Position numbers and translations under genes: made by a program. This document shows, in pieces, positions 1 through 64,000 of a stretch of 64,000 nucleotides of DNA. The DNA lies in contig NC_088201.1 of NCBI RefSeq assembly GCF_037126465.1, positions 70,702,879 through 70,766,878 of the forward strand, read 5' to 3'. This stretch comes from Ornithodoros turicata (taxonomy: Eukaryota > Arthropoda > Arachnida > Ixodida > Argasidae). The notes beneath the pieces were generated by a model that saw only the letters and a program-made list of their open reading frames with translations, did not search any database and was not told the origin of the DNA. Within the stretch, counting starts at the first letter, position 1, and each line of letters starts with the position of its first letter.

Positions 1-179
1 TAGTGACGTTTATAAAACTCTGCTGCTTCAATTTCTCCTTCCAAAGTTGCAATTTTGGTTTCTTGCAAACAGGCAACGTCCACTTTTTTCTCTAGCAACA
101 AATTCAATACACACTGCTTTCGAAAACTCGACACTAAACTTACTACGTTCAGTGTAGCAATTACAAAAGAGCTGCGCAT
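1..179 (-). CDS. LINE A ORF2, N-terminus of the APE endonuclease (partial)
   Basis: The ATG at 179-177 lies 90 bp past the ORF1 stop. About 59 codons remain before the window edge. The opening VIATLNV and the later CLQETKI are the first two conserved motifs of apurinic-like LINE endonucleases (the N and the catalytic E region). The matching ORF2 start in LINE D is at 13723. No ORF2 break is visible in the part present. Confidence 0.75.
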   Translation of the reverse strand, partial: MRSSFVIATLNVVSLVSSFRKQCVLNLLLEKKVDVACLQETKIATLEGEIEAAEFYKRH

Positions 180-268
180 GTTATTTATGTGCCCTCTTCC
201 TTTGTTTTCTGCCCGTCTGTTTTACTATTTTCTCTGCTTATCCCTTCCCTATACCTGTCTCTGGTGTA

Positions 269-1405
269 TTACGGCACTGTCGGCGTTGCAACAAATTTCC
301 TTCTCTTGCTTTGCACTATTTTCCAGCTTCTTTCTGCCATTGGCTCCTCCCTTGGCCTCCGCTTTTCACCGGTGTCTTCTTCCATACGATCTCCACTGGT
401 TAAAATCTTCAACCCTGCCTCCTCATCTATCCTTCCGTCATGCTTTGGAGGCCTTCCAATTTCACCTTCCTGGTTGTCTTCTACGCTTGTCGTACCTCCC
501 GCCGCCTCTTCTGCCAAACCGCCGTCGTCTGCTTTCGTGGGGATCTCTCCAGGAATGGGATCGGTGCCATCGCTTCTGCTATCCGCCAGATCTTCTCTTT
601 CTGCTTCCACAGCTTCCTCATGATCCATTGGTATTCCTTCTAAGATGTACTCTCCTGAAGCTCTTGTCATGCTGGCGTAGGTCTTAACACAATCAACCAT
701 CTCGTGGCCTACTCGGCCACACCCAGTACACCGCGGGGCGTTACACAGCCTCCTGACATGTCCTTTTTGGCGGCAACGCAGACATATCGGCGCCCTGCCT
801 TCCACCGTAACAAGCACTTGACTGCCATTAATCCTTGCTTGGTGAGGAACACTTTCAACAGTCACTCCCGGGTCCAGTTTGAGCGATAAAAGCCTTGACG
901 TCGTCTCCACTTGCTCCATTCCTTCGCTTTTCCATTTCAAGCGGTTTAACTCTTTCACTTCGCCATACACTTTGAAGAAACTTTTAATCGTCTCGTCAGC
1001 GACATGAAAACGCACCCAGTGCAGTCGAATCTTGACTAATTTCTCCCTGGGGTCCAAAATAAGGCATCGTCTTCCCTTCACGTTTAAGTCTTTCATTTCC
1101 AGCAACACGGCTCTTGCTTCTTTATTTTTTAGCGTTATTATCCAGCAATGATTAAACTGATACGGACCCAAACATGCCAGGTCCTCACCTTTGATAACCT
1201 TGAGAAGAGACACCTTGAAATCTTCCATTCTGTATGGCCTCCCTCTTAAATCGGCGTGTAGCACCAATGTATCCTCATTCAGCACGCTGGACGCAAAAAC
1301 AGGCAGCAAAGTCTTGTATTCTTCATCCATACGACCACCAAACACCTGCTCAGCCTGGCTCTCACCAGCCATATTCCTTGCTCCGTCGGAGCTCATGTCG
1401 TGCAC
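269..1405 (-). CDS. LINE A ORF1, nucleic-acid-binding protein with two CCHC zinc knuckles
   Basis: This is an open frame of 378 codons. Methionines at 1405 and 1396 are both possible starts; the second (MSSDG) aligns with the start of ORF1 in LINE D (MSSAG). The N-terminal half resembles an RRM-like LINE ORF1 fold (LHWVRFHVADETIKSFF). Near residues 206-240 are two knuckles, CLRCRQKGHVRRLC and CTGCGRVGHEMVDC, which would bind element RNA. The C-terminal third is acidic, then basic (KRRK). No stop or frameshift is seen, so this copy could be recent. The protein is expected to act as an RNP chaperone with the ORF2 product; that is family knowledge, not visible here. Confidence 0.8.
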   Translation of the reverse strand: MHDMSSDGARNMAGESQAEQVFGGRMDEEYKTLLPVFASSVLNEDTLVLHADLRGRPYRMEDFKVSLLKVIKGEDLACLGPYQFNHCWIITLKNKEARAVLLEMKDLNVKGRRCLILDPREKLVKIRLHWVRFHVADETIKSFFKVYGEVKELNRLKWKSEGMEQVETTSRLLSLKLDPGVTVESVPHQARINGSQVLVTVEGRAPICLRCRQKGHVRRLCNAPRCTGCGRVGHEMVDCVKTYASMTRASGEYILEGIPMDHEEAVEAEREDLADSRSDGTDPIPGEIPTKADDGGLAEEAAGGTTSVEDNQEGEIGRPPKHDGRIDEEAGLKILTSGDRMEEDTGEKRRPREEPMAERSWKIVQSKRRKFVATPTVP

Positions 1406-1436
1406 AACCGTCTCGGACGAAAACCGGAAGTGAACT

Positions 1437-1453
1437 CACTCGGCCATCGTGAC
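1437..1453 (-). pseudogene. 5' fragment of tRNA-Leu cut by LINE A
   Basis: On the minus strand the 17 bases GTCACGATGGCCGAGTG are the acceptor 5' strand and D-arm start of the array tRNA (one change, G to C, at position 5). The rest of the gene is beyond LINE A, outside the window. Confidence 0.8.
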
Positions 1454-1694
1454 AAGAAAAGTCTGTTGTAAAACTCATCAGCAGCTCTATGAGATCATTT
1501 GCGTTAATTACGTCTCCATAATAATGGAACCTTCGTTTCAAAAATCTTCAATCCCTTATGTGAACGATAGCGAGGTGAAGCAGAGACGGCCCTTTGCTGC
1601 TTCGCATGCTGTGTTTCCTACCTGTCACGCTTCGTTTTCTAGCACTGTCTCTTCTGCTTGACGCACGAGTACAACCCGTGTACAAAAACGTGTG

Positions 1695-1778
1695 TGTCAG
1701 AAGTGGGATTCGAACCCACGCCCGGAGAACCGGACTGCGACCTGAACGCAGCGCCTTAGACCATTCGGCCATCCTGAC
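1695..1778 (-). tRNA. tRNA-Leu (CAG)
   Basis: This is an 84-nt type II tRNA. The acceptor GTCAGGA pairs with TTCTGAC, and the discriminator is A. The anticodon arm GCGTTCAGGTCGC exposes CAG. The long variable arm is followed by the T-arm GTGGGTTCGAACCCAC. The D-loop has GAATGG where other copies have GAGTGG. No intron and no encoded CCA are present, as expected for a eukaryotic nuclear gene. Confidence 0.9.
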
Positions 1779-2019
1779 AAGAAAAGTCTCATGTAACACT
1801 CATCAGCAGCTCCATGAGATCATTTGCGTTAATTACGTCTCCATAATAATGGAACCTTCGTTTCAAAAATCTTCAATCCCTTATGTGAACGATAGCGAGG
1901 TGAAGCAGAGACGGCCCTTTGCTGCTTCGCATGCTGTGTTTCCTACCTGTCACGCTTCGTTTTCTACCACTGTCTCTTCTGCTTGACGCACGAGTACAAC
2001 CCGTGTACAAAAACGTGTG

Positions 2020-2103
2020 TGTCAGAAGTGGGATTCGAACCCACGCCCGGAGAACCGGACTGCGACCTGAACGCAGCGCCTTAGACCACTCGGCCATCCT
2101 GAC
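2020..2103 (-). tRNA. tRNA-Leu (CAG)
   Basis: This is a second array copy of 84 nt with all stems intact, and it matches the array consensus. It lies exactly 325 bp from its neighbours. Confidence 0.92.
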
Positions 2104-2344
2104 AAGAAAAGCCTCGTGTAAAACTCATCAGCAGCTCTATGAGATCATTTGCGTTAATTACGTCTCCATAATAATGGAACCTTCGTTTCAAAAATCTTCA
2201 ATCCCTTATGTGAACGATAGCGAGGTGAAGCAGAGACGGCCCTTTGCTGCTTCGCATGCTGTGTTTCCTCCCTGTCACGCTTCGTTTTCTACCACTGTCT
2301 CCTCTGCTTGACGCACGAGTACAACCCGTGTACAAAAACGTGTG

Positions 2345-2428
2345 TGTCAGAAGTGGGATTCGAACCCACGCCCGGAGAACCGGACTGCGACCTGAACGCA
2401 GCGCCTTAGACCACTCGGCCATCCTGAC
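2345..2428 (-). tRNA. tRNA-Leu (CAG)
   Basis: This is a third array copy of 84 nt, identical to the 2020-2103 copy over the tRNA. Box A and box B (GGTTCGAACCC) are intact. Confidence 0.92.
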
Positions 2429-2671
2429 AAGAAAAGTCTCGTGTAAAACTCATCAGCAGCTCTATGAGATCATTTGCGTTAATTACGTCTCCATAATAAT
2501 GGAACCTTCGTTTCAAAAATCTTCAATCCCTTATGTGAACGATAGCGAGGTGAAGCAGAGACGGCCCTTTGCTGCTTCGCATGCTGTGTTTCCTACCTGT
2601 CACGCTTCGTTTTCTACCACTGTCTCTCTTCTGCTTGACGCACGAGTACAACCCGTGTACAAAAACGTGTG

Positions 2672-2755
2672 TGTCAGAAGTGGGATTCGAACCCACGCCC
2701 GGAGAACAGGACTGCGACCTGAACGCAGCGCCTTAGACCACTCGGCCATCCTGAC
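2672..2755 (-). tRNA. tRNA-Leu (CAG), variable-arm variant
   Basis: This is a fourth array copy. One base in the variable arm differs (CCTGTTCT in place of CCGGTTCT on the tRNA strand). The cloverleaf is otherwise intact, so it may still function. Confidence 0.88.
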
Positions 2756-2991
2756 AAGGAAAGTCTCGTCTAAAACTCATCAGCAGCTCTATGAGATCAT
2801 TTGCGTTAATTACGTCTCCATAATAATGGAACCTTCGTTTCAAAAATCTTCAATCCCTTATGGGAACGATAGCGAGGTGAAGCAGAGACGGCCCTTTGCT
2901 GCTTCGCATGCTGTGTACCTGTCCCGCTTCGTTTTCTACCACTGTCTCTTCTGCTTGACGCACGAGTACAACCCGTGTACAAAAACGTGTG

Positions 2992-3075
2992 TGTCAGAAG
3001 TGGGATCCGAACCCACGCCCGGAGAACCGGACTGCGACCTGAACGCAGCGCCTTATACCACTCGGCCATCCTGAC
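2992..3075 (-). tRNA. tRNA-Leu (CAG), probably decayed, at the 3' end of LINE B
   Basis: This fifth copy has a T-loop change (GTTCGGATCCC, altering box B) and a D-arm change (GGTATAAGG in place of GGTCTAAGG). LINE B's poly(A) tail ends five bases upstream of its 5' end, so its upstream flank is now LINE sequence. It is probably a pseudogene. Confidence 0.7.
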
Positions 3076-3209
3076 AAGGATTTTTTTTTCTTTTCCACAT
3101 TTTATTAACAAAACACACAAGTGCACACAACTACAGGTACGTCACACGGTCGCAACGCCGTGGGTCATTACAAAACGTCTAAAGAGGAAACTGAAGACCT
3201 TTTGAATTT

Positions 3210-6200
3210 GTACATACGATTTTACAAGTACGTAAGGGCATCAGACAATGTTTCTAACCAATCTGGCAGCTCTAAACATCGCATAAGGCACAGCTTAAGT
3301 TGAGATATTTCTATCTTAAAGTATTTCATAGGAGGCATTAACGGTTCTTCGTTCCTGTCAGCCATACGAAGTTTCCACAGACAGTACAAGGCTATAAGCA
3401 TGACAATATCGTACCTGACTGTTTCCCTCGGGTGTAATGGGAGAAACCATATATGGTGTGTGGGTTAAGCCGAAGTCGAGTTTTGAAAACTTTATACTGG
3501 AGATCGTCCCAGAATAACTGGGCTTCTGTGCAGTCTAAGAAAAGGTGATCATGCGTTTCAGGAACTTTGCAGAACCTGCAGTCTGCCGACCAGGGCACGT
3601 ATATGCCCTTCTGCGCGAGCCATGCCTTGACAGGTAGTGTTGACGTATGAAGTTTGTAAAAGAATGTCTTCATGTTTGGTTTGATTGGCATCCTTTGGAC
3701 TCGAACCAAAACATCCCTGCCTGGCCAAGTGGGTGGAATATCTCGATAGACAGGCACAGGGAACAATGTATCGATCAAGTGGGCCGCCAGCGTTTTCTTG
3801 TTGACAGACAAGAGGTATTCAGGGGTAAACCTGGCTTTCAAAAACAGCATGCACTCAACGACCTCCTTGAAAAAGCCTGTTAACCGCATCGTTCCCTCTG
3901 TGAACGTGACGTGTAACTCCGGGATGTAATTATATGTAAGGATGCGTTTTACTCCCTCGAGAACTGGATGCAGCTCCTCACGAATGAACCAGAGTCTCAT
4001 GACCAGTTGTTTGACAAAGAGGTGCTGTAGGCTGAGGCCTCCATCACGAAGTTTTCGAAAAAGATAGTCGCGACGCATCCTCTCAAATGTAGAGCACCAG
4101 ATTGTGGTGGCAAAAACCCTGTGACAGGCGTGCACTAGTTTGCGCGGGCATTGCAAGACTTGCAAAAGGTAAACCAGTTTAGCAGCTAGAAACACGTTGC
4201 AGTCGCTCGCTGAAAAATTGAAAGGTCTTTCTTCCTCCAGATGAAAGCGTGTTTCCTTATGTTGTCGAGCCTCTGGGACCACATTCTACTCGGGTTCCTG
4301 GTTTCTTGCAAAAGGACACCAAGATAACGAAGGTTTTGTTCCTGCCACGGAATTCCGCAAAAAGCTCCAGGTGTTGTCGCCCAGTGGCCGCACCAAACGC
4401 CTAAGGACTTGTCTTTGTTTACACGCGCTCCAGACGCTTGGCCAAACAAATCAACTTGTTCCATGACATTCACTACGCTAGGTTTGTCCTTGACAAGGAA
4501 TGCAAGATCATCAGCATATGCGGCCACCTTGATCACAGTACCGGCCAGTTCGAACCCGTGGATATCATTCAGACGGATGACTCGCCGACACAGCGGCTCC
4601 AGGTACAAGTCAAAGAGCAGTGGTGACAGGGGACAGCCCTGTCGAACCGAGGATCGCAGCATTATCGGTGCGGCAAGAGTCTTGTTAATGATGAGGCTCG
4701 TGGCAACTTGCTCGTAACAAAGCTTGATGCGGCCGACAAAGCGAGCTCCCACGTTGACGTATTCCAGCAACGCAAACAAATATGTGTGACATACGCGGTC
4801 AAAAGCCTTAGAAAGGTCCAGCTGCAACATGGCCACATGGTCCCCCTCGTACCGACACCAATCCAGAATGGTACGCACCACATGGATATTCGTCAGTATA
4901 GTTCTACCCCTTATTCCGCACGTTTGGTGATCACCTATCAATTGAGGTAACACAAGTTGTAGTCGAGCAGCCATAACTTTGGCGTATATTTTGTAATCGA
5001 CATTGCATAGGGTAATTGGCCTGTAATCAGTAACCTTTGCCGTCAAACCTTCTGCAACTTTTTTAGGAACCAGCACGGTGTGCGATCGCCGGAAACTGCC
5101 GGAAAAAATCCCGTTTTCTTCAGCCTCGGCGTATACATCCAGCAAAATAGGCACGAGATAAGCGGAAAACCTCTTGTAGAACTCGGCACATAGACCGTCC
5201 GGTCCAGGGGAACGATTTAACTTCAGTGATGCAATTGCGTCGCTGATTTCTTGTTCTGTGAGCGGCGACGCTAACACTTCTTTATCCGGTTCCCCGAGCT
5301 TAGGCAGTTCAGAGAGGAAAGCCTGGATACAACCCTGATTGGCAGTGATAGCTGCCGTCCCAAACAAACTTGTGTAATATTGCACAAAATGGGGCTTTAT
5401 GTCCTCGAGGTCAGTCACCACTTTTCCCTCACTTTCCAAGCACGTGATGAGCCGACCACCCGTGTGCTTACGCTCCTCTGCGATGCTGCTTTTCGTGGGA
5501 ACTTCACCAGCAAGGAATCGTTTGGATCTGGACCTAACTCTTGCGCCTTCGTACCTGTTATGGTCGAGGAGTTCTAGACGAAGCTTAATGTCGCTTATCT
5601 CCTCTAAATACGATCCAGGGTTTCCTGCATCCAACTGCAGTAGAGCTTGGTACGCCTCTTTCAACTTGTTCTCTTCATACATGCGTTGATATGACAATAC
5701 GTTACTTCGCTCAATTGCAAATGATCTGACCTCCTGCTTAAAGTACTCCCATTGCGCCGCCCCACATCTCGTGTCAGAGCTGATGTTGGCCAGCCTATCC
5801 ACAACATATTCCACAAACGGCACATCATCAAGGAGCATTGCATTCATTTTCCACAACTTCCAAGACCTTGAATCGCCCACGCCGCGAGCTCGATTTCCGA
5901 CGGTGACGATCACGAGGCAGTGATCAGTAAAGTACACCGGATGAACTTCATACCGAGACACATCTTTGCGCTGATTTTGGCCTCGGGAAAAATATATCCG
6001 ATCCAACCTTGCATGTGAGCTGCCTTGAAAGTGTGTGTTAGAGCACTGCACGGGCCGACTTTTCCGGGCCCGACCCGGCCCGGGCGCATCGAAAAATGGC
6101 CCGGCCCGACCCGGGCCCGGACCTTCATATTTTTAGGCGGCCCGGCCCGGCCCGGCCCGGTGACCCAGTGACTAGAGCCCGGCCCGGCCCGGCGTCTAAG

Positions 6201-7345
6201 CAAATAGAGCCCGGCCCGGCCCGGCCCGGTGACCCGGCGAGTAGATCCCGGCCTAGTATTTCCAGCCGCGACGTACGCGTTTCTGGCGATTATCAAACAA
6301 ATTTATAAGTAAATTTATAAGGAGAGAAGACAAACTTACAAGTGATGGCGGTTTAACACCGTAACCGCACGAGACCAAATTAAATCCAGAACGCACGGGG
6401 CGTTATCGTTACACTGTCAAGATTTTGCGGAGATAGAGCATGCTGTCGACAAACTGCTTCTCCCAGTCCCTATCCCTCTCACCAAGCTTTGCCAAAGTGA
6501 TTGTGAAATATGTGAGGAGTGAGGAGCAATGTAAAGTGGCTTGGAGAATGTTCTAGGGGGTCGAATCATATGCATAATGCAGTACCCTTTGCTTGTCTTT
6601 GCAAAATATGCACAGGAATGACGCAAGCGTATGATGATATGAACTAATGCATCTCCAATGTGCGGAATTAGCTGCGTGGCCCGGCCGGGCCTGACTCTCG
6701 GGAACATATTTGTCGGCCCGGGCCCGGCCCGGCCCGCATTGGTGGCGTATTTTAACGGCCCGGGCCCGGCCCGGCCCGCGGTGCTGGCGTATTTTGTCGG
6801 CCCGGGCTCGGCCCGGCCCGGAGCACACAGCCAATAACAAGCCCAGCCCGGCCCGCGGGCCGGGTCGGGCCCGGGCCGGGTCGGGGGCCCGGGCCCGTGC
6901 AGTGCTCTAGTGTGTGTACTTGATGGTTGCATGCGTACTGAGCTCAGCAGCGTCCCTAAAACCGTATGCCTCTACTATGCGTTTAAGGCACTCAGCACTA
7001 GGGTCTTCTATCCCCCGGGGCGTGCTGCGGTCATTCGCTGACAGAACACAATTAAAATCCCCTAAGAAAACCATGTTACAATTTGCGTTGAAGTATTGCT
7101 CCGATGATTCAAAGAACGCACACCGCTGATTTACGTCGTTAGGCGCATAAACAACTAAAATCCTCCAAAGCTCTCCTTCAATGAGGGCATCAAGCATAGC
7201 TGCCCTACCCTCACTGTCTACCGCATGGTACACACAAGTATAGGAAAGACGCTTTCGTACGAAAAGCATAACTCCAGCCGAGTGACCAACAGCGCGGCTT
7301 ACAACAACGTCATACTGATCCATGAAATATTGGGACAGCATTTTT
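3210..7345 (-). pseudogene. LINE B ORF2 (APE, RT, C-terminal Cys motif), broken
   Basis: The frame opens in the APE domain (7345-6918), with VVSRAVGHSAG and the catalytic LGDFNC. It is cut by the hAT-like insert exactly where IKYTH meets THFQGSSH, then resumes with the APE motif SHARLDRIYFS at ~6025. The RT domain follows: RSPGPDGLCAEFYK, DYRPITLCNVDYKIYAK, LDLSKAFDRV, RQGCPLSPLLF and the catalytic YADD at ~4515. A frameshift near 4190-4280 moves the reading frame into 4282-3392, which ends with the Cys motif CRFC...HDHLFLDC. A further frameshift lies near 3392-3410, after which DIVMLIALYCLWKLRMADRNEEP is still recognisable. It is not functional. Confidence 0.88.
6039..6909. mobile_element. 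hAT-like non-autonomous element with CCCGG-rich subterminal repeats
   Basis: This 871-bp element has perfect 18-bp terminal inverted repeats TAGAGCACTGCACGGGCC and an 8-bp duplication GTGTGTGT at 6031-6038 and 6910-6917, which is the hAT length. About 200 bp next to each end are packed with CCCGG/GGCCC repeats. The centre (6260-6660) has ordinary composition and no transposase motif. The open frames across the GC-rich ends are a by-product of the repeats. It lies in the APE domain of LINE B and so is younger than LINE B. Confidence 0.85.
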
Positions 7346-7590
7346 CCTGACAAGGAAAGTCTGGTGTAAAAATCATCAGCAGCTCTATGAGATCATTTGC
7401 GTTAGTTACGTCTCCATAATAATGGAACATTTGTTCCAAAAATCTTCTAAACCCTATGTGAACGATATCGAGGTGAAACGGACACGTGCATTTGCTGCGT
7501 CGCATGCTGCGTTTCCTTCCTGTCACGCTTCCTTTTCTACCACTGTCTCTTCTGCTTGCCGCAAGTGCAACTCGTGAACAAAAACGTGAG

Positions 7591-7670
7591 TGTCAGAAGT
7601 GGGATTCGAATCCACGCCCGGGGAACCGGACTGCGACCTGAACGCAGCGCCTTAGACCACTCGGCCATCC
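7591..7670 (-). pseudogene. tRNA-Leu (CAG) lacking its first four bases
   Basis: The tRNA body is intact from the 3' end to AGGATGGCC, but the first four bases (GTCA) have been replaced by the tail of LINE C (AAAGAAA). The acceptor stem cannot form. Bases 7658-7670 (plus CACTCGGCCATCC) are the left copy of the 13-bp duplication repeated at 14846-14858. Confidence 0.85.
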
Positions 7671-10236
7671 TTTCTTTTTTTTCCACCAGGTAATAACGTT
7701 TATTTATAAACATTAAAATAAGCTATGACTGTACAGTGTTAATGAGTGATGTATGACGAATGAATGATGCACACCGTAGCATCCAAATACACAGGATACA
7801 AAAAAAGTACATGGTACACAACACACAGGTTGCACAGGTCACATACAGAGAGTAAAAATTTACATACACACAGGATAGAAAAAAATGCGTGGTATACAAC
7901 GCACAGGTTAAACACGTCACACACAGAGAGAAATAATTTACACAGATGCTCTAACAACGGTGGTGCTTCCAAATGCTGCATGCAGCATAGCTTCAGCTGC
8001 GTTATTTCTACTTTAAAATACTGCATGGGCGACGCCAATGGCTCTTCATTTCTGTCTGCCATACGCAGCTTCCACAAGCAATACGTAGCTATCAGCATGA
8101 TAATATCGTAGCGTATATCTTCATTCGGATGTAAAGGTAGGAATCTGATTGTATGTGGGTTCAGAGAGAGGCGTTTATTCAGTACTTTAATCTGTATGTC
8201 GTCCCAGAAAAACTGTGCTTCCGTACAATCAAGAAAGATGTGGTCAACGGTTTCAGGGACTTTGCATAACCTGCAGTTGGCAGACCATGGAACATACATG
8301 CCTTTCTGTTCCAACCATGCTTTCACAGAGAGCGTTGATGTATGAAGCTTGAAAAAGAATGTTTTCATATTCGGCTTTATGTGCATGCGTTTGACCCTGT
8401 GTAAAACGTCCGCTCCAGGCCACTCAGACGGAATTTGCCTGTAAATTGGCACGGGAAACAAGGTATCTATCAAATGGGCTGCCAACACTTTCTTTGAAAC
8501 CGAAAAGATTTAATCTGGGGTAAACCTGACTTTTAGAAAGTTGATGCAGTCCACGACCTCCTGATAAAACCCTGTCAACTGCAAGCCTTGCTCGTGGAAG
8601 CCAACATATATATCAGGCATATAGTTGTAGGCTACTGCTCTCTTCACGGCGTCTAATAGGGGGTGCACAGGCTGCCTATAAAACCAGAGTCTCATAATTA
8701 GCTGCTTTATAAACAAGTGCTGTAGACCTAAACCTCCATCCTTGACTTTCTTGAAAAGGTTTTCTCGGCGCATTCTTTCAAATGTTGAGCACCATATCGT
8801 GGTGGCAAACACGCGATGGCATGCATGTACGATTTTACGGGAACACTGAAGTACTTGCAAAATGTATACCATTTTCGCCACCAAAAACACATTGCAAACT
8901 GAAGCCCGCTGGAATATTGACAGTTCGTTGCCTCTCCAAGTGAATGCATGCTTTTTCATCTTATCAATTCTTTCTGACCACATCCTGTTTGTGTTTCTAC
9001 TTGCGTGTAATGGCACCCCCAGGTAGTCCGGGTTGCTCGTCTGCCACTTGATATCGCAAAATATTTCTGGAGTTGAACCCCAAAGCCCACACCATACTCG
9101 TAAAGACTTCTCTTTGTTTACTTGAGCTCCAGAAGCTGCACAAAACAAGTCGACCTGCTCCATTATTTTTTCGACACTTCTCTTATCTTTCACCAAGAAC
9201 GCAACGTCATCTGCATACGCCACAACTTTAACTTCAACACCACCCAGCTGAAAGCCATGAACGTCATACTGACAGATTACGTGTCTACACAACGGTTCTA
9301 AGTACAAATCGAAAAGTAAAGGCGCTAAAGGACAACCTTGCCGGACCGAAGCTCCAAGCGCAATCGGGGTGGCAATGAATCTATTCACCACAAGGCTCGT
9401 TGCAACTAGTTTGTAGCACAACTGGATGCGATTTACAAACCTATCTCCCATGTTGACATGACGCAGCAATGCGAACAGGTATGTATGACAAACTCTATCG
9501 AAAGCTTTCGAAAGATCCAACTGTAGCATCGCCACATGCCCACCCTCATATCTGCACCAGTCCAACACCGTACGAACTAGGTGTATATTGGTTTGTATTC
9601 TTCTATTCTTGATGACACACGTTTGATGTTCCCCTACTAGATGGGGCAACACAAATTGCAGACGTGCAGCAAGCACTTTAGCGAAAATTTTGTAGTGAAC
9701 ATTGCAGAGGGTAATAGGTCTATAGTCAGTCACTTGCGGAGTGGACCCCTCAGCTATTTTCTTCGGGATTAATACAGTGTGTGACCTCCGAAAACTAAGA
9801 GAAAAAATGCCCTTTTCCTCCGCTTCTGCATAAAGATTAAGTAAAACAGGCGTGAGCAGCTCTACGTACTTCTTGTAGAACTCTGCTCCCAAGCCATCCG
9901 GCCCGGGAGTGCGGTTGAAAGCTAACTCTTTGATTGCACACTGTATTTCTGTTGCTGCAATGTCCGACCCTAACATTTCTTTCTCCTCCTCACTTAGCTT
10001 TGGCATGGTTGCAATGTACCTATTTATCAAACCCTCATCGACTTTTCGTGCTGTTTGTCCAAACAAACTCTTATAGTAATCGACGAATATCTCCCTCACT
10101 TTCTCAGAATCACCCACTACTTTACCCCCGTGCTCTAAACTTTCAATGCGCCTACTACGCGTCTGCTTCCTCTCTATTGCCAAATAGCTTTTGTTTGGCG
10201 TTTCATCCGGCAAATATCTCTTTGTTCGACATCTAA
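7671..10236 (-). mobile_element. LINE C, Tx1/L1-like, 5'-truncated, 3' end in a tRNA-Leu gene
   Basis: The A-rich tail begins at 7671 directly against the tRNA body. The 5' truncation lies near 10230-10248, where the sequence passes into the 3' tail of LINE D without any tRNA sequence between them. C and D together (7671-14845) are bracketed by one pair of 13-bp duplications. The 3' untranslated region (7790-7930) carries a short internal duplication that lengthens the ORF2 C-terminus. Confidence 0.85.
7739..10231 (-). pseudogene. LINE C ORF2 (RT and C-terminal domain), one nonsense codon
   Basis: A single frame runs from the truncated 5' end (VRCRTKRYLPDETP) through RTPGPDGLGAEFYKKY, DYRPITLCNVHYKIFAK, LDLSKAFDRV, RQGCPLAPLLF and the catalytic YADD (~9225). 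A TAA at about 8507-8509, after VRFTPD, interrupts the frame, which continues in phase (from 8488) with the Cys motif CRLCKVPETVDHIFLDC and KLRMADRNEEP. Only that stop breaks the remaining part. The APE domain and ORF1 are missing. Confidence 0.88.
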
Positions 10237-10312
10237 CTCTTTCTTTCTAAGTTTTTTAACTTTTATTTCATTCATATCAAAATAACACTTCTATGATGAT
10301 GACAATGTGAAT

Positions 10313-13300
10313 TTATACAAGGCGCGGGATATGAACACAGGGAAGAAGCTTTTCACAGAAAAGCGTGAGCCACGGTGGAGTGTATCCGCGATACTTCGCG
10401 GCCAGTTTCATGTTCGACAGTTCTTTTCGGAGAAAGACCATCGGTGGACTTAGCGGCTCTTCGTGCCTGTCCAGCATGCGCACCTTCCACAAAGAGTACA
10501 TTGCTGTAACACAGAGGACATCAAACCTAGGACCGTTACGGTCAATTAATGGCAGGAACCGAATGGTGTGTGGGTTCAGTGTGAAGGTAACGCCCAATGC
10601 TTGACTTAAGTCATCCCACAGGAATGCCGCCTCAGTGCAGTCAATAAAAATATGATCAATAGTTTCCGCCACCTTGCAAAACCTGCAACTGGTACTCCAA
10701 GGTACAAAGAAACCTTTTCTTCCAAGCCATGTTTTGACAGGCAGCGTACCTGTATGCACTTTAAAGAAGAAAGTTTTAAGATTGGGTCTGATGGGCATTC
10801 TCTTTACTCTACATAAAATATCTTTTCCGGGCCATTCCAGCGATAAGGCTCGATAAATTGGAACAGGGAACAAAGTGTCAATAAGGTCCCAATATAAGCG
10901 TGATCTATGCACTGAATACACATAATCGATTGAGAATCGAACTAAGCAAAACTTAACACTCTCGACAACCTCTCTGCAAAAACCATTCAATGAAACATGT
11001 CTGGTTTTTGTTGCCACTGTTATGTATGGTAAGTGTTCTAATGCTATGCATTGTTTTACATGCTCCAGTAACGCGTGCGTTTTTGTTCTCTAGGATACAA
11101 TTCTCATGACAAGCTGCTTCACAAACATATGTGGTAGCCCTAAACCACCATCCTGCACCGCTTTAAACAAGTTGTCACGCGTCATCGATTCAAAAGAAGA
11201 ATTCCACACAAACGTTGCAAAAGTCCAGTGGATTCTTTGAATATTGGCACGCGAACACTGCAGTACATGCAAGAGGTACACAATCCGTGCCAACATGAAA
11301 ACACTGCATATACTACTACGCTGGAAGACAGAACACACACTTTGCTTCAACACAGAGGTTTGCTTGCGGAGCTTGCCGGCAACTTGAGACCACATAGAAT
11401 TTGTATTGTTACTGTCTCCCAGTGGAGCTCCGAGGTACATCCCTGGCACAGTATCCCACGATATGCCTGCATACGTAGTTGGGGTGCTGCCCCATTGACC
11501 TCCCCATATCCCAAGGGATTTTTTCCTATTGATACGCGCACCAGATATGCGACTGAAGTCCTGAATAATGCTAAACAATGCATTAACACTTTGCTTGTTC
11601 TCCACCACAACAGCAATATCGTCCGCGAACGCTAGCACTTTTACTTCTGCATTGTCCGTTGTAAATCCTCTAATATTTTTACAACCCACAATAGCCTTGC
11701 AAAGGGGTTCTAGGTATACGGCAAACAGTAATGGAGATAGGGGGCATCCCTGCCTTACCGAGGATCTCAAGGGTATTGGGCCTGAACAATGACCATTTAA
11801 AATTTGCTTAGTTGACACGTTCTGATAACATAATTTTAGTCTTCTCATAAACATTTCACCAAACCCTGCTTCTTTCAATGTACAAAACAGATAAGTATGA
11901 TCCATTCTGTCGAACGCTTGAGATAAGTCTATTTGAACTACACCTACTTGATCCCCATCTGTCCTTGCAATATCTAGGATAGTGCGTAGCACGTGAATGT
12001 TCGTTTGGATGTTCCGGCCCTTTATCGCACACACCTGATGCTCTCCAACAACGGTCTTTATCACTGTTTGAATCCTTGCAGCAAGTACTTTCGCGTACAC
12101 TTTGTAATCAACATTACAAAGTGTTATTGGGCGGTAGTCTGTTACTCCCGGTGACTTCCCTGCCGTTATCTTCTTGGGAATTAACACAGTGTGAGTTCGA
12201 TGAAAGGAAGGCGAAAAGGTTCCATTTTCTTCAGCTTCCAGGAACACATTCCAAAGAATAGACGCCATATGTTCGCTGAACTTGTGATAAAATTCGCCAC
12301 TGATGCCATCTGGTCCTGGTGTCTTATTCTTGGATAGTGATCGAATGGCACTGAGTACTTCGTCCCTGGTGATAGGTCCTTCAAGTGATTGACGTTGGCC
12401 CTCAGTGAGGGCAGGCAGTTGAAAAGTTTTTAATTTGTCCTCCGCATTTATTTGCGTTGCGTGTGCCGTGCCTATGAGATCCTTATAGTGGTGTACAAAA
12501 ATTCGTTCTATTTCACCTTTCGCCTGTTATTAAATTTCCTTCATGTTCTATAGCCTCTATCTTCTTAAGTCTTCCTTGTTGCCTCTCTTTATAAACATAC
12601 GTCTTGCGGGGGATTTCGTCCGGTGCAAACAGGCGCATTCTCGACCTGATCCGAGCACCTTCATATTTCCTTTCGTTAAGGAGATTTAGTTCCAATTTAA
12701 TTTCTTCCATCTCTCGTTGAAATTCTCCTGGCTTTAGAGATTCCAGCTTAACCACTTCATTCATCCGCTTCTTCAATTCTTCCTCGCGCCCTTTACGTGC
12801 ATATGAGATTACATTGGATCTTTCCACAGCGAAAGCTCGCAGTTTCAGCTTGAAGGCTTCCCATGCTGAAGACCAAGAAGTCCCTGCAGTCACAATGCCC
12901 ACAATTCCGTTCTTTACGAAATTTACGAATCCGTCGTCTTCCAAAAGTCTACAATTCAGCTTCCACAATTGCCATCGGTTACTTCCTGTCCCTGAGGGGT
13001 TCCGTACTTCCCCTAAAGTGGCTAGAACCATGCAGTGGTCACTAAAGTAAACCGGGTGTGTTTCATATCTGGTTACGGTCGTTCTTCGTTCCCACTTCAT
13101 ATATATTCGGTCCAATCTAGAATGTGAGCCATTCTGGAAGTGCGTAAAGAGGGTGTCCTTATTTTCAACGTCATAGAAAACATCTCTCATGTTATGGCCC
13201 TCCAAAATGCCCGCTAGCGTGAGAGTGCTTGCGTCGACTTGGATGCGATTACCTTCCTTCCTTCAGAGTCCTTTAGCGTACAGTTAAAATCCCCTAATAA

Positions 13301-13723
13301 CATGATATTTTCGGTACTGTTGATGAGTTGCGCCATCTCTTCGAAGAACACTTTCCTTTCGCGCACATCATTAGGTGCATAAAGGCATACAATCCTCCAA
13401 GCACACCGGTCGATTTGAATATCAAGACAAGCTATTCTCCCTGCATTATCAGTAATGTACGATACGGGGATAAGACGTTCGCTTTTCTTCAACAATAGGA
13501 TGCACCCGGCTGAATGTCCCACGGCGTGGCTGACTACTACGTCGTAGTCTTTATGAAACAAGTAATTGACCAATCTTGTGGTTTCTTCTTCTGTGCTTAT
13601 TTTAGTTTCTTGAATAGCAATATATGAATATTGTTCCAAGAAACGCTTCAGTTGGTACTGTTTTTTCCTTGCATTCAACCCCCTTACATTTAGTGTAGCC
13701 ACGATTATATTATTTGCACTCAT
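10313..13723 (-). pseudogene. LINE D ORF2 (APE, RT, C-terminal Cys domain), broken
   Basis: It starts MSANNIIVATLNVRGLNA 63 bp after ORF1. APE motifs are IQETK, LGDFNC and (after a frameshift near 13210) SHSRLDRIYMKW. Further breaks lie near 12515-12270. The RT has TDYRPITLCNVDYKVYAK, IDLSQAFDRM, RQGCPLSPLLF and AFADDIAVVV, so the catalytic box is FADD rather than YADD. A break between 11090 and 11017 precedes the C-terminal part, with the Cys motif CRFCKVAETIDHIFIDC and the end at 10313. Domain order is complete. Confidence 0.88.
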
Positions 13724-13785
13724 CTAATTGTGAAGAAAGCAGCCGACTTACTCGTTCCACACTTGTATCACATTTTACCCGTCGG

Positions 13786-14806
13786 CTATTTAGCAGTCAA
13801 AAAGTCCATATCCTCAAGTCTCGATGCTCCCACTTCGTCCAGCTGCGGCATACTGGCAACTTGACCTTCTGTTTTTCTTTTCTTCCTTTCTTTCACAGCC
13901 ACCATACCCATGTTTTCTGTTTCTTGAGAACCGCCAGCTAGCATACCCTTCGACCCTTCTGGTGAACCAGAAGAGATAACCTTGGGGCTGTACACTTCGG
14001 TCGAACCTTCGTTCGATTTTTTCTGCGGTGTTTCAGCGCTTCCGACGCCTAATTGTTGCTGCTCGCCCTTTTTATCTGTCTCCGTCAATTGACTTGTTCT
14101 TTCTGTTTCCTCCACGTCCATTATGTGCTCTTGAATCTGCTCTGGTTGCGGTTGCCTCACTCTCGATGCATATGTGGCTACGCATTCCTCATCTTCGCGC
14201 CCGTACTTCCTGCACGTCCTACACCAAGGAGTGTGACACTGCCTTCGGATGTGTCCTAGCTGCTTGCATTTCAAGCACAAGGGTGGTCTGCCACTGACAG
14301 CCAGCAACACTCGGGATCCGGCAATTTGCATCAGGTGGGGCAATCCATCTACGGTTCCACCGTCTTTCAGTCGGAGCGTTATCAATCTGGTTGTTGATTC
14401 TACTCCTTCAAAAAACGAACTCTTCCACTTCTCTGTTATTATTTCCGTTACGTGTCCATATGTTGTCATTGCTTTGCGAATTTCTTCATCGCTGGTATTA
14501 CCAGAGACCTAGTGCAACTTGATACATACATCCCTTTTGTTCGGGTCGATGATGACACAGCGCTTTTCTTTCACTACCAGTTCTTTTCTCGACAGCAGTC
14601 TCTCCTTCTCCGCTCCGTTGTGAAACCGTATCATCCAAATATGGTTATACTGAAACACGCCGAACGTAGCCACGTCTTCTTTCTTTACTATGTCTTCCAG
14701 TGCTTCACCGAAATTATCCACTTATAGTCAAGTATCCTGATGAAGTTCCTTTGTTCTCTGTCACCCGGCTAGGCCTAGCCGTTAGCCCTACTCCAGCAGA
14801 GCTCAT
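13786..14806 (-). pseudogene. LINE D ORF1 with two zinc knuckles, broken
   Basis: It begins MSSAGVGL at 14806, matching LINE A ORF1. A frameshift near 14720 separates the start from VDNFGEALEDIVKKED, and a nonsense codon near 14511 (KLH-stop-VSGNTSDEE) replaces a Trp present in LINE A (RLHWV). Downstream the frame is clean, with zinc knuckles CLKCKQLGHIRRQC and CRTCRKYGREDEEC and an acidic/basic tail. Two lesions make it non-functional. Confidence 0.85.
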
Positions 14807-14845
14807 GTTTACGTGTCCGACACTGTTGAAGTCCGGAAGCAGAAT

Positions 14846-14862
14846 CACTCGGCCATCCTGAC
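14846..14862 (-). pseudogene. 5' fragment of tRNA-Leu cut by LINE D
   Basis: The minus strand reads GTCAGGATGGCCGAGTG and then LINE D. Its last 13 bases duplicate 7658-7670. The flank at 14863-14937 carries a partial, rearranged array unit, so the spacing across the C+D insert is ~70 bp longer than one unit. Confidence 0.85.
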
Positions 14863-15172
14863 AGGGAAATCCATTTGTAAAACTCATCAGTACCTCTCCG
14901 AGATCATTTGCGAGCGATAGCGATGTGAACGACAAGGAAAGTCTGGTGTAAAACTCATCAGCAGCTCTATGAGATCATTTGCGTTAATTACGTCTCCATA
15001 ATAATGGAACCTTCGTTTCAAAAATCTTCAATCCCTTATGTGAACGATAGCGAGGCGAAGCAGAGACGGCCCTTTGCTGCTTCGCATGCTGCGTTTCCTT
15101 CCTGTCACGCTTCCTTTTCTACCACTGTCTCTTCTGCTTGCCGCAAGTGCAACTCGTGAACAAAAACACGAG

Positions 15173-15256
15173 TGTCAGAAGTGGGATTCGAACCCACGCC
15201 CGGAGAACCGGACTGCGACCTGAACGCAGCGCCTTAGACCACTCGGCCATCCTGAC
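15173..15256 (-). tRNA. tRNA-Leu (CAG)
   Basis: This is an intact 84-nt copy between LINE D and LINE E. All stems pair and the anticodon is CAG. The surrounding unit belongs to the diverged array subfamily. Confidence 0.9.
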
Positions 15257-15497
15257 AGGGGAAGCTGTGTGTAAAACTCATCAGTACCTCTCCGAGATCA
15301 TTTGCGTTAGTTATGTCTCCGTAATATTGGAACATTCGTTTCAAAAATCTCAGAAACCCTCTGTGAACGATATCGAGGTGAAGCGGACACGTGCATTTGC
15401 TCCTTCGCATGCTGCGTTTCCTTCATGTCACACTTCGTTTTATACCACTGTCTCGTCTGCTTGACGCAAGAGTGCAACCTGTGAGCAAAAACGTGAG

Positions 15498-15569
15498 TGT
15501 CAGAAGTGGGATTCGAACCCACGCCCGAAGAACCGGACTGCGACCTGAACGCAGCGCCTTAGACCACTC
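15498..15569 (-). pseudogene. tRNA-Leu (CAG), 3' 72 nt, split by LINE E
   Basis: The tRNA is cut in the D-arm: GAGTGGTCT onward lies here, and the missing GTCAGGATGGCC lies at 17212-17223 beyond LINE E. The 17 bp AGCGCCTTAGACCACTC at 15553-15569 recur at 17195-17211 as the target duplication. The variable arm has one change (CGAAGAA for CGGAGAA on the plus strand). Confidence 0.88.
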
Positions 15570-17194
15570 TTTTTTCTTTTTCTTTTTTTTTTTACCAATT
15601 GAGCTTTTATTGTGTTAAAAGTTGATTATTTACAGATCACGTCACGACAACGCTTTGCTGGCGCCTACTTTGGCACCACGTCATCCTTGAGTGTAAACCT
15701 TCACGAGATGTACCAAAGCAAGGTGTCACCGGCACTGACTGGGTGTATGGAGAAGTATACAGGATGTACGGCAACTTCAGCAGGACATACAGTGCACATG
15801 TAACATCTACAAAAGTCACACGGCTTGTGACTAAAACAAGGAAGAATAACCAACATATACGATAAACAGTCACGTCTGACAGTGAATGTGGGCCCACATC
15901 AGAAAATCGTTACTAGCTGTTGAAGCAATCTAAACTGAACACAAAGACAGCATGATTTCAGTCCTCGCATCACCTCCACCGCATATAGTGATCTAGGTGT
16001 CCTCGTACAGCGACCAAGTTAGACCGCGTAGTTGACTATGCAAGAACCATCACTACCTCAGGAAGGATTGTTGCATGCACTCTCAAAGAACATTGTCCAA
16101 AACACCTCTTACGGTACTGGCAGCATGTTGTGCAGCGCATACGAAGCACTTTGATGAAACGACACTGGCTTTAGATATTTTTCTAGCTCCTTGGGGAAAG
16201 CGTTCCTCAATGTATCCCGCGTATTCGTTGTTCTTCGCAACAGCTCACCGTCTGGCGCACCTTGCTCTTTGAGGGCACTGACCGACCAATCCAATTTCGC
16301 AGCAAGTAAAACTAGAGGAATCCGTGGTGGTGTCTTGCAGTCGGCAACATCCATCCTGTGTTGCCACAAAGCATGTAGCCCACAGATATAGAGGAGCCTC
16401 AAGGAAGGACCCTTGTCCTCACGGACGTCCAAGAACTTCAAACGGATCCAAGTGATGTCTTCTTCGATGTCAAACACTGCCCTGAGAAATTCCCAAAACT
16501 GTATTGCATTCCTGCATCCGATGAAGGTGTGGATCAAGGTTTCTTGCCCTGCGAAGCACATGTCACAGGTACTGCCGCGTGGTACCGGGAAGCCTTTACC
16601 TGCGAGCCAGGTTTTCACTGGTAGTGTCTCCGTGTGAAACAACGTGAAGATCCTTTGCGTACCAGTAGGAACAGGTAGTGTCTTCATCACTTTCAGAACC
16701 TTGTCATTCCCTCGTCCTGGGTATAGACTTCGATATAATGGCACCGGAGATAAGATGCTGATAAGGTCCCAGTACAATGTGCGCCTCTTAACTGTGATTA
16801 GGTAGTCCCAGGAGAACCTGCTCGTCAGGAATGTCACGGATTCAGCCACTTCCTTGTAGAATGTAAGGGTCCTCTTGAGCATAGGTGACATCCCTGTCGT
16901 TACTGTGAAGGCTGGCATGAAAACGGAACCCAGCACTTGTAGGGCCCATTCCAAGACATTGTGCTTTCTCTGGCGAAAGTAGAAAAAACGGTGAACGACT
17001 ACTTTAACTGCCACGTTGATCAGTCCGAATCCGCCGTTCTCAACACTATGAAAGATGTTCGTTCTTCTCATTCTTTCCAATGGCGAGTTCCAGATAAAAG
17101 TAGCAAAAATCCTATGTACTCGGTGCGCGCTGGAAGCAGGGCATGGGGTAACCTGTGCACGGTAGAAGAAAATGGGGTACACAGAAGTATTACA
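15570..17194 (-). mobile_element. LINE E, Tx1/L1-like, strongly 5'-truncated, inside a tRNA-Leu D-arm
   Basis: The 1625-bp 3' portion starts with an A-rich tail at 15570 and ends at 17194, flanked by a perfect 17-bp duplication made wholly of tRNA sequence. Removing it restores a complete tRNA gene and a 323-bp unit spacing. Its protein is clearly divergent from LINEs B-D, so it represents a separate lineage using the same target. Confidence 0.9.
16109..17193 (-). CDS. LINE E ORF2, C-terminal part (truncated at its N-terminus)
   Basis: A continuous frame of ~360 codons enters at the truncation and has no stop before 16109. It aligns with the post-RT region of LINES B-D (FATFIWNSPLERMRRTNIF, NGGFGL) and ends with the Cys motif CDMCFAGQETLIHTFIGC followed by an FW. 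The RT catalytic core is absent, so the fragment cannot transpose. The lack of stops suggests a young insertion. Confidence 0.8.
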
Positions 17195-17223
17195 AGCGCC
17201 TTAGACCACTCGGCCATCCTGAC
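17195..17223 (-). pseudogene. tRNA-Leu 5' part on the far side of LINE E
   Basis: The minus strand reads GTCAGGATGGCC then the 17-bp duplication GAGTGGTCTAAGGCGCT, then LINE E. It is the complement of the 15498-15569 fragment. Confidence 0.85.
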
Positions 17224-17462
17224 AGGGGAAGCCGTGTGTAAAACTCATCAGTACCTCTCCGAGATCATTTGCGTTAGTTATGTCTCCGTAATATTGGAGC
17301 ATTCGTTTCAAAAATCTCCGAAACCCTATGTGAACGATATCGAGGTGAAGCGGACACGTGCATTTGCTCCTTCGCATGCTGCTTTTCCTTCCTGTCACGC
17401 TTCCTTTTCTACCACTGTTTCTTTTGCTTGCCGCAAGTGCAACCCGTGAACAAAAACGGGAG

Positions 17463-17546
17463 TGTCAGAAGTGGGATTCGAACCCACGCCCGGAGAACCG
17501 GACTGCGACCTGAACGCAGCGCCTTGGACCACTGGGCCATCCTGAC
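17463..17546 (-). pseudogene. tRNA-Leu (CAG), degenerate D-arm
   Basis: It is full length (84 nt) with the CAG anticodon, but the D-arm reads GGCCCAGTGGTCCAAGG in place of GGCCGAGTGGTCTAAGG. LINE F's poly(A) tail lies directly against its first base, so upstream control sequence is replaced. Confidence 0.7.
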
Positions 17547-17834
17547 TTTTTTTTTTTTGTCCAGATATTCTTTATTGATCACGGTATATACATCTCAAAC
17601 AGTATTAAAACAGTTAAAAGATTGAACCCCGTCTCGGAGCCACTTTAGAACACAAGAGTTGCAGCCACTCGGGCACGTCACCTGCGTGCTCAGCAAACCG
17701 CTTTGTTTGCAGCAATTCCTCCGCTAAATACACCATTGGCGGCTTCCTATGTTCTTCGTTCCTACCAGCTATTACAACTTTCCATAAGCTGAACATTGCC
17801 AACACACACAATATATCATACCTGGGTCCATGCT
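17547..17834 (-). mobile_element. LINE F, 3' end of a Tx1/L1-like element abutting a tRNA-Leu gene
   Basis: The T run at 17547 is the poly(A) tail. The frame GPRYDILCVLAMFSLWKVVIAGRNEEH matches the C-terminus of LINE D (FDVLCVTAMYSLWKVRMLDRHEEP). Only ~290 bp survive. Its 5' end meets the 3' end of LINE G at ~17834 with no spacer, and no target duplication could be found. Confidence 0.8.
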
Positions 17835-19292
17835 GAATAGAATATTTATTTCACCCGTCTACGAAATGTTCAAAATATCACAAAGCCTGACTGCCGAAAA
17901 ATCTCAGACCAGTGTGCCACACGGCCGCCGTCCCCCAGAAACAAAACGATGTCATTTACCTTCTCCAGTTCCAGTATACAAAAAATGCAGGGTACGTACT
18001 ATAAGTGCATTATCTTGTCGTTGCCTAACTAAGAGAAGTACACTATGTATAGATGAGCCCCGTTAGTCTTACACGTCCGTTGTGAAGAGCAACGTGGCGG
18101 CAGGACCACTGTCGCAAAACTCCTGCTCACCCAACAAAAACAGTCTGTGTTCTAAGTAGTCTGTCACCAGTTGAGTCACCATGGAGAGTCTAGGGTGTAT
18201 CAGGCGGTTTCTTCTATTCTGAGCTACGGCTGTGCAGCGAAATTTCCAAAGCGTAAAAGCTGTCATTATCATGATTAGCTGTTCGAACCTCATCCTCATC
18301 TGTTGCATAGGCCGATACCGAATGGAAAAGCGGCGATACACGAGTGTCCACAGAGTCTTTGCTGTGACACACTCTCGTAGCACATAGTCACTATTCTCCT
18401 CGGCACCGCAGTTGGAACATGAGGGACTGCTGGGAAGACCCCATCTGGCCAGTTTGTCTTTCGTCGGCAATATGTGCCAACTTGCTTCCCAGAAAAAATC
18501 GCTCACTTCACTGTTCAGACCAGTGGGCTGCCTTCCCTTCTTGAACCTGCCCAAGTGTGCGTCACCTTGTTGGATGCTCTTTTTCTGGAACGATTGAATA
18601 TCTGGACTACCTTTTTGTAAATCAGTGGTGGTTCTTCAACCGCCGGATATCTGTTTCCGAGTCCACGCGGCACTAGTACTCTCCTTGATGGTCCTAGCCA
18701 GAACAGTACCAGCGGCCGAGCAGGGGAGTCAACTCGTTCCAGAATGTGCAGTACCCCTTTCATGGCAAAGATAGAGGAATACATCTCGATACACGGAAAG
18801 CTCCAGCCACCTTCTGACATAGGCCATCGCAAGATGTCCCGTGGTAACCAGTGTTTCCTTCCGTTCCAGAAGAAACGAAATACAAGAGAGTTTATTTTAG
18901 CTGTGATTCTGGCTGGGGGATACATGATGCAGGCAGCATACCACAACTTGCTACAGAACACAGACTTGATCAAGAACACCCGTTCTTGGAAAGAGAAGTT
19001 GAACTGCTGGGCCACTTCAATTTGTCCAGCAAGTTTCTCCAAGATCACGATCCAGTTTCGCTCGCTGGCTCCGGCTTGTGTGAAAAGCACGCCGAGGATG
19101 TTTATTTCTGGGGTGTATGATATGTCTGGAGGAAGTGGCTCTCTGAAACCCGCCACCGTAAGCGCCTTTGACTTTCGTAAATTCAGCTGGGCTCCCGAGA
19201 GTTTTCCATACTGCCGAAAAATCTCGAACATGTGTGTTACACTGTCGCTGTCCCTTAGAAATAAAACGATGTCATCCGCATAGGCTGATATT
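17835..19292 (-). mobile_element. LINE G, second Tx1-like family, 5'-truncated
   Basis: A 3' UTR with AATAAATATTC close to the end (~17835-17860) precedes coding sequence. The 5' truncation falls just before the RT catalytic box (ISAYADDIVLF at ~19290-19260). The sequence differs strongly from LINES A-F. No tRNA sequence is found at its 5' side. Confidence 0.75.
18069..19292 (-). pseudogene. LINE G ORF2, C-terminal half
   Basis: It opens at YADD and continues through MFEIFRQYGKLSGAQLN, ILGVLFT, FFWNGRKHWLPRDIL and EGGWSFP. A frameshift near 18540 moves the reading frame into 18554-18069, which ends with the Cys-rich motif CSNCGAEENSDYVLREC and LWTLVYRRF. It was assigned to a Tx1-type LINE by motif order. 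It is non-functional through truncation. Confidence 0.75.
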
Positions 19293-20337
19293 TTAAAGGG
19301 ACCGAAAAGTGAATATAAACCTATCGAAACTTTATGTTCAGCGAAAAGCTTGAACCTTCAAAAGTTCAAATATCAAAGAACTCCGCTGAAATCGCTGTAG
19401 TTTTTCTGTAATCGAATTTTCCATAATTCCATGTCCAGGGACCTAGTAGGAAACCGAGCAGTCTGTCAACAATTGCATGACCCTGCGCAACATGTCGAGG
19501 ACGCATGTAACACGCGCACTTCCGGGCGCTTATCCGGCGAAAACGAAAATGGCAGTGGGCATTTGTGACCACTTTCTACGTCGAGAATGTCGAGCCTCTT
19601 GGACATGAGTGTGCTGGAATTCCGCATTCGAGAACTGTCGCTCACACAGAACTGTTGTTCGTGCGTTAGCGTGCTGGAAAGTGTGTTCTTCGCAGCAGAA
19701 GATTCCTCGTCCAGAGATTAATCGGAGTCACATTCGTCCTCAGCAGTAGCTCACCGTGCCGTGAACATGAACTGCTTTGTGAAATTTCCATGTATCAGGG
19801 AGAAGCACTTGTGTAAGCCGAAACAAGCGCTGTTTTTTCGTCGTGCAGGGGTTCATGTGTGAAATGCAAACCGACGGATACTACGGATGGATATTACTGT
19901 TTTGCTGCCGAGGGGTAGAGAATGCGTGTGAAAAGCAGACAGACGATTGCATCAGAACTAACGAATATTTCGAAATACTGTGCCTTGACACCGAAGTACT
20001 GCAAGTGTCTTTTACATACATTCGAGAAACCGAAGAGCATGGCAACATACATGGCAGCGCCGTGTGGTCTTTACGCGCTACTTGAACGGAAAACCCTTAT
20101 TTCTTCAGGAACAGCATATTATAATTACTAGTTTGTTCCTGAAGGGTTAAGTAACCTGTGGGCATAGATGTATTTGTAGGTTATACTCATGTCTCAATTG
20201 AGTCTCATGTGAGGAGTAAGTAAGATAATTTTCATCAGTGTCATTCACTTGAACTGTGTTCATAACCTTTTAGTATACTTCTTAGTGACCACGTTTCGAA
20301 ATGTCAACTAATAATTGAACCAAGATTCGGATCTAAC
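19293..20337. other. No recognisable gene
   Basis: This is an intergenic stretch without supported coding sequence. A segment at 19366-19450 weakly resembles 41220-41300, which could be a dispersed repeat. Confidence 0.4.
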
Positions 20338-20351
20338 ACTTGATTAACTCT

Positions 20352-20830
20352 AGGAAGGGAGTTGCCTCAGGACAGAAGCCGCCGATATTTCGAACAGAGA
20401 CTGTTCTTCTTCTGGGCACCGTCCTCATCATTGGCATGGTATTTAAAGGGTTAGGTGTGACGTGTTTAAAGGTTCATGCGAATTGTGGGTCAACAGCCCG
20501 GAGGGAAGAAAGGTCCGTACGGGTTTTTACGGCGGGAGTGAATGGCTGCTTTGTTAGAGTGTGGAGGGGATTATGTGAACGTAGTACGTAGAACGAAACA
20601 AACGTAGTTACGTAGAACGAAAACCCGTACGGACCTTTCTTCCCTCCGGGCTGTTGACCCACAATTCGCATGAACCTTTAAACACGTCACACCTAACCCT
20701 TTAAATACCATGCCAATGATGAGGACGGTGCCCAGAAGAAGAACAGTCTCTGTTCGAAATATCGGCGGCTTCTGTCCTGAGGCAACTCCCTTCCTACACC
20801 TCTACCGGTTCGCTGGATTTCTACCCATCT
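20352..20830 (+). mobile_element. Penelope-like foldback insertion
   Basis: This 479-bp insert is flanked by the 14-bp duplication ACTTGATTAACTCT (20338-20351 and 20831-20844). Two ~175-bp arms (20352-20527 and 20621-20795) are near-perfect inverted copies around a 93-bp spacer. The right arm continues 35 bp to the terminus (CCGGTTCGCTGG...CCCATCT). The same termini occur in the 59-bp insert at 24844-24902. An ATGATGA...TTCGAAATATCGG block resembles the hammerhead-like region of PLEs but has lost the first core base. The PLE assignment is an inference from structure and this block. Confidence 0.65.
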
Positions 20831-20844
20831 ACTTGATTAACTCT

Positions 20845-22984
20845 GTTTTGCTAAACGGAAGCGTACTTGTAACTCATTCATTATCACGTCACCCATTAGA
20901 CGTCACCAACTAACATTTGTAAAGAAGGACTTGAGGGCTGACTTCAAGTATTATCAACCCTTGATCTGGTTTCAAAGTGAACCATGCACCATTGCTGTGC
21001 ATAGTACTCCAAAATGGCTAAATAATTTATTGCATAAGTTCTCTGTTACTGTAATTGAGATGTACTTTTGTAAAGTACTTTTGACAGCCCGGCAAATTGA
21101 AACTGGCTTCAGTGTACACTACAAATGCATCGTAACATTTAATTGAAATATAATATAAGAGCAGAAGCAACATATTGTCACAACTCAAACTATATCTTTC
21201 TTTTTTATTGCCCAGAGATTTAGGAAACAGAGTAGGACTTCCTGCCCTCTGATGTTTTGACATACTTGATAGAGTTGTAAAACCTGCAACAAAATAAACA
21301 AAAGACGTATAAACAGTTTCGTCTTTCCCTTTTGAATTTAACAAGCTAGTTATATTTTACCATTTGTTCACTTTTCTATTCTCTGTTGGTGAAAAGATTA
21401 CAGGAACAATAATGCTGCAGATCGAACAATGACCTGTCATCTTGATGAAGATCAGAACATTTCTTCAGGCATGCTAAGTGAGACAAAAGAAATGTACAAT
21501 GAAGGTTGTACAAAAACAGCAAATCTCCGTTGATTAAAACTTTATGTATGTAGATGTTACCACATCGTGTAGTTTCCATCCAAAAGTAGGGCTAAGCAAG
21601 GTTGTTTGGTAGGCTGTTGGCATTTCGATGTGCTATACCGTTACAGCACATCAATATAGATGAGGGGCAAACACAGTAGACAGCGTGATGGCTCTCAAAC
21701 TCAAGTGAAGATTTATTCAACAGAACAAGAAACCGAAAGCATGAGTATAGAGAAAGGCACTACCCATTCAGTGTATGGTGAACCACATTACTCTCTGAGA
21801 AGGTAGGATCGGAAGAGCAATAAAGAGAAATGACAGTTGCGTCCGAGATAGGGGAACTCTGCAAATTTAGGACCAATATGATGTGGTAACCTTGCATGGC
21901 TCACTGCAGCTCTGAAACACATTGAACAATTCCAGTAGTGGAACTTCAAAGACAACGAACGTTTGCTGTTTCACTGGGCATTCAAGTGTAGAGGATGCAT
22001 CTCTAGAAAATTAATTAGCGTTCCTTAGTCATAAAGTCACAACTACATCTCAACAGGAAGTATTCTTGTACCCTTCAAACAAGCTAGTAGTTCTCACCAG
22101 TTTCTTCTCCCCTTGTTGACGTCATACGAATGTTCTGCACCTGTCCAAAGACTAAAAAAAATGTCACAAAGTCTGGAACACGTAACAAATCTAGTGCTTC
22201 CATCTGTGGACTTTGCATACCTGTTTTCAGCTATTTCTGTCATGTCAGTGCCTGAATCACACACACACACACGAAACAGTTTTGCGCCACTTCAACGGAA
22301 GGCCCCTAAAATTAAATTAAGAGGAATTTCTGTGCTAATAACTGTCGGACGTCTGATGGCTGCCGCCGCCGTTTGACGCGCGGAATCCACCACTTGCGGA
22401 GAAACTGGCGCCGTCTGTTGGACGCGGAAGGAACTATAGCGCTCCCTTCGTCCGAGAGTGTTCGGTTAGAACGCTCTTGAAATATCGCCGTTTGTTTCTT
22501 GCCGTCTTGTTGACTGTTTCTTTGGGTGTTTGTCGTTGTGATCGAGGAGAGTGAGAATTTCTGCCCATGATCGAGGAGGACGGCATCCCGTTTCCGTTCT
22601 TGGAGTTCGGGTGGACAGTATTTTTTTTTAGCATGCTCTCATCCAAGTTCTAACCGAACGCATTCGCCGCCTGGGAGCCTTGGCCCACACAAAAAGTATA
22701 TAAATGGGTACTATGTGGTAGACAGTATCAGGGAGTTGAAGCTCCGTCTAAGAAGGTTCCAGTCGTGAAGTGCGAAATGAATGTATATATTGTAGCTTGT
22801 AGCGCATATAGTGAATGAGTATAATACATATAGCCTTAATGTCTTAGTCTTATTCGTATAGTCTTAATATGTAGTAATGTATAGTGTGAGAATATAATGT
22901 ATGTACAGAATGTATATAATGTGTATAGTCAGTGCTTATAATAAATGTAGTAAATGCATATAGTGCTGTAATGTAGTACTTGAA
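20845..22984. other. AT-rich non-coding sequence; possible LTR-like segment at its end
   Basis: No supported gene. At 22690-22770 a TATAAATGGG box followed by CAGTATCAGG and a GAAGCTCC block resembles an LTR promoter, and 22770-22980 is a degenerate TATAGT-rich run. No matching second LTR was found, so this remains a guess. Confidence 0.3.
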
Positions 22985-23410
22985 GTAATGAAGTGTGACA
23001 CTTCATTGCCTTCAATGCCTCCCGCCAGACGAAGGTTTCCTACTGTCGTCTCTCTTCGTTTGAAGGGCAGTTCCCGAACCAGACGCTGAACTACTTGATG
23101 CTCGCTTTTTCATATACTCGTCCACGAGTTTTCCTTTGACGTACTCCAGCGTCAGGTCGTCGTCAGGCCGTGCGTCCAGGGCTGTCACGAGCGCCTCGTA
23201 GCTCTCCGGGAGACCACTGAGCAAAAGAGCCGCTACCTGGAAATCCGTGGTCTCCTGTCCGATCCCTCTCAGCCGCTCGGCTAACTCCAAGGTACGCCTT
23301 ATATAGCCTTGCATGTCTTCGTCCTCCGCTAACTTGGATTGGTAGAGCTTCCTCACCAGGTAGAGCTTATTACTAAGGTTTGCTCGCTCATGAACCTTGC
23401 GTAGCTCTTC
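22985..23410 (-). pseudogene. Ty1/copia gag fragment (UBN2-type)
   Basis: About 130 codons from HERANLSNKLYLVRKLYQSK through EDEDMQGYIRRTLELAERL, LLSGLPESYEALVTALDARP and LTLEYVKGKLVDEYMKK match the conserved core of copia gag. The frame ends in a Ser/Gly-rich tail (23012) with no zinc knuckle, protease or RT after it. At its N-terminal side it is fused in frame to LINE sequence near 23410. Confidence 0.8.
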
Positions 23411-24145
23411 TCCCAACGCTTGCCTCCAGTGCGGCGGTCGATGGAAACCAAGCGCTGTATCGAGTGCGACTTTTGGAAGTTCTCCAAGTGCTGGGCATCC
23501 AATGACAACATGTTCTGGGGACTCTGGGACGTGCAGGTCGCAGACTATACAGTCAACGTCCATCTCGTTTGTGTACTTTGACGCGGAGCACCGCGTCCGC
23601 AGAATTCCACTGCGTGCCCCGAAAGGAAGACAGCTCCCTCTGCCGTTGTCATACAAAGACGACTCTGCTCGAATCTTGCGCTTGTTCTGTCCATATCGGT
23701 GAAGTGCAGGTTTTGTTGCCGTTTTTTCTGCTACATTGAAAGTTCGGCCTCTGTGATTGAGTCTCTTATTTCCTTCGTGCCTGGGCACGGGGCGCCTTGG
23801 TTGTGGTACATCATCAGGGTCGGTACTGCGCATTTCCAGGACAGTTTCCTAGTTCGAGGAGTCCACTTGGTTGATAGCCCAATGAGGTGGAGGGCCTTGT
23901 ACACCTCCCTAGGCCATCGCCTTTCCTCCATTGTGCACAGGCGCAGTTCGTAGCACGCTTTGCTGGCAGCTTTACGGGCGTCAAAACTCGAACACCCGAG
24001 GTCCCCATCACTGCCTCATTGCGGGTGTTCTTATGTGCTCCCAGTGCCATTCTTCCCACCTCACGCTGCATCGTTTAAAGAAATTAGCGGGTGACCCCTG
24101 ATGTGCACATAAGTGTATTTGCGTATGTTAGGCCGGGTACAACTA

Positions 24146-24458
24146 GAGTCACTAAATAGGGAGCAGAGTAGCGACACATCGCCACGCCAGCGAGCGAGCC
24201 CACCATCTTGAGTCATGCGCGGCTGCGCCGCCTAGCAGTGAGACGCCAATATCCCCCTTCTCCGGTGTAGAACAACGCGCGGTCGAGCCAGCCCGCAATC
24301 GAGGAAACCCGTTTTGGATGGAGGTGACTCAACATGGAGGCGAGTTCTTGGAAGGAGAAACCACATGACACGATCGGCCCAATCGCGGGCACCTAACGGC
24401 GGCTCTGGTGCGGCAAAGGAATACGATACTCTGTACCTCTATATGTATTTAGTGACTC
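24146..24458. mobile_element. MITE with TA target duplication
   Basis: This 313-bp element has terminal inverted repeats GAGTCACTAAATA/TATTTAGTGACTC flanked by TA (24144-24145, 24459-24460). It lacks coding capacity. TA flanks point to Tc1/mariner mobilisation. It lies between the RT and C-terminal parts of the decayed LINE. Confidence 0.75.
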
Positions 24459-24791
24459 TATGTATAACTACTGTCTTCCACAGCTCTCCAGTCGCGTCAA
24501 AATAGCCCTTTGCGTTTTCAGCTTTAGATTTCAGTCTCGGTTCTGGAGTCATTGCAGCTCCACTTCTACTCCCAAGTACTTGTAGCTGTCGCATCTAGTG
24601 AGTTGGTGCTTCTGGATTGTATATCTGCAGTAGGTATCCTGAGTAGGGCCTATTGTGAGTAGTGCCGATTTCTCCATATTGACATTCAAATCTAAGCTGG
24701 CTGCTACCTCTCCACTTATATCAAGGAGTCTTTGGAGATCATCACACGATTCTGCCAAAAGCACCAGGTCGTCTGCATAGAGAAGCCCTGG

Positions 24792-25083
24792 GGGCTTAAT
24801 CGCTTCATCGTCGTTACGGTCGTTACAAGCTAACGAGTGGTGGTAGATGGGAAGAAATCCAGCGAACCGGTGGAGATGTAGTAAGGGAGGCAACTCCCTT
24901 CCTAACGAGTGGTGGGAAATTCAAAAAGATGGGCACGTGACACATTGCGCGTGACGTGTACCACGGCCTTCACGTATCGCGCGAAGAGCGTCGTGCACGT
25001 GTTTTATCACGTGCCCGCCTTTTTGAATTTCCCGCCACTCGTTAGCTTGTAACAGCCGTAACGACGATGAAGCGATTAAGCCC
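24792..25083. mobile_element. Palindromic MITE inserted next to the LINE YADD box
   Basis: Inverted arms of ~75 bp begin GGGCTTAATCGCTTCATCG and end in the reverse complement. A candidate 5-bp duplication CCTGG lies at 24787-24791 and 25084-25088. The left arm is split by a 59-bp PLE scrap. It separates GFRVNYGVKK from LLYADDLVLL of the host LINE. The superfamily is undetermined. Confidence 0.7.
24844..24902 (-). mobile_element. 59-bp Penelope-like terminal scrap
   Basis: It is flanked by the 13-bp duplication TAACGAGTGGTGG (24831-24843, 24903-24915). On the minus strand it begins GGAAGGGAGTTGCC and ends CCGGTTCGCTGGATTTCTTC..., the same two ends as the insert at 20352-20830 with the body deleted. 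It is therefore an independent, extremely short insertion of that family. Confidence 0.75.
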
Positions 25084-25900
25084 CCTGGAATCGTCGTCGT
25101 CTTTTTCACACCGTAGTTCACCCTAAATCCCAGTCCGGAGTCTATCAAACGTTGTTCCAGGGTGGAGATATATATGTTGAAGAGTAGTGGTGAAATGGGA
25201 CACCCTTGCTTTACCCCCTTATTGGTCCGTAGAAGTTTAGTTAGTTGGTCTTCCCATTTAACCACAACTTGTGTTCTATCATAGATTGCTGCCAGTATTG
25301 TGCTTATTCCTGAATTTACCCTTCTGGTCCTCAATATTTCCCACAGTTTAGTGTGGTTCACTGAATCGTATGCCTTTTTGATGTCTAGGAGGGCACCACG
25401 AACTTGTGTGCTTTGTTTTCGTCCAATTTCCAATATTTCTGTTAGTATGAAGGTATTGTCCTCACATCTTCTGTCCTGTCTGAATCCGTTTTCCATCTGG
25501 CTTAGAACTCCCTCCTGCTCAATCCATTCTTCCAATCGCGCTCTTACTATTTGGGAAAATAATTGGCACATGACAGATGTAACTGAGATTGGCCGGTAGT
25601 TGTTTAAGTCTTCCTTTGGGCCTTTACCCTTGTAAATGAGACTCACTCTAGTCTTCGTCCAGCTTTCTGGGATTCATTTTGATTCCATGATACTGTTGAA
25701 CCATTTCAATACCTGACGTTTCATATTTGGACCTAAGCTTTTTACCACACGAGCTGGGATGTTGTCAAGCCCAGTGCTTGTATGCATACTGATGCGCCTT
25801 AATGCGGCTGTTAGCCCTGACATGGTTATCTCTTGCAGATTTGTACTTGGTTGGTGAAGGATATATCCTTCGATCCTTCGATATATCCTTCGAACCAAAT

Positions 25901-26582
25901 CGAATTGGTTCCCTAACCGTTACTGAATGTGGTTCTGGCCATCGTAGACTTCCTTCCCCGTCTCCACATTCTTTAGGGTTGGCCTGCCGATGGCGCTGTC
26001 GCTGTCTTATGTGACAATGAGAGCGTAACGTTTCGTTTTCAAACTCGAGTGAAAGCCGCAAAAGCGTGTCAATTTCGACACTCGAGGGAATTATTTGCGA
26101 AGCGAAGTACCATTCCTTTGGAAAAGAAGTTGCGCTAACGAACTCATGATAATTCTAAATTGCGGTTTTCATGGTAACAACGCGTAGTGCTCGTACTCTG
26201 GCGCCTGTAGGTCTGGTGTCTGTCAACCACACCAGACCGCTCTTACGGCCACATTAAAACGCTACGTCTGTCTAGTGTGCACACGAAGCATCCTAGAAGG
26301 CACCAGAATCATTCTGGTGTCGTAGTAGGCCACTCTGGTGTTGACATTAGGAGAACTCGACGGCACCAGAATCACCCCGGTGTCACGCCAGACATTTTCG
26401 ATGTGCACATTACAAACATCAAAAGAGTGTAGTGTTAACGCCAGGAACACCAGGAAACAGCAGAATAATTCTGGTGATTTTTTCAATCCGGATATCGCCA
26501 TAAAGTGCTGCTTTCTTACGTTTCTACATTACTAAAATACTATGATGTGGTTTCTGACTTCTTCCATGGACAGCCGCACCAG
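25901..26582. other. Non-coding flank with CCAG hairpins, upstream of a Kunitz exon
   Basis: Between 26200 and 26480 several short hairpins built on CACCAGAAT/ATTCTGGTG occur, the clearest being CACCAGAATCATTCTGGTG (~26302-26320). The surrounding ~75-80 bp looks loosely duplicated. The last 40 bases form a pyrimidine-rich splice-acceptor context ending CACCAG. Confidence 0.5.
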
Positions 26583-26753
26583 GTGAAGATATCTGTAACA
26601 TTCCGCACACGTCAGGACACGCGTGCCACTGGCACATTCCCATGTACACCTTCAACCAGACCATGGGCTCCTGCATGGGGTTTGTCTACGGTGGCTGCCA
26701 CGGCACCGCGAATCGGTTCTGGACGCTGTCTGCCTGCATGCAACATTGCCCAG
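26583..26753 (+). CDS. Kunitz/BPTI-domain exon (internal, phase 1-1)
   Basis: The exon is preceded by CACCAG and followed by GTAAGC. Translated in phase it gives EDICNIPHTSGHAC...NQTMGSCMGFVYGGCHGTANRFW...SACMQHCP. All six Kunitz cysteines are present; spacings from Cys2 onward (15, 7, 12, 3) equal those of BPTI, while Cys1-Cys2 has one extra residue. The YGGC signature is intact. The residue after Cys2 (the P1 position) is His rather than Lys/Arg, so trypsin inhibition is unlikely. Symmetric phase 1 borders are usual for Kunitz exons. The product would be secreted or extracellular; no signal-peptide exon was found nearby. Confidence 0.85.
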
Positions 26754-29700
26754 GTAAGCTACGCCATTGCCTGCACAAAAAGACTAAGAGATATGGTTTA
26801 CCTTAAAATTAACCCTTTTCCTGGTTGTGAAGGATGAATACGATCTGGGCTCGGAGTATCCGGGCATTATTATGCAGCAGAATACACTATCGCGCTTTCA
26901 TATCGTTGCATTATTGGAGTTTACAGTGACAGTGCTCTGGAACATCTGTTAACATTGAAACCACACGATTCGCTAAAACGAACACGTTAAAAATCTAATG
27001 AAATATACCATTCAGTCTTGTCGACACAACCATAGCCTCCTATATTTGAGAATGCCTGTTCAACGGCGCCCAGATCAAAGAGAGCCGCTTGACCCCTCTG
27101 TTTCTGGCGCACTCCGCAAGAGACGCTGCCTCCCTAGGATACCGGGCAGCGATCTCCGTGCTTTTCTACGAGCCGTTGCAGCGCGAAACTCATTTTATGT
27201 GGCATATTAGCGACATTTTAATCCTGCAATACGAACTAGGGCTTATGATGGTTAACTTGATAATATAGAAAAAAATATGCGTCGTATTCTTTTCGAGACT
27301 TCTAATGACGGAAGGCCCAAGGTCGAGATCGCAAAAAAATATAAATTTCGTGGCAGTAAGAGGCTTTACGTCGCATTGTAGCACACGTTATGAAGCAGGG
27401 AGATGAGGTGGGTGATCGTGAGTCGGGAGTGAAAGAGGCTGCATGAAAGAGGCCGTTTATTTGTAGAGGCCCGAAAGCCTGTGGACAAGGGAACCTGGTT
27501 TCACTAATGCAGTGCAATGCAAGTGCAGTGATGTAGTCGTAGGCGGCAGAAAATATGCGACGTCAAACTAAAACGTGCGTACAAACAAAACACTGAGGAG
27601 TGGATATACTTGTGGTTATACAAGTGGTTATACTCTGTCTGCGATTGTTAGCCTTTTTTTAATACGCAAAACGCACTGCCACAGACAATCTGGATCGGAC
27701 GGCAATCCTAGTCGGCGCAATCCTGCTGGGCACGCCGTACCGTCCGCACTTCACGTTCGTGATCTTCGTTTTCATTTGCAGCCTTCTGGTGGACGCTTTA
27801 CACAATACTTCCATAAGTTTCAAATTAAAAGAAAACACTGGTATAGGATGTCTACTTGAAAGAAATTCACATTAATACAAATGCGATTTCATCTGTTTCG
27901 GCGTTTGTCGATGTTGTTTTCTTCGTGCGGGCCGCTCTCATCGCCGCCATCTGGCCAACCCGGAACCGGCAGTGCGAGTAGCGAGAAGACGAATAAGTGA
28001 AAGGGAAGCCACTGCGCCTGCGCCAACCCTCCTCGAAGTGTGTAATCATGTTCGCGAACGGGGGACACGTGTCTGCGTTGTTGATCTCTGTCGCCGAGAC
28101 TCGCTTTGTCCGCACCTGAGAACGATCACAATCGCTGCCTAATCACGATTGCACGCGATGTGGATCCTGTATCAGTGCGTTTTGGGTATAAGGTGCATTT
28201 AGTGTCCATCGTAAGAATGGGTTCGAGGCGAAAAGTTTTGCCATGTCGTTCTTGTCAGTTACCCCAAGAGAAAAATTTGTGAAAGGTGGGCGAAAAAAAA
28301 AAGTTCATAATTAGCACCTCCACGAACTTTGGGTTGTAGCCCAGGGACATCCCGCCCGCTTAACAACCTTTTTTCTGTATAAAACTGTGAAGCAGGCCAG
28401 TAAGATGCACCAAAGATTAATTCACCCCATAGAGCCATAATTATCGCGGAAATTGAATTTAAAGTAAGTCGCAAAAAGCGACCGTGCGCAACGGCGGTGG
28501 AGAGCAGTACCAGGCAGTGATCTGCCTGGGACCTCGCGCTGACGCTACAGGGGCCACATTCGCTGATTGGTCCAGAGAAATGTTGTCTGCTACTCCGCTG
28601 TTGTCTACTACTCGGCTGTTCGGGGTTCTGAAAAAGCATTGCTCCTGGCTCGGTCATGATTCGGCCACTCCTATCCCCAATTCGCTGGGGGAACTGGCAA
28701 AACTGGTTTACGATGGCAGAGGGACAGCGCGCTGATCCCCACTGACCAGCGAACCAGAACGAGTTGCCCCTGTAACGTCATCGGTGACGTGCCATCATGC
28801 TTCTCCTACTCGTTATACCCGGAGTGGAGAGTTAAGGGTGAACGCGCGGAATGTTTCTGTGAGTTTTCTTTTTTGTTTTTGTTTTTGTTTTTGTTTCGGG
28901 GAAACAATTTGCACACATCAAAACCTTTCGCACTAGGCGGTAAAATGACAGACACACTTTCATCCGACGTCTTAATCTGATTTTTTTTTTTTAATGGCCA
29001 TCTGTACTCCTTTAAAGGGAGGCTTCGGAAGAAAATCGGTTGCAGGCGTCTGTTACTATTACGATGTTTGACATGTTTCGAACGCAGTTACGAAATATCT
29101 CGACTGAAAATGGCGCAAATGTGACGAAAATGATTTTTGAAATCTGAGGAGCAATCGCTCTGAGCCACTGCTGGAAGGATATGTTGCAAGCAACACTGGG
29201 AGGCCGTCCTGCGTCACTGGGTATGCGTCCGCTTGATCTGTGCTTGTGTCATAGTGAGCTATAATGAATGGTGTGCTGAACGGCGACTGAAACCGGGTCA
29301 TGACGACGGGCCTGCCAATAGGGATAGGTGGCTACCAAGGGCTCGGCCCGCTGCCGCTTCTTGCGCCCTCACGGCCACGTGACCCATGTGCAAAGAGCAC
29401 CTGGGAGCACCAGGGATCTCTCGCGATGGCCGAAATTGAAGCAATCAATGGCAGATACGGGGGAAGAGAGAAAAAAATGTAGGCGTGCTGATACGTCACG
29501 CTTCGGAGATATGATTACGACGGACGAACGAGTTCGTGTTTTGGAATGTTGTGGTAAAGGCAGTGTATCAATGCGTTCCAAGGAAAGGTCACTCGGCTTA
29601 TCTTCCGTTTTGAGACATGGTGGAAGGCTGCTAAAATTTTGGTTGCAGGATTTTTTTACACGCCATTGTTGTACAACCCAACATGATTGCGCCTGTCGTA

Positions 29701-30240
29701 TAATGCAGTGATACACTGGTGCACAATGTATAAAGTTTTGGGCGCGACAGACTGACCATCGCGAAAATCGTGACCATCGTGGTGACCATCGTGGCTCTCA
29801 AAGTCACACAAATCCTTCCATACTCATGCTGAAATTTTGTTTAAGACGTTATCTCCGAAAACAGAGTCATGTACTAATAGATGCAGAATATTTGGAAAAT
29901 CAATCAGATACTTAAGCCAATTCTTGATATCAAATTATGCAAGCTGAAGAACATCTCCTTATTTACCTCATAACATATAATCGCGTTGTTTGACAAGCAA
30001 ATGTCGCGGTGTACTATGTATTTGTCGCGAACATCGTACTAGAGGTAGCGGAAGGTGAGATTCTGCTTAGACAGTAAGTCACATTCTGTAGGAACACTCT
30101 GTCTCTTTTATACCTTCGTCGTAGAAGCAAAGGTTTGTGCTTACGATTTCAGAACATAGTTTATACACTATGTCACTGCTCTCCCCCTTTCGGCTTTTCG
30201 CGATGCAACAAGCTTTTTATTTCACAGTTGATATATAATC
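26754..30240. other. Intron-like or intergenic sequence
   Basis: No supported coding sequence. A (TTTTG)n run lies at 28868-28895 and a T run at 28980-28993. The block at 27030-27130 shares a TATATTTGAGAATGCCTG core in inverted orientation with 34700-34905, suggesting a dispersed repeat. A ~22-bp-arm hairpin (ATCAGCTGGAC...GTCCAGCTGAT) lies at 30244-30302. Confidence 0.4.
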
Positions 30241-30289
30241 AGAATGAATCAGCTGGACTTGACTGGACTAGAAAGCATGGTATGCTTTC

Positions 30290-32760
30290 TGGTCCAGCTG
30301 ATTGGTGGATAAAACTCAAAGATGACATCAGGAACTGTCTGAGAGCCTGGGGCAGGAAAAAGGCCCATGAGAAGCGTGCTTTGACATGCAGACTTCAGGC
30401 ACATCTGCGCCAACTTCAACAAACCGGCACTCGGTTTCTTTCCGGTGTGACATTTTCTTCTGCCAACGATCACCTGGCATTCCAGAAGAAGGAGCGGTGG
30501 GAGGCAGTAAGGTACTTGGCGGCGAAAAATAAAATTCAGAAGGAAGCCTGGTGCTCCCGAAGGCTCCCCTCCAAACATCTTTCTTCGGCTCAGCCACCAA
30601 TGGAGGCTCTGATGAAAAACGGCAGCAGAATCACTGGTCAGAGACAAACAGCTGAAATGGCCAGAGAGTTCTTCTCAGACTTGTATGGGGGAGACCTCAC
30701 AGAGTCGGACCGTTTCAGTTCCGGGTGTTGAACTGAACTGTGAGGAGGTTGTTCAGGTTGTCCGTTGCCTGAAAAACAGAAAAGCACGAGGACCCGATGG
30801 GTTGCCTGCTGAGTTCTACAAGCAGTATAGGAACCTCCTGGGTCCCTCTCTGGTTAAGGTGTGTAATAACTCTCTAAAACAGGGATCATTACAAGATGAG
30901 TTTATGGAGGGAACCTTTACTTTGTTGTGCAAGGACCCCCAGCGAAAGGAGCAGCTGGGAGCCTGGAGGCCGATAAAACTTTTAAACGTAGACTACAAAA
31001 TTATAGCAAAGGTTCTAGTAAAGAGGCTACAAAAAACATGGAAAACTGGATATCGCCATTTCAGAGGGCAGCAGCCGGTGGTCGAAAAATGCAGGACAAA
31101 CTTTGGGAAATCAGGGATGTAATACAGTGGTTAGCGGAGAGGGACGTACGAAGTATTTTAATGGCCTTTGATCAAGAAAAGGCTTTTGATAGGTTGAAAC
31201 ATGCGTTTTTGAGGGAAACGCTAGAAGAAGTCGAAGCAGAAAATTAAATAGTAAGCACTGTAGGAGCGATGTATAGAGGATGCAAGAGCAGGTTGCTCAT
31301 CAACGGTTGTCCAGGGAAGGAATTTATTATTAGAAGAGGTGTAAGGCAGGGTTGCCCTCTTTCTCCTATTTTGTACGTACTGGCATTTGATCGCCTCCTG
31401 CGAGAGCTCTATCAGTGTTCATCAATCAAGGGAGTGGCAATACCTGGCTGAGCACAGACAAAGACAATAGTCGCCTGTGCAGACGACTTGTCCATGATTG
31501 TTCAGAGTGAAAAGGACGTGGAGAACACATTGCGGGTTTTAGAAGATTATGGGACAAGAAGTGGAGCGAAAATTAACAAAGAGAAATCGAAAATGTTGTA
31601 TTTGTAAAATGTTGTATATGTTGTAAATTTTAGGTATCCTATTTGATAAGCATGGAACGTCTTGCAAGAATTGGTCCTACTTGAAGGCAGAAGTCGAAAG
31701 ATTATGAAAGATCACGACGAGCCTGCAATGTCACTGATGGCTAGAGCACAGGTCATTAAAGCGATCGTGGTGCCAAAGTACACCTACTTGTTCTCGGTCA
31801 TTCACCCATCTCGGGATGTATGCCGAGGAATAGAGAAATGTTGTTTTAGCTTCATTTGGAGTAGAAAGACTCAGTGGGTGGCGCAAGAAGGATTAAAGCT
31901 TCCAGTAGAGGATGGTGGCCTGTAAATTCCGGACTTTCGACATTTGGCACAGGCATACGCGGTATATGGAACTTACAGGATGCTAACTCAGGAAGGTTCC
32001 GGGAAACTGTTATCGAGATTTTGGCTAGGCACTAACATAAAACTTTTTAGGCAAGAAAGCATCGATCATAAAGTGCCAATGTCTGAAAACCAGCCAAGAC
32101 TATACAAAGTAGCGAAACAGGCTCTTGTACAGCTTAAAAAGTTGAACAATAATAAGGATGGCGATTGCAAGGTCGTGGAAATCTGCAAAGACTTGAGGAA
32201 ATAATTAGTTGAGAACCCCTCTTCCCAGATAACACGAGAGGGATGGAGAAGACTGAATAGCTTCTTTTTGGGTAGTAAAAGGAAATCGCTGTTGTGGAGA
32301 ATAGGGCATGGAGTACTACCTGTGAAAGACAGATTCTATTTATGGGGTAAGACCAGTAGATGGAACTGCGCACTTTGTATTCGCACAGAAACAGTAAAAC
32401 ATGCAATTTTCTAGTGTAAAGTGCCTGCATACCTGTGGTTATGCTTCAAAAATATTTTGGATTAAGTAGTCTAACTTTTGAACAAGCTGTGGGGATCCAT
32501 ATCGGGCAAGTAGTTAAGAAGCAGCAAAGATTCTATCTATTGGTCGCCGCAGAAATTGTCTATCAAGTGTGGCTTAATAGGTGTAGGGTTGTTCATGGAG
32601 GTGATTGTTGGAGCAAGGCGAAATTTAGAAATATTGGGAGCTATTGTGTCCGCAAGTGACTTGGGAGGGAAAGTTTACGTTTGGGGCCGCAAAATTTCTT
32701 CAAACAGTGGCAGTGCAAAGGCGTCACGGTGGTGGATGGGATAATCAAGTTCCACTTCAG
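30290..32760 (+). pseudogene. Decayed Tx1-like LINE, ORF2 remnant on the plus strand
   Basis: Scattered frames carry, in order: WWIKLKDDIRNCLRAWGRKKA, NRKARGPDGLPAEFYKQY (~30780), AWRPIKLLNVDYKIIAKVL (~30965), FDQEKAFDRLKHAFL (~31170), RRGVRQGCPLSPILYVLAFD (~31340), CADDLSMIVQ (~31475; a C replaces the Y of YADD), a GAKINKEKSKML motif (~31570), and EKCCFSFIWSRKTQWVAQEG. At least eight frame breaks occur. NVDYKI and DQEKAFDR are typical of Tx1. No tRNA target is seen nearby, unlike LINES A-F. Confidence 0.8.
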
Positions 32761-32947
32761 TGAGTAAGTATGAATGAAATTATGTTGCCCGAGCATTTTA
32801 GAGCTTTCCAGGGGAGGGAATTGGTAAGATATGCGGGGTGGTTTAAATGTGAAGCACAGTGGTGTTGGCACTCCTCGAGAGTATACAATGGGATGCTGCA
32901 CGTCAATGCGATAGCAATGTGGCATTGTTTTAGAACTTGTCTCAGTT

Positions 32948-33108
32948 AAAATGGTTAAAAAGCAAGCGAGCTGGTGGCTAAGATCCATGACGAAAACCCG
33001 AGACTGGGAAAAAGACGAAAACAGACGACACAACACAAAGTCTAAAAGACTTTGTGTTGTGTCGTCTGTTTTCGTCTTTTTCCCAGTCTCGGGTTTTCGT
33101 CATGGATA
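32948..33108. mobile_element. Foldback insertion with a perfect 61-bp palindrome
   Basis: It is flanked by the 11-bp duplication TTGTCTCAGTT (32937-32947, 33109-33119). Inside, 32983-33043 and 33047-33107 are exact reverse complements with an AAA loop. No protein is encoded. The variable-length duplication and snap-back arms resemble the Penelope-like inserts elsewhere in the window. Confidence 0.75.
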
Positions 33109-33249
33109 TTGTCTCAGTTGTTGACTCAATGATAGAAATAGGCAAGATACGAATAACAAGTGGGATAACAAGCGGGATAAATGGTTAGGGAAAGTTTAGG
33201 AAGCTGAGTACACAATCTTCTGTGGCTCATCTCATAGAGTCAACAATAC

Positions 33250-33510
33250 AAGAAGTCCACTTCTGCGTCGGGTGTTGCTTATCTTCACTTCCCGAATGAT
33301 GAACAGCGTCTCCGTGAATGGGAGGCAGCGCTCCGAAAGACTGGTATGATTCGACACAGAGTAGAATATGTTCTGACCATTTCGAATCTGAGATGTTCGA
33401 CATCAGAGCACGCCTGTGAGCTTGGAGTCTTCCAAGAACAAAAAGCGTTGTCGAGCCACGCTGTTCCTACGCTCTTCCCGGATGCTCTTATGCACTGAAT
33501 GGGGCGCGTA
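33250..33510 (+). pseudogene. THAP zinc-finger domain remnant
   Basis: The frame VAYLHFPNDEQRLREWEAALRKTG is followed, after a one-base shift, by CSDHFESEMFD, then in a third frame FQEQKALSSHAVPTLFPDAL. These are the HFP, W, C-x2-H-F and AVPTLF landmarks of the THAP DNA-binding domain. The leading Cys pair is not visible. It is probably a fossil of a THAP-type transposase or a host THAP gene. Confidence 0.6.
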
Positions 33511-33519
33511 CGCAAAAAG

Positions 33520-36500
33520 AAAACTCCAAGAGGAATGCAATATGCAAGGTGGTGCTGATATTACCCCCTTTGGTAATCAACAGAAGTCTGATAGAACTAA
33601 AAAATATATCGATTGTAGATGAGGCTCATAAGGGAGACTCGTCATACGCGGCGAACACCTGTGCAACACGGAGGTTGCTGTTCGCGTACAGTAGTGACTC
33701 CGAAGAAGCTTCGTCGTACACCTCCGAGTCATACGACAAGGATACAAGGTCGTAATGGGCTGAACCCGTGACGAAACACTGCTACTAAACAGCAGCGACA
33801 CAGGCGTACTTCTGCTGCTTCTGCATACCCCGTGACGTCATGCGTCGGCTTCGTGTGGGCGTTCTGGAAAAGGGTAGTTTTAGCCCTCTCCTCCCCGGCT
33901 GTGGTTTCGGGTTAGATTAACTGATATTTCTTCATAATACGTCGTGTAACAGGTAAACCATGCACATAGCCGGTATGTGGGGGCCAATATGTACCAAAAG
34001 CGTCGAGCAACATTTTTTTTCAAAGATCGTCCCGAAGACATGTCTCTCCTCTTTTAGCATCACTTGAATGTACGTTTTCAAGCGATGCAGCACCGCAAGT
34101 AGTTGTCCAGACGGGTCCATCTCTATAGTAATGAGCGCGTCAGACGGGGCCAAGGGGATGGGATAGGTTTAATACTGCTAGGAAGACAAGGAGGACCAAG
34201 GGCTTTTGCACCAGGCCACGCAATTTCGATAAAATTAGGTCATGTGAAAACAAGAGGTTGCTTTAGAAGCGTAGTGATCTAGCCAAATAGTTTTCGAAGA
34301 TGAGCAACTGGTATTTAGCCATTCACTGTTTAGTTTTCATTTGTGACTGGTGCACCATATAACTACACCTCGACGGAGCGGAAGATCCTGGCACAGGCGG
34401 ATACGATCACAAACACACTATGTCTTTCAAATGGTCAGTTTTATTACACTTCTTAAAAAAAAACGGAGTCACAATATATTATTATTTCATAATCCATGAG
34501 CAGTTCATTACAATTAATTGTACATATCCACACATGCAACAGTAGCGATGAAACCCGGATGCCTCATGAAACCCGGATTGCTCATATAGTTCAATTGGCG
34601 TGTTGGGTTCTCCACTTTTCAATGAGCGATTTCCGCAACTTAAAATCAATACTGGGAAAAGTCGAATGTTTTAAGAACTATCCCAACTCATATTAATCCG
34701 TTTTCTAATCAACCATTATAGTTTTTGCGGTCGTCATACGAGCATTACTACCGATCACGCGAGCGCTCCATAGCATTTGCATTGAGAACAATCCTAGGAT
34801 GCGAGCGCCCCAAGCGGCGCGGTGCAGAGGAGGAGAGGGGAGGAGGTTGAACTGACGCTTCGAGGTGAATAAGCAGGCATTCTCAAATATAGGATGTGAT
34901 GACCGGCGATGACACAACACATCCAGTGGTTCTGCACGCGCCTTTGGCAACAAGGTATGAAAAGGTACTGCAATTTCCCCAAGTTGCTTTGGAGTAACGA
35001 GTTGTTTCCAAGTTACTTGTTGCTTCACATGTACTCCATAGTTGTCTTAACTTCGTATAATTAGTTTAGATCTTGCCGTCAGAATGGGTGGTGGAAGATG
35101 TCTTATAATAGTGTTGAAGCATAACATCATTCCGATCTTTCACATGATGAAAGAAGCCGTACCCCTGTGTGCTTCCTTAGGTTGGCCCTTGATGATTTTT
35201 GTGTCGTACTAAACCTCTTCGACGTAGAGCAAAGCAGGCATCGGAATTTTAAGTTCGATGAGTTGCCATACTCTGCCTAAACAGGGTGCTTTTTTTTAGC
35301 AGAACCGATTTTTCTACAAAAAAAAAACAAAAAAGAAGAACAGGAATTGCATCGAAACACTTTAAGTTTTGTCATTAGCTTGCATGACTTGGTGACCATC
35401 AGGAATAAGGCTGCTTGTGGCAGTGAGGTGACTAATTAACAGAGATATTTCAGTTAAGTGTTTAATTACGTGCTCATAGGGAAACGTGAGATTGCAGAAA
35501 TGGAGGCAATCATTATTTAAAAGTGACTCTGTTTAAGTGCTGGAACGCGCACGCACATTGAGATAACCGTTGTCATGTTGTGCTACGCAAGTGAGTCGTA
35601 ACCGAAACAGCGCGTCTCAGCCGCGAGGAGAGAAGTGCTCACTTCACGTCGGAAGGCCACGTGCTTCGAAGCGATAAAACTACGGAAAAAACTGATTTGA
35701 GTAGGCCAGACCCGGAGGCCAAGGTCGAGTCTTTTTCTGTGCTTCTGATGTGCGTGATTTCGACAATGGACAGAACACAAACTTCACAATGCCCAGTTGC
35801 ATGCCAGCTGCAGCTGGGGCCGTGAGGCCTGTGTTGTGTTTGTCCTTCCGTTCAGAATGTACCCAACTGTACACTACAAGGCACACATACTAGTACACTT
35901 TATCGCACACGCACACACACACACACACACGATCAAATAAACCTATGGGAACCAGTGAACATTCACAACAACGCGACAGTTCCTCACAGAAATATACCGG
36001 GCGAACCTCCTACACTGAAAAAAAAATTCTGTAAAATACCAGAGAAAAAACAGAGAAATTCCCTGTAAATGGGTACAGACTCTTCTGTATAACCATTTTA
36101 CAGATCATACTCTGTTTAAGAACTGCAGCGAGCACGATCGACGTGTGTCAGCCATATTGCAAGCAGTCCAACGAAAATGCGAACGAGTTATGGATCGAAT
36201 CAAACGACCTTTTTTTCTCCCGCTTCGATACGAGCGAGCGATCCGAGGGATCGTCCTCTGTTCACCGTGCTCTCACAAACGTGTGCTCACGAACTGCGGA
36301 TTGGAAAGTTGGCGGTTGGCGCTCTGCTGCGTAGCTGCACCTTTGTATCTTCGTCTCGGCTTCAGGTGAGCAGATTTCTTGTTGAAATTAGGTTGAATCC
36401 CATTGTCATGGTCAGTAGCAAGTGCATAGTGCTAAATTTTTGATACCGGAACAGAAGTTCCACTAAGAGTGTGCGGAGACAAGTATTGTGTTTGTCGTGT
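33520..36500. other. Non-coding sequence with simple repeats
   Basis: No supported gene. A (CA)n microsatellite lies at 35907-35931 and A/T runs at 35289-35330. At 36015-36110 are repeats of the motif TTCTGTAAA also seen at 44465-44700, beginning ACACTGAAAAAAA. The 36120-36370 segment ends in CTTCAGGTGAGC, a possible splice donor, but no conserved protein is recognisable. Confidence 0.35.
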
Positions 36501-36504
36501 CGTA

Positions 36505-37166
36505 CAGCTCCCGACAACCTTAACTTGAACGCCGTTTCACGTGGCGGAGAAGGAGGAGAGACATCCTAGTGGGATTCAGCTGAACTATTGGGAGAGCGCG
36601 TTTCGGGCTGTTCCACTCGCGTGTAGGGGTGTTTCATTGTTGCTCAAACGCCTCGAAGGCAGGCAGGCATTGCTTTCTGAAGACGCCTTACTACTTAATA
36701 TTATTATTTATATACTTACTTTATATAGTTACTTATTTATATACTTTATATACTTGAACATTTGTTATTTAAATACTTACTTAAATACTTAATCACAATT
36801 ACAAAACAAAGTTGTTTTATCCTTGTTTATTTCGTCTCGAGTTGATACAGCATCATTGCTAGTCCATACAATCATTCTTAGCTCTCAACGTGGCCATGCC
36901 TCGAATATCGCCGATATTACCGATATCATCGAGCATATCATCTCACATAAGCAACACAAACAATCGCCATCCCGATAACGGCGTCTTCAGAAACCAACGC
37001 CCGTTTGCCTGCGAGGCGTTTGAGCTACAACCAAACACCCCTACACGTGACGTGAGTGGAACAGCCCGAAACGCGCTCTCCCAATAGTTCAGCTCAATCC
37101 CACTAGGGTGTCTCTCCTCCTTCTCCACCACGTGAAACGGCGTTCAAGTTAAGGTTGCGGGAGCTG
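36505..37166. mobile_element. MITE with ~185-bp inverted repeats
   Basis: Arms at 36505-36690 and 36978-37166 are imperfect reverse complements starting CAGCTCCCG and flanked by TA. The centre is AT-rich with TTATATACTT repeats and a GATATTACCGATATCATCG palindromic patch. No transposase is encoded. Confidence 0.7.
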
Positions 37167-37169
37167 TAC

Positions 37170-38988
37170 AAACGGAAACTGTTTAGGCCGAACTTCACCA
37201 ATGCCTGTCATTTATACTCGCCGCGTAGTGAAGTCATGTGGTTGAGCATAAAACGACACGGTGATATGCTCAAACTGACTGCATCGGGGTGCATATCAAT
37301 TCCTGACGCGAGTATGCTTGAATGTGTACGTTATCGAGCGTGTTCATGAAGGCGAGTTGCTGTAACGGCAGTGGGATGATTGTGCGTGCACCTGACCGCG
37401 CAGTCGGAGCTGTTGAGTCAAGAATATGTGGTGCGGTGCATTTTGTCGTTCGACCCAAACGGTGTCTCGTTCCTTATTAGATAATAGTACCCACAAGAGC
37501 GAACCACCTCTTCAACGTGATATTCGTTGTTGGCGTCAGCTTACACAACTGATGGCCCGCAAGAGCCTGGCGTGAATAAGAACACGAAAGTTATGTGTTC
37601 ACATTTCCTGTGCGGTGTTAGCAAACTGTTGGGTGCGTGAGTGTTGTATTACAAGCGTCTTGAGTAGAATATCTGTGTTCTCCTCAGGCAGAATGAAGAA
37701 AAACGTACAAGTGCAAGAAATGGGCCGCTCCACGCCTGTAGCCTATGTGGGACACCAGGGCAACCATATTAATATTAACAGCTATTTATTTCCTTGCTAC
37801 CATCCTGAGTGAAGGGTGACATTCGAGACGTTTCATGCACCTTCAGACCACTGCCAGAGAAAACACAGTCAAAAAAGAAAGTGTCCGTCAGTGAATGTGT
37901 GTAGTGCATCGATGTGTTTTGAAGAAAGGAAGTGCAAATGCTGTGTGTAATAATTGTAATTGATTAATTGATACTGGAGAGGCTGGCAATTTTTCTTTGA
38001 AATATCAGGCACACTTTTATGTGCACATCCAAGGCAGTGACACTAATAAGTGTGAATTGAGCAAAAGTGATGTTTTTGTTAAGCAGCTTTCAGCTTTTTC
38101 AGTTATGGACAACATAACCGATAAAAAAAATAGTTTCAATTCATTGGAGCTGTGGCACGTCAAACTTCACACTAATTGTTGTAGATGCTGCTTGAACCAG
38201 ATCATATAGCACTGCAATTGAGGAACCTTTTGCAGGGAGCTAATAAGCAGTCGTGGCATTCTTCCTGGCAGCTGACCAGCGGATTATGATTACCTACCTT
38301 CTTGATGTGTTTTGTATGTTTTCATACATGCCAAGCTATTTCTTTTGGAACAGACTGTGACTTGCCTAGTAATGGGCAGCAATTAAACTACTTGTAGTTC
38401 AGCTACTAATTAAACTACTTTTCTTGTATTTGATTGGTAGTTACCCTTACTCTGCAAAGGGTAGTTCAAACTCAAGCGTAGCTAATCACTATTATTTTAA
38501 CAGCAGAAATTACTTTAAATTTGTTTGCGTTTTCAAGACTTGTGAGAGGCTAACATAAAGTTGATTGTTTTGTGCAATCATGCCATCATTCTGTTAAGTG
38601 TCCTAAGAGCACCTTTGCACACTGCAGATATTTCCTGGGCACCAAACCGTTTATGAAATACATGAGAGTCGAAGAGGAGCCATGTGAGTGGATCAGCAGC
38701 AAGGACGCTCTCTTTGTTCATAAAACTAAAAGACTTCAAAGCAATGAAGTTGGTTCTTACCTAGATCGTACTTGTTGTGCTCACCATCGTGAACGGGTGC
38801 AGGAAAATACAGAAATGTAGCGACGAATTTATGAGCAGCACATTCAGTGCAGGTAACTGATGGCAACACAAGACATTTCCTGCTATTGTGAGCTGGCAGT
38901 GAGAACATACTAAGTACCTGTCTTAAAAATTATCATCAGAAATGTAGAGGAGTCGTGGTTGTTGTCGTGAGCTGAGCTGTGAGCTGTC
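37170..38988. other. Mostly non-coding; one unassigned ORF and a hAT-like scrap
   Basis: At 38370-38494 a TAGTAATGGGC...AACTAC repeat resembles the ends at 46448 and 49410. An 82-codon frame at 38572-38820 encodes a Cys-containing peptide (CPKSTFAHCRYFLG, DRTCCAHHRE) behind a possible acceptor. I do not recognise it and it could be chance. Confidence 0.3.
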
Positions 38989-38998
38989 TTTCTGAGTA

Positions 38999-39244
38999 AG
39001 AGATAAACTGATGTTCTGAGGCTGGAACAACATAGAAGGGACAGATACAAACAAAGCCTCAAATTGCCTAAGAAATCAACGATGAAAGATGAAAGTCACT
39101 GAAAAGGTTAGCCAGCTGTAGGGATCGAACCCACATCTTCTGGATTGCCGATCTTCTGGATCTTCTGATTGGCAATCCAGAAGATGTGGGTTCGATCCCT
39201 ACAGCTGGCTAACCTTTTCAGTGACTTTCATCTTTCATCGTTGA
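38999..39244 (-). mobile_element. tRNA-containing foldback retroposon, copy 1
   Basis: It is flanked by the 10-bp duplication TTTCTGAGTA (38989-38998, 39245-39254). The distal part is a hairpin of two inverted tRNA 3' halves (GTGGGTTCGATCCC box B); the other ~100 bp is a unique tail (GAGGCTGGAACAACATAG). Copy 2 lies at 61157-61440 with its own, different duplication, which shows real mobility. Machinery is unknown; PLE or LINE mobilisation in trans is inferred. Confidence 0.75.
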
Positions 39245-39254
39245 TTTCTGAGTA

Positions 39255-41790
39255 TTCTGTCATTGGTCTGTCTGAGCTTTCCATTGCACTCGTTCGCCAT
39301 GCTGATAAGCTGCATGCACTATATTGTACTACCACTTTTGTGATATGCAGGATGGCATAGCAACATGTTATATAAACATTAATGTGATTGTTATGTATTT
39401 TAAAAGATAAGGGATTGCATGAGGTAGCAAGAACTGTCTCAGCAGAAACATGAAGAAACTGCTGCAAACGAAGGCATGCGGCCAACAGTATTTCGCTCCA
39501 TTATGTATCCACGGCCTCATGTAGTGGGCTTCATTTCTTATGAGCTTTATCATGACGATCTTTGAGCAAGCAGCTCAGTAAGTTACCCAGTCAAGGCCAC
39601 TTAAGGTCCTGTGCCATGGCTCGAAAAAGAAATCCTGATGAAATTACTCGACGTTGGCTCAGGCATATCGATCATCACAAGCTTCGCAGATAAAAAAAGA
39701 CTGAAAAACTACATGTTCCCCGTCTGACCTATTGAGCATGCTTTTGCTCCCCATGCGACAAGAGGAGGTTCGCAAGCTGAGCCAAAGCAACTGCAGGAGC
39801 AGAGAACAACAACAACAACAAAATGTAAAGGAGAGAGGGTAAGATTGGGGGTGTAATTGGCGACAGATATATTTGATGCAGATCAGCATGCAGCAACCCT
39901 CTTATCTGTGATGCTGCCCTGCAAACTTTTTTATAACCACTTCCCCCCTGGGTTTGTGTAGAGTCACTCACAACCCCTCTCTAAGCACGGATGGAGTGAA
40001 GGCATGCTGAATTCCCTATGGGCGGAACTGTAGGCTGCCACAAGGCATCATTTCCTGGGTATCTTTGTCACTATACTTGATTCATGAATTACGATCAGAC
40101 TCGTGGCAAAATGGAGTAATGTTTAGATGGGCTTCTCTTTGGTGCCGTGCAAATGTAGTCTTAACTAGGGAAATTTCGCTTTTGATAAATCGTGTGATGA
40201 TAAACTTCAGAACAAATTAATCCTTCTGAAACATCACAAGGTGACAAAACAAAATGCGATCAAATACGAATGACTGCATGTGTCTACCTAGCGACTTTTC
40301 TTGTTGTTTTCTGATATGGGTGCCTGTCATCTTACAGTGTTGCAGCTTTTTCTTCATGTTTATGCCGTGGCCATTTTACAATATCTTGCCTTAGCGTTTA
40401 AGACGGGTAACAGCATGAAAAATTAGGCTTCTGCATTGCCTTTGTGGTTTTGTTTTCGGTACAAAACATTATCTTATTTGTAATGTGCCTGAGAAAGTAT
40501 GCTCGTTCATTCAAGCAAACTTTCTTTACCTATTTAATGATATGTCATATTTGTGTGAATGTGTAAAATGCTACAGAAACTTTATCCTTCAGAGCAGGAA
40601 ACTGTTTTGACATTTTGTTCGTTCTGAATAAAACACAATTAATTTGTTTACTTATTGTGTACCTGAAAGAGCATGGTCCAGTTCTGCTATAGCTGCTTAT
40701 TTAATTTTAGACAAATTTGTGAATGCACGAAACGAGCATAGAACAGTACTTGTCCGCTTTCTAGAGCAGAAAACTGTTGGAACGGCTAAAGTTCTACTGT
40801 GTTTTCACTCTTCCGCTCAGGACAGTTCTTTGATCCATAATGGGCCAGAACAAGAACGCTAGTTCATTAACAAATTTCCTTGATTTAATGGTTCAGGTTA
40901 TATGCCATTTAGTGTAACATTGCCTTATTTTGTGTTCACTTTTCTAAAATGGTTTGAACACGTGTCAAAGACATATACTTTATTGTGCTAGAAAATATGT
41001 CAAACGTAATAACTCCTTGTTGAAACAGTGGTTTCAGTCCCCCTAAATTGTCATTATGATTGCCTATTCAGTGTCTTTGTGCTACAATTGTACTTACCGG
41101 GCCACAACTGTGACCAAGTGAGCTTTACTGTTCCCTGTCGGCACAGAGAGACTACAATAAACTTGTCTGTATTTTGACTTTTCCGTCATAGGTGCATGAC
41201 TGTATAAGCTTACAAGCACGGGAATTTCTCCAAATTTAAAAAAACGCAGCTGAAATTTTTGTAGTTGTTGTTTCCCATGCCGAATTTTCATGCCCAGGCC
41301 TGGTCCAAGACTACTTTCTTTGAGTTATCTGCCCGAGCGATGACCGCTATGTGAATGCGCAGCCCGTCATAAGCTAGACTTTCTTCATGACTTACTCGCC
41401 CGGGCTGCGCCCGAACGATTTATGCATGTCCTGTACCCGGCCTACACCCACAAAACCCACGGCATTCCCAATGTAAACTCTACTTAGACAAAGCGGTATA
41501 ACGTGCTCATTGTTCTGGAGCAAAATGTATCCTCACTTAATAGCATGCCTCAAAGAAAATAGTCTTGGACTATGTGTAATCTCACAGCTCGATTTTATGC
41601 ACAGCATATCACATGTTTTGCATCAAAGCATGCTACAAAGTCACACATGTTTGGATCGGTGCCTTGGATGTTTTGGTGTACGGCATCCCAGGCATGCAGC
41701 AATGGCGAAGGGCAAAAACGGTCTCTCGTGATCCTTACAACCTCCACTCCTCAGGTTCTCCATTGGCTATATGAACCTTCACCGAGAACT
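39255..41790. other. No recognisable gene
   Basis: AT-rich, host-like sequence with an (AAC)n run at 39807-39820. No coding or TE signature could be supported, apart from the weak repeat at 41220-41300 noted above. Confidence 0.4.
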
Positions 41791-42523
41791 TCCGTGTGGC
41801 CAGAATACTTACAGAGCTTTCCGGTTCTGGCTGGTGAAACCTCCGTATTAAATACCCATGGCGATTGCTTTTTTTCACATACATGTATACAGGTACATTG
41901 CGATATGTGTACATGTTATACAGGGTGTTCCACGAGAGAGTGTCACGGATTTTTTAAGAAATAGCTGTGCATCCTAAAAATCTGGAATCAATTGGGAGAA
42001 GCTTATAATCGTTTTTGCCACCTACTCCAGTGGTTTTCATTAATGTGCCTTCTTAATTAGGTTAATTTTGTTAATTGAACTCGAAAATTTGCCAGGGGAA
42101 TGCCACTTTTTTCTTCCTGATTTCGAAAGTACGGGGTTAAAATACACTACTCCAGTCAAAAGTATGCTTCATAACTCAACATTACAAGGGATATTTGACT
42201 GCCGAAAAATCGACGGGTGCGGAAGCGCGCTCGCTGTACTTGCGGTCGCGGCAGTGCTGGCCCCGCCTGGGGAAGGGGAGTGAGGAAAGGGCAACAAGTT
42301 TAACGGGAAGCGGTAAAAGCACGTTTTTATCTTTTCGTCCTGTTTTTTTCTGTTGCTCCAGCTGAAATTATCAGTGAGCTTCGGGCGAAAGGATTGCCAG
42401 TATCAATGTCCTTGCACTCTCGTGCGTCTTAGTGCCTCATTCTTAGGCTTCCTAGGAAGGTTTCGCTTTGTCTCCAAAACCTCCTTTGTGCAGGCACACT
42501 TCGGTGCCGCTTTAGAGAGTGTA

Positions 42524-43585
42524 ATGTCGGGGATTCGCTACTCCATTGAGGAGAAGACAAACATGATATTGGCACTTGGTGCTACCAACATGAATTTCGA
42601 CGCTGCTGCTGCATTTTACAGCGAACGATTTTCGAGCGAGAATGCGCCAAGCGCTAGAACAATCCAACGGGTCTACAAAACGCTCAGCGAAAGTGGTTCA
42701 TTCACGCCACCCGTAAAGCGTCGCCGACCTAGCCAGCATGAAGGCACAATCCTTGCAGCTGTTTCGCAAGACCCGCATGAGAGTGTGCGACGTATTTCCA
42801 ATGAAACTGGTGTGGCTGCAACAACAGTATGGAGAGTACTTAATCGCGCCAAATATCATCCGTACCACCTGAGTTTGCATCAGGCCCTGCACGACGATGA
42901 TTTTGCGAAGCGCATCGAGTTCTGCAACTGGGTCCTGAATATGCAGGATGCACAGGGCACTTTCTCTGAAAATGTATTATGGACAGATGAAGCGCATTTT
43001 TCACGAGACGCGCAGGTAAACCTGCATAATGCCCACTATTGGAGTACCGAAAACCCTCACTGGATACGTGCAGGAAAATACCAAGTGAAGTGGTCCTTCA
43101 ACGTTTGGGCAGGAATGTTCAATGGCCGCATGCTTGGACCTGTGTACTACACGGAGAACCTGACTGGACAACGATATGTACAGGAGATTCTCATGAAGAC
43201 AGTTTCAGACTTTCTGGATGAGCTGCCTCTGAATGAACGCTCCAGAGTGTGGTTTCAGCGTGACGGGGCTCCACCGCATTCGTCTTCCAAAGCCACAGAC
43301 TTCCTGCGCAGTCACTTCGGCGAGAAATGGATCGGTCGCCATGGTCCCGTGCCCTGGCCCCCGCGGTCCCCTGACATCACTCCCCTGGACTTTTTTCTAT
43401 GGGGCAGGATCAAAGACTCAGTGTATCAGTGCGAATCGAGGTCACCAGAAGAACTTCAAGAGAAGATCACCAGCTTCTGTCGATGCCTTTCGCGAAAGGA
43501 GCTTCAGAGTGCCGCGAAGAGTGTGCTATACCGCTGTCAGCTCTGCATCGGCGAGGACGGGAAACATTTTGAACATCTGCTCTAA
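42524..43585 (+). CDS. Mariner-superfamily transposase, D,D41D spacing (rosa-like)
   Basis: The 353-codon ORF starts at MSGIRYSIEEK; an in-frame ATG at 42353 would add 57 residues of unlikely sequence. The N-terminal helix-turn-helix region (NAPSARTIQRVYKTL, VAATTVWRVLNRAKY) is followed by an RNase H-like core: WTDEAHF (first D), FQRDGAPPHS (second D) and PPRSPDITPLDFFLWG. Taking the D of TPLD, homologous to APSD in Mos1, 41 residues separate it from the second D, the spacing of the rosa family. No stop or frameshift is present, so the protein could be active. It would act in the nucleus by cut-and-paste at TA. Confidence 0.85.
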   Translation: MSGIRYSIEEKTNMILALGATNMNFDAAAAFYSERFSSENAPSARTIQRVYKTLSESGSFTPPVKRRRPSQHEGTILAAVSQDPHESVRRISNETGVAATTVWRVLNRAKYHPYHLSLHQALHDDDFAKRIEFCNWVLNMQDAQGTFSENVLWTDEAHFSRDAQVNLHNAHYWSTENPHWIRAGKYQVKWSFNVWAGMFNGRMLGPVYYTENLTGQRYVQEILMKTVSDFLDELPLNERSRVWFQRDGAPPHSSSKATDFLRSHFGEKWIGRHGPVPWPPRSPDITPLDFFLWGRIKDSVYQCESRSPEELQEKITSFCRCLSRKELQSAAKSVLYRCQLCIGEDGKHFEHLL

Positions 43586-43600
43586 TTGTCTCAGCGTGTA

Positions 43601-43606
43601 AATAAA
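43601..43606 (+). terminator. Polyadenylation signal AATAAA of the transposase
   Basis: AATAAA lies 15 bp after the stop codon, within the internal region and before the right TIR. Confidence 0.6.
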
Positions 43607-44740
43607 ATGTTATAGCATGTTTTACAAATACCTGTTGTCAGAGCATGCGTTTCATTTTGTGCTACGTTTTTTGTGCCTTTATTACGCGATCTGCTTCTAT
43701 CTTCCGCTGACTCTTTGCATTGTATCCCTTTCACTCATATTAAGAAACGAGCAGTTCTTATTAGCATAAATACCCTGTCGCTTCAAAATGAAAAAGGAAA
43801 TGAAATGTCTCCTGACACAACCATCTTTTTTGCTGATACAACGGTCTACTGAAATCGAAGCCCTTATCGCAAGGCCGGACGTTATCTGTAGCTGTCAACA
43901 CAGGCACTTGGTTGAGGAACTTGTTTCAATGCAGACTTCTTTTTTTTTTATCTCCATCTATCTCGCTTTCCCTCTCGTACAGAGAGTGGGCGACTGGGCG
44001 GGGCCAGCACTGCCGCGGCCGCAAGTACAGCGAGCGCGCTTCCGCACCCGTCGATTTTTCGGCAGTCAAATATCCCTTGTAATGTTGAGTTATGAAGCAT
44101 ACTTTTGACTGGAGTAGTGTATTTTAACCCCGTACTTTCGAAATCAGGAAGAAAAAAGTGGCATTCCCCTGGCAAATTTTCGAGTTCAATTAACAAAATT
44201 AACCTAATTAAGAAGGCACATTAATGAAAACCACTGGAGTAGGTGGCAAAAACGATTATAAGCTTCTCCCAATTGATTCCAGATTTTTAGGATGCACAGC
44301 TATTTTTTAAAAAATCCGTGACACTCTCTCGTGGAACACCCTGTATATGTGTACATGCAAGAAAGAAACCAATCAATACCCCGTGGGCATTTAATACGGG
44401 GGTTTCACCAGAACTGGGAAGCCCTGTAAGTCTGTCCACGCGGAAACACTCTATTATAAAAAAGGTACAGATATTCTGTACTTTTACCAAGCTTTCTGTA
44501 ATCTGCACAGTGCTTCTGTAAATGCACTGAACAGAAATTCTGTAAAATACAACAGATTGCTCTGTAATCAAAAAGTACGGATATTCTGTACTTTTACTAA
44601 GTTCTCTGTAATTTTCGCAAGGTTTCTGTAAATACTATGAACAGACATTCTGTAAAATAAACAGATCGCTCTGGGCGTTTTTTTTTCAGAGCTTTTTCTG
44701 TAAAAGGAGCCCGATATTTTTTTCAGTGTATGCTTAATTA

Positions 44741-44906
44741 GAGAGTTTTAGTGCATCGTACGCTATTGCCTTTGCGTACGTAAGGGATAGCGTTGATTGT
44801 TCTGCGCATGCCCATAAGAGAAAAAGAGCTTCGCGCATTGCGCAGAACCACCAATGATATCCCTTACGTACGCAATAGCGATAGCGTACGATGTCCTAAA
44901 ACTCTC
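44741..44906. mobile_element. 166-bp foldback MITE with TA flanks
   Basis: Arms of ~70 bp (GAGAGTTTTAG...CATCGTACGCTAT and CGTACGTAAGGGATA) are imperfect reverse complements around a short centre. TA at 44739-44740 and 44907-44908 fits a Tc1/mariner-type duplication. Confidence 0.7.
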
Positions 44907-44909
44907 TAT

Positions 44910-45720
44910 TGCCTCATCGACTACAACGTTACATGAGAAAGATGGGAACCGCAACATGTGCGTTCTTGTGCGACTCTGTGAGTGACTGGCAACAGGGAAA
45001 ATGTGTTGAGGATGAGTGCGTGTTCCCATGTTCCCTAGCGTGGCTTGCTATGTTTTTCGAGCGTCGATGTCGCGATTCGCGTGGCGCTTTCCCGGTGCCA
45101 GGAATTTGCTAGCTAGCGCTTTTCCACCCGGCCTCGAAGCGACCGGGCAGCGGATTGCCGAACGATATCTGGTGTCGGCACATCCGCACCGCGAGGGTGG
45201 CGAGGGCCTTCATTGGTCCACTCATCGAAGTTAACATGGGTTGGCAGACGACGTAACATGAAGACCAGCGACCGCGGTGCTCCTAGCGCGATCCAAGCGA
45301 CTAAAACCGCTAGATTCCTGACACTCAAATTCGGGTGGCAACGGTCACGTCATCTAGCGCGTGCGCCGACCTAGCAATTTCCGAGCGCTAGGCCGTGTTG
45401 CCACAAAATGGCCACCCGAATTCGCCAATAGTAGATCGCACCCCAACAGCAAGTAGCAACATGCCCCAGCAGCTCGCGCGAAATTTTGACCAGGGAAGGC
45501 GTCACCCCAGGAGAAAGCACTCCCCGCGTTTCTATTGTTTTCTCCGCCGGGCCCTGCTCCTATTGGTGAGTTCAAGGTGGTTTTCCGCGGTTTCCCACCA
45601 CGTGATCGTCGCGCGTGCGGCTGATGGTTGCTCAGAAGGTTTCGTTTTGATGTGTAATAAGGCACGAAGTCTACTTTCTGTGCCTGTGCACTACTTTGCA
45701 ATGAAGGAAAGACCTGGGAC
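44910..45720. other. CpG-rich non-coding stretch
   Basis: 45040-45480 is richer in CpG than its surroundings and contains an imperfect inverted pair, AAATTCGGGTGGC and GGCCACCCGAATT. It could be a promoter-like region for the split THAP frame that follows, but no core promoter motif is convincing. Confidence 0.3.
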
Positions 45721-45724
45721 AACT

Positions 45725-46060
45725 ACAAGACGACCTCACAGTATCTAGTGCAGAGCTAAAGGGTGCAGCAATTCTATCGTGAACTGCAACCTTGCATTTT
45801 TTGGCCTTCCGCACGACAACAGGTATGACACCAGTATTTTCACTTTCCATTATCTTCAAATACACGACGTCTCGTCATTTCTGAGTTTCTTTACCTATGC
45901 TTTTGACAGAAAATCATTCTGGATAGCGTATGCTGGTCGGCCCGAATTTGAAAGCCTTGCGCCAGACAAGCTGAGACAGAGGAGGCTGAGTGCTGTTCAC
46001 TTCTGCCCCGGTAGATTTGCTAACCGGTAGAGGACCATCTTGAAACGAACTGCTGTTCCT
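45725..46060 (+). pseudogene. THAP-like domain split over two exons, with a stop codon
   Basis: The first segment (KGCSNSIVNCNLAFFGLPHDN) ends in CAACAG/GTATGA. The second follows TTTTGACAG (~45910) and reads KSFWIAYAGRPEFESLAPDK...RRLSAVHFCPGRFANR, then an in-frame TAG, then RTILKRTAVPS. W, HF and AVP positions fit THAP; the Cys before VHF is an Ala and the frame is stopped, so it is probably dead. A chance resemblance is possible. Confidence 0.45.
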
Positions 46061-46885
46061 TCTGTACGCCTTGGCGCAGTAGGGTGTGGTACGCCAACGG
46101 TGTGAGGCAAGAGACGGGCTGATTTGAATACTGTCATTTCAGGGCCATAGGTTCATACACAGTTGTGATGGACAAGAGTTAAAATAGTGGTCGTGCACCT
46201 ACCTCACTTTCCTAACTGTCTTCATAGCATACAAATTTGTACGTATGTGCATTAGGCGTGTTTCTAAGACTTGAGTAATTATAGCTGTGCGAACATGAAC
46301 GACGTGCTGTATACATTGGAATACTGCATTTCAGAAGTTCAAACTCGGATACTCGGACAGTGGAACCGCACCTAACGTGACCCGTCGTACGTCTTTCACC
46401 CAATATATTTGCCGCATTATTGTAAATAGTGTTGTCATGCTAATGTACAGTGATGGCCACTAACTACTTCTACAGTAGTTTAACTATAACTACTAACTAC
46501 TTTTCGATTGAGTAGTTTAACTAGTAGTTCAACTACTTTTCAGGGGAGTAGTTAAAACTACTTCTTTAACTACTGCAATGTAGTTTAACTACATCTATAA
46601 CTACTTAACGTTGTCCATCAACACCAATCCCTTGTAGTGTTCTTGGACACCTAAATATGAACCACAAGCAATGATAAACTTTGGCTCAAGCCATTGCTAG
46701 ATCGTCAAATACAAAGCTTGCGGCAAAATTCTTTCTGTGCCTACGCGATAAACTAAATTGCAGAATTATTTCACAGCCAATGAGGCATCACTAGACAAGC
46801 AATATTTATTTATTTATTCACATACCCCAAAGGCCATACCCTGGGGACACCAGATGATACGTGACAAAAGGACGAGGAATGGTAG

Positions 46886-47728
46886 TGTAGCGGACGCTGG
46901 ACGACGACGACAACGATGGCCACGCGCGTGGAGTACCCGCTTCTCAGTTCCACCGGCGCGGCCATGGAGATAGGCCACCGTCATCGCCTCTCCGTGGCAT
47001 ATCATCATCGCCGGTTGGGGCTCATGTAGAGGAAGACCCTCCTCTACATTTGGTGACCCGGACGAAGAACATCACGTCCGGAGCAATTCGGCCCTTCACC
47101 ATCCCAAATTTGTGACGACACCATCGAGCAGCACTACCTCCGGCACACACGGCCCGCCTTCACTCCTACCGCATCTCGGTACTCTTCACTCCTCTTCTCA
47201 CGCTTCTCACTGCCGGCCGCGACACTCGAGCCTGCCGGTAGCGGCAGTCGCGGCAGCCGACGCCTTGGCATGTTTCAGCCCATCTCGGCACCTCACTCAC
47301 TCCACCTGGGACTCTCGAGCTTCGGCTCCCGTGCCGGTCGCGGCACCCCAGGACCACGACACCGAGCGCCTCACTCTCTCTCGCTCGTCTCCACCCGACG
47401 GATCGCTGTTCCCGTCTTCATCCACTGTGAAATGCCGCCAACGTGTGCCGCGCCCCTGTTCGACCACGCGTCACCACGTCTGCACGTCTACCACGGTCGC
47501 CCTCAACTGCAGCTTTTCCCAGACGCGTTACCTGGACTCCAGCTCTTGCGATGCGTCCGCAACGCATCTAACGGCCGGGAGACGCCTGTAGCGGACGCTG
47601 GACGACGACGACAACGATGGCCACGCGCGTGGAGCACCCGCTTCTCAGTTCCACCGGCACGGCCATGGAGATAGGCCACCGTCATCGCCTCTCCGTGGCA
47701 TACCATCATCGCCGGTTGGGGCTCATGT
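46886..47728 (+). mobile_element. Miniature LTR element (TRIM-like)
   Basis: Two direct repeats of ~140 bp (46886-47027 and 47587-47728), beginning TGTAGCGGACGCTGGACG and ending GGTTGGGGCTCATGT, enclose ~560 bp. The first is followed by TTTGGTGACCCGGACG, the primer-site leader seen in gypsy and BEL elements. The internal region has no gag or pol. A target duplication and polypurine tract are not clear. It lies within CR1-like LINE sequence. Confidence 0.65.
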
Positions 47729-47734
47729 GTCTTC

Positions 47735-49020
47735 GTTGGTGAACACGCTTGCAAATGCGTTATTGAAGATAGAGAACATCGGTTATCTCTAACAAAATTA
47801 CCATCACGATCTTTCAGTTGGATGTTTACCGATGGAGATTTTGGGTTTATAACTTTGTAGAATGCTTTGGGGTTGTGCTTCAAGAGGTTAACGAGGCCCT
47901 CGCTATAGAACATGCGTTTCGAAGAAGTCACCAATGATTTCTATTTCCGGGCGCACTCTTGATATTTTAGCAGTGATGATGCAGACTTAAAGCGCTTAGC
48001 AAGCCTGTACAGACGTTTCTTTTTACGGGCGAGAAGTTTGATTTCATGATTGTACCATGGGGTATGACAATGTGTCTTGATGAGAGTGGAGGGTATATAG
48101 GCTTCAATAAGTGCATTAATCTTGGATTTGTATAAATACCAGTTTTTCTCGACTGTCCGTACTTCAAAATTAGCGGGAAAGTTAGCCAAGTAATTGGATA
48201 ATTCAGAATTTATTTGGTCGTAGTTACCCTTATCGTATAATCTTATGCGTTTGCACGAGGAACGACGGGACACGCTGGGGACAGATATTGTAAAGTGTAG
48301 TACTTTGTCGTCACTCAAGGCGCATGGAGAAAATACAGAACGTACTATATCTGGGTCGTTAGTGAGGATTAGGTCTAGGATGTTTGATGAGGTGGGAGTG
48401 GGAGCGACTTTCAGGTACAACTCCCGTGATATACACTCTAAGAAAAAAAGGAGTACTTTTACTCCTTTTGGGGGAGTAAATGCATTGCCACAAAAAATAG
48501 TCCCTTTCGGGAGTAAATGCACGGGAGTAAATGAATGTTAGAGTGGAGACTGCATTGCACGCGCTGTTGTAAGTGTCCCAAGTACATAATTCGTGTGCAT
48601 GCATGAAAATACTTCGAAGCAAACCGTCAACCGTGATATATCGATATAAAGCGGGTGGGTTCATGAACCACCTGATGAAGGTCAAACACATGACACACAT
48701 CAATGAAAGAACGTTCTTCACTGCCAGAGGCTGAGGTGGATCTCCAATTAATTGAGGGGTAGTTGAAATCACCAAGAAGAATAACCTTTGAATTTGGGAA
48801 TTTGGGAAATATATGTAGTGATTTGTGTAATTCTGGGATGAATGCATCACAGCGATAGAAGGTAAAGCCAGGACACTCTGGTAACAGCTCACTGTCTCTT
48901 ATATCTGGCGATAACCAAGTTGCAGTAAGAGAAACAAGGTCACATTCACAGGATTGCAACAAACTACACAAATCCTTACGCTTTGGAATCAAACTGCGGA
49001 CGTTACAAAAAACAACATAT
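47735..49020 (-). pseudogene. CR1/L2-like LINE, endonuclease to start of RT, broken
   Basis: Upstream part: VFCNVRSLIPKRKDL, LVSLTATWLSPDI, VILLGDFNYPSINW (APE GDFN) and VVHEPTRFISIYH, ending at 48640. After a 197-bp insertion: LYLKVAPTPTSSNILDLILTND, HFTISVPS, then CHTPWYNHEIKLLARKKKRLYR and KHNPKAFYKVINPKS up to 47735, where the LTR element interrupts. An A-rich (AAAT)n tail at 46800-46815 with CCCCAAAGGCCATACCC may be its 3' end; RT is missing. Confidence 0.75.
48434..48630. mobile_element. 197-bp insertion with CACTCTAA foldback
   Basis: It is flanked by the 10-bp duplication CCGTGATATA (48424-48433, 48631-48640). The first 112 bp form an inverted pair CACTCTAA...TTAGAGTG with repeated GGAGTAAA motifs; the remaining 85 bp are unique. 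It interrupts the endonuclease frame of the CR1-like LINE. Confidence 0.65.
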
Positions 49021-49629
49021 AAAGCATGTGCGGTAGTACAGTGGTGGGAAACAGAACAGATCAGCTCTGGTGTACATTCAACAACCTGTTTTAAACATTG
49101 TTTTAAAGCAACCTGTTTTAAAGCATTAAAAGTGAAGATTTAGTACACATGCACGACACAATTGCTCTGCACCTCCGTTCTCATCAAACAAGTAGCTCAA
49201 GGTAAAAGTCGGAAGCGCAATCGTGCCGTAAAGGTTGCGGCAAAATCGGAAGTAGTTGGCGCCTTCAGTAACCTAACTACTGCAGTTAACTACTTAAAAT
49301 AGTAGTTTAACTAGTAGTTCCCACTACATTTCTGCATTTCTGCATTCCAACTACAATCAGGTAGTTTAACTAGTAGTTTAACTACATGTAGTTAATTACT
49401 GGCCATCACTAGTATTGGCATTACTTTGAATTGTAGGAGCCACTCCTGGCGCATGTCGCTAAGCCGCGATTACTTTTTTTCTTTTTTCAGATTACTCACG
49501 TCATTCCAGCGTCAGCGAGCTCAAATGTCGCTCCTCTCTACCACCTCTTTCTCTACGCCATAAAATCTCTCGTCTGTTGCTATTTCATAAAATCTATTAT
49601 AATGACACTCTTCCCATGTATTCTCTTTT

Positions 49630-49900
49630 TTCCTCTCCTCACCGTATATTTAGGTACTTGGATCATTCTGAAAAAAGTCCTTATTCCTTTTAGCAAAACT
49701 AATCTCCAGAACTCATTCGTTCCCAAGACAGCTAGTGACTGGAATGACATACCTGCGACCATCGCAGTGGTCCGGGGCTCAACAAGATTTCGTACTTGTG
49801 TATGTGTAACTTTTCATTTGCATCATTGTTATTTCCACTCCCCTCTGTAATTCCACGTGACTTGAGGGTAAATAAATAAATAAATAAATAAATAAACGTC
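49630..49900 (+). pseudogene. 3' end of a CR1/L2-like LINE
   Basis: The frame ILKKVLIPFSKTNLQNSFVPKTASDWNDIPATIA matches the C-terminal region common to CR1/L2 ORF2 (PRTxxDWNxLP). It is followed by the (TAAA)n tail at 49868-49897. Nothing upstream of ~49580 is recognisable. Confidence 0.7.
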
Positions 49901-50390
49901 AGAAACTTTGTAGTACTCCAAGGAAAATTATTCAGCAAGTGTGCAACAAATAGTTAATTTTCGTAGCATTTTGTCGATTCCTTTTGAACTGTACTGTTGA
50001 GGACAAGGTTAGCTAAAATCGCCTGTCAGTACCTCGCTGTCCCATACTACCTCTGTTGTGATTGAAAGTGTTGTGCCAATAATTGTATTTGAAGGTGAAG
50101 CTTATACTGCACGTGTTTATTACTCGAAAGAAATAGTCTTACAACACCTGGACATTTGAGGTAAGATAAACTCTGGGGTGCTTATTTTAGACAACCGTGT
50201 CCCTTACAGTACATGAAATGAACTTACTGAACATGAAATACGAACAACAGGGCACAGCCGTCAAACCTAGGTCATTTCAAGCAGGTACACAGGCCCGCAC
50301 TGATTCTTTTACGTCTCAAATATTGGCTTCTGCATATTCACGAGTACAGCACACAGTTACAATTTTGTCTACATGACTTCTCAGCTCTTG
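49901..50390. other. No recognisable feature
   Basis: Non-coding sequence between the LINE tail and the end of the THAP/DDE transposon. I see nothing further in it. Confidence 0.4.
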
Positions 50391-50399
50391 TGGTAGCTT

Positions 50400-53040
50400 C
50401 ACACTCAGAATACTGAATATTTTTTTCTCCGAATCCAGCGCTGAACGCGGACACGGCGAGAAGCAATCTTGTAAGGGCATTCTACTTCAGAAGCAGTGAA
50501 CTGTTTGTTCATACGGGCAAACGGGGGATTTTCAGCGTTACCTGGCGAACATCTAGGTCACATTATATATGGGGAAAACCCTTGTCTGCCATCACCACGT
50601 CGTCAGGTTCAAGCAGGTCCAACAATCCCGAGTTCGCAGTAATGTACGTGTCACTAGAGCGTCCACCAAAAACACTTGAAACAAATGAAATGTAGCCGCA
50701 GGGTGCTATGCCAACTAGGAATTTTAGTGTGAAGTCACTTTTGTAACAGCTCCAGCAATTAACCTTCTCCCTCACTTCAGAGGGCTTTTCAATGGGCACT
50801 CCCGTGCAGTCAATGATCACCCTGCACATTGGATACTTCTCGCAAAAGGAAAGGGGCATAGTTGTCTGCAATACATCTCTTGGGAACCACATCAACCATC
50901 CTTGAGTCTTCGGATACAATGCTTCCAGGATGGAGTAGAAAGTCGGTGAAGCTGTAGTGCGGTGCACACCAAAGAGGGCACCTAGTGCAGCAAATGTGAG
51001 AGCCTGCTTCATTTTCATGAGGAAGAGAAGAAGGCGACTTTCAAGACTGATGTCTGTCATACGAGATGCCTTGGACTATGTAATGTAAAAATAAAACGGT
51101 CTGTGCAGCAAAGAAGAACTGCAGGTATTCACGCAAATTTTTCCCCATAAAGCAGATATCAGCAGATAAAGTGCAAATCATTCTGTGTAGCTTTTATTAC
51201 TGGCATGCTGGGTCTGAGTTATACTGCACACAAAGTTTTCCTCCACAGTCAGAAAGGAATCGTACCTGTGTGAACAATCCAAGGAGTACTGCAAAGCAGG
51301 CGGCTGATGTTCCTGTTAGATCTTTTAGGACTTCGCCACCGTCAGTTTCAGACATCACAGACTCATAGCCACGGAATCTCCGAGGCTGAAGCTGGTTTTA
51401 TAGTTTCAGTGCCTCTCTCACATATCTCTGGTTAGATTGCACGGATGCCTCACAGTTAATTGAATTCAGCAGACAGCTGAGGAAAACGCCAGACGCCGTT
51501 ATGCCACTGCCGCTTTCATCTCTTTGTGTTGAAACCTAGGAACGAAAAATGCGAAAAATGCTCTTTCAAAGTATCTCACAATGTCTTTGCAAGTCGCGCA
51601 CAGGAGTGATCCCTACTTACTTCCTCTGTCCTGTCCACGTCTCTGACGCATTCATTGAATTCATCAAATTACATCTCCTCCTCTGGCGGTCGTCTTGTTG
51701 TTGTCCTTCATTTGCCGTGGTGTTTGAGTGTGGAGAGTCTAAACATTCGTCGCACCTTAGTTTCCTCCAGCTTCGCAAAGAAACGATGGCTGAAGCTAAC
51801 CGGTCACTTATTTCCAAACACAAACTCCACATATACAGGGTGTCCCAGAAAACGTGTCATTGAATTATAATAAAAAAAACTACACCACCTAGAGTCATGC
51901 GGTCAATGGCATTTGTTCTTACTGGGTTTTTGCCACCTCCTCGTGTGAATGTCGTGTAACGTAAATTTAATTATGTAAATTTTTGCGAGCTTAAGTCGGA
52001 AATTTGCCTAGTAAAGGTCACTTTTTTACCCCACCAATGTGAAGAGTGTGTCTAATTTAGTCAAATTAATGATAATTGACAGGGATATCCAGAAGCTATC
52101 CCATCGGAAAAAAATAGCCGAACATCATACTCTACGGAGGTCGCACAGAATAGCGCACGCTGAATTTTTCAGCGCAATCTTTGTCAGTCCGACGAAAGGA
52201 GGTTGGAAACCCAGCCCTCCCCGACAACGCAGAAAGAGATAAAACAGGCACGGCTTATCACGTCCGACTTTCGCTGGGATAATGCTTTCCCTCTCCCAAT
52301 TTTAGGAACTGTTACTTTTTCTACTATCACTCTGTGGGCTGGCTTCGGAACCTCCTTTCGTCGCACTGCGAGCGATTGCGCTCAAAAAGTCATCGCGCGC
52401 TATGGTCCGGTGCTCCGAAAAGCATGATATTCGGCTATTTTTTCCGATGGGATAGCTCGTGAATATTACTGTGAATTATCATGAATCTGAGTGAATTCGG
52501 CACGCTCTTAATATTGGTGGGGTAAAAAAGTGACCTTTACTTGGCAAATTTCCGAGTTCAGTTCGCAAATATTTACATAATTAAACTTGGAGTACATGAC
52601 ATTCACATTAAGAGGTGGCAAAAACCTAATAAGAACAAATGCTGTTGACCGCATGATTCTAGGTGGCGTAGTTTTGTTATTGTAACTCAACGACACGTTT
52701 TCTGGGACACCCTGTAAGCCTAACCGTTGGTACCGAGGAGCCCTGTCCTGGAACACCGCACTCTGCCGGCGACACGAGGGTGGAAATATGATCGGCGCAT
52801 AGGATGGAGATGACGTGTCTTTTGACAGCTGACCGCCAGCAAAATGGGCGTTGCAAATCCTGGACCACCTGGCTGGCTGCCACTGTGTTCCATCAGCACT
52901 ACAGGTAGAAAAGTTCGAAAACCGACGCCTATCCTCCGTGCCAACATAGAAGCGCAAGCGTCCTATGAGCCAACACTTACGTGATGCGGCGTACGCTTCG
53001 TATCCACTTTTCCCGTTGATCTTGAAAGCACGGTCGCCGC
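50400..53040 (-). pseudogene. THAP plus DDE_Tnp_4 transposase gene (Harbinger/ISL2EU-like), multi-exon, decayed
   Basis: Read right to left: 53040-52720 has THAP-like CWLIGRLRFYVGTEDRRRFSN and WSRICNAHFAGGQLSKD...IIFPP. A mariner-type MITE (51836-52714) splits this exon, which resumes at 51833 (WSLCLEISDRLASAIVSL) and ends near a GTAAGT donor at ~51610. A segment at 51485-51267 has one stop (TAA after EALKL) then LTGTSAACFAVLLGLFTQ. The exon from ~51075 holds the DDE region: [56 protein letters not shown] and VVMADKGF (second D). After a stop, FARMNKQFTASEVE...RRVRVQRWIRR remains to ~50440. Several lesions make it inactive. Confidence 0.75.
51836..52714. mobile_element. Mariner-type MITE, almost entirely palindromic
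   Basis: This 879-bp element begins CAGGGTGTCCCAGAAAACGTG and ends with its complement, flanked by TA (51834-51835, 52715-52716). The arms are ~85% alike and reach ~400 bp each, leaving little centre. The CAGGGTGT start is shared with the intact mariner at 41921 but the rest differs. It splits the THAP exon between QRLGL and WSLCLEI. Confidence 0.85.
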
Positions 53041-53341
53041 GAAAACCAGAAAAACTTAGTGCCTGGTGGGCAGTTCTTGTAATTGTTACTACAGTTTGCT
53101 ATACAGCAGTTTGTCTTCGTCATCTCGAGCATCTATAACCGCCACACAACGCTACGGCTAGCAAATACAAAGTGACGGTTTATCATGCGCGCTACTTCTG
53201 CTCTCGGACGCACGGCGGCGCCACCAGTTTGTCGCACAGTCCCTATACAGCTCACAACTTCTACAATGCTCTACTAACTTCTACCCGCAGCTACTTCTAC
53301 AATGCTTAATTGCCACTCAGACATGTCCTTCTTGCTTTCAG

Positions 53342-53530
53342 ATACGATTCGTGTGGACAGATGCAGCTCGCTTCACACATCACTGCCTTATGACTGCCCA
53401 GACTCTCATCCGGAATATCGCTACTTCTACAACGCCACTACCAGGACGTGCGAAAAATACGAAGCTTCCCGCTGCTTTCGTACTCAAAACAGCTTCGACA
53501 CAATGACATCATGCACTGACGAATGCGGAC
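53342..53530 (+). CDS. Kunitz-domain exon, divergent tick-type (phase 1-1)
   Basis: It is preceded by TTGCTTTCAG and followed by GTAAGC. The 63 codons read TIRVDRCSSLHTSLPYDCPDS...YFYNATTRTCEKYEASRCFRTQNSFD...TSCTDECG. Six cysteines have spacings 10, 17, 7, 12, 3; the last three intervals match the Kunitz fold, and YFYN is typical. GGC is replaced by SRC and the residue after Cys2 is Pro, which argues against ordinary serine-protease inhibition. Phases equal those of the exon at 26583, so both could belong to one multi-domain secreted protein with a ~26.6-kb gap, or to neighbouring paralogues. Confidence 0.82.
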
Positions 53531-53965
53531 GTAAGCTTACTGGTTGTCCTAGTAGAACCACTAGAAATACGCCGAAACAGACGCAGTAATTTTACAGCGA
53601 TAGCTATATGCGGGAACTTTTGGTTTCTTAATTTTGGTTTCTGGCATTTTATTTTGCGCGCCACTGGTTGGTGGAGCAGCAAGTCAGAGTGCAGAAAAAA
53701 AAAGGCGTTAGTCGCGCGGAGTGCGCGCGCAATCAGTGTACCAGACAAAGGGCTGACATGAACCCATCATGTTTATAACTATCCTCAAGTGGGTGCTTTT
53801 CGCAAAACCGCCATATTGTCGTGGTCACACGCCTTAGGCAACGTAATTTTGAGGTCATGTGACTTTTGTTTACGTGTGGTTTTATCGCTTGGCAGCATAC
53901 GAGGGTGGTTCCATAAGTTTCCGACCGGACCAACTTTTAATAGTCATAGAGATGAAACAAGTGTA

Positions 53966-55017
53966 TCACTTTTCGACATAGTCACCGTTAACTTCGATGC
54001 ACTTTTGACACCTTTCAATCAGCATTCTTATACCCTTGAAAAAATAGTCAGAAGTTTTGTCCGCAAAATGCTGGAAAACTCCCTCTTGCACGTCACTATC
54101 GTTTTGAAATCTCCGTCCTCTGAGATTCCTCTTCAAGTTTGAGAACAGGAAGTAGTCACTCGGTGCCAAGTCTGGACTGTAGGGTGGGTGGTGGATTTCT
54201 TCGAAGCCGCACTCCTTCAGTGCAGCCTTGGCAACAGAAGCCGTGTGGACAGGGGCAGTGTCCTGGAGCAACCGGACAACTCGACTCAACCTGCCGCGCC
54301 TCTTTTCCTTGATGGCGTCTCGCAGTCGGTGCAGGAGTGAAGCATAATAAGTCGAATTCTGTTCCTCTCTTTGATGTTGATGAGGAGGATCCCGTGACAA
54401 TCCCAAAATATTGTCGCCATGATATTATTTGTGGATTCTGTGACCTTGGCTTTTCTTGAGGGTGCTTCTCCTGGTTTGCGCCGTTCCATCGACTCCTTTT
54501 TCGAAAGGGGATCATAGTAGAGCACCATAGTCTCATCCCCCGTGACAATTGACTTCAATATTTCTTCTTCGTTCTCTTGACAGAGCTCCAAAAACTCTTT
54601 GGCACAGACGACGCGCAGTTGCTTTTGAACTGACGAGAGAAGTCGTGGCACCCATCTCGCACTGACCTTTTTCATGTGAAGGCCCTCGCCGATGATGCGA
54701 GAAACGGTTGTTTTGGAAAGCCCCAGCCTTTCTGAGATTTCCTTCACGTTGAGGCGCCTGTCGCTCAGCACTTCCTCCTCGACAAGAGACAAATTTTCTT
54801 GTGTCACCACTTTCGCGTGGATCACGTGGATCACCACGCGTGGATCATCTTCAATGGACTCTCGCCCCAGTCGAAAGTGCTTAGCCCATTCTTTTACCGT
54901 TGTGTACGACGGAGAGGCTTCCCTGTACACGTTGTCCAGTCGCGCTTTAATTTCTTTAGGCGAAAGTCCCTCTTTTGTCAAGAATTTTATCACAGCGCGG
55001 TACTCGATTTTTTCCAT
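53966..55017 (-). pseudogene. Mariner transposase, one frameshift
   Basis: The start is MEKIEYRAVIKFLTKEG (55017); the upstream in-frame extension belongs to the PLE insert. The HTH regions (SPKEIKARLDNVYRE, LGLSKTTVSRIIGEGL) and the first catalytic motif TGDETMV are in one frame. A frameshift near 54350 moves to the frame with LLQDTAPVHTA (second D) and HHPPYSPDLAPSDYFLF (third D, 34 residues apart). It is inactive as it stands. Confidence 0.85.
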
Positions 55018-55058
55018 TTTAACTGAATAGTGATAGTAACGAAAATCTCCAACCAAGT

Positions 55059-55120
55059 TACAGGACGGGGATACCCGACGTTTCGGAGCCAGTTCGGCTC
55101 CTTCCTCAGGGGTGACTGTA
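55059..55120 (-). ncRNA. Candidate hammerhead-ribozyme-like motif, left PLE copy
   Basis: The same core as at 57984-58045, on the opposite strand, lies just past the stop codon of the intact PLE ORF. All core bases are conserved between the two copies. Confidence 0.5.
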
Positions 55121-57364
55121 GTGGCCGTTGGCAGCAGCGTTCTTGTCGTGGTTCGAATTTCGTGATTCGCCGGATTGTTTTTCAGTCACGTGACGGAGGC
55201 CGCTGACGTATACGCTGGGTAACGCTCCAACAGATCGGTTGAGGTTTCCAGGTGTGGATTGTATATGCCAGGACTCTACAAACATTCTTTTGATCTGATT
55301 ATCCTCAAGGTCGATGACGCAGGCGTTTTGAAAGTCGATAGGATGGCCTCGAACTTGACAGTGTTCAGCGAGAGCGCTTCGTTCGATGTCCGACTTCCGT
55401 ACATCATTCTTATGTTGCCGTAGCCTTTCGGGGAAGTTCTTTGTCTCGCCGATATATGATGCGCTGCATTTGGTGCATGGAATTTTATAGACTACACCTT
55501 GTGCTTTTTCTTTCGGTGGGTGATCTTTCGGCCGCGGTATATAGTGTCCGATTGTTGAGACGGGCTTGTGAGACACACGTATTCCTTCCTTCGCTAGTAT
55601 ACGTGTCAGAGACTCGCTGATTCCCTTCACATATGGCATGGTGATTCGTCTAGTCTGACAGGGCTGGTCGTCAGTTGGACGTGGTCGGTTTCGGAGACCG
55701 CGAGCTTGACGACGGGCGACTCTCTGAACAAAGCTACTTGTGTATCCGTTCTTTTTTAAATCGGAAGTGATTGCTGCTGCTTCTTTTTTCCTGTCTTTCT
55801 CCGACAAACAAATCTTCTTAGCTCTCGAAAAAAGGGACGAAACCACCGAAGCCTTGTGACACGTAGGGTGATTGGAATCAAACCTTAGATATCGTCCCGT
55901 ATGAGTGGGCTTCCTGTACACGGTGAACTTTAGGTCACTTCCTTCTCTCTTTACGAGTACATCGAGAAAAGGCAAAACGTTGTCCCTCTCGATTTCCACG
56001 GTAAACTGGATGGATGGCTCGATGCGGTTTAGGCGTGCCAAAAACCCGTCAACATCGGAATTCTTCAAAATACAGAAGCAATCGTCTACGTACCGTAAGA
56101 ATGTTTTCGGTTTAATATCGGGGGATTGCAGGGCCCTTTCTTCAATTGATTCCATCACCAAGTTCGCTGCGGTTACCGATATTGACGCACCCATTGCTGT
56201 TCCGGTAGTCTGCTTGTAGTACTCTCCGTTGAATGAGAAGTACGTTCTGCTGAGGCAGAAATCTAGGAGGCGGCACACTTCGTGAGCGCTGAGGTTGGTT
56301 CTAGTCGCCAGGTCGTTGTCCCTCTCAAGTGCAATCCTGGCAGCGTCCACTGCCAGTGGGACCGGCACGTTCGTGAAGAGAGACACAACGTCAAACGAAA
56401 CGAGGCACTCGTCAGCGCTGATGGTGAGTGGTGAGACGCGTTCCACGAAGTGGGCAGAGTTTCGTACATGAGTTGGGGTGTTTCCGGTGAGCGGGGATAA
56501 AACCTTGTGTAGGTAGCAGGATAACGCCCGAAGAGGGGACGATCTGAAGTCTACAATGGGGCGAAGGGGGATACCGGGCTTGTGGATCTTAGGGAGACCA
56601 TAGAAACCAGGCGCGTTACCGTTCCTGCAGATAAGTCGTAAGTAGAGGGCTCTTGCATCTGGGTATTTCTTGAATATATCAGCAAATATCTTATTAAGCT
56701 TAGTCTGAATCTGCGATGTCGGGTCTTTTTTGAGAGTTTCATACGTACTGTTGTCAAGGAGGTCTCGGATTTTGCCATCGTAGTCCTGCCGGTCTAGGAC
56801 GACCGTTGTGTTTCCCTTGTCAGCAGGCAGAATGACAATCTTCGAGTCTTCCTGGAGGCTTCGAAGTGCTTTATGCTCTTCCCTGGTTATGTTGTGACAT
56901 TGCTGTTTTTGGATTTTTGACATAATTCCAATCGCTTTCAGTCTTACTTGTTCTTGAATGCTAGAATCCAGGTGTCTTATACCGTCTTCGACAGCTGCGA
57001 CCATTTTTGCCAGAGGTGGTCGTGCCGTTGTAAGGTTGAAGCCGTGACCTTTCGCCAGCACACTTGTCTCGAGGGGTGAGAGCTGTCTCGAAGAGATGTT
57101 TTTTACAAATCCGGCGACGTCGGCGCTGGGCTGTGTCCTGTCTGCCTTGGTTAGCGACGTAAGTTTTCGTTCCTGAGCTATCCGCTGTTTTTCTGCCACA
57201 GTGGAGGCACAAGTCCTGGCAAACGAGTCCAGCGATTGAAATAAGTCTGGGATGCGATGTTCGAGTTGCCGACGAATGAAAAAGAGATCAAGTTCTTTTC
57301 TTCTCAATGTTGACCTGCACTCGTGGATCCGGGCAATTACCAAACGGCGTTCGGCTTGTGCCAA
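55106..57364 (-). CDS. Penelope-like element protein: reverse transcriptase plus GIY-YIG endonuclease
   Basis: This is an intact 752-codon frame. Residues 1-230 form the N-terminal region. RT motifs: FYGLPKIHKPGIPLRPIV (254-271), SFDVVSLFTNVP (323-334, first catalytic Asp), TGTAMGASIS (387-396) and FLRYVDDCF (422-430, catalytic DD). After a basic linker with Cys/Arg-rich residues (550-575), the GIY-YIG nuclease runs VVYKIPCTKCSASYIGETK (624-642), RLRQHK (647-652), SALAEH and a late E in FVESWH. No stops or frameshifts occur, so the ORF may be functional. Confidence 0.9.
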   Translation of the reverse strand: MAQAERRLVIARIHECRSTLRRKELDLFFIRRQLEHRIPDLFQSLDSFARTCASTVAEKQRIAQERKLTSLTKADRTQPSADVAGFVKNISSRQLSPLETSVLAKGHGFNLTTARPPLAKMVAAVEDGIRHLDSSIQEQVRLKAIGIMSKIQKQQCHNITREEHKALRSLQEDSKIVILPADKGNTTVVLDRQDYDGKIRDLLDNSTYETLKKDPTSQIQTKLNKIFADIFKKYPDARALYLRLICRNGNAPGFYGLPKIHKPGIPLRPIVDFRSSPLRALSCYLHKVLSPLTGNTPTHVRNSAHFVERVSPLTISADECLVSFDVVSLFTNVPVPLAVDAARIALERDNDLATRTNLSAHEVCRLLDFCLSRTYFSFNGEYYKQTTGTAMGASISVTAANLVMESIEERALQSPDIKPKTFLRYVDDCFCILKNSDVDGFLARLNRIEPSIQFTVEIERDNVLPFLDVLVKREGSDLKFTVYRKPTHTGRYLRFDSNHPTCHKASVVSSLFSRAKKICLSEKDRKKEAAAITSDLKKNGYTSSFVQRVARRQARGLRNRPRPTDDQPCQTRRITMPYVKGISESLTRILAKEGIRVSHKPVSTIGHYIPRPKDHPPKEKAQGVVYKIPCTKCSASYIGETKNFPERLRQHKNDVRKSDIERSALAEHCQVRGHPIDFQNACVIDLEDNQIKRMFVESWHIQSTPGNLNRSVGALPSVYVSGLRHVTEKQSGESRNSNHDKNAAANGHYSHP

Positions 57365-57411
57365 GATATTCTGTCCCTCCGCAGTGTGGACGAGACGTTT
57401 GATGCCGAATT

Positions 57412-57998
57412 GAAACCGACCACGTCCAACTGACGACCAGCCCTGTCAGACTAGACGAATCACCATGCCATATGTGAAGGGAATCAGCGAGTCTCTGACA
57501 CGTATACTAGCGAAGGAAGGAATACGTGTGTCTCACAAACCCGTCTCAACAATCGGACACTATATACCGCGGCCGAAAGATCGCCCACCGAAAGAAAAAG
57601 CACAAGGTGTAGTCTATAAAATTCCATGCACCAAATACAGCGCATCATATATCGGCGAGACAAAGAACTTCCCCGAAAGGCTACGGCAACATAAGAATGA
57701 TGTACGGAAGTCGGACATCGAACGAAGCGCTCTCGCTGAACACTGTCAAGTTCGAGACCATCCTATCGACTTTCAAAACGCCTGCGTCATCGACCTTGAG
57801 GGTAATCAGATCAAAAGAATGTTTGTAGAGTCCTGGCATATACAATCCACACCTGGAAACCTCAACCTATCTGTTGGAGCGTTACCCAGAGTATACGTCA
57901 GCGGCCTCCGTCACGTGACTGAAAAACAATCCGGCGAATCACGAAATTCGAACCACGACAAGAACGCTGCTGCCAACGGCCACTACAGTCACCCCTGA
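57412..57998 (+). pseudogene. Penelope-like C-terminal fragment (GIY-YIG domain only), inverted copy
   Basis: This frame from MPYVKGISESLTRIL (57465) to the stop at 57996-57998 repeats residues 576-752 of the full ORF with a handful of changes (for example CTKY for CTKC, a zinc-type Cys lost). It lacks the RT and is a by-product of the dimeric insertion. Confidence 0.85.
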
Positions 57999-58045
57999 GG
58001 AAGGAGCCGAACTGGCTCCGAAACGTCGGGTATCCCCGTCCTGTA
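57984..58045 (+). ncRNA. Candidate hammerhead-ribozyme-like motif, right PLE copy
   Basis: It has the core CTGAGGA (57995-58001), stem II GGAGCC/GGCTCC closed by a GAAC-type loop, GAAA (58020-58023), a stem III formed by ACG...CGT enclosing GGGTATCCC, and the cleavage base C at 58040. Outer TACAG/CTGTA can form stem I, with a 6-nt bulge. Hammerheads are known from PLE terminal repeats. The extra A after CTGAGGA and the bulge are atypical. Confidence 0.5.
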
Positions 58046-58294
58046 ACTTGGTTGGAGATTTTCGTTACTATCATAGTTCTCACCCAACCAGACACACTTG
58101 TGTCGAATATGTTCACTAACTGAATAGTGCACCCTGACTGTTTGAAATGCCGCTCTCCAACCGACAAAAGCATGGAGAGGGTTGAGGGTGGTGCTCCGGC
58201 CCTCCAACAGATGGCGCCACGCGTCCTTAATCGCATTTTCAAATTCGCGCGCATTTTCTGCCTCGGGCCGGAAACTTATGGAACCACCATCGTA

Positions 58295-58935
58295 TTCCTG
58301 TCGGCATAACACCAAGAGTTGAACGTATTTTGCCAGCTTAAACTATACGCTGCTTCTACTGCGACATGGTTATCCATTTCTACTTAGTATAGGTGCATCG
58401 CATCGGTAGAGTGCGTCGTAACGCGAGATCGCCATCGCATCTTTGGGAGTGGTGTGAGGCCTTATGTGCAAATATGCGCGTTTTACTGCGCGATTATCGG
58501 ATAAAAATAATTAACGAGCTCGAAAGACGATCCGAACAAAGAGAGAGACAGCAAACGCATTTAGGAACCGATCATGGGCGCGGCCATCTTTAAAGTCACG
58601 TGTGTGTTGACGTTTGCTGTGACGTGTGAACAGGACCTGTACAGAATGCATCGCGTTCACCCAATACACTTTCGCCTATGGAGTAACACGTTGGAGGACA
58701 CCCCTGTACGCTATGGGGCGGCCACGTATAGAGTGGGTACACCGTCCGCAGATCGGGAGTTCGGGGCTCGGCGCGCCACTGTGCCTCTCGAACGGCGTAG
58801 CATATTGGGGGACAAGCAGCCCAACCGGCATTGGCTGTACGAACACAACATGACTCGGCAGTGAGGGTGATACCATAGGTTGACATTTTTCGGACAATTG
58901 ATTCAACGTGACATCATGCCCGGCAGTGCCCAGAG
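58295..58935. other. No recognisable gene
   Basis: Short overlapping frames on both strands at 58574-58984 lack any domain signature and are probably chance. I see nothing else supported here. Confidence 0.35.
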
Positions 58936-58939
58936 CCCA

Positions 58940-59260
58940 TAACATCGCGCCACCATCACAGCCCACCATATCATAACCCATCATTCAACATCAACATCAC
59001 AGCCCATCCATCATAACGCATCATTCGACATCAACATCACAGTCTATCACATCGTAACACATCATTCGACATCAACATCCCATCACATCACACCATAACC
59101 CATCATTGGACATTACAGCATATCACATCATTGCCCATTATTCAATGTCACACCCCATCACATCATTACCCACCATGCGACATCGCAGCCCATAAGATCA
59201 ATACCCATAATTTAACGTCATAGTCCATCACATCATAAGCCAGAATTCAACTTCAGAACC
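58940..59260. repeat. Tandem repeat of ~45-50 bp (CATCACATCATAACCCATCATTC type)
   Basis: About seven degenerate copies of a unit with CCCATCA, CATCATAA and CATCATTCGACATC motifs. A shorter patch of the same type recurs at 63330-63490. Confidence 0.75.
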
Positions 59261-59339
59261 CGTTCTGAATCGAACTTCATTTTGAGTGATAGGCTTAGGA
59301 GGTGAATTCCATAGACCGATGATGAGATTGAAGGCGGGG

Positions 59340-60360
59340 GATGCCGTTGGGGGTAATATTGCAGTTTAGCGGGGCGGTGCACACGTTTTTAGGAGTTTCA
59401 TTTAACATCCACCTGAAGCACAGCAGAGCAATGTAATTTGAATTACTGTTCACGCTTTGGTGCCAGGGGTGCAACCACCGCCATATTGCAGTTTAAAGGG
59501 GAGGTGCACACGCGTTTAGAAATTTTATTTAGCTTCTTCAATAAGCGCGGCGGAGCAATTTGAATTGCTGTTTACCGCTTTGGTGCTAATGTTACAACCT
59601 CCGGCACAATGCAGTTTAAAGGGGCACTGCACACTCTTTTGAGAATTTTACATAAATTCCAACAGAACCATAGCGGAGCAATGTGATTTGAATTACTCTT
59701 TACGCCTTGATGCCAATGTTACAACCACTGCATGTTCCATACTGCGGTTTTAAGGGGTGGGCATACGCTCTTAGGGATTTTATTTATCTTCCACCAGAGG
59801 GCACAGTGGAGCAATGTAATTCGAATTACTGTCCCACATTGGTGTGCCAGTGGTGCTACCACTGCACGTTGCATATTGCAGTTTAAAGGAGCGGTGCACA
59901 CAGTTTTAGGAATGTTATGTAACTTCGTCCAGAGGCACAGTGGAGCAGTGTATTTTGAATTACTATTTACGCTTCGACGCCAGTGGCACAACCTCTGCAT
60001 GTTGCATGTTTAGGTTTAAAGGGGCGGTGCACACGCTCTTAGTAATTTTATTCAACTTCTTCCTGAAGCACAGCAGAGCTATGTAATTTGAACTATGGTT
60101 TATGCTTTGATGCCAATGGTGCAACCACCGTCATGTTGGAGCCGAAAGGGGCTGTGTACACGCTTTTAGGAATTTTATTTAACTTACAGAAGCAGCATTT
60201 AACTAACAGTGAAAGTTTAGTTACTGTTTACCGCTTTGGTATGAGCGGTGCAGCTAGTGACATATTGCAGTTGAATGCGGTGGTGCACACTCTATTAGGT
60301 GTCTATTTAACTTCCAGAGGCACGGCAGAGGGGGGGGGGGAGTAACGTAATTCTAATTAC
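59340..60360. repeat. Tandem ~130-bp satellite, about eight units
   Basis: The anchor GCAGTTTAAAGGGGCGGTGCA recurs at about 59361, 59491, 59612, 59742, 59878, 60012, 60139 and 60268 (spacings 121-136). Each unit also has TTTTAGGAATTTTATTTAAC and TAATTTGAATTACTGTTTACGC segments. A further unit lies at 60740-60880 after an unrelated 370-bp segment. Confidence 0.85.
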
Positions 60361-60735
60361 TATTTACGCTTCGATGCCGGTGGTACAACCTCTCCAAAGT
60401 CTCCAACATCGTGCGCCTCGCCAATACTGAGGCGAACGCCTTCTTTTTTTCTTTTTTTCGTTCTTCATTTTTGCAGCGCCGCCCGTCGCGCGACTCGACT
60501 GGTTAATCTCGCTAGCAGATGATTCTCGGTGGCCAATGAAACACACTGCCATCTGACGTCACGAGACACGTTGAGCCGCTGGGCGAGGTCGTCGCCGCTG
60601 CGTGCTCTCTTCTTTTTCTCAAGCAATTTTCTCAGCAAAATGGCACTTCCCAAATGAAATATTTTGCGTGACGGTTCCTGAAGGTAGTATGCCTATAGAC
60701 AAAATAAAATGATAAACGATTCAAGTGCCTTCCAT
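60361..60735. other. Segment splitting the 130-bp satellite
   Basis: Different sequence (CTCCAAAGTCTCCAACATC...) with a T-rich run at 60442-60459. It has no gene and no clear terminal repeats. It is probably an insertion into the satellite. Confidence 0.35.
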
Positions 60736-60900
60736 GCTCCTTTAAGAGTTTTTATTGAGCCTCTGCCACAGCACAGCGAAGCAATACAACTTGAATTACG
60801 ATCTACAGCTTTGGTGCCAGCGGTACAATCACAGCATGAAACAGTTTAAAGGGGCGGCGCACAAGAGTTTTTGGTACTTTTCGTTAATTTTATTTAAAGG
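60736..60900. repeat. Outlying unit of the ~130-bp satellite
   Basis: TTTTATTGAGCCTC..., TTGAATTACGATCTACAGC and CAGTTTAAAGGGGCGGCGCA match the main array's segments in order. Confidence 0.7.
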
Positions 60901-61156
60901 ACATTTAAAGGTGAAAAAATCTTGCGGCACAAAAGAGGCTGATACTTTGACACCGACGCAAAAAGAACGGGATTCACCCGTCGTGTCCGCAAATTTAGAA
61001 CTGCTGTAGAAACCGCAGTTTATGCTTTGCCTAGGGACGGGCCAACCGAATCCACAAATCCTCGAATCCTAGGTAGGAATTCGAGATTCGGGAATCCGGA
61101 TCCCAGTGCCCAAAACGGCGAATAGAATCTTTCGAATCCACCAACCACGTTTGTTT

Positions 61157-61440
61157 AACAAGAGATAAACTGATGTTCTGAGGCTGGAACAACATAGAAG
61201 GGACAGATACAAACAAAGCCTCAAATTGCCTAAGAAATCAACGATGAAAGATGAAAGTCACTGAAAAGGTTAGCCAGCTGTAGGGATCGAACCCACATCT
61301 TCTGGATTGCCGGTCCAGGGCTCTACCAAAGGAGAGGCGTGTTAGCTTAGCTCAATTGGTAGAGCCCTGGACCGGCAATCCAGAAGATGAGGGTTCGATC
61401 CCTACAGCTGGCTAACCTTTTCAGTGACTTTCATCTTTCA
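61157..61440 (-). mobile_element. tRNA-containing foldback retroposon, copy 2
   Basis: It is flanked by the 9-bp duplication CGTTTGTTT (61148-61156, 61441-61449). It shares tail, body and inverted tRNA halves with copy 1, but retains a whole tRNA-like unit in the hairpin. Arms ~61232-61327 and 61355-61440. Confidence 0.75.
61341..61413 (+). tRNA. tRNA-like sequence (nominal anticodon GGC), part of the foldback
   Basis: The 73 nt fold as a cloverleaf: acceptor GTTAGCT/AGCTGGC with two G-T pairs, D-arm GCTC...GAGC with TTGGTA, anticodon stem CTGGA/TCCAG with loop CCGGCAA, and T-arm with TTCGATC. Position 33 is C rather than T, the T-stem has one mismatch, and G3-U70 of Ala tRNAs is absent. It is probably a tRNA-derived head of a retroposon, not a working tRNA. 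Confidence 0.5.
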
Positions 61441-61984
61441 CGTTTGTTTGTTTATTTTTAAAACAGTCGCCTCCGGAGGCCTCCAAAAACCTGATTGGCC
61501 GGCGGTACCCGGGGCACGCAAAAATCACAACATAAAGCTCCGACATTACACGCTTAGAACTAACATGGTTTTGCTTTTGATTGTCTTTTAGTATTATGGA
61601 AAGAATGCAGAGTTTATGTATTTTCTGTAGTCTGTTAACAACATGTTAAATAAATTACATTTAAGAACAAGTATATGGGCATGTTTTCTCCTGAAAGTGA
61701 GTTATTATTAATTTTTATTTTTTCATTAAACTAAGATGTCAAACTTCTGCTTCAAAATGCTTTTCAGTGCAAGTGTATCTTCCCTTGGCTTTTTTTAAAA
61801 CTCTTTTTTTAGGAAAGGATTCGAAAGATTCGAGATCCGTAACACTCGTGGATTCGCGGAACCTTCCTTATATTCGGATTCCGAAAATTATGGATTCGTC
61901 CCATCTCTAGCTATACCTCTACCTCTCCTTAAAGTGGGACTCCGTAACAAAATCACCTCAAAGGTTGTGGTATAACCGTAACCG

Positions 61985-62205
61985 TGTATCCGTATACACA
62001 TGTTCTGTAAGGAGGTGTATACAGATGTGTAACCGTATTTCGTACACATGTTCCGTAAGGAACATGTGTACAAAATACAATGTAATGTAACGTAATGTAC
62101 AACGATTGTACAATGTAATGTACAATGTAATAATAATGTAATGTACAACGAAATACAAATACAATGTACGACATACACATGTTCCGTAAGGAACATGTGT
62201 ATGAA
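61985..62205. repeat. Repeated GTAA-loop hairpins with TGTAATGTAC spacer
   Basis: Perfect 13-bp-arm hairpins with loop GTAA occur at 62042-62071 and 62173-62202 (TACACATGTTCC core), and a degraded one at ~61992-62020. Between them is a TAATGTACAA-rich low-complexity stretch. Confidence 0.75.
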
Positions 62206-62569
62206 ATATCTCGTTCCAAAAGTGCGCAGACTTTCTTCAAACTAATATATTACGAAGCGAGCGCTTCGCGTCTGCGAAGCGAGAGGGCACTGAATGCAAC
62301 ACACTGCTGACATCATCCGGCAAGGGAGAATGCAGGTTGCGAAGCAGACGACAATGCTGGGTGACGTCACGGTATCCTCCTCCGGATGAGCCACCCTAGT
62401 ATAAAGCTCTGTTTTCTGCTCATCCCATTTCGGTTTCGGCTTGCTGTTGTCATCATTCACGAATCAATTACTCGCGCAAAATGAATGTGAATGTTGTATT
62501 CGGTACCGAGGGGTTCGCTCGTGTTAGGTGTGATTATCACCTTTTTTTTTTTCGAATCCTTGCGAAGTC

Positions 62570-63240
62570 TCCCTTTAGGAAGCGCAATCATTCGCAAAAG
62601 GCAGCTGTACAGCTAGCCTTTTAAAGTGGGGTAACGCCCTTGTATCATGGTGTCAGATGTATTAGCCACCATTTATGCTACGCCGTCTTGGTAACAGAGA
62701 CGACTGCAGAATTCGGAAAGGGCGGCAGCAGAGCCCTTTAAAACGGGCAAACCCGCTTAAATCATTGTGCCAAATAAGACATATTATCAACGACTTATGT
62801 CTTGCCATTCCGCTGGGATTGTAACAGAAGCGACCGCAAAATTCAGAAAACGTGGCAGCAGAGCTCTTTAGAACGGACGAAAGCCCTTTAATCATGGTAC
62901 CAAAGATATAATATCAACGTCTTATGTCTTGCCGGTAAAAGTACCAGGGTGCAGGGAGGCTGGTACATTGTAAAACAACGAAAAACGTGAGACAAGGAGC
63001 AAAAAGGGAACACACACGTGTCTTGTCATTTGGGATTTTTACATTCTACAGGGTTTGTAGGAGAGGCGACCAAAAAATTCGGAAAAGGTGGCAGCAGAGC
63101 CCTTTAAAACGGGCGGAACCCCTTTAATCATGGCGCCAAAGACATATTGCCAACGACTTATGTCATGCCATTCTACTGAGATTATAACAGGCGACCGCAA
63201 AATTAGGGCAGTAGCGGAACTCTTTAAAACAGGCGACACC
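62570..63240. repeat. Tandem ~130-bp repeat (GCAGCAGAGCCCTTTAAAACGGGC type)
   Basis: The anchor GCAGAGCCCTTTAAAACGG recurs near 62728, 62859, 63094 and (degraded) 63210. ATCATGGTGCCAAA, CAACGACTTATGTC and GACCGCAAAATTC segments follow in the same order. A unit near 62940-63060 is replaced by unrelated sequence. Confidence 0.75.
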
Positions 63241-63329
63241 CTTGTATCATGGTGCCAATATTATCAGCATATATCAGCATTGAGAGACATCAGATACATA
63301 TTATCAGCATTGCTCAACTCATTGGAGGG

Positions 63330-63490
63330 TTAACATCACATCGCAACCTATAATTCAACTTCACACTCAACATAACATCACATCATTGCCCATCACTAAC
63401 ATCAAACCAAACATCACATCATTGCCAATCATCCAACATAAAACTCAACATCACGTTACATCATTGCCCCTGACTCAACATCACATCATT
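63330..63490. repeat. Short-period CATCACATCATTGCC repeat
   Basis: About five degenerate copies related to the array at 58940-59260. Confidence 0.6.
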
Positions 63491-63573
63491 CTGAGTGATG
63501 TTACGGTGAATGGTGTCGGTGATGGCCATCATGAGCGAATTGGCCAACCTATGGGGGGTGCAAAGAGGTTGCG

Positions 63574-63792
63574 ATGACACGAAGCCGAGAAGATCCAAAA
63601 GTTAAGGAACGCGAAGCCGAGGCCAAGAGACGATGGCGGGAGAACGAACAAGTACGCGAGCACGAACCCGTGGCCATGAGATGCAAACAGTCCCAGACGT
63701 GCGTACTTGACCATTCTTTAAAGCGCCAGGGTAACGAAGACGAAGGACACAACAACACAAGCGCAACTTTCAACGTTTTCCGCAGGCCGTAG
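63574..63792 (+). CDS. Small ORF with Arg/Glu-rich repeat (STPR-like), uncertain
   Basis: This 72-codon frame starts MTRSREDPKVKEREAEAKRRWRENEQ. DPxVxEREAEAKRRxRE is the unit of STPR-type basic repeats common in arthropod proteins. Only about one and a half units are present before the frame becomes non-repetitive. It could be an exon end or a pseudogene scrap; no splice site was established. Confidence 0.35.
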   Translation: MTRSREDPKVKEREAEAKRRWRENEQVREHEPVAMRCKQSQTCVLDHSLKRQGNEDEGHNNTSATFNVFRRP

Positions 63793-63967
63793 GAATCTTG
63801 TATACAACGTGGGTGTCGCAGGAAACAAAATTGTTTTTGTGCACTAGAGACGGGCGATTATTTGACTCTTTATATGACTCCGTTGTCACGTAAACTGCGT
63901 ATTATAGTCTCACAGGTGTAACCTCTTTTCTTCGACAAATAAGTATCCGATGATCCTAAGTCTTCTA

Positions 63968-64000
63968 CAGTCGAGCCCCGTTTATCCGGACGGTGCCGTT
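63968..64000 (+). mobile_element. Start of a pogo/Tigger-like terminal repeat (runs off the window)
   Basis: TA (63966-63967) followed by CAGTCGAGCCCCGTTTATCC resembles the CAGTCGA... start of pogo-group inverted repeats. Nothing further is visible. Confidence 0.5.

Follow-up and report, generated by a model that had tools for sequence, protein, structure and literature searches.

Repeated LINE insertion in the 5' region of tRNA-Leu genes is confirmed in a 64-kb window (the whole stretch of Ornithodoros turicata DNA that was analyzed), in which positions 1437-17546 form a tandem tRNA-Leu(CAG) array with a unit of ~325 bp, interrupted by five insertions of L1-group LINEs. From these five events at one locus, we consider it likely that a tick clade of two-ORF L1-group LINEs inserts into tandem tRNA-Leu(CAG) genes as its target. 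Because dissimilar copies share one direction at the tRNA-Leu gene start, an evolved use of the target is suggested, in which a LINE family has come to employ multi-copy tRNA-Leu genes as a landing site.

For the writing of DNA into safe multicopy sites, LINEs with a specific target offer a natural model. If the proposal is true, an arthropod L1-group lineage would join the LINEs known at tRNA genes, and the interrupted tRNA-Leu repeats in this window would be accounted for. Moreover, a one-gene target with a cut that shifts between lineages would mean that gene recognition is separable from cleavage.

The tRNA-Leu(CAG) array

Between 1694 and 17546, ARAGORN detected eight minus-strand tRNA-Leu(CAG) genes, all of which (8/8) were confirmed as tRNAs with Rfam. 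The 325-bp unit was found by TRF in 5.1 copies at 1437-3078, and blastn recovered more units, full or partial, at 7345-7671, 14846-15569, and 17195-17546; the units are ~84-99% alike among themselves. Coordinates of the array and of the inserted elements are collected in Table 1.

Table 1. Array segments, LINE insertions, and target site duplications (TSDs) in the window
Feature	Position	Strand	Remarks
Element A	1..1436	-	5' end immediately follows tRNA nt 17 (1437/1436); 3' end outside window; ORF1 frame 269-1435, CCHC-like motif on visual inspection (weak Pfam match, E 0.78); ORF2 endonuclease start at 161-3
Further tRNA-Leu, nt 1-17	1437-1453	-	beside element A
Unbroken array stretch	1437..3080	-	unit ~325 bp; five tRNA-Leu(CAG) genes
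Five tRNA-Leu(CAG) genes of unbroken stretch	1694-1778, 2019-2103, 2344-2428, 2671-2755, 2991-3075	-	
Element B	3081..7344	-	5'-truncated in endonuclease domain (~codon 52); RT, zf-RVT, A-rich tail; frame breaks near 4205 and 3455
Transposon within element B	6039-6909		
TSD of B	upstream copy 7345..7356; other copy 3069-3080	-	tccttgtcagga, 12 bp
tRNA-Leu gene directly 3' of C	7590..7674	-	nt 1-3 replaced by C's tail
Element C	7672..10246	-	5'-truncated; RT, zf-RVT, A-rich tail; one in-frame stop; match to relative P0002 begins at codon 362
Element D	10247..14845	-	apparently full-length, starting after tRNA nt 17; ORF1 (zinc-knuckle match weak), endonuclease, RT, zf-RVT; several frame breaks; A-rich tail abuts C without gap, D/C boundary good to a few bases
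TSD of C+D	upstream copy 14846..14859; other copy 7658-7671	-	(a)ggatggccgagtg / aggatggccgagtg, 13 or 14 bp; tRNA nt 4-17
Array segment separating D and E	14846..15569	-	tRNA nt 1-17 at 14846-14862; tRNA-Leu at 15172-15256; tRNA remnant (nt 13-85) at 15497-15569
Element E	15570..17194	-	5'-truncated near codon 806; only the C-terminal part of ORF2 present (frame 16109-17200); A-rich tail
TSD of E	upstream copy 17195..17211; other copy 15553-15569	-	gagtggtctaaggcgct, 17 bp; tRNA nt 13-29
tRNA-Leu gene directly 3' of F	17462..17546	-	
Element F	17547..17860	-	~65 codons near ORF2 end (17641-17835), 3' UTR, oligo(A) stopping precisely at tRNA nt 1; uncertain 5' boundary, no tRNA flank on that side

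Junctions, duplications, and empty sites

The initial annotation had described five insertion events of divergent LINEs in one orientation, with junctions from ~5 bp upstream of the tRNA to ~30 bp into it and duplications drawn from the tRNA or the sequence right beside it, and each of these points is borne out. All five insertions (A, B, C+D, E, and F) lie on the minus strand, which is the orientation of the tRNAs. Their 3' ends are found 5 bp upstream of tRNA nt 1 (position -5, B), exactly before nt 1 (F), before nt 4/5 (C+D), and before nt 13 (E), one per lineage here, and the readable 5' ends follow nt 7 (B), nt 17 (A and C+D), and nt 29 (E). The 3' end of A is beyond the window and the 5' flank of F is non-tRNA, leaving one junction for each. 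Within the 325-bp unit, the four 3' junctions span 18 bp and the four 5' junctions 22 bp; all eight readable junctions occupy ~10% of the unit, and none lies in the remaining spacer or in the 3' half. The 5' junction is identical in A and D, whose 5' ends both appear complete. The 3' junctions of B and C, which are neighbors in the trees, are ~10 bp apart. If insertion were uniform along the 325-bp unit, the probability of four 3' junctions falling within 18 bp would be 7e-4, with a further factor of 1/8 for the shared strand; the span was derived from the data, and the estimate is indicative only.

Perfect TSDs flank three of the insertions, with lengths of 12 bp (B, for which 11 bp had been given in the annotation), 13-14 bp (C+D), and 17 bp (E), and their sequences differ, in line with the claim of independent events. 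Empty sites were rebuilt by removing each element with one TSD copy and aligning the joined flanks to array units in 1450-3060. The rebuilt B and E sites aligned to an array unit over their full lengths without gaps (288/288 nt, 92.7%, and 283/283 nt, 88.3%, respectively), and some alignments of rebuilt sites to other units contained 2-4 gap positions. The rebuilt C+D site was gapless over 203 of 286 nt, spanning the junction, and its far 5' flank is rearranged.

Unspecific L1 elements prefer T-rich nick sites. In this array, the nick sites on the plus strand read ..AAGGA, ..CATCC(T), ..CACTC, and ..CTGAC; they are not T-rich, and this difference was counted in favor of the target-specific reading.

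Element class and relationships

The non-LTR reverse transcriptase domain RVT_1 was found in B, C, and D, and the D RT matched human LINE-1 ORF2p structures (E 4.5e-62) better than it matched R2. Exo_endo_phos, the APE-type endonuclease domain, was detected in D (5e-7), with a weak match in B (0.006); it lies above the cut-off in the relatives P0002, P0004, and P0043, and P0004 also matches L1 endonuclease structures. The tick elements are APE-type non-LTR retrotransposons of the L1 group in the broad sense, with A-rich tails in B, C, E, and F.

Over the longest aligned piece, identity to P0002 is 67% for C, 65% for B, 49% for D, and 33% for E. Elements so unlike one another are not a single insertion copied with the array. 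The annotation had regarded B, C, D, and E as separate lineages; E does stand on another branch, but B, C, and D proved to be divergent members of one clade (support 99). In the careful tree, from which seven long-branch or distant rows were excluded (P0010, P0057, P0073, P0079, P0082, P0083, and P0087), the seven rows that group with E (100/99) include five with the name Ixodes; B, C, and D fall elsewhere. Holding E together with B/C/D was rejected (p-AU 5e-6, for a group chosen after the quick C-terminal tree). The quick C-terminal tree, with 56 rows from 133 proteins and four window pieces offered, left the position of E unresolved. For the quick RT tree, 65 proteins were selected from 157 and 67 of 68 rows passed, P0134 being dropped; its outgroup did not lie on one side of a branch, and the relatives in it are unnamed or generically named.

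Given the separation of E from B/C/D and their common tRNA-Leu target, one target appears to have been hit across a deep split of the tick LINE clade. The tRNA-Leu target was probably inherited from the common ancestor of the two branches. More tentatively, and at less than even chances in our estimation, a clade predating the split between the Ixodes-containing (E) and B/C/D branches may have kept tRNA-Leu while its nick site drifted by at most 18 bp. Under such a history, the gene would be recognized, probably via the A-box complex, separately from the exact cut.

The protein of element B is 96% identical to a gene product of O. turicata, a soft tick. Additionally, in the O. turicata gene model P0001 a B-like ORF2 is fused with part of an ORF1 resembling those of D (51%) and A (42%), which suggests a second O. 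turicata locus where two such elements sit in tandem and in the same sense. When the ORF1 portion of P0001 was used in a region search for additional fusions of this type, P0001 itself was the only hit among 173 candidates.

A possible insertion route

Insertion may proceed by target-primed reverse transcription. The APE-type endonuclease, the presumed source of target specificity, would nick the template strand within ~18 bp of the tRNA gene start (-5 to +13), and the nicked 3' end would prime reverse transcription of the element's A-rich tail. The second strand would then be cut 12-17 bp deeper in the tRNA, in the A box or next to it; this would produce a 12-17 bp duplication and leave the element oriented like the tRNA. 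The site may be read as DNA sequence or by way of pol III factors bound to the A box: the spread of nick sites slightly favors help from such factors, and the identical 5' junction in A and D favors a precise cut.

Alternative explanations and known systems

Pol III genes are usually nucleosome-poor, and unspecific LINEs might have met the tRNA array as a large, open, transcribed satellite in which nucleosome-poor tRNA starts are easiest to cut. The tRNA gene makes up 26% of the unit, the nick sites are spread over 18 bp, and a single locus is at hand, all of which agree with such an account. Nevertheless, the density of the satellite by itself explains poorly why the eight junctions cluster in so small a part of the unit; openness alone would not set the orientation shared by all five events, and the other LINE remnants found in the window sit outside the array. 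We find unspecific insertion quite improbable. The chance is negligible that one ancient insertion was spread by unequal exchange and then diverged: tandem arrays do exchange units, and those of this array are closely alike, but the elements are far less alike than the units and differ in their truncation points, and for B, C+D, and E a single copied insertion is refuted by the three different TSDs.

LINEs at tRNA genes are a known kind, represented in the cited accounts by Dewa, planarian LINs, and NLTR-A. The dictyostelid NLTR-A inserts 2-6 bp upstream of tRNAs (PMC5006619), close to the B junction, and TRE5-A ORF1 is described as interacting with TFIIIB (PMC5911963). With these precedents, the start of any pol III gene could be the target of the tick elements through TFIIIC/TFIIIB tethering, as for Dictyostelium TRE5, with tRNA-Leu merely the gene on view. 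The nick sites scatter from -5 to +13 while orientation and the vicinity of the A box are kept, as tethering would allow. However, A and D share their exact 5' junction, and the sole tRNA-Ala of the 64-kb window, at 61341, carries no such LINE insertion (a sample of one). General pol III tethering is possible but, in our judgment, unlikely. The amoebal elements, as these sources present them, adjoin tRNA starts but lie outside the gene, with no single tRNA singled out.

Dewa belongs to the Tx1 clade. This zebrafish non-LTR retrotransposon is described in the spacer of tRNA-Leu (PMC3706591, citing Kojima and Fujiwara 2004), and like the tick elements it is an animal LINE with tRNA-Leu repeats as target. 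That the tick elements are members of the Dewa lineage, shifted from the spacer into the gene, would fit the shared tRNA family and their place in the L1 group in the broad sense. Against this, the site of the fish element is given as spacer, whereas the tick junctions range between 5 bp ahead of the gene and nt 29 within it. Membership in the Dewa lineage seems to us improbable. When P0094 was used as query for a named Tx1 protein, Tx1 was absent among the names listed for 40 proteins.

The preferred reading, a tick LINE clade targeting the tRNA-Leu gene itself, also differs from the remaining known systems. Keno and Mutsu are likewise LINEs in multicopy small-RNA genes, but in U2 and 5S genes, and Keno has one stated 3' flank whereas the 3' junction of the tick elements varies by 18 bp among lineages. 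Planarian LIN15_SM and LIN25_SM, together with NeSL-1_TV, are reported in tRNA genes (Arg, Glu, and Pro, the planarian cases including tRNA-Arg and tRNA-Glu) (PMC4640811). They are NeSL-related and use other tRNAs; according to the same source, a restriction-like endonuclease is found in target-specific elements other than those of the Tx1 and R1 clades, in contrast to the APE-type enzyme of the tick elements. Zebrafish Dada-tL also inserts inside tRNA-Leu genes, of codon CTG (anticodon CAG), but is presented as a DNA transposon, with duplications of 6-7 bp and a different insertion position (GCGTTCA) (PMC3706591). The novelty implied by the annotation, which knew of no described animal lineage targeting the tRNA-Leu D-arm, must consequently be narrowed, given Dewa in the tRNA-Leu spacer (PMC3706591) and planarian LINEs in other tRNAs (PMC4640811), as far as these texts describe them. 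A tick LINE at tRNA-Leu appeared in none of the titles or abstract openings among the matches listed from the open-licence PMC literature.

Further observations

In a search for relatives of B, genome contigs gave 22 pattern matches, of which 0 were confirmed, and viral contigs gave 0 matches. Read-through junctions were sought as five-residue words of tRNA-Leu in 157 proteins; five words occurred in seven proteins, 0 at a protein end, and were taken as chance. By protein comparison, other LINE remnants of the window lie at 18.1-19.4, 25.1-25.9, and 30.3-32.8 kb, the first of which adjoins element F.

Insertion sites in the tRNA-Leu array

The LINE elements A to F interrupt a tandem array of tRNA-Leu(CAG) genes, and each junction that can be read falls in or just upstream of the 5' part of a tRNA (see table). 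The remaining three tRNA-Leu genes and three tRNA fragments sit between the LINEs, outside the unbroken stretch. Elements A and D start at the identical base of the tRNA. By eye, their first nucleotides are alike, with CTTCCGG near the start of both, and each leads from its 5' end into ORF1; thus, A and D look full-length at this end.

Features of the array, the elements and the rest of the window (nt numbers are tRNA positions; junctions are read in the tRNA direction)
Feature	Coordinates	Strand	Detail
tRNA-Leu(CAG) genes	between 1694 and 17546	minus	eight genes
Unbroken 325-bp units	1437-3080		five tRNA-Leu(CAG) genes
Further tRNA, nt 1-17	1437-1453		adjoins A
Element A	1436 (5' junction)	minus	after nt 17; rest extends beyond the window
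Element B	7344-3081	minus	5' junction after nt 7, 3' junction 5 bp upstream of nt 1; 12-bp duplication
RT frame of B	4186-6132	minus	
Insert within B	6039-6909		871 bp, partly GC-rich
Element C	7671 (3' junction)	minus	before nt 4/5
D/C joint	10240-10260		A-rich tail of D meets 5'-truncated C
Element D	14845 (5' junction)	minus	after nt 17; C directly next
Rearranged array	14913-14930		upstream of D
Element E	17194-15570	minus	5' junction after nt 29, 3' junction before nt 13; 17-bp duplication
Element F	17546 (tRNA nt 1)	minus	oligo(A) end exactly at nt 1
Repeated RT piece	17890-17955, 19210-19275		just upstream of F
Near-perfect foldback	32985-33105		arms >50 bp each (by eye)
Gag frame of copia type; transposase-like frames (two)	23012-23848, 42317-43585, 54286-55185		
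Open frame	55106-57445		weak reverse transcriptase and GIY-YIG matches
Tandem repeat	59356-60185		period ~133 bp, 6.4 copies
tRNA-Ala(GGC) gene plus inverted partial self-copy	61265-61413		copy directly upstream of the gene

Joining the flanks restored an array unit without gaps at the sites of B (288/288 nt, 92.7%) and E (283/283 nt, 88.3%); at the C+D site the join is gap-free over 203/286 nt, and the far 5' flank is rearranged. In that rearranged array, a short stretch links two unit fragments in place of the full spacer expected there. Were insertions to fall evenly on the 325-bp unit, four 3' junctions would lie within 18 bp with a chance of 7e-4, and four 5' junctions within 22 bp with a chance of 1.3e-3, both spans having been set after the data were seen and at a single locus; moreover, the two junctions of any one event depend on each other. 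A common strand for four events contributes an extra factor of 1/8.

Elements C and D belong to different families, and a single duplication of 13-14 bp encloses the pair. This arrangement would be consistent with a single insertion during which the reverse transcriptase switched from the C RNA to the end of the D RNA. Just upstream of F, a segment of a different, neighbouring LINE, encoding its RT catalytic region, is repeated (82%), so the 5' boundary of F may reflect a rearrangement or a chimera.

Identity and relatives of the elements

RVT_1 and zf-RVT domains are present in B, C and D, and the zf-RVT match of E (22.2 bits) lies below the curated cut-off of 27.5. D carries an APE-type endonuclease, B gives a weak endonuclease match in a region where it is truncated, and the full-length relatives P0002 and P0004 contain endonuclease, RT and zf-RVT together. 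By sequence, the RT is closer to human LINE-1 ORF2p than to R2. No copy that can be judged is intact: B has a truncation, an interruption and frameshifts, C a truncation and one stop, and D several frame breaks, whereas of E and F there are just 3' fragments; only the 5' part of A is visible. The insert within B, read by eye, terminates in TAGAGCACTGCACGGGC...GCAGTGCTCTA and is flanked on each side by acacacac, a repeat of 8 bp, resembling a hAT-type non-autonomous DNA transposon.

Across 75% of its length, the RT frame of B shares 96% identity with the product of LOC135385841 from the soft tick Ornithodoros turicata; the next named relatives, among the best 120 of 334 matches, are Ixodes proteins. 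Within the window, no match to the ORF1 portion of this product exceeds 51%; the window is therefore probably a different locus from LOC135385841, although its DNA would come from that tick or a close relative. In the O. turicata gene model P0001, a B-like ORF2 (residues 64-797, 96%) precedes a stretch of ORF1 that matches D (51%) and A (42%). This model seems to represent two elements in tandem and in the same orientation, fused by annotation, much like the arrangement in the window. A search for further fused gene models of this kind found none.

A quickly built RT tree of 67 rows places B, C and D together in a group of nine rows (support 99), nested in a 29-row clade (99) comprising three rows from the window, 20 unnamed rows and six named ones, all from ticks (one Ornithodoros, five Ixodes). 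Since E lacks an RT, a more careful C-terminal tree of 49 rows was used for it. Here, E groups with seven rows (support 100/99), of which five are named Ixodes proteins; the other 41 include B, C and D. Placement of E inside the B/C/D group, a group picked after the quick tree, was rejected (p-AU 5.4e-6). The branch of E is long (1.17, in a tree with a midpoint root only); its exact place is thus less sure than its exclusion from that group. F, with 65 codons 49% identical to P0004, is too short for placing.

Proposed targeting mechanism and novelty

The position and orientation, the A-rich tails and the duplications of 12-17 bp are the traces expected when an APE-type LINE inserts by target-primed reverse transcription, a mechanism established for LINEs. 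On this model, the strand complementary to the tRNA would be nicked at -5, 1, 4/5 and 13, and the second strand would be cut after nt 7, 17, 17 and 29. Of the three duplications, those of C+D and E overlap the A box, which we take from the consensus to be nt 8-18, and that of B stops at its border. The enzyme may be steered by TFIIIC or TFIIIB or may read the DNA directly: guidance has a precedent in TRE5-A (PMC5911963), and the 5' junction common to A and D favours a precise cut. The one tRNA-Ala gene considered as another possible target carries no such insertion.

LINEs that target tRNA genes are already a known kind. Earlier reports describe zebrafish Dewa in the spacer of tRNA-Leu (PMC3706591), LINEs in tRNA-Pro, tRNA-Arg and tRNA-Glu genes (PMC4640811), NLTR-A of Dictyostelium purpureum 2-6 bp upstream of tRNAs (PMC5006619) and later work on Dada (PMC8869645). 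The word 'tRNA' is absent from the main text of the Ixodes genome paper (PMC4748124), and among the matches listed no paper on LINEs in tick tRNA-Leu was found by title or abstract start. As far as these literature searches reach, the lineage and its position inside the gene appear to be new, as does the shifting of the cut between lineages.

Other features of the window

Transposons other than LINEs are also present, and the open frame with weak matches to reverse transcriptase and GIY-YIG resembles Penelope-like elements in this. By eye, the tRNA-Ala(GGC) gene and its inverted copy form a foldback.
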